A model generated the notes under the pieces. It saw nothing but the letters and a program-made list of their open reading frames with translations, did not search any database and had not been told where the DNA came from. Shown in pieces: positions 1 through 44,216 of a stretch of 44,216 nt of DNA (positions are counted from its first letter, which is position 1; the number at the start of each line of letters is the position of its first letter). The stretch spans positions 1 to 44,216 of the forward strand of contig MFQC01000008.1 in the NCBI GenBank assembly GCA_001784285.1. The letters run 5' to 3'. Source of the stretch: Candidatus Magasanikbacteria bacterium RIFCSPHIGHO2_02_FULL_48_18 (lineage in GTDB: Bacteria; Patescibacteriota; Patescibacteriia; Magasanikbacterales; UBA922). The position numbers and the translations under genes were made by a program.

Positions 1-2
1 GA

Positions 3-80
3 CCGCATCTCGGAAAACAGATGCATGGACTGACACCCGAAGAAAAATATCTAACTTTTATTGAAAAGTGTCACCCTTGA
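3..80 (+). CDS. C-terminal end of an unidentified protein (partial)
   Basis: An open frame enters from the left edge and stops with TGA at 78-80, giving about 25 residues ending in LTPEEKYLTFIEKCHP. The composition (Pro-Glu-Glu-Lys, amphipathic helix) looks like a genuine protein tail rather than random translation. Too little is present to assign a family. It ends about 40 bp before the promoter assigned to the next gene, so it is probably the last gene of an upstream unit. Confidence 0.45.
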   Translation, partial: PHLGKQMHGLTPEEKYLTFIEKCHP

Positions 81-120
81 AGGTGAACCGTACAGAGGAA
101 AAAACCAGCTATTTGAGGGC

Positions 121-149
121 TTGCGCTCTCGTTGAAAAACAGCTATACT
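121..149 (+). promoter_or_regulatory. Promoter of the MBL-fold/gyrA unit
   Basis: TTGCGC (121-126), 17 bp, TATACT (144-149). Predicted transcription start near 156, giving a short leader to the ATG at 185. It supports the start at 185 over the upstream ATG/GTG-type starts in the same frame. Confidence 0.55.
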
Positions 150-184
150 GCGCATGCGTTTCTTACTTTCTCTGTCTTCGTGAT

Positions 185-799
185 ATGCATATTTCATGGC
201 TTGGCGGGACGGCAATAAAAATACAAACTAAACCGTTTGACACCGATATCACCATTATCATAAATCCCTATAAACCGGTCCAGGGCGACTTTCCAAGAAG
301 TCTGTTATCGGATATTGCTCTTTTTTCGGCAAGGTCACACAATACTATCACTCTCATGGGCAACCCCTTCCTTTTGGAAACCCCGGGAGAGTGCGAAATC
401 AAAGGGGTGCTGGTGCATGGCATTGAGGGAAAGACGCCCGAAGAAATCTTGTTTCGCATTGACAGCGAACATATGAGCGTCGCCCATCTTGGATCCGGAA
501 AAACGCCTCTTGGCAACCAGCAAATTGACGCCCTTCAAGGCGTGGATATTCTTATTTTGCCTGTCGGCGGCGTCGACACCTATGACGCCGAAACGGCGAC
601 AAAAATTGCGAATATGCTTGAACCCCGCGTCATTATTCCGGTTGCCTACCGATGCGACAACGACCCCAAGGCCGACCCCATTGAGACATTTCTGAAAGAA
701 ATAGGCATTCCAGGAGAGAAAACGGAAAAAAAAGTCATCCTGAAGAAAAAAGACCTTCCTCAAGAGGAAACCAAAATTTTTGTCGTCTCCAAAGAATAA
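185..799 (+). CDS. Metallo-beta-lactamase-fold protein with degenerate metal site
   Basis: A 204-residue protein resembling the small UPF0173-type (Lactamase_B_3) branch of the metallo-beta-lactamase fold. Visible pieces are the N-terminal strand MHISWLGGTAIKI, the INPY strand end where active members have IDPF, a central AHLGSG segment, and C-terminal IIPVAYRC. In active relatives these positions read HxHxDH, HLGD and IPxHY. Here they read SARSHN, HLGSG and IPVAY, so most zinc ligands are gone and hydrolase activity is unlikely. I chose the ATG at 185 because it begins exactly at the conserved first strand and lies about 30 nt after a good promoter. The upstream 39 in-frame residues look like non-protein sequence. 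The stop overlaps the start of the next gene by one base, so it is translationally coupled and co-transcribed with gyrA. Confidence 0.75.
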   Translation: MHISWLGGTAIKIQTKPFDTDITIIINPYKPVQGDFPRSLLSDIALFSARSHNTITLMGNPFLLETPGECEIKGVLVHGIEGKTPEEILFRIDSEHMSVAHLGSGKTPLGNQQIDALQGVDILILPVGGVDTYDAETATKIANMLEPRVIIPVAYRCDNDPKADPIETFLKEIGIPGEKTEKKVILKKKDLPQEETKIFVVSKE

Positions 800-1359
800 T
801 GCCCGCGCACGGTATGCCCAAAACATCATCTTCAAAAAAATCAAAAAAAAGAACACTCGAGCCGGTATTTTCAAAGCAAATTGCCGCTGACATCAGTGAA
901 GCGGTTGAAAAAATACCCGACATGGTGCGGCGCCATCTCCGTTCTTCTCCCGTGAATTTGTATGCCCCCCAACCCTCCGCTCTGAACCGCGAGATCCAGC
1001 GCAAAAAACAGCGCCTTCTCTGGATTGGCGTCCTGTCGCTTGCCGTTGTGATTTTGGCGATGTGGGCATGGAACGCAAAAATTCTGTTGTATGCCATGAA
1101 CTACCGTGAAAAAAATCCTTCTCTTCTCGAGACTGCGCGAGAAGATTTTTATGATGCCGTAAGGACGGTCAATGAACACAATCAATTTCAAGAAATTATC
1201 AGTAAAAACGACGACGACAGACGAAAATCAAATAAAAAAAATGACGCGATTTTGGACAACTCCCTCTCGCTTATTACGGCCGCGCTCCGGTCCCAAACCG
1301 CCTCTTCCACCGAATCAGCCTCAACCACGAACGCAGTCTCTGAACCAGACTCGCTTTGA
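799..1359 (+). CDS. Single-pass membrane protein of unknown function
   Basis: A 186-residue protein starting in the taATG overlap with the upstream stop. It has a Lys/Ser-rich N-terminus (residues 1-20), a basic amphipathic stretch, one clear transmembrane helix (about residues 73-91, LLWIGVLSLAVVILAMW) and a mostly charged, Ser/Thr-rich C-terminal region. There is no signal peptide, so an N-in/C-out topology is likely. I do not recognise a family. It sits between the MBL-fold gene and gyrA in one transcription unit, 23 nt before the gyrA ATG. Its low-complexity tail (about residues 165-186) suggests loose constraint there. Confidence 0.7.
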   Translation: MPAHGMPKTSSSKKSKKRTLEPVFSKQIAADISEAVEKIPDMVRRHLRSSPVNLYAPQPSALNREIQRKKQRLLWIGVLSLAVVILAMWAWNAKILLYAMNYREKNPSLLETAREDFYDAVRTVNEHNQFQEIISKNDDDRRKSNKKNDAILDNSLSLITAALRSQTASSTESASTTNAVSEPDSL

Positions 1360-1382
1360 TCCACGTTTTCTATCCCTCGTGT

Positions 1383-3878
1383 ATGTCCACACCCACTGAC
1401 CCAACGCAACACGCATTATCAATCGGCGCCATACAACCGACAGAATTGATTGAAGAGATGAAGACCTCATACCTCGATTATGCCATGAGCGTTATTGTCG
1501 CGCGCGCGCTTCCCGATGTCCGCGACGGTTTGAAGCCGGTTCACCGGCGCATCCTCTACGCCATGTGGGATATTGGTTTGAAACACACGACAAAATTTCG
1601 AAAATCCGCGCATGTGGTGGGCGAAGTTATGGCCAAATACCACCCCCATGGAGATTCGGCAATTTACGACTCCTTGGTTCGCATGGCCCAAGATTTCAAC
1701 CTTCGCCATCCGCTGGTGTACGGGCAAGGCAACTTTGGATCCATGGATGGCGACAACGCGGCCGCGATGCGATATACCGAAGCAAAATTGCACGCGATTG
1801 CGGAAAACATGCTTGAGGATATTGAAAAACAAACGGTTGCATTTGTGCCCACGTATGATGGTTCGCACAAGGAACCGCGCGTTCTGCCAAACAAACTCCC
1901 CAATCTTCTTCTCAATGGGAGCATGGGTATTGCGGTCGGAATGGCAACAAATATTCCTCCGCATAATTTGGGTGAACTGTGCGACGGCATTATCTCTCTT
2001 ATTGACCGCCCAAAAGCCACGATCGAAGACTTGATGGAACTCATCAAAGGACCGGACTTTCCAACCGGCGGCATTATCTACAATAAAAAAGACATCGCCA
2101 TCGCCTACGCCACAGGACGAGGCGGCATTGTGATGCGGGCAAAAACCGACATTGAAGAAACCAAAAAAGGGACATTCCAGATTATTGTATCCGAAGTCAC
2201 CTATCAAACCAACAAAGCAAACCTGCTGGAAAAAATTGCAACCCTGGTTCAAGAAAAAAAGATCGACGGCATCAAAGACTTGCGGGATGAGTCCAACAAG
2301 GATGGCGTCCGCATTGTGATTGAACTGAAAAAAGAAGCGTACCCCAAAAAAGTGCTCAACCGCCTTTTTCAATTGACGGAATTGCAAACGACTTTTCACG
2401 TCAACATGATTGCCCTCGTTGACGGCATTCAGCCGCGTCTGCTCAACCTGAAAAGCGTTCTCGAAGAATTCGTCAAGCACCGCCAAGAAATTATACGCCG
2501 AAGAACCGAATTTGATCTGAACAAAGCAAAAGAGCGCGCCCATATTTTGGAAGGACTGAAAAAAGCGCTGGACAAAATCGACGCCGTGATCGCGACCATT
2601 CGAAAATCAAAAGACAAAGACGAGGCAAAAATAAACCTGATGAAAAAATTCGGTTTTACCGAACGCCAGACCGTTGCCATTTTGGAAATGCGGTTGCAAC
2701 AGCTCGCCAATTTGGAACGACAAAAAATTGAAAACGAATTACAGGAGAAAAAGTCCCTGATTAAAAAATTGGAATCCATTCTTGCAAACCCTAAAAAAAT
2801 TCTTGGGATTATCAAGGATGAAACAACGCAATTGAAAGAACAGTACGCCAACGAACGGCGAACAAAAATCGTCGCGCAGGGCGTAAAAGAGTTCAGCATT
2901 GAAGACGTGGTCCCGAATGAACCGACGATTATTCTTGCGACGAAGGATGGCTATATCAAGCGCATGCCTCTCGACACATTTAAAATCCAAGGCCGCGGCG
3001 GCAAGGGCGTGATCGGCCTTACCACCAAAGAAGAAGATGTTGCGGAACACCTCATCTCCACCCACACTCACGACAATATCCTCTTTTTTACCACCCGCGG
3101 CCGCGTCTTCCAATTGCGCGCGTACGACATCCCCCAGGCCACACGCACCGCAAAGGGCCAGGCGCTTGTTAATTTTCTTCAGCTTGCGCCAAACGAAAAA
3201 GTATCTTCCATTCTTTCGGTTGACGACGCGAACGCATATAAATTTCTTGTGATGGTCACCAGCAAAGGCGTCATCAAAAAAACCGCTCTCGAAGATTTTA
3301 CAAATGTCCGACGCTCCGGTCTCATTGCACTCAAAATAAAAACCGACGACATGCTGGAGTGGGTGCTCCCATCAAGCGGCAAAGATGATATTTTGCTCGT
3401 GACGTCTCTTGGCCAAGCCATACGGTTTAAAGAATCCGGCGTGCGATCAATGGGCCGCACCGCTAGCGGTGTTCGCGGCATGCGCCTCAAATCACATGAC
3501 GCCATTATCGGCATGAGCGTGATGGAGCCGGGACTCGTCAATAAAAAAGTGCTCGAACTCCTGGTCGTGTCTGAAAACGGATTGGGCAAGCGGACGCTCG
3601 TCAATGAATACAAAATTCAAGGCCGTGGCGGAAGCGGCATCAAAACCATGAATATTACTGCTAAGACCGGAAAAATTGTTGGCGCGCGTGTCATCAACAA
3701 TACGGAAAAACACGACCTCCTTATGATTTCCACAAAAGGCCAAGTGGTTCGCATTGACCTTGATGCGGTATCAACGCTCGGACGAGCAACGCAAGGCGTC
3801 CGAATCATGCGTTTTTCCGCCCATGGCGGGCCAAAAGAAGAGGGTGATACGGTGGTCGCGAATATCGCAATTTTATAA
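1383..3878 (+). CDS. gyrA: DNA gyrase subunit A
   Basis: An 831-residue type IIA topoisomerase breakage-reunion subunit, which works with GyrB to introduce negative supercoils. The N-terminal domain carries the quinolone-region motif HPHGDSAIYDSLVRMAQ with Ser and Asp at the positions equivalent to E. coli 83 and 87 (susceptible-type residues). The catalytic tyrosine is residue 131 in AAAMRYTEAKL. The C-terminal half is a beta-pinwheel with the gyrase-specific GyrA box IQGRGGKG and a second, imperfect copy (IQGRGGSG), which argues for gyrase rather than topoisomerase IV. I selected the ATG at 1383 over a TTG at 1356 because the latter only adds an unconserved nonapeptide. gyrB is not in the window. 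It converges on ruvA with 7 nt between stops and no recognisable terminator. Confidence 0.97.
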   Translation: MSTPTDPTQHALSIGAIQPTELIEEMKTSYLDYAMSVIVARALPDVRDGLKPVHRRILYAMWDIGLKHTTKFRKSAHVVGEVMAKYHPHGDSAIYDSLVRMAQDFNLRHPLVYGQGNFGSMDGDNAAAMRYTEAKLHAIAENMLEDIEKQTVAFVPTYDGSHKEPRVLPNKLPNLLLNGSMGIAVGMATNIPPHNLGELCDGIISLIDRPKATIEDLMELIKGPDFPTGGIIYNKKDIAIAYATGRGGIVMRAKTDIEETKKGTFQIIVSEVTYQTNKANLLEKIATLVQEKKIDGIKDLRDESNKDGVRIVIELKKEAYPKKVLNRLFQLTELQTTFHVNMIALVDGIQPRLLNLKSVLEEFVKHRQEIIRRRTEFDLNKAKERAHILEGLKKALDKIDAVIATIRKSKDKDEAKINLMKKFGFTERQTVAILEMRLQQLANLERQKIENELQEKKSLIKKLESILANPKKILGIIKDETTQLKEQYANERRTKIVAQGVKEFSIEDVVPNEPTIILATKDGYIKRMPLDTFKIQGRGGKGVIGLTTKEEDVAEHLISTHTHDNILFFTTRGRVFQLRAYDIPQATRTAKGQALVNFLQLAPNEKVSSILSVDDANAYKFLVMVTSKGVIKKTALEDFTNVRRSGLIALKIKTDDMLEWVLPSSGKDDILLVTSLGQAIRFKESGVRSMGRTASGVRGMRLKSHDAIIGMSVMEPGLVNKKVLELLVVSENGLGKRTLVNEYKIQGRGGSGIKTMNITAKTGKIVGARVINNTEKHDLLMISTKGQVVRIDLDAVSTLGRATQGVRIMRFSAHGGPKEEGDTVVANIAIL

Positions 3879-3885
3879 TATCAAT

Positions 3886-4458
3886 CTATCGCGTGATTCT
3901 CCGTAGCGCCTGCCGCAAAACCTCTTCGACGGTTTTGCCTTCTGTATCACAGTCATGAGATACCCGACGCGCTTCGTCTTTGCTGTACCCCATCGCAACC
4001 AAACCATCAATCACATCGCGCAACACCCCGCTATCAAACGCAGTCGAAGGTTCATCTCGTCCTTGGCCTACTTTTGACTTCAGTTCCACAACCAGTCTTT
4101 CTGCGGTTTTTTTGCCCATTCCTTGAACCGCAATCAAATACGCGCTGTCTCCTCGGCCGATCGCGTTCTTTACTTCAGGGAGCGACCCAAGAGAAAGAAT
4201 GTTGAGTGCGCTCTTTGGCCCAATGCCCTTGACGCTGAGAAGCAGGACAAAAAAAGAACGCTCATCCGTCGTTTCAAATCCATATAGCTCCATCGCGCTC
4301 TCCGATACTTTGAGGTAAGTATGGAGGGTGATGATATCGCCGGGAAAGCAAGAGAACGAATGCTGTACACGAAGCTCATAGCCAACGCCGCCATTGGTTT
4401 GCACGAGCACTGTATTGTTACCTCGCTCAATAACGGTTCCATGGATCAAGGCAATCAT
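3886..4458 (-). CDS. ruvA: Holliday junction DNA helicase subunit RuvA
   Basis: 190 residues, the usual RuvA length. RuvA tetramers bind four-way junctions and load the RuvB motor for branch migration. The N-terminal OB-fold starts MIALIHGTV. Two helix-hairpin-helix motifs follow (LLSVKGIGPKSALNILS and AVQGMGKKTAERLVVELK). The flexible linker leads to the small C-terminal RuvB-contact domain (DVIDGLVAMGYSKDEARRV). The ATG at 4458 gives the standard MI-type N-terminus; the longer in-frame upstream extension overlaps the preceding gene and is not RuvA-like. It lies 25 nt downstream of the GNAT-like gene and is probably the last gene of that operon. Confidence 0.96.
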   Translation of the reverse strand: MIALIHGTVIERGNNTVLVQTNGGVGYELRVQHSFSCFPGDIITLHTYLKVSESAMELYGFETTDERSFFVLLLSVKGIGPKSALNILSLGSLPEVKNAIGRGDSAYLIAVQGMGKKTAERLVVELKSKVGQGRDEPSTAFDSGVLRDVIDGLVAMGYSKDEARRVSHDCDTEGKTVEEVLRQALRRITR

Positions 4459-4483
4459 ACAAAGAGATGAAAAAGAAAAAAAA

Positions 4484-5386
4484 TTATGGCGTGTGCTCCA
4501 TTTTTTCCCATTGATAAAACGGTATTTTCTGCAAATGCCACCGCTCTTTCCAATTGCAATCATGCCGGCCGGCATAAAATATTTTGGCGCCGATCTCAAT
4601 GGCTTTTTGGATATTGAGCAATATCAAATAGTTGCCAATGTTGGGAATGCCCTTTTTGTTGGAACCAAACAAAACCAGCTCGTACGTATCTTCGTACACC
4701 ATTGAAAAAGAAACGGACTGCACCGCGCCGTCAATGTCGAGGCTCATAAAGGAGGGAGTAAATGGCTCTCGCATGAGGTTGTGAAAAATTGCGACGTTTG
4801 ACGGGGTATGAAAAATAGATTCTTCCCCAATGGCTTCTTTATTAAATGCGATGAGGGGGTCGATGTCTGCCAATCGATTTTCAACCAATACAGGATGAAG
4901 CGCTTCCATATCTCGGACAATCCGCTTCAATCGATTCCGGGTCTTTGCTTTGAAAAAACGATCCAAGTAATCCATATACCCGGTCATATCATGAATGTCC
5001 AAAAAATATCGGTACACATACGGCGTGTGGTCCGCGCCGGGCGGAATATCCCCTTCAATGCTTGTTAATGCAAATGGAGCCGGGACACGGGCATAAAAAT
5101 CCGGAATATGCGATGCAAAACGCGGATCCGCAAACACGCGGTTGCCTTCCATAAATGGTCCGCCAAAAAAATCCACAAGTCCTGTTTTTTTATTTCTTTC
5201 AAGCGGGAGAACCCCAAAAGGGACGCCGTTTTCTTCCCCGACGATAAAAAAATAATCGCAATTGTTTTGTTCAAAAAAACAATGCCGAAAATCCCAATCG
5301 TCATAGACGATCCGTTTGGGTGAAAATTGTTTCCACAGCGTTTCGCACGTTTCTTTGCTCTGCGCTATTCTCAAATCAATACCCAT
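4484..5386 (-). CDS. FemAB/GNAT-like acyl- or aminoacyl-transferase
   Basis: 300 residues that look like the Acetyltransf_6 / FemAB-like GNAT group. There is an N-terminal recognition half (CDYFFIVGEENGVPFGVLPL), a basic helix KAKTRNRLKRIVRD typical of the domain junction, and a C-terminal GNAT-like core (FMSLDIDGAVQSVSFSMVYEDTYEL, then GIPNIGNYLILLNIQKAIE). Relatives transfer amino acids or acyl groups onto peptidoglycan precursors or amino sugars. The ATG at 5386 sits 2 nt after the stop of the two-domain ATP-grasp gene, so the pair is almost certainly co-translated and may act in one ligation/transfer pathway. The substrate cannot be told from sequence. Confidence 0.75.
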   Translation of the reverse strand: MGIDLRIAQSKETCETLWKQFSPKRIVYDDWDFRHCFFEQNNCDYFFIVGEENGVPFGVLPLERNKKTGLVDFFGGPFMEGNRVFADPRFASHIPDFYARVPAPFALTSIEGDIPPGADHTPYVYRYFLDIHDMTGYMDYLDRFFKAKTRNRLKRIVRDMEALHPVLVENRLADIDPLIAFNKEAIGEESIFHTPSNVAIFHNLMREPFTPSFMSLDIDGAVQSVSFSMVYEDTYELVLFGSNKKGIPNIGNYLILLNIQKAIEIGAKIFYAGRHDCNWKERWHLQKIPFYQWEKMEHTP

Positions 5387-5388
5387 AT

Positions 5389-7806
5389 TCAGGCTTTTTC
5401 CCGATTGTATCGCCGAATCGCGACGCGAATAATTTCTTCCAGGACATCCCCATACTCCATTCCCATCACCTTGGCCGTTAACACCGTGGAGCTGTCAGGA
5501 TTAAGGCATGGATTTGGGTTGATTTCAATCACAAAAGGATTGCCGTCTTTGTCAACGCGCAATTCCACCCGTCCATAATCCCGGCAACCAAGAATGCGAT
5601 ACGTATCAAGCGATATTTCCGTAATAAGCGCCTCGAGACGTTTGCTGATATTTTTTACGGGCCGCTGAATGGTAATGTGTTTGTAATTGTAGACAGGGTG
5701 ATTCTCCCACTTCATTTCGTACGAACACACGGACCACCCGCCTTCCGGCATGTGGTAGACGTACCGAGAAAGGGGCAATACGCGCAGATCGTCGCGGTCA
5801 TTGCCAAGAATCGAAACATCGTATTCGTCCCCTGCGATAAACTCTTCAATAAGAACCGGATTCTTGAGTTCTTCAAGGATAAAGCGTATTTGTTTTTTTA
5901 GTTGGTGGGCACTGGTGACCACGGAATCTTTGGTAATGCCGATTGAATTGTCGCTATTGGCCGGTTTCACAATAAGCGGAAATTCCATTTCCTTATCCAC
6001 ATCGTCATCAAGGTCATAGACATAATCCCATTTTGGCGTCGGAATGCTATGATAGGATAAAATCTTTTTCATCCGAATTTTATCCATGCACAAGGCAAGC
6101 GAAAACGAGTCCGATCCGGTATATGGGATTTGAAGAATGTCGAGCATCGCGGCCGCCTGCGGCTCAAGAGCGCCTGACCCATGCACTCTTTCCGCCAAAT
6201 TAAATATGAGATCCACCGAACTAGCCTTTATGTCATGAAATGCTTTTTCCGGATCATTCAAATCAAAAAAGGACGTGGCATATCCGATTTTTTGAAGCGT
6301 CTTTTGCGCTTCGGAGGCCACAAACGCGATCTCCTGCTCTTCCGGGGCATGGTTCGAGTCTGCGCCATTTCCAAGAATGCCCACACGAAGTCCGCGCTGA
6401 TTTTTGAGCGCAATGCGGCGAAACCGCTCTTGTTTGGAGGCTTTTACAATAAGATTTTTTTTCAATACCGCGGAAGAAAAGCGCGTCCCGCGCAAGGTTT
6501 TTCCAATAGACGAATCCGAAGCAAACTTGGCAACTTTATAGGATACGCGCTTTCGAATAGATTCCATATTGTCCTCTGCATCAATCGAATTTTCTCCGGA
6601 CACGGTCAGCCACCCCAGATAATCGTACCCATCCGGAGGAATAAAAATCGGATCGCCAATTTCTTTATAAAAATGAAATTCTTCCACATACTGCTGTTTT
6701 TCTATAGTGTCGGGTATGTCGAGTTCAGACAGCACGCCGGAGTTATCGGCAAGAAAATATTCGCCGACAATATATTTTTTTGGTACAGCCGGTTTTTCTA
6801 CTTTGCTATAAATGCCGCACGCGACTTTTGCCGCGTATTCAATGAGGTCAACTCCCCAAGCGCCTTTGACAAATGAATACACCTCGTCGCCTCCCATGCG
6901 CAGGTTGACTTCAATCGGAACCGGGCCGCGCTTGGTTGACTTTGCCTCAAAGTGAATACAGCCGTTTTGGACACCCACCTTTTCCAATGTCTCTTCGGCC
7001 ATCTCTATCAGCGCCCGCTGGTCTTGTTCCGGGAGGCTCGACGGTATGGCTTGACCTGTTTCTACAAAAAATGGCTCCCGCGTTTGATAATTGTCCGAGA
7101 TGGAATAAAATTTTATTTTTCCATTTTGAACCAAAATATCCATGTCCACTTCGTCGCCATCGATGTATTCTTCGACCATCATGGAAAGATCTTCCCATTC
7201 ATGACAATCTTCATGCGTATAAAACTGAGATTTTGCGTACCGATAGCTTTCCATCAATTCCTCTTTATTTTCCACTTTAACCACAAAAGCGCTTGATGAC
7301 CCGTAAATCGGTTTAAGTACCAGTGGAAATGGCATATCTTCACCCAGGGCGGATAATGCGGCTTCGGATTGTATCAATTGGTGCCGAGGAACCGGCAAGC
7401 CATAGGTGGCACACGTTTCTCGGAACAGATATTTATTTCGGATGTTTTTGGAAACACTGTATGGAATGCCAATAAAATTAAAACGGTCAATAATCTTGGA
7501 CGTCAATAAGACGCTTTCTTCCCAAAAGGTGAGCGCGCCATCAACCACGACATCACGGTTGATTTTGAAAAAACTTTTGATGGCGTTGAGGCATTCGCTG
7601 TGATTGTTGGTGTCTGCCAAAATCCAATGGTCAACATAATTTTCCGCCCAATTTTTTTCCTTGTTCAGCATAACGAGCGTCACCCCTAATTTTTTTAACC
7701 GCTGAAGCGTAAACCTCTTTTTGGGACCGCCGGTGTGAACGACCAAGAGCGTTTTTCCTGTCAAACTGCTCTCTTTTTTCGCTTTCCTTTTTTGATGGTC
7801 AATCAT
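5389..7806 (-). CDS. Tandem ATP-grasp ligase (carboxylase-like plus D-Ala-D-Ala-ligase-like)
   Basis: An 805-residue cytosolic enzyme made of two ATP-grasp ligases in one chain. The first half (about residues 10-430) has the nucleotide loop GSSSAFVVKV, EEYIDGDEVDMDILV and the metal-binding strand IEVNLRMGGDE, like carbamoyl-phosphate-synthase/biotin-carboxylase-type grasp domains. The second half begins at LRVGILGNGAD and reads like D-alanine-D-alanine ligase: NLAERVHGSGALEPQAAAML, LIVKPANSDNSIGI, EEFIAGDEYDVSIL and the metal strand FVIEINPNPCLNPDS. Each half would ligate a carboxylate to an amine using ATP, so the protein could make a tripeptide-like bond series or a modified peptide. It is coupled by 2 nt to the GNAT-like gene. 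The ATG at 7806 overlaps the stop of a candidate leader peptide (ATGA) and lies just after a terminator-like hairpin. True substrates are unknown. Confidence 0.82.
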   Translation of the reverse strand: MIDHQKRKAKKESSLTGKTLLVVHTGGPKKRFTLQRLKKLGVTLVMLNKEKNWAENYVDHWILADTNNHSECLNAIKSFFKINRDVVVDGALTFWEESVLLTSKIIDRFNFIGIPYSVSKNIRNKYLFRETCATYGLPVPRHQLIQSEAALSALGEDMPFPLVLKPIYGSSSAFVVKVENKEELMESYRYAKSQFYTHEDCHEWEDLSMMVEEYIDGDEVDMDILVQNGKIKFYSISDNYQTREPFFVETGQAIPSSLPEQDQRALIEMAEETLEKVGVQNGCIHFEAKSTKRGPVPIEVNLRMGGDEVYSFVKGAWGVDLIEYAAKVACGIYSKVEKPAVPKKYIVGEYFLADNSGVLSELDIPDTIEKQQYVEEFHFYKEIGDPIFIPPDGYDYLGWLTVSGENSIDAEDNMESIRKRVSYKVAKFASDSSIGKTLRGTRFSSAVLKKNLIVKASKQERFRRIALKNQRGLRVGILGNGADSNHAPEEQEIAFVASEAQKTLQKIGYATSFFDLNDPEKAFHDIKASSVDLIFNLAERVHGSGALEPQAAAMLDILQIPYTGSDSFSLALCMDKIRMKKILSYHSIPTPKWDYVYDLDDDVDKEMEFPLIVKPANSDNSIGITKDSVVTSAHQLKKQIRFILEELKNPVLIEEFIAGDEYDVSILGNDRDDLRVLPLSRYVYHMPEGGWSVCSYEMKWENHPVYNYKHITIQRPVKNISKRLEALITEISLDTYRILGCRDYGRVELRVDKDGNPFVIEINPNPCLNPDSSTVLTAKVMGMEYGDVLEEIIRVAIRRYNREKA

Positions 7807-7919
7807 ACCAAAAATAAAAAAACCAAGATGCCGCAACCGGCCCTTGGCACTGTATGGATAGAAAAATATTGAGAGGAAGATCCCCCTTCTTCTGAGTCTT
7901 CTGACCATGCAAGGTCCAT
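7803..7919 (-). CDS. Candidate 38-residue leader peptide
   Basis: A small ORF from ATG 7919 to TGA 7803-7805, inside the leader of the tandem ATP-grasp gene. It starts MDLAWSEDSEEGGSSSQYF and ends in a hydrophobic GCGILVFLFLV tail encoded by the terminator's U-tract. Its stop overlaps the downstream start as ATGA, so ribosomes finishing it could restart directly on the ATP-grasp gene. Its last third is the terminator hairpin itself, so translating it would melt the hairpin. No Shine-Dalgarno is visible. It is a candidate only. Confidence 0.35.
   Translation of the reverse strand: MDLAWSEDSEEGGSSSQYFSIHTVPRAGCGILVFLFLV
7811..7847 (-). terminator. Leader terminator/attenuator hairpin of the ATP-grasp gene
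   Basis: On the minus strand CCAAG (7847-7843) pairs with CTTGG (7827-7823), with an inner GCCG/CGGC stem (7830-7841), followed by TTTTTTTATTTT (7822-7811). It sits only 4 nt before the ATP-grasp ATG at 7806 and downstream of a promoter at 7979-8006, so it lies in the leader and not at the end of a gene. It may also stop read-through from pepA. Confidence 0.6.
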
Positions 7920-7978
7920 AGAAAAATACGGGACGAATGGGTAAAATGAGAAAGTTAAAAGCGACCCCCTAAGTCCGC

Positions 7979-8006
7979 ATTGTACCACCCATAAGACAAA
8001 GATCAA
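7979..8006 (-). promoter_or_regulatory. Promoter of the ATP-grasp/GNAT/ruvA unit
   Basis: On the minus strand TTGATC (8006-8001), 16 bp, TACAAT (7984-7979), with an extended -10 TGG immediately upstream. Predicted start is near 7972, giving a leader of about 165 nt to the ATG at 7806. The 7807-8022 gap between pepA and the ATP-grasp gene is filled by this promoter and leader. Confidence 0.6.
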
Positions 8007-8022
8007 GAGGTGTGGATAAATA

Positions 8023-9540
8023 TCACCGACGAATATACTCAATGAGTGTTTCTATGCCAAATCCATTGGCGCCTCCGCGGATCCACGGCTTTCCTTTGCC
8101 GGCATAATACGCGCATGACAAATCAATGTGCGCCCACGGATAGTGCGGCTTTCCGGTTTCCAAATCTTCGGTAAATACCTGCAAAAATGCGGCGCCGACC
8201 GACGCGCCGCCATAGTACGGCCTCCCCACACCGCCCAAATTTTTGACATCCGCGACATCGCTTTTGATGGATTCACGAAATTCCTCGCCAAGCGGGAGCC
8301 GCCACAATTGTTCGCCGGCTTCGTCTGCAACAGAGAGCAACCGAGATGCAAATGTGTCTTCCGGAGAAAACAAACCGGAGCGCTCGATGCCAAGCGCGAC
8401 CATGCATGCACCGGTCAACGTCGCAATATCAATCACTTCTTTTGGCGTGTATTTCATGCCGGCATACGAAAGGGCATCGGCCAAAATCAGCCTGCCCTCG
8501 GCATCGGTATTCACGATTTCAACGGTCGCCCCGTTCATGGCCCGCAAAATATCGTCCGGCCGGTACGCCTCGCCGCCGGGCATGTTTTCACAGCTGGGAA
8601 TAAGCCCCACCACCCGCCTTTTTGCCCCCAAGGCGGCAAGCCCGCGCAAAACGCCAAGAACGGTTGCGGCTCCCAACATATCAAATTTCATGTCCGAAAG
8701 ATGTTCGCCCGGCTTGAGCGACAGCCCGCCGGAATCAAAGGTGACGCCTTTCCCAACCAATACAACCGGCTTTTCGTCTTTTTTTCCGCCCTGGTAATCA
8801 AGAATAATAAACTTTGGCTCGTGCTGTGAGCCGCTTGAAACGCCCAAAAGACACCCCATCCCCAATTGTCGGATATCCACCCGAGCAAGAACCTTTGTTT
8901 TTATTTTTGAGGAAATTGTTGCCAAGCGTTCGGCCTCTTTTCCAAGGAGTGCCGGCGTCATAATAGTGGGCGGGATATTGCCCAAGTGTCTCGCGTAATT
9001 GATTGCTTCCCCAACGATTGCGCCATCCTCAATGCCGCGAGAAAAATCACGTTTGTTTTTTGTTTCCAAAGCGGCGACAAAAGAAACGACCTTTACTTTT
9101 TTTACCTGAGATTTTTTTTCTTTATACTCATCAAAAGCATATGCCGCAATTTCTGACGCGATAACCGTTTCTTTGAGCGCCGTATAGGGCGTCAGCGTTT
9201 TGATAACGTCTTCCGGAAGAAAAAAAGAAAGATGGGTATATGTTTTTTCCTGCATGGCGCGTACAGACGCGCCAACCGCTTTTTTCCAGGATATAAGAGA
9301 AAAATCTTTTTTGTCTCCAAGACCGAGCAAACAGATGCGGGGGAATTTTTTTTCTTTCGTGTATACCAACTGCATGTGCATTTTCTTCCCTGCAAAATCA
9401 TTGAGCGCGACGACTTCCGCTATCATGGCTTGCGCGTCTTTTGAAAGGCCGGGCACGCCAACACTTGCTTTTTTTTCAAAAAAAGGTAAAATAAAAACCT
9501 CAGATTTTTCCGGCGCGGATGTAATGTGATAGGAGGCCAT
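8023..9540 (-). CDS. pepA: Leucyl aminopeptidase (M17 family)
   Basis: A 505-residue M17 metallo-aminopeptidase that removes N-terminal residues from peptides in the cytosol, normally a hexamer with two metals per active site. The C-terminal catalytic half shows the lysine/aspartate loop VGKGVTFDSGGLSLKP, FDMLGAATVLG and the family signature NTDAEGRLILADALSYA. The N-terminal half is the less conserved macro-like domain. The ATG at 9540 (MASYHITS) is preferred to an in-frame TTG 12 nt upstream. It is transcribed alone from the promoter at 9577-9604. Peptide salvage is plausible in an organism expected to have poor amino-acid synthesis. Confidence 0.95.
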   Translation of the reverse strand: MASYHITSAPEKSEVFILPFFEKKASVGVPGLSKDAQAMIAEVVALNDFAGKKMHMQLVYTKEKKFPRICLLGLGDKKDFSLISWKKAVGASVRAMQEKTYTHLSFFLPEDVIKTLTPYTALKETVIASEIAAYAFDEYKEKKSQVKKVKVVSFVAALETKNKRDFSRGIEDGAIVGEAINYARHLGNIPPTIMTPALLGKEAERLATISSKIKTKVLARVDIRQLGMGCLLGVSSGSQHEPKFIILDYQGGKKDEKPVVLVGKGVTFDSGGLSLKPGEHLSDMKFDMLGAATVLGVLRGLAALGAKRRVVGLIPSCENMPGGEAYRPDDILRAMNGATVEIVNTDAEGRLILADALSYAGMKYTPKEVIDIATLTGACMVALGIERSGLFSPEDTFASRLLSVADEAGEQLWRLPLGEEFRESIKSDVADVKNLGGVGRPYYGGASVGAAFLQVFTEDLETGKPHYPWAHIDLSCAYYAGKGKPWIRGGANGFGIETLIEYIRR

Positions 9541-9576
9541 AAGAAAATTCAAGAAAACAAAACTAACGGTTATGTT

Positions 9577-9604
9577 ATCTTACCACAAATTTTTTCTAGG
9601 TCAA
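9577..9604 (-). promoter_or_regulatory. Promoter of pepA
   Basis: On the minus strand TTGACC (9604-9599), 16 bp, TAAGAT (9582-9577), with TGG forming an extended -10. The leader to the pepA ATG is about 30 nt. Confidence 0.6.
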
Positions 9605-9769
9605 AGATGCAATTCCGTTATTGAATAAAGGGCACAGATAAAAAAGAAAAAACCTCTCTTTCTCTTTTATTTGCCCCCTTCTCAAGGATGTTCCACCCCG
9701 GGATGTCCTCAAAAGGCGGGTTTGACCTTTAGAAAAGCTGAAAAAAACCAAAAAGGAGAAGGACCAACC

Positions 9770-10318
9770 ATGGCGACGACAAAAAAAATTAATGTCCTCT
9801 TTAGCGCTGAGATGATCCGGCGGCGGATTCGTCCGCTCGCCTACGAAATCAGCCAGTGCCTCGACACCAGCCAGGAGCTCGTCCTGGTCGTGATTCTCAA
9901 AGGGGCGGTAATGTTCGGCGCCGACCTCGCCCGAGCGCTGGCGCCTTTCTTTCCTCTTCTGAGGGTCGAATTCATGCGCCTCTCGTCCTATGGCAACGAG
10001 AGGAAGACCAGTGGCGAGGTAAAAGTCGAGCTTGACCTCAGCCACCCCATCGAGGGGAGGCAAGTGCTGGTTGTCGAGGACATCATCGACACCGGCACGA
10101 CCCTCGGCTACCTGGTGCGGTTGCTCCAGGCGAGGCGGCCGCGGACCCTTCAGGTCGCGGCACTCCTCGACAAGCCCTCCGGTCGGCATGCCGGCAACGG
10201 AGGCGTCCACGCCGACTACGTCGGCTTTGAGGTGGGGCCGGTCTTCGTCGTGGGCTACGGCCTCGACGACGCCGGGTTCTACCGGGCGCTCCCGTACGTC
10301 GGGGTCGTTGAGGATTAG
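9770..10318 (+). CDS. hpt: Hypoxanthine phosphoribosyltransferase
   Basis: A 182-residue purine-salvage enzyme joining hypoxanthine or guanine to PRPP. The PRPP-binding loop VLVVEDIIDTGTTLGYL, the flexible-loop start LSSYGNE, and the C-terminal base pocket VGYGLDDAGFYRALPYVGV are all canonical. The ATG at 9770 follows an AAGGAGAAGG ribosome site; a longer frame from 9671 is untranslated leader. Codon use is strikingly GC-rich (runs of CTCGCC, GTCGAG, CGGCGG) compared with every neighbour, and the gene is bracketed by long non-coding flanks, so recent transfer is likely. The upstream gap (9605-9769) holds pyrimidine tracts and a partly paired AGGGCACAGATAAA...TTTATTTGCCCC element, but no promoter I can name with confidence. 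Confidence 0.95.
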   Translation: MATTKKINVLFSAEMIRRRIRPLAYEISQCLDTSQELVLVVILKGAVMFGADLARALAPFFPLLRVEFMRLSSYGNERKTSGEVKVELDLSHPIEGRQVLVVEDIIDTGTTLGYLVRLLQARRPRTLQVAALLDKPSGRHAGNGGVHADYVGFEVGPVFVVGYGLDDAGFYRALPYVGVVED

Positions 10319-10352
10319 CGTCCTCGGCGCCCCGCGTGGTGGTGGTTTCAAC

Positions 10353-10389
10353 TTCCCGCGTCGGCAGTATTCACTGTTCGGCGCGGGAA
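10353..10389. terminator. Hairpin between convergent hpt and ileS
   Basis: TTCCCGCG (10353-10360) pairs perfectly with CGCGGGAA (10382-10389), and CAGT/ACTG forms an inner stem around a 4-nt loop. It lies in the 120 bp between the two stops. No clean U-tract follows on either strand, so the terminator role is inferred from position and stem strength. Confidence 0.45.
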
Positions 10390-10438
10390 AGAGGTTCTCA
10401 CAACACAACGTGTTTGCGTTTTGAGCATCTTCTTATTC

Positions 10439-13400
10439 TCACGCAGATGAATCCAGTGCCAACCGAACGACATGTCCGTCGATGTCTTGTAGCTCTCCGC
10501 CAACATCACTCTCGATTATTCCTGACGCCACAACCTGTTTTTGTATTGCATCCGCATAATCCTGAAAGACTTGATGAAGCAAATCATCATCGGTTTGGTA
10601 ACGAACAATCGCGGTATCGTGAATCGTAAGCTTTTGTTCTTTTCTCAACATATTGATCGCACGCACAATTTCTCGAACCAACCCTTCTTTTTCCAATTCT
10701 GGCGTTATATCCACGTTGAGGGCAACCGACACCTCCGGCGTTTCTCGGCCAACCCATTTTCCCGGCAAACCGGTCACATCGTTTTCTATGATTACTTCTT
10801 TTACATTGAGTTCATCCGCGATAATATCGTGATAGTGTTGAAGACCGGGCACGGTAATGGCAAAAATGGACAACGGCTGACGCACTTTCATCCCCGCTTC
10901 TTTTCGCGATGACAATCCCATTTCAACAATTTTTCTGACCAATTTCATTTTTTGGAGCACGTCTTCATCAAAAAGGGCGGGGGTAGCCTCTGGCCAAGTT
11001 TCCAAATGTACACTTAACTGTGTCTGACGTCTGACGTCTGACGTCTGGCGTCCAACTATCTGATACATTTTTTCCGCGAGAAACGGCGTAAACGGCGCCA
11101 TCACTTTTGAGAGCGTTAAAAGCACCTGGCGAAGCGTTGCAAACGCCGCCGCTCTCTCTTCTTCGTTATCGCTCTTAAACCGGTCCCGTGACCGACGGAC
11201 GTACCAGGTGGAAAGATCATCAATAAATTCTTTGATCGGCCGGCCCGCGCGCACCGTGTCGTATGCGTCCATGTGCATCGTAACCTCACGCACCAATTCG
11301 TTCAGCCGCGCCAAGATCCATTGATCCAAAATATGAAGCGCACCAAATTTCAATTTCGTATCTTTCGTACTGTTCGTAGTTTCGTACATGGAGTAAAACT
11401 CGACGACATTCCACAAAATATTCACTATTTTGTTGTATACATCACGTACTTCGCGATCGGAAAAAAATAAATTTTCCGCCTGCATGACGACACTCGTCAT
11501 GAGATAATAGCGGAGCGCATCAACACCATATTCTTTAATAATAATCCACGGATCCGTATAATTTTGTTTTGATTTTGATAGCTTTTCCCCTTTTTCATTC
11601 ATGATGGTTCCGGTCGTAACGACATTTTCAAAACTGATGTTGTCAAAAAGAAGCACAGCGACCACATGCATATAATAAAACCAGGCGCGCGTTTGCGCGA
11701 TATACTCGGCAATGTATTGACCAGGAAAACGAGCTTCAAACACGTCTTTATTTTCAAACGGATAATGAAATTCCGCGAATGGCATGGAGCCGGACTCCAC
11801 CCAGCAATCAATCACTTCCGGGATACGTTTCATATCGCCGCCGCACGCGTTACAGCGAAGAACAATTTTGTCCGCATATTGTTTGTGCAAATCCAATTCC
11901 TCAACGTTGTCGGTGGAAAATACGTCATCAAAATTGACCGCCTTTTCTTTCAACTCCGCAACAGAACCAATACAGACAACATTGTTGCATGTCCCCTCCT
12001 CTCCTCCCGTCGAGGGGGAGGCTAAGGGAGGGGTGACATGCTTCCAAAACGGCAATGGCGTTGCCCAATACCGGTTTCGGGAGATATTCCAGTCCGGTGC
12101 GGTTTCCAAAATATTCAAAAATCGTCCTTCTTTGAGATGATCCGGATACCAATTTATTTTTTTATTGAGCTCAATGAGCCTCTGTTTGATATTTTGGATA
12201 TTGATAAACCACGCGGAAATGGCGTTATAGATGAGCGGCGTATCACAGCGCCAGCAATGCGGATAGGAGTGCGTATTTTGTTGTTTTGAAAAAATCAGTC
12301 CGCGATCTTCCAAATTTTTTTTAATCAATTTTTCCGCCTTTTTATAATATTGTCCCTGAACAAATTGAGGCGCGACATCATTGTAGTGCCCGGCCTGGTC
12401 CAGCATGGGCACCATGGGGAGATCAATGGCAACACCCAAATTATAATCGTCCTCGCCATACATCACAGCCGTATGCACAATGCCGGTTCCTTCATCAGTT
12501 GTCACAAAATCTCCTTCTGCAACAAAATAGGCCTTTTTGCCGCTCTCTTTCATTTTTGGCATGTCAAACAGCGGCTCATATTCAAGGCCGACGAGATCTT
12601 TTCCATAGCATTCTTCAACAACGGCATACTCTCGTCCTTGAAAAACATCCGAGACCCGTTCTTTTGCGACAATGTAATACGAGCCTTCACTTTCTATCAA
12701 TATGTATTCAATGTTTTTTCCCACCGCAAGCGCCACATTTCCCGGCAATGTCCAGGGTGTTGTGGTCCAGGCAAGAAAATATATTGGCCCACCAACATTT
12801 TTCAATATCTGAAGTCTGAAGTCTGAAGTCTGAAGTCTGAATTTTACAATTACCGCCTCCTCCGTCACATCTTTATAACTATTATCCATCGCGACTTCTG
12901 CTTTACTCACCGGCGTTTCACAGCGCGGACAATAGAGGAGCACTTTCTTACCTTCATAAATCAACTCCTTGTCCCAAATAGTTTTGAGCGCCCACCACAC
13001 GCTTTCCATGTACGTGGCATCCATGGTTTTGTACGCGTTGTCAAACTCAACCCATCGGCCAATGCGGTCAACCATTTTTTTCCATTCTTTGGTATACAAC
13101 AATACTTTGGACTGGCAGGCTTCATTAAATTGGTCAACGCCGATATTGTCTTCAATTTGTTTTTTCCCGGAGACCTGCAATTCTTTCTCAATGAGACTTT
13201 CAATAGGGAGCCCATGGCAATCCCACCCCCAACGGCGACGTACGCGGTAGCCTTTCATGGTCCAATAACGCGGCACCACATCTTTAATAACCGAACTTAA
13301 AATATGCCCGTAATGCGGGAGTCCGGTTGCAAACGGCGGCCCATCATAAAAGACGTACGGTTTATTTTCCGGACGCTCTTCCACGGATTTTTTAAAAATG

Positions 13401-13456
13401 TCGTGCTTATTCCAAAACTCGAGGATATCAAGCTCATTTTTGTCTGCATCGTACAT
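10439..13456 (-). CDS. ileS: Isoleucyl-tRNA synthetase (eukaryote-like, type 2)
   Basis: A 1005-residue class I synthetase charging tRNA-Ile, with a CP1 editing domain. The HIGH-type motif is GPPFATGLPHYGHIL (HYGH, residues 48-51) and the KMSKS-type motif is EKLSKSKQNY (about residue 622). Both spellings match the IleS2/eukaryote-like branch, which is generally less sensitive to mupirocin. The editing entrance FLAWTTTPWTLPGN and the Rossmann and anticodon-domain blocks are intact. Four segments are encoded by DNA repeats or a palindrome and fall between conserved blocks (about residues 206-217, 472-490, 689-702 and 801-811). The ATG at 13456 is chosen over a TTG two codons earlier. The gene is expressed from its own promoter through a T-box leader. 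Confidence 0.96.
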   Translation of the reverse strand: MYDADKNELDILEFWNKHDIFKKSVEERPENKPYVFYDGPPFATGLPHYGHILSSVIKDVVPRYWTMKGYRVRRRWGWDCHGLPIESLIEKELQVSGKKQIEDNIGVDQFNEACQSKVLLYTKEWKKMVDRIGRWVEFDNAYKTMDATYMESVWWALKTIWDKELIYEGKKVLLYCPRCETPVSKAEVAMDNSYKDVTEEAVIVKFRLQTSDFRLQILKNVGGPIYFLAWTTTPWTLPGNVALAVGKNIEYILIESEGSYYIVAKERVSDVFQGREYAVVEECYGKDLVGLEYEPLFDMPKMKESGKKAYFVAEGDFVTTDEGTGIVHTAVMYGEDDYNLGVAIDLPMVPMLDQAGHYNDVAPQFVQGQYYKKAEKLIKKNLEDRGLIFSKQQNTHSYPHCWRCDTPLIYNAISAWFINIQNIKQRLIELNKKINWYPDHLKEGRFLNILETAPDWNISRNRYWATPLPFWKHVTPPLASPSTGGEEGTCNNVVCIGSVAELKEKAVNFDDVFSTDNVEELDLHKQYADKIVLRCNACGGDMKRIPEVIDCWVESGSMPFAEFHYPFENKDVFEARFPGQYIAEYIAQTRAWFYYMHVVAVLLFDNISFENVVTTGTIMNEKGEKLSKSKQNYTDPWIIIKEYGVDALRYYLMTSVVMQAENLFFSDREVRDVYNKIVNILWNVVEFYSMYETTNSTKDTKLKFGALHILDQWILARLNELVREVTMHMDAYDTVRAGRPIKEFIDDLSTWYVRRSRDRFKSDNEEERAAAFATLRQVLLTLSKVMAPFTPFLAEKMYQIVGRQTSDVRRQTQLSVHLETWPEATPALFDEDVLQKMKLVRKIVEMGLSSRKEAGMKVRQPLSIFAITVPGLQHYHDIIADELNVKEVIIENDVTGLPGKWVGRETPEVSVALNVDITPELEKEGLVREIVRAINMLRKEQKLTIHDTAIVRYQTDDDLLHQVFQDYADAIQKQVVASGIIESDVGGELQDIDGHVVRLALDSSA
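11022..11052. repeat. Heptamer array GTCTGAC inside ileS
   Basis: Three exact GTCTGAC units, one GTCTGGC and a partial GTC in direct tandem. Read on the coding strand it gives a QTSDVRRQT-type segment in a loop before the conserved SVHLETWPE block. Confidence 0.85.
11352..11387. repeat. TTTCGTA repeat element inside ileS
   Basis: Four TTTCGTA-type units (11354, 11363, 11372 and 11380) spaced 8-9 nt apart. The reverse complement is almost identical to the left arm of the element at 14917-14947 in the trxB leader. It is translated as part of MYETTNSTKDTKLKFG. Confidence 0.85.
11987..12041. repeat. 55-nt palindromic insert inside ileS
   Basis: GCATGTC at 11987-11993 is the exact inverse of GACATGC at 12035-12041. 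The interior is C-rich, then G-rich (CCCCTCC...GGGAGGGG), so the whole element can fold on itself. On the coding strand it is translated in frame as a Pro/Ser/Gly-rich segment (HVTPPLASPSTGGEEGTC) just before the conserved CIGSVAEL block. Confidence 0.8.
12808..12841. repeat. Heptamer array TCTGAAG inside ileS
   Basis: Almost five tandem TCTGAAG units. Translated on the coding strand as FRLQTSDFRLQ just before the conserved editing-domain start. It differs by one base per unit from the GTCTGAC array at 11022. Confidence 0.88.
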
Positions 13457-13471
13457 AAGCAATTGTTATAA

Positions 13472-13645
13472 AATAAAAACACCAACGTCTCGAGGGGCCC
13501 CGATGGACATCGGGACGGTACCACCCTCATTGGTGCTTCGTTGACAGCGATAACGGGCTTGCCCGGCCGAGTCTACTCCCCCGCCGTAGGCGGGGTTTCT
13601 GTCGGCAGCTCTCCCGATGATAATCGGGATCAAATGCTTTTGAGA
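13472..13645 (-). promoter_or_regulatory. T-box riboswitch of ileS
   Basis: On the minus strand the leader carries the T-box core AATGAGGGTGGTACCG (13531-13516), whose UGGU bulge would pair with the ACCA end of uncharged tRNA-Ile. The competing terminator pairs CACCAA (13535-13530) with TTGGTG (13485-13480), extended by GAGGG/CCCTC and a CCCGATG hairpin, followed by TTTTATTT. Upstream is a small stem CCCGAT/ATCGGG (13628-13613) whose loop UAUC contains AUC, a possible isoleucine specifier. Two GC-rich stems lie between. Uncharged tRNA-Ile should favour the antiterminator and allow ileS transcription. The leader is compact compared with classical T-boxes. Confidence 0.85.
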
Positions 13646-13656
13646 TTGTTATAGAC

Positions 13657-13685
13657 ACAATAAAGGAAAAAAACTGGTTTGTCAA
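13657..13685 (-). promoter_or_regulatory. Promoter of ileS
   Basis: On the minus strand TTGACA (13685-13680), 17 bp, TATTGT (13662-13657). Predicted start is near 13650, at the top of the T-box leader. Its -35 lies about 20 bp from the divergent rpiB promoter. Confidence 0.7.
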
Positions 13686-13706
13686 TCAAAAAATATATCC
13701 CCACGG

Positions 13707-13735
13707 TTGCCAGATATGGCCGCCTATCATATACT
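13707..13735 (+). promoter_or_regulatory. Promoter of the rpiB unit
   Basis: TTGCCA (13707-13712), 17 bp, TATACT (13730-13735). The leader to ATG 13761 is about 20 nt and has no Shine-Dalgarno. Confidence 0.65.
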
Positions 13736-13760
13736 ATGGATGTTTTACGATTTTTCGTAT

Positions 13761-14210
13761 ATGTACACCGGCCCCCTCTTTATTGCCTCAGACCATGGCG
13801 GATACCAGCTCAAAAAACGCCTGGTTCGCTTTATGAAAAACGAACTCAACCGGGAAATCACTGACCTTGGCCCGCACGAATACGTGGAAACCGATGATTA
13901 TCCCGACTATGTCATTCCGCTTGCGAAAAAAGTGGCGGAAACAAATGGCCGCGGCATTGTCATTTGCCGCAATGGCGTTGGCGTATGTGTCGCGGTTAAT
14001 AAGGTGGCCGGCATTCGTTGCGGTATTGGCTACAACATTGCGTCGGCCGAAAGCATGATGAAAGATGACAATACCAATGTCTTATCGCTTGCCGCAGATC
14101 ATTTGTCCGACGACCATGCCATGGCCGTGGTAAAAAAATGGCTCGCAACAGAATTTTCCAGTGCCGAACGCCATGTGCGGCGGTTAGAAAAAATACACGC
14201 GCTAGAATAA
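13761..14210 (+). CDS. rpiB: RpiB/LacAB-family sugar-phosphate isomerase
   Basis: 149 residues of the RpiB/LacA/LacB fold, which interconverts ribose-5-phosphate and ribulose-5-phosphate (or galactose-6-phosphate in the Lac branch). The N-terminal FIASDHGGYQLKKRL, catalytic-cysteine segment GIVICRNGVGVCVAVNKVAGIR, and NVLSLAADHL match the fold. The active-site loop CGTGIG of standard RpiB is CRNGVG here, and the usual His before NVL is Asp, so the substrate may differ. The next gene is a ribulose-phosphate epimerase, which favours a pentose-phosphate role. The ATG at 13761 is placed by the promoter and by the conserved first strand. Confidence 0.82.
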   Translation: MYTGPLFIASDHGGYQLKKRLVRFMKNELNREITDLGPHEYVETDDYPDYVIPLAKKVAETNGRGIVICRNGVGVCVAVNKVAGIRCGIGYNIASAESMMKDDNTNVLSLAADHLSDDHAMAVVKKWLATEFSSAERHVRRLEKIHALE

Positions 14211-14239
14211 TAAAAATCCCAACCTCACTTTCGTATTTT

Positions 14240-14254
14240 TCCGCCAAAGGCGGA
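14240..14254. repeat. Small GC palindrome between rpiB and rpe
   Basis: TCCGCC-AAA-GGCGGA hairpin, 15 nt, with no U-tract after it. A similar CCCCGCC-TAC-GGCGGGG stem occurs inside the ileS T-box leader. Confidence 0.55.
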
Positions 14255-14269
14255 CAAGCGTACATATCT

Positions 14270-14911
14270 ATGATTGACATTATTCCCTCTCTTCTCGTCC
14301 AATCGGAACAAGAATTTCTGAAACAGTACCGCGGTCTCAAAAAATCGGTCAGCCAAATACAGCTCGACATTGCGGATGGCGTCTTTGTGCCCAATGCCAC
14401 GTGGGGAAATCCTGAAGTCATCAAAAAAAAAGTGGACATGCGGGTGGAACTCCACCTCATGGTCAAAGAACCGCTCAACGAATTAAAAAAGTGGCAATCC
14501 GTAGAGCAGGTTGTCCGCATTTTGGTCCATTACGAATGCATGGATAACCTCAAAGATATTTTTCCAACGCTCCATGCGTATGGCTGGGATATTAGTATTG
14601 TCCTCAATCCCGACACGCCGATTGCGGCGCTTGATCCATATTTGCCGGAAATAAAAGGGGTGATGTTTATGGGCGTCTACCCGGGGTTTCAAGGCCAGAA
14701 ATTTATTTCAGAAACAATAAACCGGGTCAGACAGTTCAAAGAAAAAAAGACGAATCATGTGGTGGAACTCGACGGCGGCGTAAACATGGAGACACTGCCG
14801 GATATTGTAAAAAGTGGCGTGGATGTCATTTGCCCGGGCAGTGCTATCTTTGGAAATGAACGCAGTCCGGAAGAAAATGTCAAGCGAATGAAAACAATTA
14901 TCAGTACGTGA
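14270..14911 (+). CDS. rpe: Ribulose-phosphate 3-epimerase
   Basis: A 213-residue TIM-barrel epimerase converting ribulose-5-phosphate to xylulose-5-phosphate. Visible motifs are IIPSLL at the start, QLDIADGVFVPNATWG, VELHLMV, GVYPGFQGQKF and the phosphate-binding VELDGGVN. In most Rpe proteins the first metal ligand is the His of HxDxMDG; here it is Gln (QLDIADG), while the Asp and the later His are kept. The ATG at 14270 matches the family start; the longer frame upstream runs through rpiB. It is 59 nt downstream of rpiB and shares its operon. Confidence 0.92.
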   Translation: MIDIIPSLLVQSEQEFLKQYRGLKKSVSQIQLDIADGVFVPNATWGNPEVIKKKVDMRVELHLMVKEPLNELKKWQSVEQVVRILVHYECMDNLKDIFPTLHAYGWDISIVLNPDTPIAALDPYLPEIKGVMFMGVYPGFQGQKFISETINRVRQFKEKKTNHVVELDGGVNMETLPDIVKSGVDVICPGSAIFGNERSPEENVKRMKTIIST

Positions 14912-14916
14912 GTATG

Positions 14917-14994
14917 TACGAAATACGAACAGTACGAAAATACGAAAGCGTTGTTAAAAATATTTCGTAATTTCGTACATTTCGTAATTTCGCA
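14917..14994. repeat. Inverted TACGAAA/TTTCGTA repeat element before trxB
   Basis: Four TACGAAA-type units (14917, 14924, 14933 and 14941) face four TTTCGTA-type units (14963, 14971, 14980 and 14988) across a 15-nt spacer, so the RNA can form a long interrupted hairpin. It fills the 14912-14997 gap and ends 3 nt before the trxB ATG. The left arm nearly equals the repeat at 11352-11387 in ileS. Confidence 0.85.
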
Positions 14995-14997
14995 TAT

Positions 14998-15942
14998 ATG
15001 TACGATCTTGTCATTATCGGCGCGTCTGCCGCCGGATCCGCCGCCGCCATTTACGCGGCGCGGCGCAATCTCAACTTTCTCGTTATTGCCAAAGATACGG
15101 GCGGTGAAGTGGCTCTTTCCGGCGAAGTGGAAAATTGGCCGGGCGTTATTCATACGACAGGAATTGAATTATCTAAGCAATTTACCAACCATGCAAAGGC
15201 GTATAACGTGAAGATTGAAGAAGGATATGATGTTCTCGGCATTACCCAGGCAGACGGCCACCATGTTGTACACGCAAAAGATATTCTGGGAAAAGACCAA
15301 ACCTACCCGGCCAAAACGGTTATTATTGCAACCGGTATTCATCCGCGTGAACTGAATGCCGAAGGAGAGGCGGCGCTCAAAGGCCGCGGCGTGACCTATT
15401 GCACGGTGTGCGACGGCCCGTTATTCAAAGGAAAAACTACCGCCACCGTCGGATCGGGCAATTCGGCGCTTGAATCCGCGCTGATGATGGCCGGCATCGC
15501 CAAAAAAGTGTATCTTCTCAGCAAGTATGCAAAAGAAGAAAAAAACGGCTTCCCAAAAGGGGAAGATATCTTGGTGCAAAAAGTGAACGCTCTTGCGAAC
15601 GTTGAGATTATGTATCGCGCATCAACAACAAAAATTACCGGAAATGGACTGGTACAAGGACTGACCTACCGAGACGACGCCACACAAGAAGAAAAACATC
15701 TCGCGGTGGATGGCGTTATGGTGCATATTGGCGCGATCCCCAATTCTCAATTTGTGGATTGCGTCAAAAAAACGCCTGGCGGCGACATTGAAATCGATCT
15801 CCTTTGCAAAACGAGCTGTCTTGGTATTTTCGCCGCCGGGGACGTCACCAACATTCCCTACAAACAAATTGCCATTGCGGCCGGGCAAGGGGTGGTGGCC
15901 GCGCTCACGGCCATTGATTACATCAATAAATGGAAAGAATAG
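14998..15942 (+). CDS. trxB: Thioredoxin reductase-like flavoprotein
   Basis: A 314-residue low-molecular-weight pyridine nucleotide-disulfide oxidoreductase that passes electrons from NADPH through FAD to a dithiol. The FAD site GASAAGSAAAIYAARR, the ENWPG segment, the redox pair CTVC (in YCTVCDGP), the nucleotide loop GSGNSALESALMMAG, and the C-terminal GIFAAGDVTNIPYKQIAIAAG are in the normal order for TrxB. The first glycine motif is GASAAG rather than the usual GGGPAG. Its start lies immediately after the inverted repeat element, so its translation could be affected by that hairpin. No thioredoxin gene is nearby. Confidence 0.9.
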   Translation: MYDLVIIGASAAGSAAAIYAARRNLNFLVIAKDTGGEVALSGEVENWPGVIHTTGIELSKQFTNHAKAYNVKIEEGYDVLGITQADGHHVVHAKDILGKDQTYPAKTVIIATGIHPRELNAEGEAALKGRGVTYCTVCDGPLFKGKTTATVGSGNSALESALMMAGIAKKVYLLSKYAKEEKNGFPKGEDILVQKVNALANVEIMYRASTTKITGNGLVQGLTYRDDATQEEKHLAVDGVMVHIGAIPNSQFVDCVKKTPGGDIEIDLLCKTSCLGIFAAGDVTNIPYKQIAIAAGQGVVAALTAIDYINKWKE

Positions 15943-15969
15943 CTGAGACAGCAAGAAAATCCGGCAGTG

Positions 15970-15978
15970 TGTTATACT
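15970..15978 (+). promoter_or_regulatory. Extended -10 promoter of the small membrane gene
   Basis: TGT followed by TATACT (15973-15978). No convincing -35. The leader to ATG 15998 is about 12 nt. Confidence 0.45.
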
Positions 15979-15997
15979 CTATCATAATCCCTTGTCT

Positions 15998-16321
15998 ATG
16001 GACGTCGCGTCTTTTGCCGCTTCAATAGCGAACCCCGCACTACATATTTTTTTTATCGTGGGCGTGTTGGGATCGATTCTGCTTATGTATTCCCAATTTG
16101 TCGAAGCGGAAAATCGCCGCGATCTTATTCGCATGGTTGGCGCGGCGGCGCTCGCCGTGTACGCCATATCTATTGGAAATATCTTATTTATTATTACGAC
16201 GACAGGCATTTTTTTTGCCGCGCTTATTGAATTTGTCGAAATTTACCTTGGTATTCACACGCATTTTCCCGCGGAGATGAAAACGATGATACAAACATAT
16301 AAAAAAGGCGAAAAAAAGTAA
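15998..16321 (+). CDS. Small multi-pass membrane protein
   Basis: 107 residues. A hydrophobic helix lies at about 14-31 (HIFFIVGVLGSILLMY). A basic loop (ENRRDLIR) then precedes a longer hydrophobic stretch at about 46-84 that probably makes two helices, and the tail is charged (YKKGEKK). No family is recognised. The ATG at 15998 is preferred to a TTG two codons earlier because of the promoter placement. It ends 1 nt before the PfkB kinase start, so the two are coupled, but nothing in the sequence ties it to sugar transport specifically. Confidence 0.7.
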   Translation: MDVASFAASIANPALHIFFIVGVLGSILLMYSQFVEAENRRDLIRMVGAAALAVYAISIGNILFIITTTGIFFAALIEFVEIYLGIHTHFPAEMKTMIQTYKKGEKK

Positions 16322-16322
16322 T

Positions 16323-17315
16323 ATGTTCGACCTTATTACCATTGGCGACGCCACCCTCGACCTCTTTGTCGTGATTGACCAACATACCGAGGGTTGTAGC
16401 ATTGATAAAAATAAAAAACACCTTCTCTTGAATTACGGAGAAAAAATTTATATTGAAACAACCACCCAATCCATGGGCGGAAACGCGGCAAACGTGGCCG
16501 TTGGCGCACAAACGCTGGGACTCAAGACGGCGATTGCCACCGAAGTCGGGGCTGACATCAACGGATACGCCATCATGCACGCATTGTCCGAGGCAGGCGT
16601 TCATACATCACTGGTCAAAGCGCTCAAAGGCAAAGAAACGCGGTATTCGGTTGTGCTCAATTATGAAAGCGAACGCACCATTCTCTCGTATCACACGCCA
16701 AGAATATATACACTGCCAAAATTGCCATCAACGGCATATCTCTATTACACGTCTCTTGGAAAATCATTTGAAGGACTGCAAGACACCATGAAAAAACATG
16801 TGGAAAGACATCCTGAAACTCGTTTGGTCATAAACCCCGGTTCATACCAGTTGCGCTATGGGATGAAAAAAATTCAAGAACTCTTTTCGCGGACATTTCT
16901 TGCGTTCTTCAATAAAGAAGAGGCGGCTATTGTGATTGGAGAAAAAGAAGATATCCCAAAAACAATAAAAAAACTCCACTCATTTGGCATTGCGCACGTG
17001 GCAATCACCGATAGCGAGCGCGGATCATACGCATCGGATGGACAAACCGTATGGTTCTTGCCGCCATTTCCCATTGCTCCTCTTGCCAAAACCGGAGCTG
17101 GAGATGCCTATGCCAGCGGTTTTTTGAGCGCTCTATTTTACAAAAAATCAATCCCCGACGCCATGCGGTGGGGCACGGCAAATGCCGGCGGCGTCATCCA
17201 AGAATTTGGCGCGCAAAAAGGATTGCTCAACAACCAAAGAATGCGCCGCGTTCTTGCACAATACAAAAAAATCGTCCCGGAACAATATACAAAAAAGGCC
17301 GCACAGCTTGACTGA
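16323..17315 (+). CDS. PfkB-family carbohydrate/nucleoside kinase
   Basis: 330 residues of the ribokinase/PfkB fold, ATP-dependent kinases of sugars or nucleosides. The N-terminal strand FDLITIGDATLDLFV, the substrate glycines MGGNAANVAVGAQTLG, and the catalytic anion-hole motif KTGAGDAYASGFLSALF (with the base Asp) are all present. Substrate specificity within the family (ribose, fructose, adenosine or others) cannot be read from the motifs. It starts 1 nt after the stop of the small membrane gene. Its last codons overlap the promoter of the next unit. Confidence 0.88.
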   Translation: MFDLITIGDATLDLFVVIDQHTEGCSIDKNKKHLLLNYGEKIYIETTTQSMGGNAANVAVGAQTLGLKTAIATEVGADINGYAIMHALSEAGVHTSLVKALKGKETRYSVVLNYESERTILSYHTPRIYTLPKLPSTAYLYYTSLGKSFEGLQDTMKKHVERHPETRLVINPGSYQLRYGMKKIQELFSRTFLAFFNKEEAAIVIGEKEDIPKTIKKLHSFGIAHVAITDSERGSYASDGQTVWFLPPFPIAPLAKTGAGDAYASGFLSALFYKKSIPDAMRWGTANAGGVIQEFGAQKGLLNNQRMRRVLAQYKKIVPEQYTKKAAQLD

Positions 17316-17336
17316 GAGAAGAAAAAGCGATATACT
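17308..17336 (+). promoter_or_regulatory. Promoter of the ATP-grasp/RimK-like unit
   Basis: TTGACT (17308-17313), 17 bp, TATACT (17331-17336). The -35 overlaps the stop of the PfkB gene. The leader to ATG 17381 holds a small GTCC-TAC-GGAC hairpin. Confidence 0.7.
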
Positions 17337-17380
17337 CCCTGTTACGCCTTTTTTAGGCCACTGTCCTACGGACACTTCCT

Positions 17381-18742
17381 ATGGCATATCTCAATCCCAA
17401 ACATCTCAACCTGCTCGTGGGAAAACTCTACGACCAAGTGTTGCGGACCATTCGGGAAACGGAAGAAAAAAAAGAAAAAAATATCATTCTGTTTACCGGA
17501 AAAATTTTTGGTCATATTATTGATGCCATACGCACATATCAAAAAAAAGAAGGAATTTCTTTTCGGATTGCATTATTTCATGACGCAAAAACAAAACTGG
17601 ATGCCACAAGCGAACAGCACCGCGACAAACTCGATCTCATATTATCCTGCGATATAACGGACGATGCGGCCATTCAAAAAACATTTCTGCCGTACCAGGA
17701 TGAATTGCTGGCAATCACCTGCCGCTCGGAAAGCGAAATCCCGCTTTTGGCGCGCCTTATTCCATTTCTTCCCTATCTCAACGCGCCAACCACGGAATCG
17801 CTTCGGTGGGCGACGGATAAAATTTTGATGCGCGAAAGAATGAGCGTCCACAATCCTTCCATGATTCCGGCATTCCGGGTGATATCCGAGGTGACCCAAG
17901 CGACGCTGAAAGAAGTAGAAGAAGAGGTGGAATTTCCAATGATCATCAAGCCTGCGGGACTTGGCGCGAGCCGGCTCGTCACCATTTGCTATCACAAAGA
18001 AGAACTCGAAGACGAGCTGAAAAAAGTATTGAAAAAAATCCAAAGCGTGTATAAAGATGCGGGCGGCAAGTGGGAACCGCGCGTCCTCGTGGAACATTTC
18101 ATTGAAGGCGACATGTATTCTATTGACGCCTATGTGACCGGCCAGGGAGCTATTGCCTTCTGCCCCGTCGTCCATATCAAAACCGGCAAAACCATCGGAT
18201 TTGATGATTTTTTCGGATATCAGCAAATAACTCCAACGCTTTTGAATACGGAAAGCATTGCCGGCGTCCATGCGGTTGCGACTTCGGCCATCTATGCGCT
18301 CGGCCTCAAGCACACAACCGCCCATATTGAACTGTTCAAAACAGAAGACGGATGGAAAATTATTGAAGTTGGACCCCGAGTCGGCGGATTCCGCCACATG
18401 ATGTATGAATGTTCGCACGGAATCAATCACACCATGAATGACATCCTTGTTCGGATAGGCAAAAAAACGATCGTGCCAAAAAAAACGAAAGGATACAGCG
18501 TTGCCATGAAATTTTTTGCGAAAGAAGAAGGAAAACTCACGAGACTCGGCGGCGTTAAAAAAATCCAGGAACTCAAATCATTCAAAACCATCTACATTCA
18601 TAAACAAATCGGCGACCACTGCGCGTATGCCAAAAATGGCGGGAGTAGCGTCTTTGATATTATTATGTTCAATAAAGAGCGACCCGCGCTCTTGGCTGAC
18701 ATTCGACGGCTGGAACAAACCATTGACATCGCGACGGAATAG
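17381..18742 (+). CDS. ATP-grasp ligase of unknown substrate
   Basis: A 453-residue protein with a pre-ATP-grasp N-terminal domain (about 1-150) and an ATP-grasp core: FPMIIKPAGLGASRLV (nucleotide loop), VLVEHFIEGDMYSIDAYV, and the metal-binding segment HIELFKTEDGWKIIEVGPRVGGFRHMM. This matches carboxylate-amine ligases of the CarB/PurK-like superfamily. The C-terminal 90 residues (KGYSVAMKFFAKEEGKL onward) resemble the extra lid domain of such ligases. It is followed after 10 nt by a RimK-like ligase, so the two likely build consecutive amide bonds. No target protein or small carrier is encoded next to them. Confidence 0.8.
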   Translation: MAYLNPKHLNLLVGKLYDQVLRTIRETEEKKEKNIILFTGKIFGHIIDAIRTYQKKEGISFRIALFHDAKTKLDATSEQHRDKLDLILSCDITDDAAIQKTFLPYQDELLAITCRSESEIPLLARLIPFLPYLNAPTTESLRWATDKILMRERMSVHNPSMIPAFRVISEVTQATLKEVEEEVEFPMIIKPAGLGASRLVTICYHKEELEDELKKVLKKIQSVYKDAGGKWEPRVLVEHFIEGDMYSIDAYVTGQGAIAFCPVVHIKTGKTIGFDDFFGYQQITPTLLNTESIAGVHAVATSAIYALGLKHTTAHIELFKTEDGWKIIEVGPRVGGFRHMMYECSHGINHTMNDILVRIGKKTIVPKKTKGYSVAMKFFAKEEGKLTRLGGVKKIQELKSFKTIYIHKQIGDHCAYAKNGGSSVFDIIMFNKERPALLADIRRLEQTIDIATE

Positions 18743-18752
18743 GCCAACATAT

Positions 18753-19685
18753 ATGATCATTCACATACTCACGCATGCGCGCCCGCACAACCCGGATTCC
18801 GCGCTTACCAAAAGTCTTGATCTCCTCACGCATGCGGCCGAACGATTGGGCCATGCCATCGAAATTGTGGAAGCCAAAAAGTGCAAACTGAAATTTTATA
18901 AAGAAACAAAAATTCTCATTGAAAACAAAAAACCGCGCATTGATGTGCTCGTCGTGAAAGCGACATTTTCAGGAAACATGATTGACGCGCATGCGCCGCT
19001 TGTCCGGCAGTTTGAATTGGCGGGGATTCCCGTTGTCAATCGATACCAGCCGATTGTGCGCGCCAGCAATAAAATTTTGACACTCCAAACGCTCCACCAG
19101 AAAGGCATCCCCATGCCAAAAACATTTGTGGTCCGCTCTGCTGAATACATTGAAGACGTTATGAAAGATATCGGCAGTTATCCGGTCATTCTTAAAACTG
19201 CATCCGGATCTTCCGGCATCGGCGTTTCCATTATTGAAAGCAAACGGGGATTGCAGTCCATTATTCAGCTCCTCTCCGAACAAGAAAATGCCGCGCCCAT
19301 TATTATTCAAGAATATGTGAAAGAATCACGCGGCAAAGACATTCGCGTATTTATTGTGGGAGGCGCCATTATCGCCGCCATGGAGCGGGTTGCAACCCAA
19401 AAGGGGGAGTTCCGATCAAACTTCAGCCTCGGAGGAAAAGTAAAAATTGCGAGCTTGAGTGAAAAAGAAAAATCAATTTCCCTTCGCGCCGCCGAGGCTT
19501 GCGGCCTTGATTTTGCAGGCGTTGATGTGATGCGGACCAAGACAGGGCCAAAAATCATCGAAGTCAATTCCAACCCGGGGCTCGAAGGCATCACGCAAGC
19601 GACCGGCGTTGATGTGGCCGGCGCCATTATTGCCTATGCGGTAAAAAAAGCAAAAAAGCGCTATTCAGAGGCGAGAAAGACATAG
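18753..19685 (+). CDS. RimK-like ATP-grasp ligase
   Basis: 310 residues resembling RimK/LysX glutamate ligases, which add amino acids to a carboxyl or amino end using ATP. The N-terminal domain (MIIHILTHARPHNPDSALTK) leads to an ATP-grasp core with YPVILKTASGSSGIGVSII, IIQEYVKESRGKDIRVFIVGG, the RimK-typical block EFRSNFSLGGK, and the metal segment PKIIEVNSNPGLEGI. I placed the start at the ATG at 18753; the long upstream frame is a shadow of the preceding gene. Its 3' end overlaps the convergent hypothetical gene by 25 bp. Exact substrate unknown; no LysW-like carrier seen. Confidence 0.85.
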   Translation: MIIHILTHARPHNPDSALTKSLDLLTHAAERLGHAIEIVEAKKCKLKFYKETKILIENKKPRIDVLVVKATFSGNMIDAHAPLVRQFELAGIPVVNRYQPIVRASNKILTLQTLHQKGIPMPKTFVVRSAEYIEDVMKDIGSYPVILKTASGSSGIGVSIIESKRGLQSIIQLLSEQENAAPIIIQEYVKESRGKDIRVFIVGGAIIAAMERVATQKGEFRSNFSLGGKVKIASLSEKEKSISLRAAEACGLDFAGVDVMRTKTGPKIIEVNSNPGLEGITQATGVDVAGAIIAYAVKKAKKRYSEARKT

Positions 19686-20395
19686 CGTCCAAGATCGACG
19701 CGCCGTCCTTCGAAGTGTTCCCCGGCGCGGCACACTGCCGCATAGGAGGTGTTGGTTGCCAGAAGACACAGCCCATGTTCAAACGCGCGAATCTGGGTGC
19801 GGATTTCTGCGGCAAGATGCGGATGCTCTTGTTCCAGATCCGCCATGTCGCGCAAGGCGTCGAGACGCTCTTCTATATGTTTCAGAATAATTAAAAACTC
19901 CTCGACGCGTTCTTCAAAATGTTCTCGTTGAAGCCCGCGTATTTCCTGAAGCACGTATTCGCGCAGGCCCTGTCGCATATCGACAAATGCCGCGCAACAT
20001 ATTGTTCTCTCTTCCGGAGAAAAATGAGATGTCACATGCTTGCCCCTTTTTAAATCGCGAAATGTATGCCCTTCTTCCAAAAAGGACCTGTACGCGCGCC
20101 TCGCTTCGGGAGATAATTTCTGTAAAAAAAATTTTTCTCCCAGCCGCCCCTCTTCAATATCCATAAATTCGTCAAATGCTTTGCGGTATGGCCATACTTT
20201 TTTTCCAAAAGACACTACCATGGTTTCCAATTCTTCCACGCTCAAGGAATCATCAAGCTCGGCCGCTTCAGAGGCAACCGCCATGTCCTGAAGGGTCTCC
20301 TGGGGCACATAGCAAGAAACCTCTCGATAGAGATGATGAAAGATGTCCCGTGTATGGCGCAATAATTGATTGTGTGTTTGAGGGGAAGAGAGCAT
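19661..20395 (-). CDS. Hypothetical helical protein
   Basis: A 244-residue soluble protein, rich in Glu/Arg/Leu and predicted largely alpha-helical (for example EHFEERVEEFLIILKHIEERLDAL). It has no signal peptide and no motif I recognise. A Cys-Cys pair occurs in ERTICCAAFVD. The ATG at 20395 lies 4 nt after the stop of the exonuclease gene, so it belongs to the exonuclease operon. The start of the longer frame is rejected because it overlaps that gene. Its 3' end overlaps the oppositely oriented RimK-like gene by 25 bp. Confidence 0.65.
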   Translation of the reverse strand: MLSSPQTHNQLLRHTRDIFHHLYREVSCYVPQETLQDMAVASEAAELDDSLSVEELETMVVSFGKKVWPYRKAFDEFMDIEEGRLGEKFFLQKLSPEARRAYRSFLEEGHTFRDLKRGKHVTSHFSPEERTICCAAFVDMRQGLREYVLQEIRGLQREHFEERVEEFLIILKHIEERLDALRDMADLEQEHPHLAAEIRTQIRAFEHGLCLLATNTSYAAVCRAGEHFEGRRVDLGRYVFLASE

Positions 20396-20399
20396 AGCA

Positions 20400-21068
20400 T
20401 TATGATGAGAGATATTCTTTCCAGCGGAGATACAGGGTGCGCGTGGCGAAAAGATCGCCCGCGCAATAGCGCGCGATGTCGGTGTACGCTCCTTTTTGGA
20501 AGAGCGGCAAAACGTCATGGCCAGTAATGCCATTTCCCTTTGGCGACGCAATGCCAAATGATTTGCAAAAAAAATCAAGATTGAATTTTCTGACCGCGCC
20601 GTAAAATGTGAGCTGTTCCAGGAGATCAACATGATTTTCCGTGCTGTACCGATACGGCATGATATTTTTGCTGGGCTTTACCGACAGGATCGCGGACCGC
20701 AACAGAAGAACGGGGCAGTCAAAACATCGGCCGTTAAATGTGACAAATTGATGCGCGTGGGCAATAGCGTTCCAAAATTTTTCCAAGATATCTTTTTCCG
20801 ACCCGGTCTCGTATTTTATTCCATTTTCTTCCCACGTATCAATTTTTGTCTCTCCGCTTTGAAAATATACCGCGCCTTTTTGGCTCTCGACCGCGAGCAT
20901 CCCAATCGCGACGATAGTATTGGTCGGAGCCCACAGCGCCATTTGCTCTTTTACTTTTTCTTGTTCTTCTTTTCTATCGGCGAATTTCAACAAATACTCC
21001 CGAGATATGGCATCCAAAGAGTCAAAATCAACAGGGACGGTTTCGATGTCAAAAATGATAGTAGCCAT
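20400..21068 (-). CDS. Predicted 3'-5' exonuclease (PolB exonuclease-like)
   Basis: 222 residues with the DEDD-type exonuclease layout of the DNA_pol_B_exo2 family. Exo I is IIFDIETVPVD (residues 4-14), Exo II is FVTFNGRCFDCPVLLLR, and Exo III-like is YCAGDLFATRTLYLRW. The catalytic acidic residues D7 and E9, and the Asp residues in the later motifs, are present. It probably degrades single-stranded DNA ends during repair. The ATG at 21068 is chosen because it starts directly at the first catalytic strand. It is coupled by 1 nt to the upstream secreted protein gene and by 4 nt to the downstream hypothetical gene. Confidence 0.85.
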   Translation of the reverse strand: MATIIFDIETVPVDFDSLDAISREYLLKFADRKEEQEKVKEQMALWAPTNTIVAIGMLAVESQKGAVYFQSGETKIDTWEENGIKYETGSEKDILEKFWNAIAHAHQFVTFNGRCFDCPVLLLRSAILSVKPSKNIMPYRYSTENHVDLLEQLTFYGAVRKFNLDFFCKSFGIASPKGNGITGHDVLPLFQKGAYTDIARYCAGDLFATRTLYLRWKEYLSS

Positions 21069-21069
21069 G

Positions 21070-21816
21070 CTATTCACTCTCAACCAGCAATCCCTCGCCG
21101 AGCGGATTATATCCATTGAGCACTTCTATACCATCGGCAAATCCATCACCATCCGTGTCTTTCTTTTTTGGATCCGTTCCCCACGCGCTCACTTCATCGG
21201 CATCGGATATGCCATCAAAATCAGAATCAAATTCCACTACGCTCGTGCCAAGCGACCGCTCCTCGTCATCGGGCAGGCCATCCCGATCTTGATCGTCCGT
21301 CGGTATGGCGGGGTTGGGCGCTTTGAGAACATCCGGCGCAATCGCCGCGGTGTCTCGGGTTTCGGATTGCGGCGGCGCAAAAGACGCGAGCGGGCCGGCG
21401 ATCACTTCTTTCAACCCGTCAACCACTGACAAAAGCCCCCGCTCTGCAAGCCGCGCCTTGTCCTGTTCGTCCGCCGTTTCAATATATGCTTCCACTTTTC
21501 CAATATGCTTTTTTGCTCTTTTGACAAGGACAGGAATAACATCCTCTTTCGCGTTTGCGTCTTGAGACCCGTTCAACTGTTCTGCGAGGTCAACATACGA
21601 CGCCGCATACGCGACTCGTTTTTCCGCCTTTTTTTCTCCATCAAAGGTAACCAACAAAGACGTCCATTCTCCCACCCCGCGAAAAAACAAACCAACGGAA
21701 CCGGGCGGGGATATGGTGGTTTTTGGCATGCTTTCTTGTCCTTCTTGGGCCAAAGCGAACGACCCCGCCGAGAATGAAACAAGAATCACAGCGAGGAAAA
21801 CAATGAGGTATTTCAT
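21070..21816 (-). CDS. Secreted protein with thrombospondin type 3-like calcium repeats
   Basis: 248 residues with a clear signal peptide (MKYLIVFLAVILVSFSAGSFALAQ, cut near residue 24). A helical central domain (residues 40-150) resembles secreted helical domains common in these bacteria. The C-terminal part holds three Asp-rich calcium repeats: DQDRDGLPDDEE, DSDFDGISDADE and DTDGDGFADGIEV. The protein should be exported and calcium-stabilised at the cell surface. Its association with an exonuclease gene 1 nt downstream looks like operon packing, though a functional link is possible. Expressed from the promoter at 21846-21874. Confidence 0.8.
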   Translation of the reverse strand: MKYLIVFLAVILVSFSAGSFALAQEGQESMPKTTISPPGSVGLFFRGVGEWTSLLVTFDGEKKAEKRVAYAASYVDLAEQLNGSQDANAKEDVIPVLVKRAKKHIGKVEAYIETADEQDKARLAERGLLSVVDGLKEVIAGPLASFAPPQSETRDTAAIAPDVLKAPNPAIPTDDQDRDGLPDDEERSLGTSVVEFDSDFDGISDADEVSAWGTDPKKKDTDGDGFADGIEVLNGYNPLGEGLLVESE

Positions 21817-21845
21817 AATTGAAAGGTATCTTAAAACTTTTTTCA

Positions 21846-21874
21846 AGTATACACAAAAACTCATCTCCGCACAA
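21846..21874 (-). promoter_or_regulatory. Promoter of the secreted-protein/exonuclease unit
   Basis: On the minus strand TTGTGC (21874-21869), 17 bp, TATACT (21851-21846). It is divergent from the recombinase promoter 12 bp away. Confidence 0.6.
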
Positions 21875-21885
21875 TCCATATTGTA

Positions 21886-21914
21886 TTGACGAATCTTTCC
21901 GAGCGTCGTACAAT
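21886..21914 (+). promoter_or_regulatory. Promoter of the Xer-type recombinase
   Basis: TTGACG (21886-21891), 17 bp, TACAAT (21909-21914). The leader to ATG 21947 is about 25 nt. Confidence 0.65.
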
Positions 21915-21946
21915 ATGTATATTCTCCCGCTCTCTGGAGCCCTTGT

Positions 21947-22966
21947 ATGCCATCTGTTTCTCTTCACACGCTTCTCGACCAATTTTTGGAATACCTTGAA
22001 ATTGAAAAAAATCGAAGTCAAAAAACCATTCAAAATTATCATTTCTACCTTTCGCGATTTCTGTCCTGGTTTGGAGAAGACAAAAAACCGGAAAACATTT
22101 CACACGATGCTATTCGCGAATATCGCATCTGGCTCAACCGGCTGGCGGATGCGCACGGGGAACCATTGAAAAAAAATACCCAAAATTATCACCTCATTTC
22201 TCTTCGGTCGTTTCTCAAATATCTGGCAAAACGGGATATCCCGACACTGTCTGCTGAAAAAATTGAACTTATGAAAATGCCGGATCGGGATATTTCTTTT
22301 ATTGAAGGAAGCGACGTTGACCGGCTTCTCGAAATGCCGCTCCTTGAAGGAAACAGAAAAGAAGCAATCTCAGACACAATCAATACGACGCTCATAAAAT
22401 ATCGGGACAAGGCCATTTTGGAAATGCTTTTCTCCACCGGCCTGCGCGTGTCCGAGACCATTGGACTCAAAAAAGAGCAAATCAATTTGAAAAAAGACGA
22501 GTTTACGGTTTTGGGAAAAGGAAAAAAAAGCAGGGTGGTCTTTCTTTCGGAACAGGCCCGCTATTGGCTGAAAAAATATCTCGACATCAGAACCGATGCC
22601 AATCCTTTTTTATTTATTTCCCACGATAAACGGACATCCGCGTCGTCTCTGCCCGCCCGAGCCAAGAAACAGAAAAAAAATGTGCGGTCAAAAATCGAAC
22701 GCGAACAATCACTCACCGCGCGTTCTGTCCAGAGACTGGTGCAGAAATACGCGAAAGCGGCCGGAATCACCAAACCGGTGACCCCCCATTCTCTGCGTCA
22801 TTCCTTTGCGACCGATTTGTTGTATAATGGGGCAGATATCCGATCGGTGCAATCAATGCTCGGCCATTCTTCCATTACCACCACCCAAATTTATACGCAC
22901 ATTACGGATAGGGAGCTCCGTAATATCCATAAAAAATTCCATGGCAAACGGAGAGGGTCACATTGA
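21947..22966 (+). CDS. Tyrosine recombinase (XerC/XerD-like)
   Basis: 339 residues. The N-terminal SAM-like core-binding domain is EYLEIEKNRSQKTIQNYHFYL. The C-terminal catalytic domain has the full set of active-site residues: Arg in STGLRVSE, Lys in GKGKKSRVVFL, HSLRHSFATDLL (H-x-x-R), LGHSSITTTQ and the nucleophilic Tyr in QIYTHI. It resolves chromosome dimers if it is the housekeeping Xer. It is about 40 residues longer than standard XerD owing to a Lys-rich insert between the Lys strand and HSLRH. A second recombinase at 43208-44050 means only one may be the dif-acting enzyme. Confidence 0.92.
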   Translation: MPSVSLHTLLDQFLEYLEIEKNRSQKTIQNYHFYLSRFLSWFGEDKKPENISHDAIREYRIWLNRLADAHGEPLKKNTQNYHLISLRSFLKYLAKRDIPTLSAEKIELMKMPDRDISFIEGSDVDRLLEMPLLEGNRKEAISDTINTTLIKYRDKAILEMLFSTGLRVSETIGLKKEQINLKKDEFTVLGKGKKSRVVFLSEQARYWLKKYLDIRTDANPFLFISHDKRTSASSLPARAKKQKKNVRSKIEREQSLTARSVQRLVQKYAKAAGITKPVTPHSLRHSFATDLLYNGADIRSVQSMLGHSSITTTQIYTHITDRELRNIHKKFHGKRRGSH

Positions 22967-22991
22967 CACATGAGCCTTTTTGCCGCATAGT
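22963..22991 (+). promoter_or_regulatory. Promoter of tRNA-Arg
   Basis: TTGACA (22963-22968, overlapping the recombinase stop), 17 bp, CATAGT (22986-22991). It lies 20 bp before the mature tRNA end. Confidence 0.55.
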
Positions 22992-23010
22992 AAGGCAAGA
23001 ATTTTGTCAT

Positions 23011-23082
23011 GACCCTGTAGTTAAATGGATATAACAGGAGCCTTCTAAGCTCCGGTTCGAGGTTCGATTCCTCGCGGGGTCA
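23011..23082 (+). tRNA. tRNA-Arg (anticodon UCU)
   Basis: Acceptor GACCCTG/CGGGGTC (one G-U pair), anticodon stem GGAGC/GCTCC with loop CTTCTAA giving TCT at 23044-23046, and T arm CGAGG-TTCGATT-CCTCG. Discriminator A at 23082. CCA is not encoded. Reads AGA/AGG codons. Confidence 0.93.
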
Positions 23083-23093
23083 CAGTTTGACCA

Positions 23094-23160
23094 TTGACAA
23101 TTAACTCTTGACAGTTGATAATAGAGCCAATTGTCAATAGTTAATATGTTAATTATCAAC
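23094..23160. repeat. Inverted TTGACAA/TTGTCAA-type repeat block
   Basis: ATTGACAATT (from about 23094) and GTTGATAAT face AATTGTCAAT and ATTATCAAC further right. The unit spacing is roughly 7 nt, and the whole block can fold. It fills the 80 bp between tRNA-Arg and the stomatin-like gene. Confidence 0.65.
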
Positions 23161-23163
23161 TCT

Positions 23164-23901
23164 ATGCCATATATTATCGGCATTATCGTCGTTCTTCTCG
23201 TCATCAGCATCCGGCAGGTAAATGAATACCAGCGCGGCGTCAAATTTCAATTGGGAAAATTCGTCCGCATGGTCAACCCCGGCTGGCGGCTGGTTTTTCC
23301 GGTCATTCAAAGCATGACCAAGGTGGACATGCGCGTCAAAGCGGTTGACGTGCCGCTCCAAGAGGCCATCACCAAAGATAATATCTCTGCCAAAATCAAT
23401 GCCGTCATTTATTACAAAGTAGTGGACGCATCCAAAGCAATTCTGCAAGTGGAAAATTTTTGGTTTGCGGTGAGCCAGCTTGCCCAAACGACCATGCGGA
23501 ATGTTGTTGGTGAATTGGAACTGGACGAGCTCCTCGCCAATAGAGAAGCGGCCGCGGAAAAAATAAAAGAAATTATTGACGCCGCATCCGACCACTGGGG
23601 TATCAAGGTGGACAATGTCTCGCTCAAAGATGTTATCTTGCCGGACGACATGCAACGCGTTATCGCCAAACAAGCGGAAGCGGAGCGAGAAAAACGATCA
23701 GTCATTATTAAAGCGAGCGGGGAATACATTGCGGCGGAAAATATCGCCAAAGCCGCGGCAGTGCTTTCCGGCGTGCCAGGAGCCCTGCATTTGCGAACGC
23801 TCAGCACCATCAATGACTTGAGCTCTGACCAATCAAATACGGTTATCTTTGCGATTCCTCTCGAAATTTTGCGCGCGTTTGAACGCATGGGATCAAAATA
23901 A
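23164..23901 (+). CDS. Stomatin/prohibitin-like membrane protein (slipin)
   Basis: A 245-residue SPFH/Band 7 protein. It has an N-terminal membrane hairpin (MPYIIGIIVVLLVISIR), then the SPFH domain: NEYQRGVKFQLGKF, NPGWRLVFPVIQ, TKDNISAKINAVIYYKVVD, and the coiled-coil region IAKQAEAEREKRSVIIKASGE. Slipins oligomerise on the inner membrane and organise membrane microdomains or regulate membrane proteases. No NfeD-type partner or protease is adjacent. I chose ATG 23164 because the ATG-like starts upstream lie within the repeat block. The gene ends in a strong terminator. Confidence 0.92.
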   Translation: MPYIIGIIVVLLVISIRQVNEYQRGVKFQLGKFVRMVNPGWRLVFPVIQSMTKVDMRVKAVDVPLQEAITKDNISAKINAVIYYKVVDASKAILQVENFWFAVSQLAQTTMRNVVGELELDELLANREAAAEKIKEIIDAASDHWGIKVDNVSLKDVILPDDMQRVIAKQAEAEREKRSVIIKASGEYIAAENIAKAAAVLSGVPGALHLRTLSTINDLSSDQSNTVIFAIPLEILRAFERMGSK

Positions 23902-23917
23902 CAAATGGGAAAAAGCT

Positions 23918-23947
23918 AAAAAAGAACTCTTCACAGAGTTCTTTTTT
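23918..23947. terminator. Bidirectional intrinsic terminator after the slipin gene
   Basis: AAAAAAGAACTCT (23918-23930), loop TCAC, AGAGTTCTTTTTT (23935-23947). Perfect 13-bp stem with a U-tract. It closes the tRNA-Arg/slipin unit. Confidence 0.92.
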
Positions 23948-23950
23948 ATA

Positions 23951-23979
23951 TTGACAGTGAAGCCTAAACCCGATATACT
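23951..23979 (+). promoter_or_regulatory. Promoter of tRNA-His
   Basis: TTGACA (23951-23956), 17 bp, TATACT (23974-23979). Near-consensus, as expected for a stable RNA gene. Confidence 0.8.
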
Positions 23980-24018
23980 ATGGTTCGTTCTTCAAAAGAA
24001 AACGAAAATCAATAGTGG

Positions 24019-24094
24019 GGTGGCCATAGTGAAACGGTTATCACGCGAGTTTGTGGCACTCGCAGTACGGGTTCGATTCCCGTTGGCCACCCCA
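24019..24094 (+). tRNA. tRNA-His (anticodon GUG)
   Basis: Acceptor GTGGCCA/TGGCCAC with the extra G-1 (24019) opposite discriminator C (24091), the histidine identity pair. The anticodon loop TTGTGGC gives GTG, and the T arm is ACGGG-TTCGATT-CCCGT. CCA is encoded at 24092-24094, unlike the other two tRNAs in this window. Confidence 0.94.
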
Positions 24095-24164
24095 GTGGTG
24101 ATTTTTTAATGAAAGAGGCTTGCCCTCTTCTTTTTTTTGTCTCTTTGACATACACTGGTGATAT

Positions 24165-25274
24165 ATGCTCCAAAAGAAAAAACTCCTTCTCCTTTCGGTT
24201 TCCCAAGTTGGATATGGCCACACCAAGGCCGCGGACGCAATCCATAAAACCGCGAAAAAAGACTACGAGAAACTACTGTCTGTTGAACATATTGACCTCA
24301 TGGATTTTTTGCGTCCGACCACAAAAAAAATTATTATAAAAACCTACGATATTTTGGCGAAACATCTGCCGGAAGTATGGGGATTTTTGTACCACACCAT
24401 GAACCAGCGAACCGGAGACGCCATTCTTCGAGACATTATCGGACTTTTGAAAGGAAGAGAATCAAAAGCATTCTACGAGGCGGTACAAAAGATACAGCCC
24501 GATCATATTCTCTGCACGCATTCGCTTCCCGCGCAATTGCTGGCCATTTCTCCCCAAAAAAATATACCGCGCATCCCGCGGTCTTGCCTTATAACGGACT
24601 ATGGACTAAACCAATCATGGGTTGTGGAAGGCACAGCGCGCTACTTTGTGGCCACGCGAGAAATAAAAGAAGAACTCATACAAAAAAAAGTGGACCCGCG
24701 CGCCATAACCGTGAGCGGCATTCCGATTGATCCTGTATTTTACGAAAAAAAATCCATTTCGCTCCTCAAAAAAAAATGTGGCCTCCCAAACGCGAGGCGA
24801 GTGATTCTGGTTTTGGCGGGCGGCCAAGGATTTACCAACCTCTCACGCATTATCGAACGGCTGTTTCAGCTCCCCGACTCCGCAACCATAGTGGCCATTA
24901 CGGGGAAAAATACCAAACTGTTTTCCAAAATAAAAAAAATGGCGCCGCCGCGCCATATACGGTTTCTCCCTGTTCAGTGGACCAATGCCATTGATGACTA
25001 TATGCGCATGGCGAGTGTCATTATCACAAAGCCGGGCGGCCTGACCACAAGCGAATGCATAGCGCTTGGAAAACCCATGGTCGTGATTGATCCCATCCCC
25101 GGACAAGAAGAATGGAACGCGGCGTATATTACCAAACATCATCTTGGCGCTATTGCCAAAAAACCGAACGACATTCTCCGATTGGCCGTTAAGCCCCGAA
25201 AAATACAACAAAAAAAGCGGGGACTCCCCGCCGCAGACAGTATTATAAAGACTATCATCAATTCGATGGTTTAA
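24165..25274 (+). CDS. MGDG synthase/MurG-like glycosyltransferase
   Basis: A 369-residue GT28-family GT-B enzyme. The N-terminal domain matches the MGDG-synthase type (LLLLSVSQVGYGHTKAADAI, then HILCTHSLPAQLLA and CLITDYGLNQSWVV). The C-terminal nucleotide-sugar domain has VILVLAGGQGFTNL and the donor-binding block TKPGGLTTSECIALGKPMVV. Relatives transfer galactose, glucose or GlcNAc to diacylglycerol or undecaprenyl lipids at the inner face of the membrane. It most likely makes a membrane glycolipid. It stands about 70 bp after tRNA-His and may be read from that promoter. Its stop overlaps the stop of the convergent pilin gene by 3 nt. Confidence 0.88.
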   Translation: MLQKKKLLLLSVSQVGYGHTKAADAIHKTAKKDYEKLLSVEHIDLMDFLRPTTKKIIIKTYDILAKHLPEVWGFLYHTMNQRTGDAILRDIIGLLKGRESKAFYEAVQKIQPDHILCTHSLPAQLLAISPQKNIPRIPRSCLITDYGLNQSWVVEGTARYFVATREIKEELIQKKVDPRAITVSGIPIDPVFYEKKSISLLKKKCGLPNARRVILVLAGGQGFTNLSRIIERLFQLPDSATIVAITGKNTKLFSKIKKMAPPRHIRFLPVQWTNAIDDYMRMASVIITKPGGLTTSECIALGKPMVVIDPIPGQEEWNAAYITKHHLGAIAKKPNDILRLAVKPRKIQQKKRGLPAADSIIKTIINSMV

Positions 25275-25789
25275 AGATCATCGGCCGTAAAGAGGGGCGT
25301 ATCATACGGAATATCACATCCATAATTGATATCCTCATTTTCAAAATACGCGTTATTTCCGTAATCCTGGTACGAACCATTACAGATGCTTTTTTCTTCG
25401 GACGGCATCAAAAAACTCACGGTAATCCGGGCTATGGCATACGCGCTTAAAATAAGCGCGCCGCCGATTGCCGCGTTGACAATAATACTTCTCCCTTTTG
25501 ACATTTTCTGTTCTTCGCCCCCTGAAGTCATCATGAGATACCCGCCGTAGATGCAATAAATCGTTGTCACCATGCCAAGGAGCCCCAAAAGACTATTGAT
25601 AATAAATCCCGCTACCACGCGCGGATCTTCCGGCGCTATCTCAAGATCAGCGCCTTTTTGGCCCACGAATGCATTGGTTTGGCCTTCAAAATCCGGAACA
25701 TCAAAAATATTGGTGTTGGTTCCCGCGAATACCACGCCAGGAAAAACTACAGCGGAGAAAAAAAGAAAAAAAGAAAGAAAACGGAGCAT
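25271..25789 (-). CDS. T4SS-type pilin-like protein A (distal end of array)
   Basis: 172 residues. Signal peptide ending near VVFAG (about residue 22), then a 35-residue external segment. TM1 (VVAGFIINSLLGLLGMVTTI) leads through YGGYLMMTSGGEEQKMSKGRS, the conserved short cytoplasmic loop, into TM2 (IIVNAAIGGALILSAYAIARI). The acidic 45-residue tail carries two Cys (CNGSYQ and YGCDIP). The core matches CPR T4SS_pilin (VirB2/TrbC-like) proteins, whose relatives polymerise into conjugative pili. It is the last gene of the array, 6 nt after the previous member. Confidence 0.8.
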   Translation of the reverse strand: MLRFLSFFLFFSAVVFPGVVFAGTNTNIFDVPDFEGQTNAFVGQKGADLEIAPEDPRVVAGFIINSLLGLLGMVTTIYCIYGGYLMMTSGGEEQKMSKGRSIIVNAAIGGALILSAYAIARITVSFLMPSEEKSICNGSYQDYGNNAYFENEDINYGCDIPYDTPLFTADDL

Positions 25790-25795
25790 ACCAAC

Positions 25796-26254
25796 TTAAA
25801 AAATGTATTTATCAAACCACCCCTTTTCCGGTTCCTCCACGGTGGGTTTTTGATATTTTATGGCTTCATATACTTTGAGAACCACAAAACGGGTAATCGA
25901 ATATCCCAAAAGGACAACCGCAAGGCCGATAACCGCGGCCTGCATGGTTTTGGTTGATTTTTCAATACGGCTCTCTTCTCCCTGCGCCGTAAGCCGCCAA
26001 TATCCAGCGGCTACAATAAGCGTGATAAAAATGGTTCCCATGAGTCCAAGAATCACTTCAATAATGCCCGCGACCACAATCCGCGGATCCTGCGCCTGAA
26101 TCACCGTTCCTTCATTGTCAGTCACGACCGCGCCGATCTGACTCATGACGTCTTTTTTAAGATTTGCGGCGTTTGCGGGTGTTTTTGCAAAAACAAAACA
26201 TACAAAAAAAACGAGAGAGAAAAGAAAAAATGTTTGGAGCAACTTTTTTTTCAT
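25796..26254 (-). CDS. T4SS-type pilin-like protein B
   Basis: 152 residues. Signal peptide to about residue 29 (TPANAA), external segment of about 30 residues, TM1 (IVVAGIIEVILGLMGTIFI), loop AAGYWRLTAQGEESRIEKS, TM2 (AAVIGLAVVLLGYSITRFVV), and a short aromatic/charged tail ending GWFDKYIF. The loop has Gln-Gly-Glu-Glu in place of the usual GNED, and the tryptophan position is shifted, so it is one of the more divergent members. No Cys in the mature protein. It is coupled to neighbours in the same orientation. Confidence 0.8.
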   Translation of the reverse strand: MKKKLLQTFFLFSLVFFVCFVFAKTPANAANLKKDVMSQIGAVVTDNEGTVIQAQDPRIVVAGIIEVILGLMGTIFITLIVAAGYWRLTAQGEESRIEKSTKTMQAAVIGLAVVLLGYSITRFVVLKVYEAIKYQKPTVEEPEKGWFDKYIF

Positions 26255-26289
26255 ATATATTTTACTCCCTATGCAATTGGCAACTTGGC

Positions 26290-26766
26290 TTAACCTTCTT
26301 CTTCTAAATCATTGTCCTGACTTGATCCCCCACCGGGTTCATCCACGGGATTTTCCGACCCACCGCTCGTTGGCTGGCCTTCAACCACTTTTTCCAAAAT
26401 ACGCGGCACAATAAACGACGTAATGCTGTACGCGCCAACCGCGATAATAAGACCAATAATGGACGTCCGAATAATTTCTTGCGCTTTTTCCACTTGGTCT
26501 TCTTTCCCGCGCGCGGTCATCCATAAATAGCCGGCATAGACCATGAGCGAAAGGAAAATAATGCCAATAAAGGAAAATAATGCTTTGATCACCAACCCCA
26601 AAGTCGAGGCAAACGTAAATTCATCCGTATTTTCACCATACCCCGCTTCGTTTGCCGCGCTCTTAATAAGATCGGTGCCAATATTTTGAGCAAAAACAAA
26701 AAAAGGAGACAAACAAACCGCCAAAAGAAGAAAAACAAAAATTCCTCGGAGAAAGACATGCTTCAT
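26290..26766 (-). CDS. T4SS-type pilin-like protein C
   Basis: 158 residues from ATG 26766 (MKHVFLRG); the longer frame adds 13 residues that overlap the preceding gene. Signal peptide ends near FVFAQ. The external part is acidic (GYGENTDEF). The core is GIIFLSLMVYAGYLWMTARGKEDQVEKAQEII then TM2 (SIIGLIIAVGAYSITSFIV). The tail of about 40 residues is Gly/Pro/Asp/Glu-rich and low in complexity, with no Cys. Such tails would be exposed on the outer face if the pilin topology (both ends outside) holds. Confidence 0.82.
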   Translation of the reverse strand: MKHVFLRGIFVFLLLAVCLSPFFVFAQNIGTDLIKSAANEAGYGENTDEFTFASTLGLVIKALFSFIGIIFLSLMVYAGYLWMTARGKEDQVEKAQEIIRTSIIGLIIAVGAYSITSFIVPRILEKVVEGQPTSGGSENPVDEPGGGSSQDNDLEEEG

Positions 26767-26785
26767 AAAAAAACAAAAAAGATAA

Positions 26786-27193
26786 TTATTCTCCTCCATT
26801 TCCATTGGTCAAGTCTTGGAGTCCGCCGGCCAGCCGTGTTGTTACAAGATACGTAATGGCATAGGCGCTGAGCACAATGACCATGCCAATGACCGTGGTA
26901 ATAATAATTTGCTGTGCTTTTTTTACCTGGTCCTCATTGCCGCGCGCGGTCATCCATAAATAGCCGGCATAGACCATAAGAACAAGAAAGATAAGCCCGA
27001 CCATGGTGAGCGCGACATTGATGGTTCGCCCGACCACGACACCCGGATCTTCTTCCAGGTTGCCTCCCACATACTTTTTGGTGGTATTCAAATTTTTGAG
27101 GGCGTCTCCAAAATTTCCCTGGGCCAAAGCGAGGGTAGGCAGAAATACGAGTGAACACACCGCCAAAAATCGAACCCAAAAAAATAATTTCAT
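26786..27193 (-). CDS. T4SS-type pilin-like protein D
   Basis: 135 residues, close to the minimal form of the family. Signal peptide to about residue 24 (LALAQG), short external segment (NLNTTKKYVGGNLEEDPG), TM1 (INVALTMVGLIFLVLMVYAG), loop YLWMTARGNEDQVKKAQQII, TM2 (TTVIGMVIVLSAYAITYLV), and a 20-residue Gly/Asn tail. The loop is nearly identical to that of members C and E, making these three a subgroup. It lies 4 nt downstream of member E. Confidence 0.83.
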   Translation of the reverse strand: MKLFFWVRFLAVCSLVFLPTLALAQGNFGDALKNLNTTKKYVGGNLEEDPGVVVGRTINVALTMVGLIFLVLMVYAGYLWMTARGNEDQVKKAQQIIITTVIGMVIVLSAYAITYLVTTRLAGGLQDLTNGNGGE

Positions 27194-27197
27194 AGCG

Positions 27198-27602
27198 TTA
27201 TGGTTTATTGACTGGCGTCCCTTGAATCAATCGGGAAGACACGAGATAGGTGATGGCGTACGCGGAAAAAATTATGGTAAGTCCAATAAGCGCGGCAGTA
27301 ATCACGCGTTTTGCTTTTTCCACCTGATCTTCTTTGCCTCTTGCCGTGAGCCACAAATATCCGCCATAAAACATAAGGACAAAGAAGGCAAGACCGGACA
27401 TATAAAAGAGCACCGCGAGAACTATTCCCGCATACCCTGCCGCGTCCGTGGCTTTTAAACCGCTTTTCCCGACGACGGTTTGCAGTGCTCCACCGGCGTC
27501 GCCAACCGTTTTTTTTGCCATTGCCACGATAGGATATGCGAGTACGCTTGAGGCAGTAAAAAGTACGACATACGCCATTTTTTCTTTGAACCTTCGTATC
27601 AT
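27198..27602 (-). CDS. T4SS-type pilin-like protein E
   Basis: 134 residues. The N-terminus MIRRFKEKMAYVVLFTASSVLAYPIVAMAKK is a basic, hydrophobic signal. A short external part follows (VGDAGGALQTVVGKSGLKATDAAG), then TM1 (IVLAVLFYMSGLAFFVLMFYGG), loop YLWLTARGKEDQVEKAKRVI, TM2 (AALIGLTIIFSAYAITYLVSS) and a very short tail (IQGTPVNKP). Minimal member without Cys. Start at ATG 27602; M9 is an alternative. Confidence 0.82.
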   Translation of the reverse strand: MIRRFKEKMAYVVLFTASSVLAYPIVAMAKKTVGDAGGALQTVVGKSGLKATDAAGYAGIVLAVLFYMSGLAFFVLMFYGGYLWLTARGKEDQVEKAKRVITAALIGLTIIFSAYAITYLVSSRLIQGTPVNKP

Positions 27603-27616
27603 ATAGCATCAAAAAA

Positions 27617-28192
27617 TCACAAATCACCTGGAGGCAAATCACCACCCGATTGCTCAGCCTTTGTCTTTCCTGCGTCACAGGCATTTTGATTGGCGTATGT
27701 GCTCACACAACAATTGTCTGTTTTAGCACCACAAGTCTTTTGGTCGGCAAAGACAGCACATGACATTGAACTACCAGAAACCAAAAGACAATATTTGGTC
27801 CCATCACCTTTTCCTGCCTCACCCAAGCTTCCAAATATCAGTTTGGTGATGGCGTAGGACCCTAAAACAATTACCACCCCAATGACACCGGCAACAATGG
27901 TGTCGAGCGCCTTTTTTTCTTGGTCTTCTTTGCCATGCGCGCTCATCCACAAAAGACCACCATAAATCATAAGCCCAAAAAAGAGGACAGCAACCAACGA
28001 CAGCACCGTCCCAAGCACATTACCAATAATCGTTGGCACGTCCTGTGGATAGGACTTTAAATCGGTTTGTGACACGGTCTCTTCAAGGCCATAATCGTCC
28101 GCGAAAACCTGATGTTGCAGAAATCCAAATGAAAACAACATGACGCACGCGATGGAGAGAAGAAAAAATTGTTTGTGCATGTTTTTTTTCAT
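27617..28192 (-). CDS. T4SS-type pilin-like protein F with Cys-rich tail
   Basis: 191 residues. Signal peptide to about residue 31 (QHQVFADD), external segment TVSQTDLKSYPQDVPTI, TM1 (VLGTVLSLVAVLFFGLMIYGG), loop LLWMSAHGKEDQEKKALDTI, TM2 (VAGVIGVVIVLGSYAITKLI), then about 65 residues with six Cys, including an adjacent pair (DNCCVS). Both ends of this pilin type should face outward, so the Cys-rich tail is predicted to form a disulfide-held surface module. It shares the SYPDN/SYPQD pre-TM1 segment with member G, so F and G are sister copies. Confidence 0.83.
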   Translation of the reverse strand: MKKNMHKQFFLLSIACVMLFSFGFLQHQVFADDYGLEETVSQTDLKSYPQDVPTIIGNVLGTVLSLVAVLFFGLMIYGGLLWMSAHGKEDQEKKALDTIVAGVIGVVIVLGSYAITKLIFGSLGEAGKGDGTKYCLLVSGSSMSCAVFADQKTCGAKTDNCCVSTYANQNACDAGKTKAEQSGGDLPPGDL

Positions 28193-28219
28193 AGATAGAG
28201 AGAAAAGAAAGGATATGCC

Positions 28220-28771
28220 TCATGATTGACAGCACACAATCGTATCGTTACCCGGACAGAGGTTGATCGCGCATGAAGAGCTTTGACTACAGCTCTCCCG
28301 CTTTTCTTCAATGTTTTGGCCGGTCACTCCACTACAGGAGTCAATTGACCCGCACGACCAGCCTTCGCCTTTTTTGATACACGCACTGTCGTCATTTTTT
28401 GGATCCGTTTCATTGAGGCGGGTGAAAATGAGCTTGGTCAATGCATACGCGGAAACAATAATCGTCATGCCAATAACAGCCGCAATCACGGTGCGCAAAG
28501 CTTTTTTTTCCTGTTCCTCATTGCCCCGCGCCATCATCCAGATAAACCCGCCATAGACCATGAGAATAAAGAAAAAAACCGCGATAAATGACAGAAGCGT
28601 CCCGATAAACCCGCCCGTAATTTCCATTATATTATCCGGATAACTCGTGAGACCGGCAGACGCCGCGGTTTTGTCCGCTCCATGCAAACCGACCGCAAAA
28701 ACGGCAGAGAACCCAAACAGGAAACCAATGACCAAAAAAACAAGAAAAAATGTCACCGCCTGTTTTTTCAT
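28220..28771 (-). CDS. T4SS-type pilin-like protein G with Cys-rich tail
   Basis: 183 residues from ATG 28771 (MKKQAVTF). Signal peptide ends near AVFAVG. Pre-TM1 segment SAGLTSYPDNIMEI, TM1 (FIGTLLSFIAVFFFILMVYGG), loop FIWMMARGNEEQEKKALRTV, TM2 (AAVIGMTIIVSAYALTKLIF). The roughly 60-residue tail has eight Cys, ending in IVCCQS. The tail differs in length and spacing from that of member F despite the very similar core, so the external module has diverged faster than the membrane part. Confidence 0.83.
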   Translation of the reverse strand: MKKQAVTFFLVFLVIGFLFGFSAVFAVGLHGADKTAASAGLTSYPDNIMEITGGFIGTLLSFIAVFFFILMVYGGFIWMMARGNEEQEKKALRTVIAAVIGMTIIVSAYALTKLIFTRLNETDPKNDDSACIKKGEGWSCGSIDSCSGVTGQNIEEKRESCSQSSSCAINLCPGNDTIVCCQS

Positions 28772-28792
28772 ACTCCACGCCAAACACGAACC

Positions 28793-29185
28793 TTAATTAA
28801 AATACACATTATTCGTTGTGGCTTCGTAGAGCTGTGTCAACAAAAACCGTGTAATAATAAATGAACTCAGAATAACAATCAGCCCAATAACCGCCGCAAA
28901 CAAAATTTTCTGGGCCTTTTTGGACTGGTCTTCATTTCCCGCGGAGGTCATCCATACGAAGCCGGCGTAGATAATAATCACGATCGCGACGGTTCCCAAA
29001 ATACCAAGCGCGGTATTGATAATTTTTGCCGTGGAAAACCGCACGTCCTCGTTGCCAAGACCGGTATATTTTCCATAATTGAGGCCCAGTGGATCTTTAT
29101 CCTGAAGGGCATACACGGCTGGCGCGTGCGCAAAACCGGAAACCGCAACCAAGAACGCGGTAAAGAAAAAAAATAATTTTTTCAT
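28793..29185 (-). CDS. T4SS-type pilin-like protein H
   Basis: 130 residues. Signal peptide to about residue 26 (PAVYALQ). External segment KDPLGLNYGKYTGLGNEDVR, TM1 (IINTALGILGTVAIVIIIYAG), loop FVWMTSAGNEDQSKKAQKIL, TM2 (AAVIGLIVILSSFIITRFLL), and a short tail TNNVYFN. It is intermediate between the minimal group (C-E) and the I-J-K group, sharing the FVWMTSAGNED loop with the latter style. No Cys. No Shine-Dalgarno precedes the ATG. Confidence 0.83.
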   Translation of the reverse strand: MKKLFFFFTAFLVAVSGFAHAPAVYALQDKDPLGLNYGKYTGLGNEDVRFSTAKIINTALGILGTVAIVIIIYAGFVWMTSAGNEDQSKKAQKILFAAVIGLIVILSSFIITRFLLTQLYEATTNNVYFN

Positions 29186-29206
29186 AGTTTCATGAATGGA
29201 AAAAAT

Positions 29207-29707
29207 TTATGAAACATTTCCCGATCCGGTCGCTTGCGACAGACTGGTAATCACAAACTTCGCGATCGCCCAGGCGGAAAGAATGATGGCAAGACCAATA
29301 ATGCCGGCAAAAATCATTTTTCTTGATTCGGCCACTTTGTCTTCGTTTCCTCCGGCAGTCATCCATTTGAATCCGCCGATTAGGATAATGACAACGGCGA
29401 TAACGCCGAGAAGGCCGAGGGCGACGTTGATAAGACTGGTGATGGTTTCAATAAGCGGTTTTTGGCCAAGACTGCCACCAAGACCTGATTGGATTTCTGT
29501 CATGCCAAAATTCATGACGCATTTACCAGTACCAGCGTCGCATGCTTCCCCAAAACCGCACGGCAAGCTTGGCGAACAGGCGTTTCCGGGTGTTGCAAAA
29601 ACAAATGACGGCGCGGCAAAAAAGAGCGCGGCAAAAAAAGACAAAGCCAGAAGACTTACTTTCCAATAATGATTTACGGCAGAAGCTGCCAAATGATAGA
29701 CTAACAT
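29207..29707 (-). CDS. T4SS-type pilin-like protein I (I-J-K triplet)
   Basis: 166 residues from ATG 29707; upstream in-frame Met codons lie inside a hairpin and are not favoured. The hydrophobic signal ends near FVFATP. A mature N-terminal Cys module has four Cys (NACSPSLPCGFGEACDAGTG then KCVMNFG). The core SLINVALGLLGVIAVVIILI-GGFKWMTAGGNEDKVAESRK-MIFAGIIGLAIILSAWAIAK-FVITSLSQATGSGNVS is almost the same in I, J and K. It is separated from J by a strong terminator and a second hairpin, so it probably has its own transcript. 52 nt at the 3' end are identical to K. Confidence 0.85.
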   Translation of the reverse strand: MLVYHLAASAVNHYWKVSLLALSFFAALFFAAPSFVFATPGNACSPSLPCGFGEACDAGTGKCVMNFGMTEIQSGLGGSLGQKPLIETITSLINVALGLLGVIAVVIILIGGFKWMTAGGNEDKVAESRKMIFAGIIGLAIILSAWAIAKFVITSLSQATGSGNVS

Positions 29708-29738
29708 AGAAAAAAATAAATAATGTGCCGCTTTTGAG

Positions 29739-29785
29739 GGCATGGCAATACTCACAGCAGACAATACTCTGAATATTGCAATGCC
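29739..29785. repeat. Imperfect hairpin in the leader of pilin I
   Basis: GGCATGGCAATA (29739-29750) and TATTGCAATGCC (29774-29785) pair over 12 positions with one mismatch. It lies between the J terminator and the pilin I start and may be an RNA leader structure. Confidence 0.6.
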
Positions 29786-29793
29786 ATGGAAAG

Positions 29794-29832
29794 AAAAAAA
29801 GGGGCAAAGGCCTTTCTCCTGCCCCTTTTTTT
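29794..29832. terminator. Strong terminator after pilin J
   Basis: AAAAAAAGGGGC (29794-29805) pairs perfectly with GCCCCTTTTTTT (29821-29832); the loop itself contains AAAGGCCTTT. It lies 5 nt after the J stop in the direction of transcription (minus). Confidence 0.93.
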
Positions 29833-29836
29833 GCTA

Positions 29837-30319
29837 TCAGACATTTCCGGATCCTGTTGCTTGCGACAAACTCGTAATCACAAACTTGGCGATTGCCCAA
29901 GCCGAAAGGATAATTGCTAAACCAATGATACCCGCGAAAATCATTTTTCTTGCTTCTCCCACTTTGTCTTCGTTTCCTCCGGCGGTCATCCATTTGAATC
30001 CACCAATAAGGATAATGACAACGGCGATAACGCCGAGAAGGCCGAGGGCAACGTTGATAAGACTGGTGATGGTTCCAATAAGGGATTTATTTCCCAAAGT
30101 TCCTTCAAGGCCATTTCCAACCGAATTAACACCAAAGGTAGTCACACATTTTAATGCCCCATCAACGTCCTGACACACTTGCTGAAACCCACAATCTGCA
30201 TTTGTGGTACATGTTTGCGCGCCAACATCGGACACAAACAATGACAGGGCAAACGCAAGGACGATTCCTATAGACATCATCCATGAAAATCGTTTTACCA
30301 ATACTGCTGTACTATTCAC
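29837..30319 (-). CDS. T4SS-type pilin-like protein J (I-J-K triplet)
   Basis: 160 residues from a GTG at 30319. I choose this start because it sits 7 nt after AAAGGAGGTGATC, a match to the full 16S anti-Shine-Dalgarno, and gives a good signal peptide (basic, then SIGIVLAFALSLFVSDVGAQ). The long frame extending upstream into pilin K is a shadow. The mature N-terminus has a four-Cys module (TCTTNADCGFQQVCQ and KCVTTFG). The core and C-terminus are those of the I-J-K group. It is predicted to be strongly translated and terminated just downstream. Confidence 0.85.
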   Translation of the reverse strand: MNSTAVLVKRFSWMMSIGIVLAFALSLFVSDVGAQTCTTNADCGFQQVCQDVDGALKCVTTFGVNSVGNGLEGTLGNKSLIGTITSLINVALGLLGVIAVVIILIGGFKWMTAGGNEDKVGEARKMIFAGIIGLAIILSAWAIAKFVITSLSQATGSGNV

Positions 30320-30321
30320 AT

Positions 30322-30335
30322 GATCACCTCCTTTC
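30322..30335 (-). promoter_or_regulatory. Full-length Shine-Dalgarno of pilin J
   Basis: Minus-strand GAAAGGAGGTGATC is complementary over 14 nt to the usual bacterial 16S rRNA 3' tail. It decides the GTG start at 30319 and suggests high translation. Few genes in this window have a comparable site. Confidence 0.8.
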
Positions 30336-30372
30336 GGTTGCGCTGATTCATAACACATAACAAAGGAAGACA

Positions 30373-30852
30373 CTACAAAACATTTCCCGATCCGGTCGCT
30401 TGCGACAGACTGGTAATCACAAACTTCGCAATGGCCCACGCGGCCAAGATAATCGCAAGACCAATAATGCCGGCGAAGATAAGCTTTCTCGCTTCGGCCA
30501 CTTTGTCTTCGTTTCCTCCGGCAGTCATCCATTTGAATCCGCCGATCAAGATAATGACGACGGCAATGACGCCGAGAAGGCCGAGGGCGACGTTGATAAC
30601 GCTGGTAATAGTTGCGATAAGGGATTTATTTCCAAGACTGCCGCCAAGGCCGGATTGGACCTGTTCCACCCCAAAATTCGCGACACATTTCAAATTGGAA
30701 CAAGATTCGCCAAAATCACAATCGGCTATTTCGGCACAGGTATCCCCGACTTCCGCGGAAACCATTCCCGGGAGAATAAGCACGAGAGCAAATACAATAG
30801 CGAACATGACATACCAGACATTTTCTTTCAGCAACGCTTTAGTTGTGCTCAT
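30373..30852 (-). CDS. T4SS-type pilin-like protein K (I-J-K triplet)
   Basis: 159 residues from ATG 30852, preceded by a GAGGGGGTGA ribosome site. Signal peptide to about LPGMVSAEV. A four-Cys N-terminal module follows (DTCAEIADCDFGESCS and KCVANFG), then the I-J-K core and the same C-terminus as I. The longer upstream frame of this ORF is leader. A 131-bp gap before it holds an ATAACG/CGTTAT hairpin with an A-rich loop, and may carry its promoter (candidates only). The first of the three near-copies in transcription order. Confidence 0.85.
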   Translation of the reverse strand: MSTTKALLKENVWYVMFAIVFALVLILPGMVSAEVGDTCAEIADCDFGESCSNLKCVANFGVEQVQSGLGGSLGNKSLIATITSVINVALGLLGVIAVVIILIGGFKWMTAGGNEDKVAEARKLIFAGIIGLAIILAAWAIAKFVITSLSQATGSGNVL

Positions 30853-30983
30853 AGTTTCACCCCCTCTCTGTTTAAAGATAACGATCTGTTTTTTCTCTGA
30901 CGTTATGCAGAGATAAAACCATTTATACAATATCAATGGCTTTATCTTTCCAAAACGAAATCCCCCAATTTTATAATTCATTT

Positions 30984-31583
30984 TTAACCTTCTTTCCATT
31001 CACAGTCTACCAAGTCGCCAAATTCCTCTAAAGACTGGCCTGTCATTTCTTGACACTGTAGAGGACCAAGTACATTTGGCACGATCTCTTTACCACTATA
31101 CCAAGTTGATGAGCCGCAATAACATGCCGCATTGCCGCCACTTGTTTGACCGGTATCGGCTTGAAATCCCTTTGCGCCAAGGCTCTTCAAGAATGCACTC
31201 AGTATACCATAGCTTATAAAAATAATTAAGAGTCCCAAACTCGCATACACCATAATATGCGTTCCTTTTTTAATTTTTTCAGGATTGCCGCTCGACGCAA
31301 GCCACTCCCAGCCGCCAAACACAAACACCAAAAGCGTTATCGAGCCGAGCACAGTCAGACTTTTTGCAATGAGATTGCCAAGAATTTTGGGCGTACTCGT
31401 GACGCCAACCGGATTATCGAGTTTGCCACCAAGCGGATTAATGAGTTTGACTGTTTGATTTTGGCCGTCTGCGCCCAATACGACAGAGGCAGTAATAAAA
31501 AAGAAAAAGACACTAACCATAGTGCCAAGAAAAAAAATCTTGCTCAAAAAAAGAGATGTTGCCAATTTTCCCAAAATACGCAT
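30984..31583 (-). CDS. T4SS-type pilin-like protein L with Cys tail
   Basis: 199 residues from ATG 31583 (MRILGKLA), with AAAGGTG upstream; a GTG two codons earlier is possible. The N-terminus is a long hydrophobic signal ending near VVLGAD. External segment NQTVKLINPLGGKLDNPVGV, TM1 (LIAKSLTVLGSITLLVFVFGG), loop WEWLASSGNPEKIKKGTHIM, TM2 (YASLGLLIIFISYGILSAFL). The roughly 60-residue tail has four Cys (ACYCGSS, QCQEM and DCEWK). The segment KLINPLGG plus GNPEKIKKG is reminiscent of VirB2-like pilins in related genomes. A likely minor or tip subunit. Confidence 0.8.
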   Translation of the reverse strand: MRILGKLATSLFLSKIFFLGTMVSVFFFFITASVVLGADGQNQTVKLINPLGGKLDNPVGVTSTPKILGNLIAKSLTVLGSITLLVFVFGGWEWLASSGNPEKIKKGTHIMVYASLGLLIIFISYGILSAFLKSLGAKGFQADTGQTSGGNAACYCGSSTWYSGKEIVPNVLGPLQCQEMTGQSLEEFGDLVDCEWKEG

Positions 31584-31600
31584 AGACACACCTTTTCGTC

Positions 31601-32503
31601 CTATTGGAACGGTTGCGTAAACAAATCACTGACTTGAAACGCATCCAGTACAAAGTTTACCATAAGATACGCGCTAAAAGCAATCGTCAAACCAACGGCC
31701 GCGCCAACCAAAATGCCTTGTGCTTTTTTAACTTTTTCCGCGTTGCCAAAAGACAATACCATGGTAAAACCGCCATAGATAAAAATGACAAACGCCAATG
31801 AGCCGATAATGCGAAACGCCCAATTGGCGATATTCACCGCAAGTTGAAGGAGGTCATTGACGTCTTTGCACTGTCCGGTAAACGCGCATTCCGGCAACGG
31901 GCCATCATACCACTCCGGCATTTTGTATTGGTCGGCGTATGCCTCAAGAATCGCGGCTTTTTTTTCTTCGGCCGTGAGCTCCTCCTTCTTTTTGCATGTT
32001 TTATTTTCACTCACCCAAATGCAAAATTGGCCAACACCATCACATGCGGTTTCATCTTTCTGTGACGTGCAATCAACATCAATTTTAATGACAAGTGTTC
32101 CGGTAATTTTGGCGTCAAAGTACATCCCATCTGCCGGGCGATACGCCTGAAGTTCAATCCCCTGCCAAGGGCCATCGGCGCCGGAAAGATCCCATTTTAC
32201 AACAGCACTTCCGTTGTTTAAATCGTCTACCGTTGCCCCCGTCTTACAATTTAAACAAGTGATCTGTGTTTTGCTGTCCCCTGTTGTTTCTACTTTAAAA
32301 TCAACTTTTTCACCAAGTTTAACCGTGAGCGCGGGTTTGTCAATCTTACCCAAATTTGTTTTCCAAGAAAGGGGGTACTTCTTTTCATAATTGATATCGA
32401 CAATTGCCTGTGCCATTTTTGGAAGAACACCAACAATAATCGCTGAAAGAAAAAAGAGCAAAAAAAATGAGAAAGAAAAAAAATTTTGCCGTTTTGACAT
32501 CAT
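31601..32503 (-). CDS. Large T4SS-type pilin-like protein M with external domain
   Basis: 300 residues. Signal peptide to about residue 33 (KMAQAI). A roughly 185-residue external domain, with a beta-rich first part (PALTVKLGEKVDFKVETTGD, then VVKWDLSGADGPWQGIEL) and Cys pairs CLNCKTG, DCTSQKDETACDGVGQFC, KTCKKK and ECAFTGQC. The usual core follows: LAVNIANWAFRIIGSLAFVIFIYGG, loop TMVLSFGNAEKVKKAQGIL, TM2 (AAVGLTIAFSAYLMVNFV) and a short tail. It is twice the size of other members, which suggests a specialised (for example adhesive or tip) subunit. It lies 17 nt upstream of member L. Confidence 0.8.
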   Translation of the reverse strand: MMSKRQNFFSFSFFLLFFLSAIIVGVLPKMAQAIVDINYEKKYPLSWKTNLGKIDKPALTVKLGEKVDFKVETTGDSKTQITCLNCKTGATVDDLNNGSAVVKWDLSGADGPWQGIELQAYRPADGMYFDAKITGTLVIKIDVDCTSQKDETACDGVGQFCIWVSENKTCKKKEELTAEEKKAAILEAYADQYKMPEWYDGPLPECAFTGQCKDVNDLLQLAVNIANWAFRIIGSLAFVIFIYGGFTMVLSFGNAEKVKKAQGILVGAAVGLTIAFSAYLMVNFVLDAFQVSDLFTQPFQ

Positions 32504-32527
32504 ACTATGGTATAAACCAATATAAAC

Positions 32528-33904
32528 CTACATGGTTTGTTGCAGAACAGCCGCCGCGTTTTTGATAATGGCTCTGTCGCGCTCAAACGGATTTTGCGTC
32601 TCTCCATACGGCTCCAAAAGACGGTCCGCCATTTCCGCCAAGGTCTGATTTGCCACCTCTATATCATTGCCTCGGTACCAATTGGCCGCGTTCAATACCG
32701 TTCCCACAAAAGGAAGAAGCCGCTCGTCCTCTTTTTGCGCTTCAATGTGGGCGCGAAGAGGCGTCGGCTGTTTGGTCGCGTCCGTATATTTTTTGATATT
32801 TTCCGGCGTGGTCAAAAATCGAATAAAATCCCAGGCTTCATTCTGATGCTCGGATTTGGCAACCACGGACTGAATCCAATAATTGGCCACGTTCACCGGA
32901 CTGCCTTCGTTCAACTGCGGCAGGGGAATCACATCCATATTCAACTGCGGCGCCTGGGCTTTGATCCGGTCATAATCAAACGAAAAACCAAAATAAAAGA
33001 CCACTTTCCCCCTCACAAACGCGTCAAACGAATTGTCCAAATCACCATTCCACGTGTACGCCTCGCTCGTGGGGCGCGCGAAATCCGTATAAAATTTAAT
33101 TGCCTGCATGCTGGGGCTGTCTGCCCCGCCCTTTTCAACATTTTGCGCGAATGTTACCGTATTGCCCACGGTCATGGGAATACCATTTTGCGCGAACAAA
33201 AGCGCCAAAATGTCCGAAACATACTGAACGTTTGCGCCGGATCCAAGCGCCGTGCCAGACTGCACAATCCGTCCTTCAGAATCAAACTTGGTTGTTTTTT
33301 TTACCGCGTCCAAAAATTCCGCCCACGTGGTTGGCGGTTCAGGGATACCGGCGTTATCGAGCAAATCTTTATTATAATAAATCGCCATGGTATCAACAGC
33401 CGTGGGAAGTCCATATATTTTTTTATTGATAATGACATCATCGGCAACGGTGGCAATAAAATCTTTTTTAATGGAATTCACCGTTGGCATGGATTTTTTT
33501 TCCATGGTGACAATGGTTTCCGGGCGATATTTGCCTTCAACCCAAATGGTTGCCACGTCCACGGATGGCGGCATGTATGCCAAACGGCGGACGTATTGCG
33601 GCAAAAGCCGCGCTTGGATGGAAATGATATCGGGTGCCACATCGTCGGCAAGCGCATTCAAAAAAAGCTCGTCAAATTCTTCATAGCGCACCTGCCGGAT
33701 ATTCACGGTTACATACGAGCGAATGCGCTTATACTCTTCGGCCAATGTGCGCAATTCAGCGACATTATCATGCACGGTCCAATACTGAAGCGTCGTGGGT
33801 TTCACCGCGGCCTGTTCTTCTGTGGAAAGACCGCGACACCCAAAACCGGCAACCATTGTTACGAGCAAAAAGGAAGAAAACAGCCAAAAAAATCGTTTTT
33901 TCAT
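32528..33904 (-). CDS. Extracellular solute-binding lipoprotein (ABC sugar type)
   Basis: 458 residues of the SBP family 1 (maltose/glycerol-3-phosphate-type) fold. A basic hydrophobic signal runs up to VAGFGC, a loose lipobox with the Cys at about residue 23. The binding protein follows: LQYWTVHDNVAELRTLAEEY, APDIISIQARLLPQYV, YGLPTAVDTMAIYYNKDLLDNAGI, PTTWAEFLDAVKKTT and a FIRFLTTPENIKKYTD hinge region. Normally it would deliver a sugar or peptide to an ABC permease, but no permease or ATPase is adjacent. It is embedded in the pilin array, 1 nt after pilin N and 24 nt before M. Confidence 0.88.
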   Translation of the reverse strand: MKKRFFWLFSSFLLVTMVAGFGCRGLSTEEQAAVKPTTLQYWTVHDNVAELRTLAEEYKRIRSYVTVNIRQVRYEEFDELFLNALADDVAPDIISIQARLLPQYVRRLAYMPPSVDVATIWVEGKYRPETIVTMEKKSMPTVNSIKKDFIATVADDVIINKKIYGLPTAVDTMAIYYNKDLLDNAGIPEPPTTWAEFLDAVKKTTKFDSEGRIVQSGTALGSGANVQYVSDILALLFAQNGIPMTVGNTVTFAQNVEKGGADSPSMQAIKFYTDFARPTSEAYTWNGDLDNSFDAFVRGKVVFYFGFSFDYDRIKAQAPQLNMDVIPLPQLNEGSPVNVANYWIQSVVAKSEHQNEAWDFIRFLTTPENIKKYTDATKQPTPLRAHIEAQKEDERLLPFVGTVLNAANWYRGNDIEVANQTLAEMADRLLEPYGETQNPFERDRAIIKNAAAVLQQTM

Positions 33905-33905
33905 A

Positions 33906-34319
33906 TTATTTCAAAATATCAAGCACAAACGTGACAAGGGCGTAGCTCGACAGTACGGCAATTGATCCAAACGCCGCCCACACCAGGACAAGCATGCCTT
34001 TCTTTCGTCGTTCGGAATTGCCGGCAGACGTCATCCAGAGGATGCCCCCATAGACAAAAAAACCCAACGCCACACTGCCCATGATTGACAAAAAGAAAAA
34101 ATCGATAAACCGCCCAACCAATGTTTGCGGCGTGGCGCCATTCCACTGGTCCAAATTTTTAAAATTCTCGAGTGCAATAATGGGAGTGCTGGCGTCGGCG
34201 GTATTTCCGGGTGGCGGCGCGGCAAAAACAGAAGAAAAAAGCGCAACAAAAAAGATCGCGCCAAAAAAGAAAAAAAGAAATGCGCGAAAATATAGTTTGT
34301 CTCTACGCGGCATAAACAT
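33906..34319 (-). CDS. T4SS-type pilin-like protein N (first member after galU)
   Basis: 137 residues. Basic start MFMPRRDKLYF, a long Phe-rich signal ending near SVFAAP. External segment NTADASTPIIALENFKNLDQ, TM1 (FIDFFFLSIMGSVALGFFVYGG), loop ILWMTSAGNSERRKKGMLVL, TM2 (VWAAFGSIAVLSSYALVTFVL) and almost no tail (DILK). No Cys. The loop GNSERRKKG is a divergent GNED-KKA. It begins 6 nt after galU and ends 1 nt before the solute-binding lipoprotein, so those three genes form one operon. Confidence 0.8.
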   Translation of the reverse strand: MFMPRRDKLYFRAFLFFFFGAIFFVALFSSVFAAPPPGNTADASTPIIALENFKNLDQWNGATPQTLVGRFIDFFFLSIMGSVALGFFVYGGILWMTSAGNSERRKKGMLVLVWAAFGSIAVLSSYALVTFVLDILK

Positions 34320-34325
34320 ATTGCA

Positions 34326-35201
34326 TCACGATGATTCAGCCAGCATGGATCGTATTTCTTCGCTCATGTCTTCGCCTTTCAGGGCAAAATGAAGCGCGGT
34401 TTTTAACAATCCCAAAGTGTTGCCGGTATCAAAATAGGTTCCTTCATATTGATATGCGAAAAACGGCCGATGTTTGGCCAGGCTGTTGGCCGCGTCGGCA
34501 ACCCAAATTTCTCCCGACCGTCCCGCTTTTTGATTTTCCAAATAGCGCCAAATATCTTTGGTAAACACATACCGCATCCCCCCGATAATCAACCCGTGCG
34601 GCGACGTATTTTTTTTCGATGGTTTTTCGATGAGACGCTCCACGCGAAATGTCCTCGGCTCTTGGGTCGGTTTTCCATAGACATTTCCATAGCGCGTCAT
34701 GGCGTCTCGATTGTCAATGTGCTGTACGCCGATAACGGACGCGCGCCTTTTTTGAAAAATATCCAGCAATTGCCGAATGACCGGCACCGAACTATCAATG
34801 ATGCTGTCGCCATCGGAAAAGACAAATGGCTCCTCGCCAATAAATTCTCTCGCGCACAAAAGCGCATGGCCGTTGCCGAGCGGCGCCGATTGCCGAGTAT
34901 AAAAAAAACGAACAGTTTTTGATAACAAAATTAATGGTTTGAGCAAATCGAGCTTTCCCTGCTTTTCCAGCACATACTCCAAATCGTAATCCCGATCAAA
35001 ATGATCTTCGATCGCCCGTTTTTGCGAACTGGTGACAAAAATAATTTCGGTTATGCCGCTCTCGGCCATTTCTTCCACGATGTATTGCACGACCGGTTTA
35101 TCGAGGACTGGAAGCATTTCTTTTGGCATGGCTTTGGTTGCGGGAAGAAATCGGGTGCCAAGCCCGGCGACAGTAATAACACCTTTGCGAATTGAAGACA
35201 T
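34326..35201 (-). CDS. galU: UTP--glucose-1-phosphate uridylyltransferase
   Basis: A 291-residue nucleotidyltransferase making UDP-glucose for glycans and glycolipids. The signature VITVAGLGTRFLPATKAMPKEMLPVLDKPVVQY (nucleotide loop plus catalytic Lys) is at the N-terminus. The metal-binding Asp region FSDGDSIID and the C-terminal EGTYFDTGNTLGLLKTAL are canonical. The ATG at 35201 gives MSSIRKGVITV; the upstream in-frame codons lie over the -10 region. It is transcribed with the following pilin and lipoprotein genes. UDP-sugars could feed the glycosyltransferase at 24165 or surface glycosylation. Confidence 0.95.
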   Translation of the reverse strand: MSSIRKGVITVAGLGTRFLPATKAMPKEMLPVLDKPVVQYIVEEMAESGITEIIFVTSSQKRAIEDHFDRDYDLEYVLEKQGKLDLLKPLILLSKTVRFFYTRQSAPLGNGHALLCAREFIGEEPFVFSDGDSIIDSSVPVIRQLLDIFQKRRASVIGVQHIDNRDAMTRYGNVYGKPTQEPRTFRVERLIEKPSKKNTSPHGLIIGGMRYVFTKDIWRYLENQKAGRSGEIWVADAANSLAKHRPFFAYQYEGTYFDTGNTLGLLKTALHFALKGEDMSEEIRSMLAESS

Positions 35202-35235
35202 AAAAAAATCAAAACTCATTGGATCTTTGCCGGGA

Positions 35236-35264
35236 AGTATACCAAAAAACAAAAAACATTCCAA
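35236..35264 (-). promoter_or_regulatory. Promoter of galU and the pilin operon
   Basis: On the minus strand TTGGAA (35264-35259), 17 bp, TATACT (35241-35236). It is back to back with the peptidase promoter; the two -35 boxes are 9 bp apart. Confidence 0.65.
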
Positions 35265-35273
35265 TGAAGCCTA

Positions 35274-35302
35274 TTGTCAATAGACGCACACTTACTTATA
35301 CT
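35274..35302 (+). promoter_or_regulatory. Promoter of the M3-like peptidase
   Basis: TTGTCA (35274-35279), 17 bp, TATACT (35297-35302). The leader to ATG 35337 is about 28 nt. Confidence 0.68.
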
Positions 35303-35336
35303 TCATGTACATCACTTTCTTTTATATGTAATCCAT

Positions 35337-37115
35337 ATGCCTTTGCCTGACATAATGCCGGGAATCTCAAAGTGGACAGGAGAAAATGGCAACCGCCATC
35401 ACGAACAAACATTGGCTGGACTGCATGCGCTCAATATGGTGGAACGCGAAGAACATAATATGCTTCCGGCTCTTCAAGAAGTACAAAAATTTTCTACGGA
35501 ACTCCAGAAACCATTGAGCGGACACACCACATTTTTCCCTGAGGAACAACAACATCGCCTGGAGACGGTGATGTCAGACGCGATTGTTTCATTGCCAAGC
35601 GTTCATGCGCATCTCCAAAGACTTGAAGGCGCGCCGCCTATTATCACGTCGGAAGAACCGACACACAAGCCTGCCGGAGTCTTTGCGGATCTTCTCGGTC
35701 GCTTTCCACGAGATTCCATCGACAAATTGCAAGAAGAAGACATTGTCCCAACGACACTTGTGCTCCTGCGGCTTACCGAAACGGCGGATGGAACAAAAGA
35801 CTATTTTGAGACGCTTGCTCCTGAAATAAAAAAAGGGCTCCATTTTGAAACTATCATACGCGGTCTCAATGATGTTACCGGGCGCATTGACAGGCTTATC
35901 GGAAAAATCAAAGAACGATTTCCAAAAAATCATCCCCTTGCTCCATTGGTTGAATACTTTGGGATGGATCGAGAACAATTCCAAAATGTGCATCAAACAC
36001 TGCTCCAAGCATACATGCAAAAACCAACGGCACACATTGGTCGTTTTAGCCGTGAGTACCGGCAGGCGAATACCGTTGACGCAAAAGAAAAAAACATCTT
36101 GGCACGAGCCGAATTTTTTCATCAGCAAGGAATCAACAACCTTATCATGGCCATGGCGGACTTTTTTTCACAGCAAACCGAACAGCAAAACCGCGACCGA
36201 GAACTCTCATTGCTCGAAAGCGATCAGCAACACATTCGTGAAGCGGTGCCAATGCTCCAAAACTTGGCAGATTCTTTACGGCAACGCCCTGGCATGCCCA
36301 TCACCTACGCCCACCTCACCCTTCCCGCTTCAGAAGAATATAAAACCTTTGCACAAAAACCTGCCTTTCCTTCATTTCGAGAAGCCCGCCTGTTTATTGA
36401 AACAAACTACACGCATATCCCGCTCGACCATATCTCTTTTGTGTTTCACGCAAGCAATGGCGGCATGTTCGGGCCGGTTGGAGAAACTGGGCCAATCATT
36501 AAGTTGAGTCAATCGCCGGACAGTCCGGTGTCCATGGAAACATTCAGACAAATAATGCACGAAATCGGGCATGCCTGTCACTTTTTCTTTGGCGGCAAAC
36601 AAGAAAACGGCATCCTCCTCAACCGCACCCAATCATCTGAAGGATTCGCCTTTTTATTTCAAAATGCGGCACAATTGGATTATATTTCTCGAAAAGAAAA
36701 AAACCAGGAACGAGCACGCGCCCTTTCCAAAGAAGTATTGAAACAGTTTACCCTGGAAACCATTTCATGGTATCTTACGGCATCATTTGAAACCAAATTT
36801 CATAATCAAGAAACCCATACAAAAGAAACCGCGCGCCGGGTATGGGAGGAAACAAATCGGGAGATAGGGATTGCCGTGCCAGAAAAACAACAGGACGCCT
36901 GGGTCAACCCGCTTTTCATTTCTCACCCTCGCTATTATGGAAAATATGTCAGCGCCGCGCTTGAAATTATCAGCCGTTCGGATGATCTCCGTGTATTCAT
37001 CGAAGAAAAAGGCATGGATGCGCTTGTGACAAAAATGAGACAATCGGTGTTCACGAAAGGGTGGATGCCATTTCATGAACAGGCGCCGCTTATTTCAAAG
37101 GCGCTCTCTGAATAA
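35337..37115 (+). CDS. M3-like gluzincin metallopeptidase
   Basis: 592 residues. The zinc motif HEIGH is at residues 408-412 (QIMHEIGHACHFFF), with a likely third ligand Glu at residue 435 (QSSEGFAF), 23 residues after the second His. This is the spacing and helix pattern of M3/oligopeptidase-F-like gluzincins. The N-terminal 380 residues are mainly helical, as in that clan, with no signal peptide, so it acts in the cytosol. ATG 35337 is selected by the promoter and because the region before it is untranslated leader. It diverges from galU and converges on the coiled-coil gene with 5 nt between stops. Confidence 0.8.
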   Translation: MPLPDIMPGISKWTGENGNRHHEQTLAGLHALNMVEREEHNMLPALQEVQKFSTELQKPLSGHTTFFPEEQQHRLETVMSDAIVSLPSVHAHLQRLEGAPPIITSEEPTHKPAGVFADLLGRFPRDSIDKLQEEDIVPTTLVLLRLTETADGTKDYFETLAPEIKKGLHFETIIRGLNDVTGRIDRLIGKIKERFPKNHPLAPLVEYFGMDREQFQNVHQTLLQAYMQKPTAHIGRFSREYRQANTVDAKEKNILARAEFFHQQGINNLIMAMADFFSQQTEQQNRDRELSLLESDQQHIREAVPMLQNLADSLRQRPGMPITYAHLTLPASEEYKTFAQKPAFPSFREARLFIETNYTHIPLDHISFVFHASNGGMFGPVGETGPIIKLSQSPDSPVSMETFRQIMHEIGHACHFFFGGKQENGILLNRTQSSEGFAFLFQNAAQLDYISRKEKNQERARALSKEVLKQFTLETISWYLTASFETKFHNQETHTKETARRVWEETNREIGIAVPEKQQDAWVNPLFISHPRYYGKYVSAALEIISRSDDLRVFIEEKGMDALVTKMRQSVFTKGWMPFHEQAPLISKALSE

Positions 37116-37120
37116 AGTTA

Positions 37121-37630
37121 TTATGGCAACCTCCCTGTTTCATCGGTACGCGGCTCATCAATGGCTTCATGAAGAAGCTGGATCACCAGACGCTCTGCCC
37201 GAGAGTTGAGCTCCGCTTCGGTCCACATGGTTACCGGATTCTGCTCCCGTAACAATTGTTTTTGTTCTCGCAACAAATCTCCCCGCATGTTACGGAGTTC
37301 TTTTTGATATGTGGAAAGCTTTGCTTTGAGAGACGCAACATGCGCTTTATCTCGGACAATTGACATAGGATCTCCCGCGGTTTCTGCAAGCTCTAATTGT
37401 CCCCGCAGGGCGCGGATAGCCTGCAACACATCCTGCACATGCAGAAGAATGTTTTGCATTTGTTTTTTGGTATTTTTTACTTCACGAACCAAAATATCCG
37501 CGCGCTCCATTGCCGCGGCCTCTCGTCCTTCCTGATGTTCCTGTCCTTCTTTCGCGCGTTCAACTTCCATGGTTCTTTCCCGCTCCAAAAAAGATTTGCG
37601 CTCACGGCTGGCTTCTGTTTCAATACTCAT
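37121..37630 (-). CDS. Coiled-coil protein of unknown function
   Basis: 169 residues dominated by charged heptad-like helices: an Arg/Glu-rich first helix (ERKSFLERERTMEVERAKEG), a second long helix (VREVKNTKKQMQNILLHVQD), then RDKAHVASLKAKLSTYQKEL and LLREQKQLLREQ. No signal peptide, no Cys. No family recognised; probably a cytosolic homo-oligomer. It is preceded by a TATAAT box at 37643-37638 and transcribed opposite to the peptidase. Confidence 0.65.
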   Translation of the reverse strand: MSIETEASRERKSFLERERTMEVERAKEGQEHQEGREAAAMERADILVREVKNTKKQMQNILLHVQDVLQAIRALRGQLELAETAGDPMSIVRDKAHVASLKAKLSTYQKELRNMRGDLLREQKQLLREQNPVTMWTEAELNSRAERLVIQLLHEAIDEPRTDETGRLP

Positions 37631-37637
37631 ACAACGT

Positions 37638-37643
37638 ATTATA
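37638..37643 (-). promoter_or_regulatory. -10 box of the coiled-coil gene
   Basis: Minus-strand TATAAT, perfect consensus, 8 nt before ATG 37630. The position 17 bp upstream reads TTTTTT, so the -35 is weak. If used, the transcript would be almost leaderless. Confidence 0.4.
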
Positions 37644-37660
37644 CCTCATCTCTATCAAAC

Positions 37661-37687
37661 AAAAAACCATGAGTATTTCTACCCATG
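37661..37687 (-). terminator. Terminator of the rpsF-ssb-rpsR operon
   Basis: On the minus strand CATGGGTA (37687-37680), GAAA tetraloop, TACTCATG (37675-37668), then GTTTTTT. Eight-bp stem with one G-U pair. It lies 21 nt after the rpsR stop. Confidence 0.88.
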
Positions 37688-37708
37688 ATTTTTTTATTCC
37701 AACGAACA

Positions 37709-37936
37709 TTACTTATTCGTAAATGGCATAAGGCCAACAATGCGTGCTTGTTTTATGGCCGTTGACACTTTGCGCTGATGCCACGCGCACAACCCGCTAC
37801 GCCGTCGCGGCGCAATCTTCATGAATGAAGAAACAAACCGACGCAAAATTTCCACATCTTTGTAATCTACCTCCGGGATATTGTTGAGGCAGTAGTAACA
37901 TTGTTTGGGTTTTCCAATGACTGTTTTTTGTTGCAT
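37709..37936 (-). CDS. rpsR: 30S ribosomal protein S18
   Basis: 75 residues, the normal bacterial S18 size. It pairs with S6 on the platform of the small subunit. The CYYCLNNIPEVDYKDVEILRRFVSS start and the basic IAPRRRSGLCAWHQRKVSTAIKQAR core are canonical. The Cys-x-x-Cys at the start and the Cys/His downstream suggest a zinc-binding (C+) form. It lies 6 nt downstream of ssb and is followed by a terminator. Confidence 0.97.
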   Translation of the reverse strand: MQQKTVIGKPKQCYYCLNNIPEVDYKDVEILRRFVSSFMKIAPRRRSGLCAWHQRKVSTAIKQARIVGLMPFTNK

Positions 37937-37942
37937 ACAAAA

Positions 37943-38383
37943 TTAAAATGGTATATCCTCAACTTTTATTTCTTCCGACTCTGCGACCGGCGGAGCAGAA
38001 ACCGTTTCCCCCGCAAATACGCCCGGCTCTTCGCGCGACTGAGATCCCGACCCGCGCGGTCCATCGAGCATGATAAGATTGTCAACGACTACTTCGGTGC
38101 GGTACCGCTTGACGCCGTCTTGCCCCACCCAATCTCTGGTTTGGAGGCGGCCTTCCACATACACGCGGCGCCCCTTACTGAGATATTGGCCGACAATTTC
38201 CGCCAATTTTCTCCACACCACGCAATTGTGAAACTCTGGTTTTTCTTGTTTGTTTCCGGATTGATCCACCCATACCAAATTGGTAACAACGGTCATCGTT
38301 GCCACGGTCTGTCCTCCTGGAGTGGTTCGAACTTCCGGGTCCCGAGTCAACCGACCCAAAAGACATATGCGATTCAAATCCAT
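37943..38383 (-). CDS. ssb: Single-stranded DNA-binding protein
   Basis: 146 residues. An N-terminal OB-fold (MDLNRICLLGRLTRDPEVR, VTNLVWVDQSG, FHNCVVWRKLAEIVGQYL, KGRRVYVEGRLQTRDW) is followed by a short Gly/Ser-rich linker and the acidic partner-binding tip VEDIPF, which recruits replication and repair enzymes. The OB start and tip are typical of bacterial SSB. The ssb ATG at 38383 has no Shine-Dalgarno of its own; a 12-codon mini-ORF with a strong one ends 8 nt upstream. It is the middle gene of the rpsF-ssb-rpsR operon. Confidence 0.97.
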   Translation of the reverse strand: MDLNRICLLGRLTRDPEVRTTPGGQTVATMTVVTNLVWVDQSGNKQEKPEFHNCVVWRKLAEIVGQYLSKGRRVYVEGRLQTRDWVGQDGVKRYRTEVVVDNLIMLDGPRGSGSQSREEPGVFAGETVSAPPVAESEEIKVEDIPF

Positions 38384-38391
38384 ATAATTTC

Positions 38392-38430
38392 TTACAATGG
38401 TGAATGAATATCATGTGTTTGTCTTTGCAT
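38392..38430 (-). CDS. Candidate 12-residue mini-ORF upstream of ssb
   Basis: ATG at 38430, 6 nt after AAGGAGG, encodes MQRQTHDIHSPL and stops at TAA 38392-38394, 8 nt before the ssb start. The placement is ideal for translational coupling. It is too short to judge by coding statistics. Confidence 0.35.
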   Translation of the reverse strand: MQRQTHDIHSPL

Positions 38431-38445
38431 CACCTCCCTCCTTTT

Positions 38446-38466
38446 CCGGAAATATGCGACTTCCGG
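38446..38466. repeat. Short hairpin in the rpsF-ssb gap
   Basis: CCGGAA (38446-38451) and TTCCGG (38461-38466) pair around a 9-nt loop. On the minus (coding) strand it precedes the AAGGAGG site of the mini-ORF, so it could modulate ssb translation. Confidence 0.5.
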
Positions 38467-38481
38467 CCCTTGTCTTTACGA

Positions 38482-39018
38482 TTACACGTCGGTTAATGAG
38501 CTGTCCAAAATTTCATCCAATTTTTTATCAATTTCTTTCATGTCGACATGACCCCGTTCTTCTTTTTTTGCTGTTTGTTCAAGAGACGCAGATTCGGAAG
38601 CACGCGCAAAAGATTCGGACGGTGAGACTCCTGCCTCTGTTTTATCCGCCATGGCGCGCGTCCCATCTCCCCCTGTGTGGATGGCTGAACTTGCCCGGCG
38701 TTCTTGCCATTGCCGCTTGGCGGCGCGTTTTTCCGGGCTAAACCCCTGAATCATAAAACGCAACACTTCTGGTAAGAGGAGCAACCTCTTCTGCAACTCT
38801 GCAACCACCTCTCGCGGCAGATCAAAAATAAAGGACTGATAATACCCATAACGAATTTTTTTCATCGGGTACGCTAATCGTCTTTTCCCCATTTCTTCAC
38901 TTTCCACGGTCTGAGCGCCCTTTTCCTTAATCATGCTCGTGACCGTACTATTGACAGCCCGGACTTCGTCTTCGGTCAGCGTTCCCGGAAGGATGGTCAA
39001 AAGTTCAAATTGATTCAT
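38482..39018 (-). CDS. rpsF: 30S ribosomal protein S6 with C-terminal extension
   Basis: 178 residues. Residues 1-100 are the S6 ferredoxin-like fold: FELLTILPGTLTEDEVRAV, KRRLAYPMKKIRYGYYQSFIF and LQKRLLLLPEVLRFMI. The remaining 75 residues are a charged, Ser/Ala/Glu-rich extension ending DKKLDEILDSSLTDV, longer than in most bacteria. It binds S18 in the small subunit and is the first gene of the operon with ssb and rpsR. No S6:S18 autoregulatory motif is obvious in the short leader. Confidence 0.96.
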   Translation of the reverse strand: MNQFELLTILPGTLTEDEVRAVNSTVTSMIKEKGAQTVESEEMGKRRLAYPMKKIRYGYYQSFIFDLPREVVAELQKRLLLLPEVLRFMIQGFSPEKRAAKRQWQERRASSAIHTGGDGTRAMADKTEAGVSPSESFARASESASLEQTAKKEERGHVDMKEIDKKLDEILDSSLTDV

Positions 39019-39052
39019 ACACGCACATAATTCAGCTATTTAAAACTTCCAT

Positions 39053-39081
39053 ACTATATCAATGAAGGCCTCTGCTGTCAA
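39053..39081 (-). promoter_or_regulatory. Promoter of the rpsF-ssb-rpsR operon
   Basis: On the minus strand TTGACA (39081-39076), 17 bp, TATAGT (39058-39053). Near-consensus; the leader to ATG 39018 is about 30 nt. Confidence 0.8.
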
Positions 39082-39153
39082 GAGCCTCGGACTCATTTTG
39101 CATTGGAACGGATTTTTATTTGGGGCTCACGTTCTATTATAGAAGACTGAGCC

Positions 39154-39182
39154 TTGTCGGACGAAAAAAAATCTGATACTAT
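39154..39182 (+). promoter_or_regulatory. Promoter of tRNA-Ala
   Basis: TTGTCG (39154-39159), 17 bp, TACTAT (39177-39182), with TGA making an extended -10. Confidence 0.55.
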
Positions 39183-39198
39183 ACGGATTGAAATAAAG

Positions 39199-39271
39199 GG
39201 GCTCGTAGCGTAACGGTTATCGCGCCTCCATGGCATGGAGGAGACTAGGGGTTCGATTCCCCTCGAGTCCA
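39199..39271 (+). tRNA. tRNA-Ala (anticodon GGC)
   Basis: Acceptor GGGCTCG/CGAGTCC with the G3-U70 pair that identifies alanine tRNAs. Anticodon stem CCTCC/GGAGG with loop ATGGCAT gives GGC. T arm AGGGG-TTCGATT-CCCCT. Discriminator A; CCA not encoded. The 39272-39448 gap after it contains nothing I can identify. Confidence 0.93.
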
Positions 39272-39448
39272 CTATAACTTGACCTGACGACTCTACAAAG
39301 TGGCCATGAGCGCTCTGTACACGCCGCTTTCATATTTTTTGGCACTGGAAAATGTTTGCCAATGGAGTGATGCATGTTCTTGAACACTCATTATTAAGAA
39401 AAGATCAGCAGTACCCCATAAAAAATCCTGCACAAACTTTATAATTTC

Positions 39449-39477
39449 TTGACAAAACCAAAAAAATCTGATAAAAT
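39449..39477 (+). promoter_or_regulatory. Promoter of the DUF5667-like gene
   Basis: TTGACA (39449-39454), 17 bp, TAAAAT (39472-39477). The roughly 85-nt leader carries a perfect palindrome TTCCTTTAAAGGAA (39501-39514) and a GACG/CGTC stem just after it. Confidence 0.72.
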
Positions 39478-39570
39478 ACATATATTCTTTTGCAATGTGA
39501 TTCCTTTAAAGGAAACGACGGCCTTTCGTCTCTTTCAAAGTTCTCACATTCTTCCCCTAAAAATAATTCT

Positions 39571-42009
39571 ATGGACCAACAACATTGGCTTTCTTGCTAT
39601 TTGACAAAAATGAATCCATTTCAAGGATCGGCCTTTGGACGCATAACGGGTATCGTAATCGTGGTAGCCGTTTTTTTATGTGTCCAGCCTCTCAGCGCCC
39701 AAACAGTGGAAGAACCTGCCAACCCGACTGAACCGGCCGCTGATCTTGCAACACCCGTCATCGCAGAAGAACCCGCGGCAGACACGATTGAAGATGCTTC
39801 TCCAGAGGCAGTCGCCACAGAGACGATCATTGATACTTCAACGCCTTCTCAAGAAGTCATTCAGGACGAAACCGTCACAACAGAAGAACTCGGCGCATCC
39901 GACGCGAGCATTCTTCCGGATAGCCCTTGGTACGGCTTGAAACGCTTTGGCCGAAGCATTCGTGAGGCCGTTACCTTTGACCCTATTAAGAAAAGCACGC
40001 TTCAGCTTCGACATGCCAACCAAGAATTGGCGGACGTGAACAAATTGATCCAGGAAAAATCCTTTGCCAGCATAGACCCTGCTGTCCTCGACAAAGCCCT
40101 GAGTTATGTGGAACAAAAAGGAGAAGCCATCAAACTGCGATCTGCTGATATTCAACGCTCAGATCCGCAAAGCCAGGACGGCACAGCGCCATCTGAATCA
40201 GGCGAATTGGTACAAGCCTTGTTGGATCGCCAGATAAAACAACAAAAATTATTGGAACATCTTGAAAAACAGGCAATCCAAGAATCATCCGACACTGCCC
40301 CCGCCCTTGTGGAACGCATCCAACAAACCCGAGAACGGTCGGCTGAACAGGTGGGAGAAAGCGTCTCTCAAATGGAGCAAAATCCGGAACGTCTTGCCGC
40401 CCACATGCAGGAAGTGCTCGAAGACCAGCCGGGCAGTGAATTCAAGCATTTGCGCAATTTGGAAATTCTGAGACGAGTGGAAGAAAGCGTGCCGGAAGAA
40501 GCGCGCGATGTCATTCGCGACGTGGTGGAGACAAAAATGCTCAAAGAATTTACAGACAATCTGGGACAGTTCCCGCCGGAAGAACGCCGAGAAAAATTTC
40601 AAAACTATGTGGAACATATTGGCGGCGATGAAACACGACATGTAGAAATTTTTGACCAGCTGAAACAACTCGATGACATCTCCGGAGAAAACGCGCAGGT
40701 CTTTGAGGCCTCCAAAGATATTTTCGTTCGCCGATTTGGAGAGAGAGTCGAGCAATTCGGCGAACTTGGCGAAGAGTTTGCCGCCCGCGCTCGCGAGCGG
40801 GCCTTGGCGCGATTTAAAGAAGGCGGCGCAGACGTGTCCAAATTGCGCGCCATTGAGGATATTGAAAGCCGGATCAATATTGATGATGAGGCGCTCCGTC
40901 GTGATATCGAGAAACACCGCACCGCCGCTATTCAGGCATTTAAAGAAGAATTTGCCGATCCGGAGTCCCAGACAGTTGCGGCAAAATTTGAAAAATTATC
41001 CAAAGAGTTGGCCGACAACCCAGACCCAATCGCCTTTAAGGCCATTCAGTCGCTCAAAGAAAATCTGCTCCCGGCACAACGGGAATTTGCCGATCGCATG
41101 GAGCGAAGCATGCAGGAAAAATTTATTCAACGCGCTGTCAAAGAACAGGAAAAATTCTTTGCCCAAATTACCACCAGCAATCCTGAAGATATCCAATTCT
41201 TTCAAGAATTAAAAGACAAATTTATAGCCAATCCGGGCGAATTTGCCGGACCCCCGGGCACTCCGGGGTTCGCCCCGTTCACGTCGGCGGTATTTGAAAA
41301 AGGAATTGCCGCGCAAACCGATGTGATTGCCAACCGGCTCGACGCTATTGACGACCAACAGGGATTGGAGCAATTCCAACAAAAATTCCAAAACCTCGAT
41401 GAGAATGCTCTCAATGCATTGCGACGCCGCCACAATGCTTTTGAAGAAACATTCAAAGAAAAACAAACCAACATCCAAAATGATGATCTCCGCCGCGAGG
41501 CGGAAGCGAGCCAGTTGCAATTTGATCCATTCTGCGATGACGCATGCCAAAAACAAGAACGACAGCGTTTTGAACAAATGATCCAAACGCAAAAAGAACG
41601 ACCCCAACCAATGGAGATACAAAGACAGTTTAATCCGGATCAGTTGCAACCTCAACTCAAGCAAGAATTCATTCCTCCCAAAGAGAACCCTGTTCCTTTC
41701 AATGAACCGGCATTCAAACAAGAGTTCAACACACCCAACCAAGAAGAACAAAACAAGCCGGAGTTTATGCCCGGACAAATGCCGGAATTGAAGCAGGAAT
41801 TCCCTGGGGAGTTTCAAAAGATAATGATGAAGGAGGAACCACGACCTGATGTGAAGCCAGAATTCCAGCCAGAATTCAACAAACCAGATATGCAAGGAGG
41901 TTTTCTTGAGCAACCTCCTTCATTTTCACCTCCGGAGGGTAATGGCCCCGAGGATGCACCCCCTCCAGGAGGCGGACCAACCAACGGCCCCCAAAGCGGC
42001 CCACAATAG
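39571..42009 (+). CDS. Large secreted DUF5667-like protein with K-x-E-F repeat tail
   Basis: 812 residues from ATG 39571; ATG 39610 (MNPFQGSAFGRITGIVIVV) is an alternative that also gives a signal peptide cut near PLSAQ. An acidic Thr/Pro/Ala-rich stretch follows. The DUF5667-type segment LPDSPWYGLKRFGRSIREAV then FDPIKKSTLQLRHANQELAD begins a very long charged helical region (about residues 130-670). The final 140 residues are Pro/Gln/Phe-rich with repeated Lys-x-Glu-Phe units (LKQEFIPP, FKQEFNTP, NKPEFMPG, LKQEFPGE and VKPEFQPE). One Cys pair (FCDDAC) precedes this tail. It is predicted to be exported as an elongated surface or envelope protein. Function unknown. Confidence 0.8.
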   Translation: MDQQHWLSCYLTKMNPFQGSAFGRITGIVIVVAVFLCVQPLSAQTVEEPANPTEPAADLATPVIAEEPAADTIEDASPEAVATETIIDTSTPSQEVIQDETVTTEELGASDASILPDSPWYGLKRFGRSIREAVTFDPIKKSTLQLRHANQELADVNKLIQEKSFASIDPAVLDKALSYVEQKGEAIKLRSADIQRSDPQSQDGTAPSESGELVQALLDRQIKQQKLLEHLEKQAIQESSDTAPALVERIQQTRERSAEQVGESVSQMEQNPERLAAHMQEVLEDQPGSEFKHLRNLEILRRVEESVPEEARDVIRDVVETKMLKEFTDNLGQFPPEERREKFQNYVEHIGGDETRHVEIFDQLKQLDDISGENAQVFEASKDIFVRRFGERVEQFGELGEEFAARARERALARFKEGGADVSKLRAIEDIESRINIDDEALRRDIEKHRTAAIQAFKEEFADPESQTVAAKFEKLSKELADNPDPIAFKAIQSLKENLLPAQREFADRMERSMQEKFIQRAVKEQEKFFAQITTSNPEDIQFFQELKDKFIANPGEFAGPPGTPGFAPFTSAVFEKGIAAQTDVIANRLDAIDDQQGLEQFQQKFQNLDENALNALRRRHNAFEETFKEKQTNIQNDDLRREAEASQLQFDPFCDDACQKQERQRFEQMIQTQKERPQPMEIQRQFNPDQLQPQLKQEFIPPKENPVPFNEPAFKQEFNTPNQEEQNKPEFMPGQMPELKQEFPGEFQKIMMKEEPRPDVKPEFQPEFNKPDMQGGFLEQPPSFSPPEGNGPEDAPPPGGGPTNGPQSGPQ

Positions 42010-42034
42010 ATGAAAAACAGTAACAATGTATGAC

Positions 42035-42065
42035 AAATCCCGAGCCATAACGGCACGGGATTTTT
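42035..42065 (+). terminator. Terminator after the DUF5667-like gene
   Basis: AAATCCCG (42035-42042), inner GCC/GGC stem, CGGGATTT (42056-42063) continuing into TT. Confidence 0.85.
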
Positions 42066-42120
42066 GGACAAAAAGCACTTCTTTTGATACAGTTCATCCG
42101 CCAAATCACATCCATGTATT

Positions 42121-43203
42121 ATGCTCTCGATCGGCATCGTCGGCCTCCCGAATGTCGGCAAATCAACGCTCTTCAACGCGCTCACCAAAAGCAAACAAGC
42201 CGACGCGCAAAATTATCCCTTTTGCACCATTGAACCAAACATTGGCGTGGTTGAGGTTCCGGACGATCGCCTAAGCCGGCTGGCGGCTGTTTCCAAATCC
42301 AAAAAAATTGTTCCCACTGCGATTGAATTTGTAGACATTGCAGGGCTCGTCAAGGGCGCGAGCGAAGGCGAAGGTCTTGGCAATACCTTTCTTTCGCATA
42401 TTCGAGAAGTGAATGCCATTGCCCAAGTGGTGCGCGCGTTTACTGATCCTAACGTTACGCACGTTCATAATAACGTAGATCCAAAAAACGATAGCGACAT
42501 CATTAATTTGGAGCTGGTTTTGGCCGACTGGCAAACCGTAAACAAACGATTGGAAAAAACAGAAAAAGCGGCAAAGGGAGCCAACGCCAAACCATTGGAA
42601 ACCGAACGTACGGCCCTTCAAAAACTGTCAGCGCTTTTGGAGCAAGGAAAACCGGCCAGGGAAGGTTCTTTTACGGAAGATGAAATGCCGCTTGTGCGCG
42701 AACTGTGCCTCCTTACCCTGAAACCAATGATGTATATTGTGAATGTTGATGAATCCGATCCCACTGCGCGGTCCATTGACCGTTCTCTTTTCGGCGCCAA
42801 CACCCACGTGGTCCCCATTTCCGCGAAACTTGAAGCCGAGCTGGCCGACCTTTCTCCGGAAGACGCGGAAAATTATATGAAAGACCTTGGCATCACCAAA
42901 ACCGGCCTTGATAAAATTATTCTTGCCGGTTATGAATTATTAAACCTTGTTACCTTTCTCACGTCCGGGGAACCGGAAACGCGCGCATGGACCGTGACAC
43001 GCGGCACCAAAGGCCCCCAGGCGGCCGGGGTCATCCACACTGATTTTATCAAAGGCTACATCAAAGCCGATGTGACCAAATGGCAAGATTTTGTGGTATG
43101 CAATGGATGGAACGGCGTGAAGGAACAGGGAAAAATGCGGCTGGAAGGAAAAGAATATATAGTCGAAGACGGGGATGTTGTCTATTTTCATGTCGCGACA
43201 TGA
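42121..43203 (+). CDS. ychF: Ribosome-associated GTPase/ATPase YchF (Obg family)
   Basis: A 360-residue universal translation-associated P-loop NTPase that usually prefers ATP. The P-loop is GLPNVGKSTLFNALTK, switch regions YPFCTIEPNIGVVEV and FVDIAGLVKGASEGEGLGN, the NVDE specificity motif (YIVNVDESDP) replacing NKxD, then a helical domain and the C-terminal TGS domain (GPQAAGVIHTDFIKGYIKAD, EDGDVVYFHV). The ATG at 42121 gives the usual compact start. It converges on the second recombinase with 4 nt between stops. No clear promoter is visible in the 55 bp before it; read-through past the upstream terminator is possible. Confidence 0.96.
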   Translation: MLSIGIVGLPNVGKSTLFNALTKSKQADAQNYPFCTIEPNIGVVEVPDDRLSRLAAVSKSKKIVPTAIEFVDIAGLVKGASEGEGLGNTFLSHIREVNAIAQVVRAFTDPNVTHVHNNVDPKNDSDIINLELVLADWQTVNKRLEKTEKAAKGANAKPLETERTALQKLSALLEQGKPAREGSFTEDEMPLVRELCLLTLKPMMYIVNVDESDPTARSIDRSLFGANTHVVPISAKLEAELADLSPEDAENYMKDLGITKTGLDKIILAGYELLNLVTFLTSGEPETRAWTVTRGTKGPQAAGVIHTDFIKGYIKADVTKWQDFVVCNGWNGVKEQGKMRLEGKEYIVEDGDVVYFHVAT

Positions 43204-43207
43204 ACAA

Positions 43208-44050
43208 TCATACTAGGTCGAGCGGACTTTGAACATGTTGCAACGTATTTCGGGCAACGTGCGTATATATTTGCGTCGTCGCCAGCTTGGCATGGCCAAG
43301 AAGTTCTTGAATAATGCGGATATCAACCCCGGCTTCCAGCAAATGGGTCGCAAAACTATGGCGTAACGTATGTGGCGTTACGTTTTTTGTTATTCCTGCG
43401 TTTCGTGCGGCAGAAAAAACTATTTTTTGAATCGTTGCTTCAGTTAATCTATCTCCCCGTGTATTGGTAAAAAGGAAATCGCCATTTTTTTTGAGCTGGC
43501 GTTGTTTCCGTAAAATGGGCACAAGGGTTTTGGGCAACAACACCAGCCGATCTTTTGCTCCTTTGCCGCGGACCACACCAATGAGGTTTCTTTCAAAATC
43601 AATATCCCACATTCGCAGGCGGACGAGTTCGCCCACCCGCATGCCGGTTCCATACAAAAGCTGTATCACGCATTGGTGTTTTGGATTTTTTATTCCTTCA
43701 ATCATCCGCCGAACTTCTTGCTTGGTTATAACGGCTGGCAGAGTACGCGGTTTTTTTATGCGAGGGATAGACACAAAAAAATTCCGGCGAAGAATGGTTT
43801 GAAAATAAAACAACAGCGCGCTGTACGCTGTGTTGAGTGTTGACGCTGAATATTGTTTGTCGGCCAGATTTTCAAGATACGCCCTTACATCCGTGCCCCC
43901 TATTTCTTTTGGGTTCTTCCTTGCGAAAGCAAGGCACGCGGTGATATATTGGAGATAGCTTTTGACCGTTTTTTGACTAAGACCCCGGAGCTTCATTTCC
44001 TGCCGGAGCAAAATAATTGGGTCCCTTGATGGACGATAATGTGTATTCAT
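43208..44050 (-). CDS. Tyrosine recombinase (XerC/D-like), second copy
   Basis: 280 residues from ATG 44050, which follows AAGGAGGG with an unusually short spacing. The N-terminal core-binding domain is LRGLSQKTVKSYLQYITACL. The catalytic residues are intact: GTGMRVGELVRL, GKGAKDRLVLLP, HTLRHSFATHLL, LGHAKLATTQ and the nucleophile in QIYTHV. It is shorter and more XerC/integrase-like than the copy at 21947. It may be the housekeeping Xer or a mobile-element integrase. The palindrome 80 bp upstream (44130-44169) could be its target, but this is only a suggestion from position. Confidence 0.92.
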   Translation of the reverse strand: MNTHYRPSRDPIILLRQEMKLRGLSQKTVKSYLQYITACLAFARKNPKEIGGTDVRAYLENLADKQYSASTLNTAYSALLFYFQTILRRNFFVSIPRIKKPRTLPAVITKQEVRRMIEGIKNPKHQCVIQLLYGTGMRVGELVRLRMWDIDFERNLIGVVRGKGAKDRLVLLPKTLVPILRKQRQLKKNGDFLFTNTRGDRLTEATIQKIVFSAARNAGITKNVTPHTLRHSFATHLLEAGVDIRIIQELLGHAKLATTQIYTHVARNTLQHVQSPLDLV

Positions 44051-44081
44051 ACCCTCCTTGCGATTACACGTTAATAAGAAA

Positions 44082-44090
44082 ATAATAGCA
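44082..44090 (-). promoter_or_regulatory. Extended -10 of the second recombinase
   Basis: On the minus strand TGC then TATTAT (44087-44082), 31 nt before the ATG at 44050. No clear -35. Confidence 0.45.
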
Positions 44091-44129
44091 GAAATAAAAG
44101 AAAATAGGAAGGGGTTGGTATAACAGGAG

Positions 44130-44169
44130 TTCGGCAACATCACTCGCTTCGCTCGTGTATGTTGCCGAA
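44130..44169. repeat. Perfect 11-bp inverted repeat at the window edge
   Basis: TTCGGCAACAT (44130-44140) and ATGTTGCCGAA (44159-44169) with an 18-nt centre that itself has CAC/GTG pairing. A second hairpin, GCGTGA-GGA-TCACGC, follows at 44174-44188. GTATAAC lies 5 bp before the first arm. Confidence 0.7.
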
Positions 44170-44216
44170 TGGGGCCGCGTGAGGATCACGCATTCGTCTT
44201 GTCACTCGCAAAGCTC

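Follow-up and report, generated by a model that had tools for sequence, protein, structure and literature searches.

The closest described counterparts of the locus considered here are the tandem arrays of VirB2-like pilin genes of Patescibacteria, of which 441, with 2-11 pilins each, are reported from 383 patescibacterial assemblies in a survey (Quinonero-Coronel et al., 2025; PMC12102498). The pilins of these arrays share a mean identity of about 25%, and an adaptation to different hosts was suggested (PMC12102498). The pilin genes of the cultivated Ca. Southlakia were found to be essential (Wang et al., 2023; PMC10633639). In a metatranscriptome of Paceibacteria that live on methanogens, T4SS pilins rank with the most highly expressed of the secreted proteins (PMC10936435). 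The existence of such pilin arrays in the phylum is already known.

The array described below lies in a window of 44,216 nucleotides, i.e., the whole stretch of DNA that was analysed. The present array shares with the published ones the phylum, the Pfam family, the tandem and diverged pilins and a VirB4 of monoderm type, and a relaxase is absent from most of the published arrays (PMC12102498; PMC10633639). On the other hand, the published arrays comprise 2-11 genes and were analysed with virB4 as the centre, whereas the present one comprises 14 genes, is unlinked to virB4, retains the order of its subunits and comes with an orphan solute-binding protein (SBP) gene and galU. Mention of a kept gene order, of an SBP or of galU was not found in the available portions of these accounts (PMC12102498; PMC10633639). 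Likewise, no published description was found of the conserved order, of the orphan SBP, of the giant fusions or of VirB4 and PrgI located elsewhere without VirD4, nor was any literature found joining an SBP with a pilin in Patescibacteria.

The pilin-like protein Mbov_0395 of Mycoplasma ICEs (NF045849, a pilin-like conjugal transfer protein) offers a further likeness, the profile matching 39/39 members of the core-pilin class, but Mbov_0395 is a protein of a conjugation element whereas the present locus sits in a conserved chromosomal context. Like the VirB2/TrbC and the archaeal CedA1/TedC pilins, the array pilins are small membrane proteins with two helices and a short loop; they differ by a TrbC match below cut-off, the lack of a PDB match, many paralogues and large extensions. 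In Bartonella Trw, as two sources describe it (PMC12102498; PMC12857230), tandem VirB2/VirB5 copies belong, as here, to a T4SS without coupling protein, but those copies are read as sequence variants whereas the present ones are ordered, old orthologues.

The fourteen pilins and their surroundings

The open reading frames (ORFs) of the window reveal 14 pilin genes, all on the minus strand, running from 34319 down to 25271. Searched in all six frames with PF18895 (T4SS_pilin), the genome shows 18 matching places, 14 of which are the array genes, each at E ≤ 4.2e-4; the curated cut-off of 26.6 bits was reached by 12/14 in this genome scan and by 9/14 in single-protein scans, pil03 and pil13 remaining under it in both. 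Only one of 14 control genomes (Haloferax volcanii) showed a PF18895 match, which indicates that the match is specific. With the VirB2/TrbC profile PF04956 (cut-off 27.9), the best array score was 23.3 bits, i.e., below cut-off, and 3/24 pilin members gave weak matches at E ≤ 0.01. The sequence-only reading had placed fourteen minus-strand pilin genes at 25271-34319 and assigned them to the T4SS_pilin family; the profile search of all fourteen bears this out, except that the interval also holds one non-pilin gene, namely that of the SBP (32528-33904), the most informative neighbour in the locus. An unrelated two-helix family, against which that reading had warned, is ruled out by the PF18895 and NF045849 matches. 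The GPCR, cytochrome bd and DctQ families of Pfam matched weakly as well, which was set aside as hydrophobic noise.

As claimed at the outset, each of the 14 exhibits in its sequence a hydrophobic signal-like stretch at the N-terminus and a pair of hydrophobic helices with a short loop that contains glycine, and AlphaFold2 models pil05 as a helical hairpin (pLDDT about 95). The motif then proposed, GG/AG-x-x-W/L-M-x-x-x-GNE/D-x-x-KKA, proved too strict, with 0/14 literal matches; a looser form, [GA]G-x2-[WMR]-[MLV]-x3-G-[NKE], is present in 14/14, and the glycines of the loop and of the helices are kept from one pilin class to another. A Foldseek comparison of the pil05-class core pilin with the PDB yielded chance-level helical hairpins (best E = 1.2) and no VirB2 structure among the matches, hairpins being a weak signal for Foldseek, and the pilin profile, run against PDB sequences, matched none of them.

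The array opens with pil01 (33906..34319; 137 aa; PF18895 29.5 bits; class in 28/43 arrays). Directly after the SBP gene comes pil02 (31601..32503; 300 aa; 31.9 bits), composed of a variable Cys-containing ectodomain, a P-x-C...C stub and the pilin core; in the alignment of its orthologues, stub and core are strictly kept and the ectodomain ranges from ~20 to >300 aa between species, the AlphaFold2 model of this ectodomain being beta-rich, of low confidence and not assignable. Cys-rich C-terminal tails are found in pil03 (30984..31589; 201 aa; 4 Cys; 23.0 bits, below cut-off; class in 37/43 arrays), pil08 (28220..28783; 187 aa; 8 Cys; 27.1 bits) and pil09 (27617..28192; 191 aa; 6 Cys; 25.9 bits and TrbC/VirB2 7.6e-5, both below cut-off as a single protein). 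The core-pilin class comprises pil04 (30373..30852; 41.8 bits), pil05 (29837..30319; 41.3 bits; NF045849 2.8e-9) and pil06 (29207..29764; 42.7 bits; start uncertain); the longest ORFs of pil04 and pil05, extending to 30999 and 30532, respectively, probably start too early, the likely starts being 30852 and 30319. Compared in 60-base blocks, these three genes share ~78-93% DNA identity in the core and ~50% or less upstream, and the diverged N-terminal part of each contains a four-Cys module. The core-class member of the window scores 36.6 bits against NF045849, just under the cut-off of 40. The other subunits are pil07 (28793..29185; 130 aa; 34.2 bits), pil10 (27198..27602; 134 aa; 25.0 bits, below cut-off as a single protein), pil11 (26786..27193; 135 aa; 26.8 bits; class in 35/43 arrays), pil12 (26290..26805; 171 aa; 25.6 bits, below cut-off as a single protein; class in 28/43), pil13 (25796..26254; 152 aa; 22.4 bits, below cut-off; class in 14/43) and the last gene of the array, pil14 (25271..25789; 172 aa; 28.5 bits; class in 12/43), just 3' of which a consensus scan picks out a terminator-like hairpin with a T-run (25216..25232, minus strand).

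Upstream of the array, a galU-like gene for a UTP-glucose-1-phosphate uridylyltransferase (34326..35264, minus strand; TIGR01099 283 bits, below the cut-off of 326.8) occurs in the same order in many relatives. At the far end, an MGDG-synthase/GT28-like glycosyltransferase gene (24165..25274, plus strand; PF06925 7.8e-27), which converges on the array, is also syntenic in many relatives. Promoter-like sites number 25 against a shuffled expectation of 17.4 (sd 3.9), which is not far apart, and were given no weight. Despite two tyrosine-recombinase genes in the window (21947-22966; 43208-44143), a mobile-element reading is disfavoured since the array is syntenic across families.

Gene order across related arrays

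Gene order was compared over 43 arrays comprising 395 pilins, where reciprocal best matches were paired and the order of the genes was rank-correlated. Over 462 array pairs, which span different families and orders, the order is kept with a mean rho of 0.900, against 0.000 for shuffled partners (sd 0.023, max 0.051, 200 runs), a contrast that does not amount to a p-value as the arrays are related and a few loci are duplicated via two collections. By clustering, eight large orthologue classes emerge, each in 28-42 of the 43 arrays and most at a typical position, with the pil04-06 class as the most widely conserved (42/43); the mean identity of matched pairs is 53% in the cores and 33% in the flanks. 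The homologous loci of related genomes cluster strongly, as the sequence-only reading required. Such ordered orthology across 43 arrays argues that most copies are old and distinct, i.e., specialised parts rather than interchangeable variants, and favours a structure of specialised parts.

The orphan solute-binding protein

The SBP gene (32528..33904, minus strand) encodes a secreted protein of 458 aa with a lipoprotein-like N-terminus (SBP_bac_8, 6.6e-29), the best PDB relatives of which are sugar-binding proteins; its closest named relatives, at ~50% identity, come from Ca. Magasanikbacteria, then from Falkow-, Uhr- and Buchananbacteria, all of them Patescibacteria of or near the class ABY1. 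Ca. Magasanikbacteria is accordingly the group closest to the host. While it belongs to the same sequence family as the SBPs of carbohydrate ABC transporters (SBP_bac_1/8) and is secreted like them, it differs from these in being a fixed neighbour of pilins in a genome lacking the permease. The ABC permease PF00528 (BPD_transp_1), present in 14/14 controls, is absent from the own genome of the array, from 51/59 relatives and from 17/20 remote genomes, an absence that leaves room for a transporter of another family. Without a PF00528 permease in the genome, the SBP would not be part of an ordinary importer.

When the SBP, and not a pilin, served as the query, a pilin was found ≤400 bp downstream on the same strand in 66/74 named loci, with a median gap of 12 bp, and galU lay ≤2.5 kb upstream in 34/72 loci. 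A relative of the SBP is present in 204 of the 287 genomes sampled over the phylum. Among 20 remote genomes of the phylum, picked from SBP-bearing genomes for their long contigs, pilins adjoin the SBP in 16 and the SBP lies away from pilins in 4; exceptions of this sort are L193, L195, L196 and L197. Three of these remote genomes (G117, G082 and G158) possess just two pilins each, both beside the SBP. That an importer-less SBP is linked to pilins phylum-wide points to a function common to both, the simplest being surface binding.

Assembly machinery and interpretation of the locus

The genome, of 1.1 Mb and 99% complete, carries on contig C9 PrgI, a comF-like gene and a VirB4 ATPase whose N-terminal part of 230 aa is separate. 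This VirB4 matches the CD1110 family at 346.9 bits, over the cut-off of 325, as well as the Mbov_0397 VirB4 family of Mycoplasma ICEs, and PrgI scores 35.6 bits, over the cut-off of 27. Near virB4, a protein of 1832 aa with N-terminal membrane segments and no profile match may, by position only, be VirB6-like. The coupling ATPase VirD4 (PF02534) was not found in the own genome, which makes DNA export by the usual route unlikely. The statement that no VirB4 or channel gene lies beside the array holds for the window but not for the genome; VirB4 is present in 54/59 relatives; here it and the array lie on different contigs, and in the one-contig genome G027 about 250 kb or more separates them. 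The pilin family, the co-occurrence of VirB4 and the kinship of core pilin and VirB4 with Mycoplasma conjugation elements together favour T4SS-type assembly.

The pilin hairpin is not confined to the array. A protein of 4157 aa on contig C1 starts with a signal-like stretch and a pilin hairpin, after which come TIG, Ig-like, YCF48-like and Cys-rich regions, and the protein of ~750 aa next to it begins likewise. The pair recurs in 9/9 relatives examined, with giants of 2262-3995 aa, a count that is not a frequency as the contigs were chosen for large hits. In the relative L044, a transglycosylase domain is joined to the hairpin.

The best explanation, to which about an even chance is given, is a T4SS-driven multi-subunit surface fibre in which a conserved core pilin is joined by decorated, specialised subunits, the SBP being reused for binding and not for import. 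The essential array of Ca. Southlakia (PMC10633639) and the strong expression in Paceibacteria on methanogens (PMC10936435) speak for it as well. The pilin hairpins would be held in the cytoplasmic membrane until assembly by the unlinked VirB4/PrgI machinery. The pil04-06 class, being the most widely conserved, would probably provide the bulk subunit, and the other pilins would be minor, specialised subunits that have set places in the order and extracellular ends that are Cys-rich or variable. The SBP would most likely act at the surface as a partner of the fibre that binds a glycan or another ligand and serves contact with other cells. Speaking against a fibre, the ectodomains on several array subunits measure 200-350 aa and the proteins with a fused hairpin reach about 4000 aa, which would hardly fit throughout a tightly packed VirB2 pilus. 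The PDB searches without a match, the distance between VirB4 and the array and the four remote genomes with the SBP away from pilins also count against this explanation. Family membership, gene order, linkage, the missing permease and VirB4 itself are observed; polymerisation, the roles of the subunits, the ligand of the SBP and contact with cells are inferred. The sequence-only reading, which was right on family and clustering but took no account of the orphan SBP, of published arrays or of giant pilin-domain proteins elsewhere in the genome, had offered either a dedicated multi-subunit surface fibre or alternative subunits. The former is favoured by the ordered orthology, with polymerisation as its presumed part; the latter is weakened, as most positions disagree with it, given an order rho of 0.90 vs 0.00, and only the ectodomain of pil02 and the copies pil04-06 look variable. 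More tentatively, orphan SBP, ordered pilins and giant hairpin proteins could together make up an ancestral organelle of the whole phylum, serving contact or uptake.

It is rather unlikely that the hairpins are plain, non-polymerising membrane anchors and the array a cluster of anchored surface proteins. Such anchoring would account for the hairpin at the N-terminus of the 4157-aa and ~750-aa surface proteins, for the transglycosylase fusion in L044 and for the fold search without PDB match, but many subunits have little beyond the hairpin and would make poor anchors, the classes share the glycines of loop and helices and VirB4 co-occurs in most genomes. Unlikely as well is a set of alternative pilins that are expressed or recombined so as to shift host range or antigenicity, an idea put forward for Bartonella Trw and, in PMC12102498, suggested for Patescibacteria. 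The strict core and Cys stub of pil02 next to its variable ectodomain, the near-identical cores and diverged N-termini of pil04-06 and the lower identity of orthologue flanks than of cores all point in its direction; ordered orthology over 43 arrays contradicts it, most copies being old and distinct and not recent variants. That the SBP would catch sugars or solutes for the pilin/T4SS assembly to pass inward, thus replacing an ABC importer, is very improbable. The phylum-wide linkage of a permease-less SBP to pilins agrees with it, but no membrane-crossing route was identified and, to our knowledge, no T4SS imports small solutes.

The locus bears on the ways in which ultra-small episymbionts attach to other cells and feed on them. 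The SBP-pilin unit supplies a named and usually single-copy partner, amenable to deletion, purification and ligand tests, and what the ordered orthology leads one to expect is a structure built of specialised subunits and not a pool of variants. If true, the ancestral organelle would be a T4SS fibre with individually specialised subunits, where an SBP has been reused as a part.

Pilin-domain proteins encoded outside the array

Elsewhere in the window's own genome (G000:C1), a surface protein of 4157 aa carries at its N-terminus the two-helix hairpin typical of the array's T4SS pilins (L033:5263-17736), and its gene adjoins that of a pilin-domain protein of roughly 750 aa. This pair, neighboured in G000 by ftsA/ftsZ-like genes, is found again in relatives, there close to hisS/lepB-like genes. 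The same genome also encodes weak pilin-domain proteins at L032:9476-10630, adjoining radA/recG-like genes, and at L035:8215-9711.

Other genes of the window

Several ATP-grasp ligase genes, predicted as D-Ala-ligase-like, L-amino-acid-ligase-like and RimK-like, occupy positions 5389-7908 and 17381-19685. The single window holds two tyrosine-recombinase (Xer/integrase) genes (21947-22966 and 43208-44143), as well as the gene of an 839-aa protein with a DUF5667 domain (39490-42009).

Related loci in other genomes

Relatives of the array's orphan solute-binding protein are not near pilins in some lineages (L193, L195, L196, L197), where they exhibit an apparent N-terminal membrane anchor. In one relative, galU and the array of T4SS pilins are directly preceded, on the 5' side, by genes for minor pilins that resemble type IV pilins (N_methyl; L039:12603-16492), and other relatives possess genes of like size. 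In another, a lytic transglycosylase (SLT) domain is joined to the pilin hairpin in one protein (L044:16419-17843), possibly a VirB1-like part.
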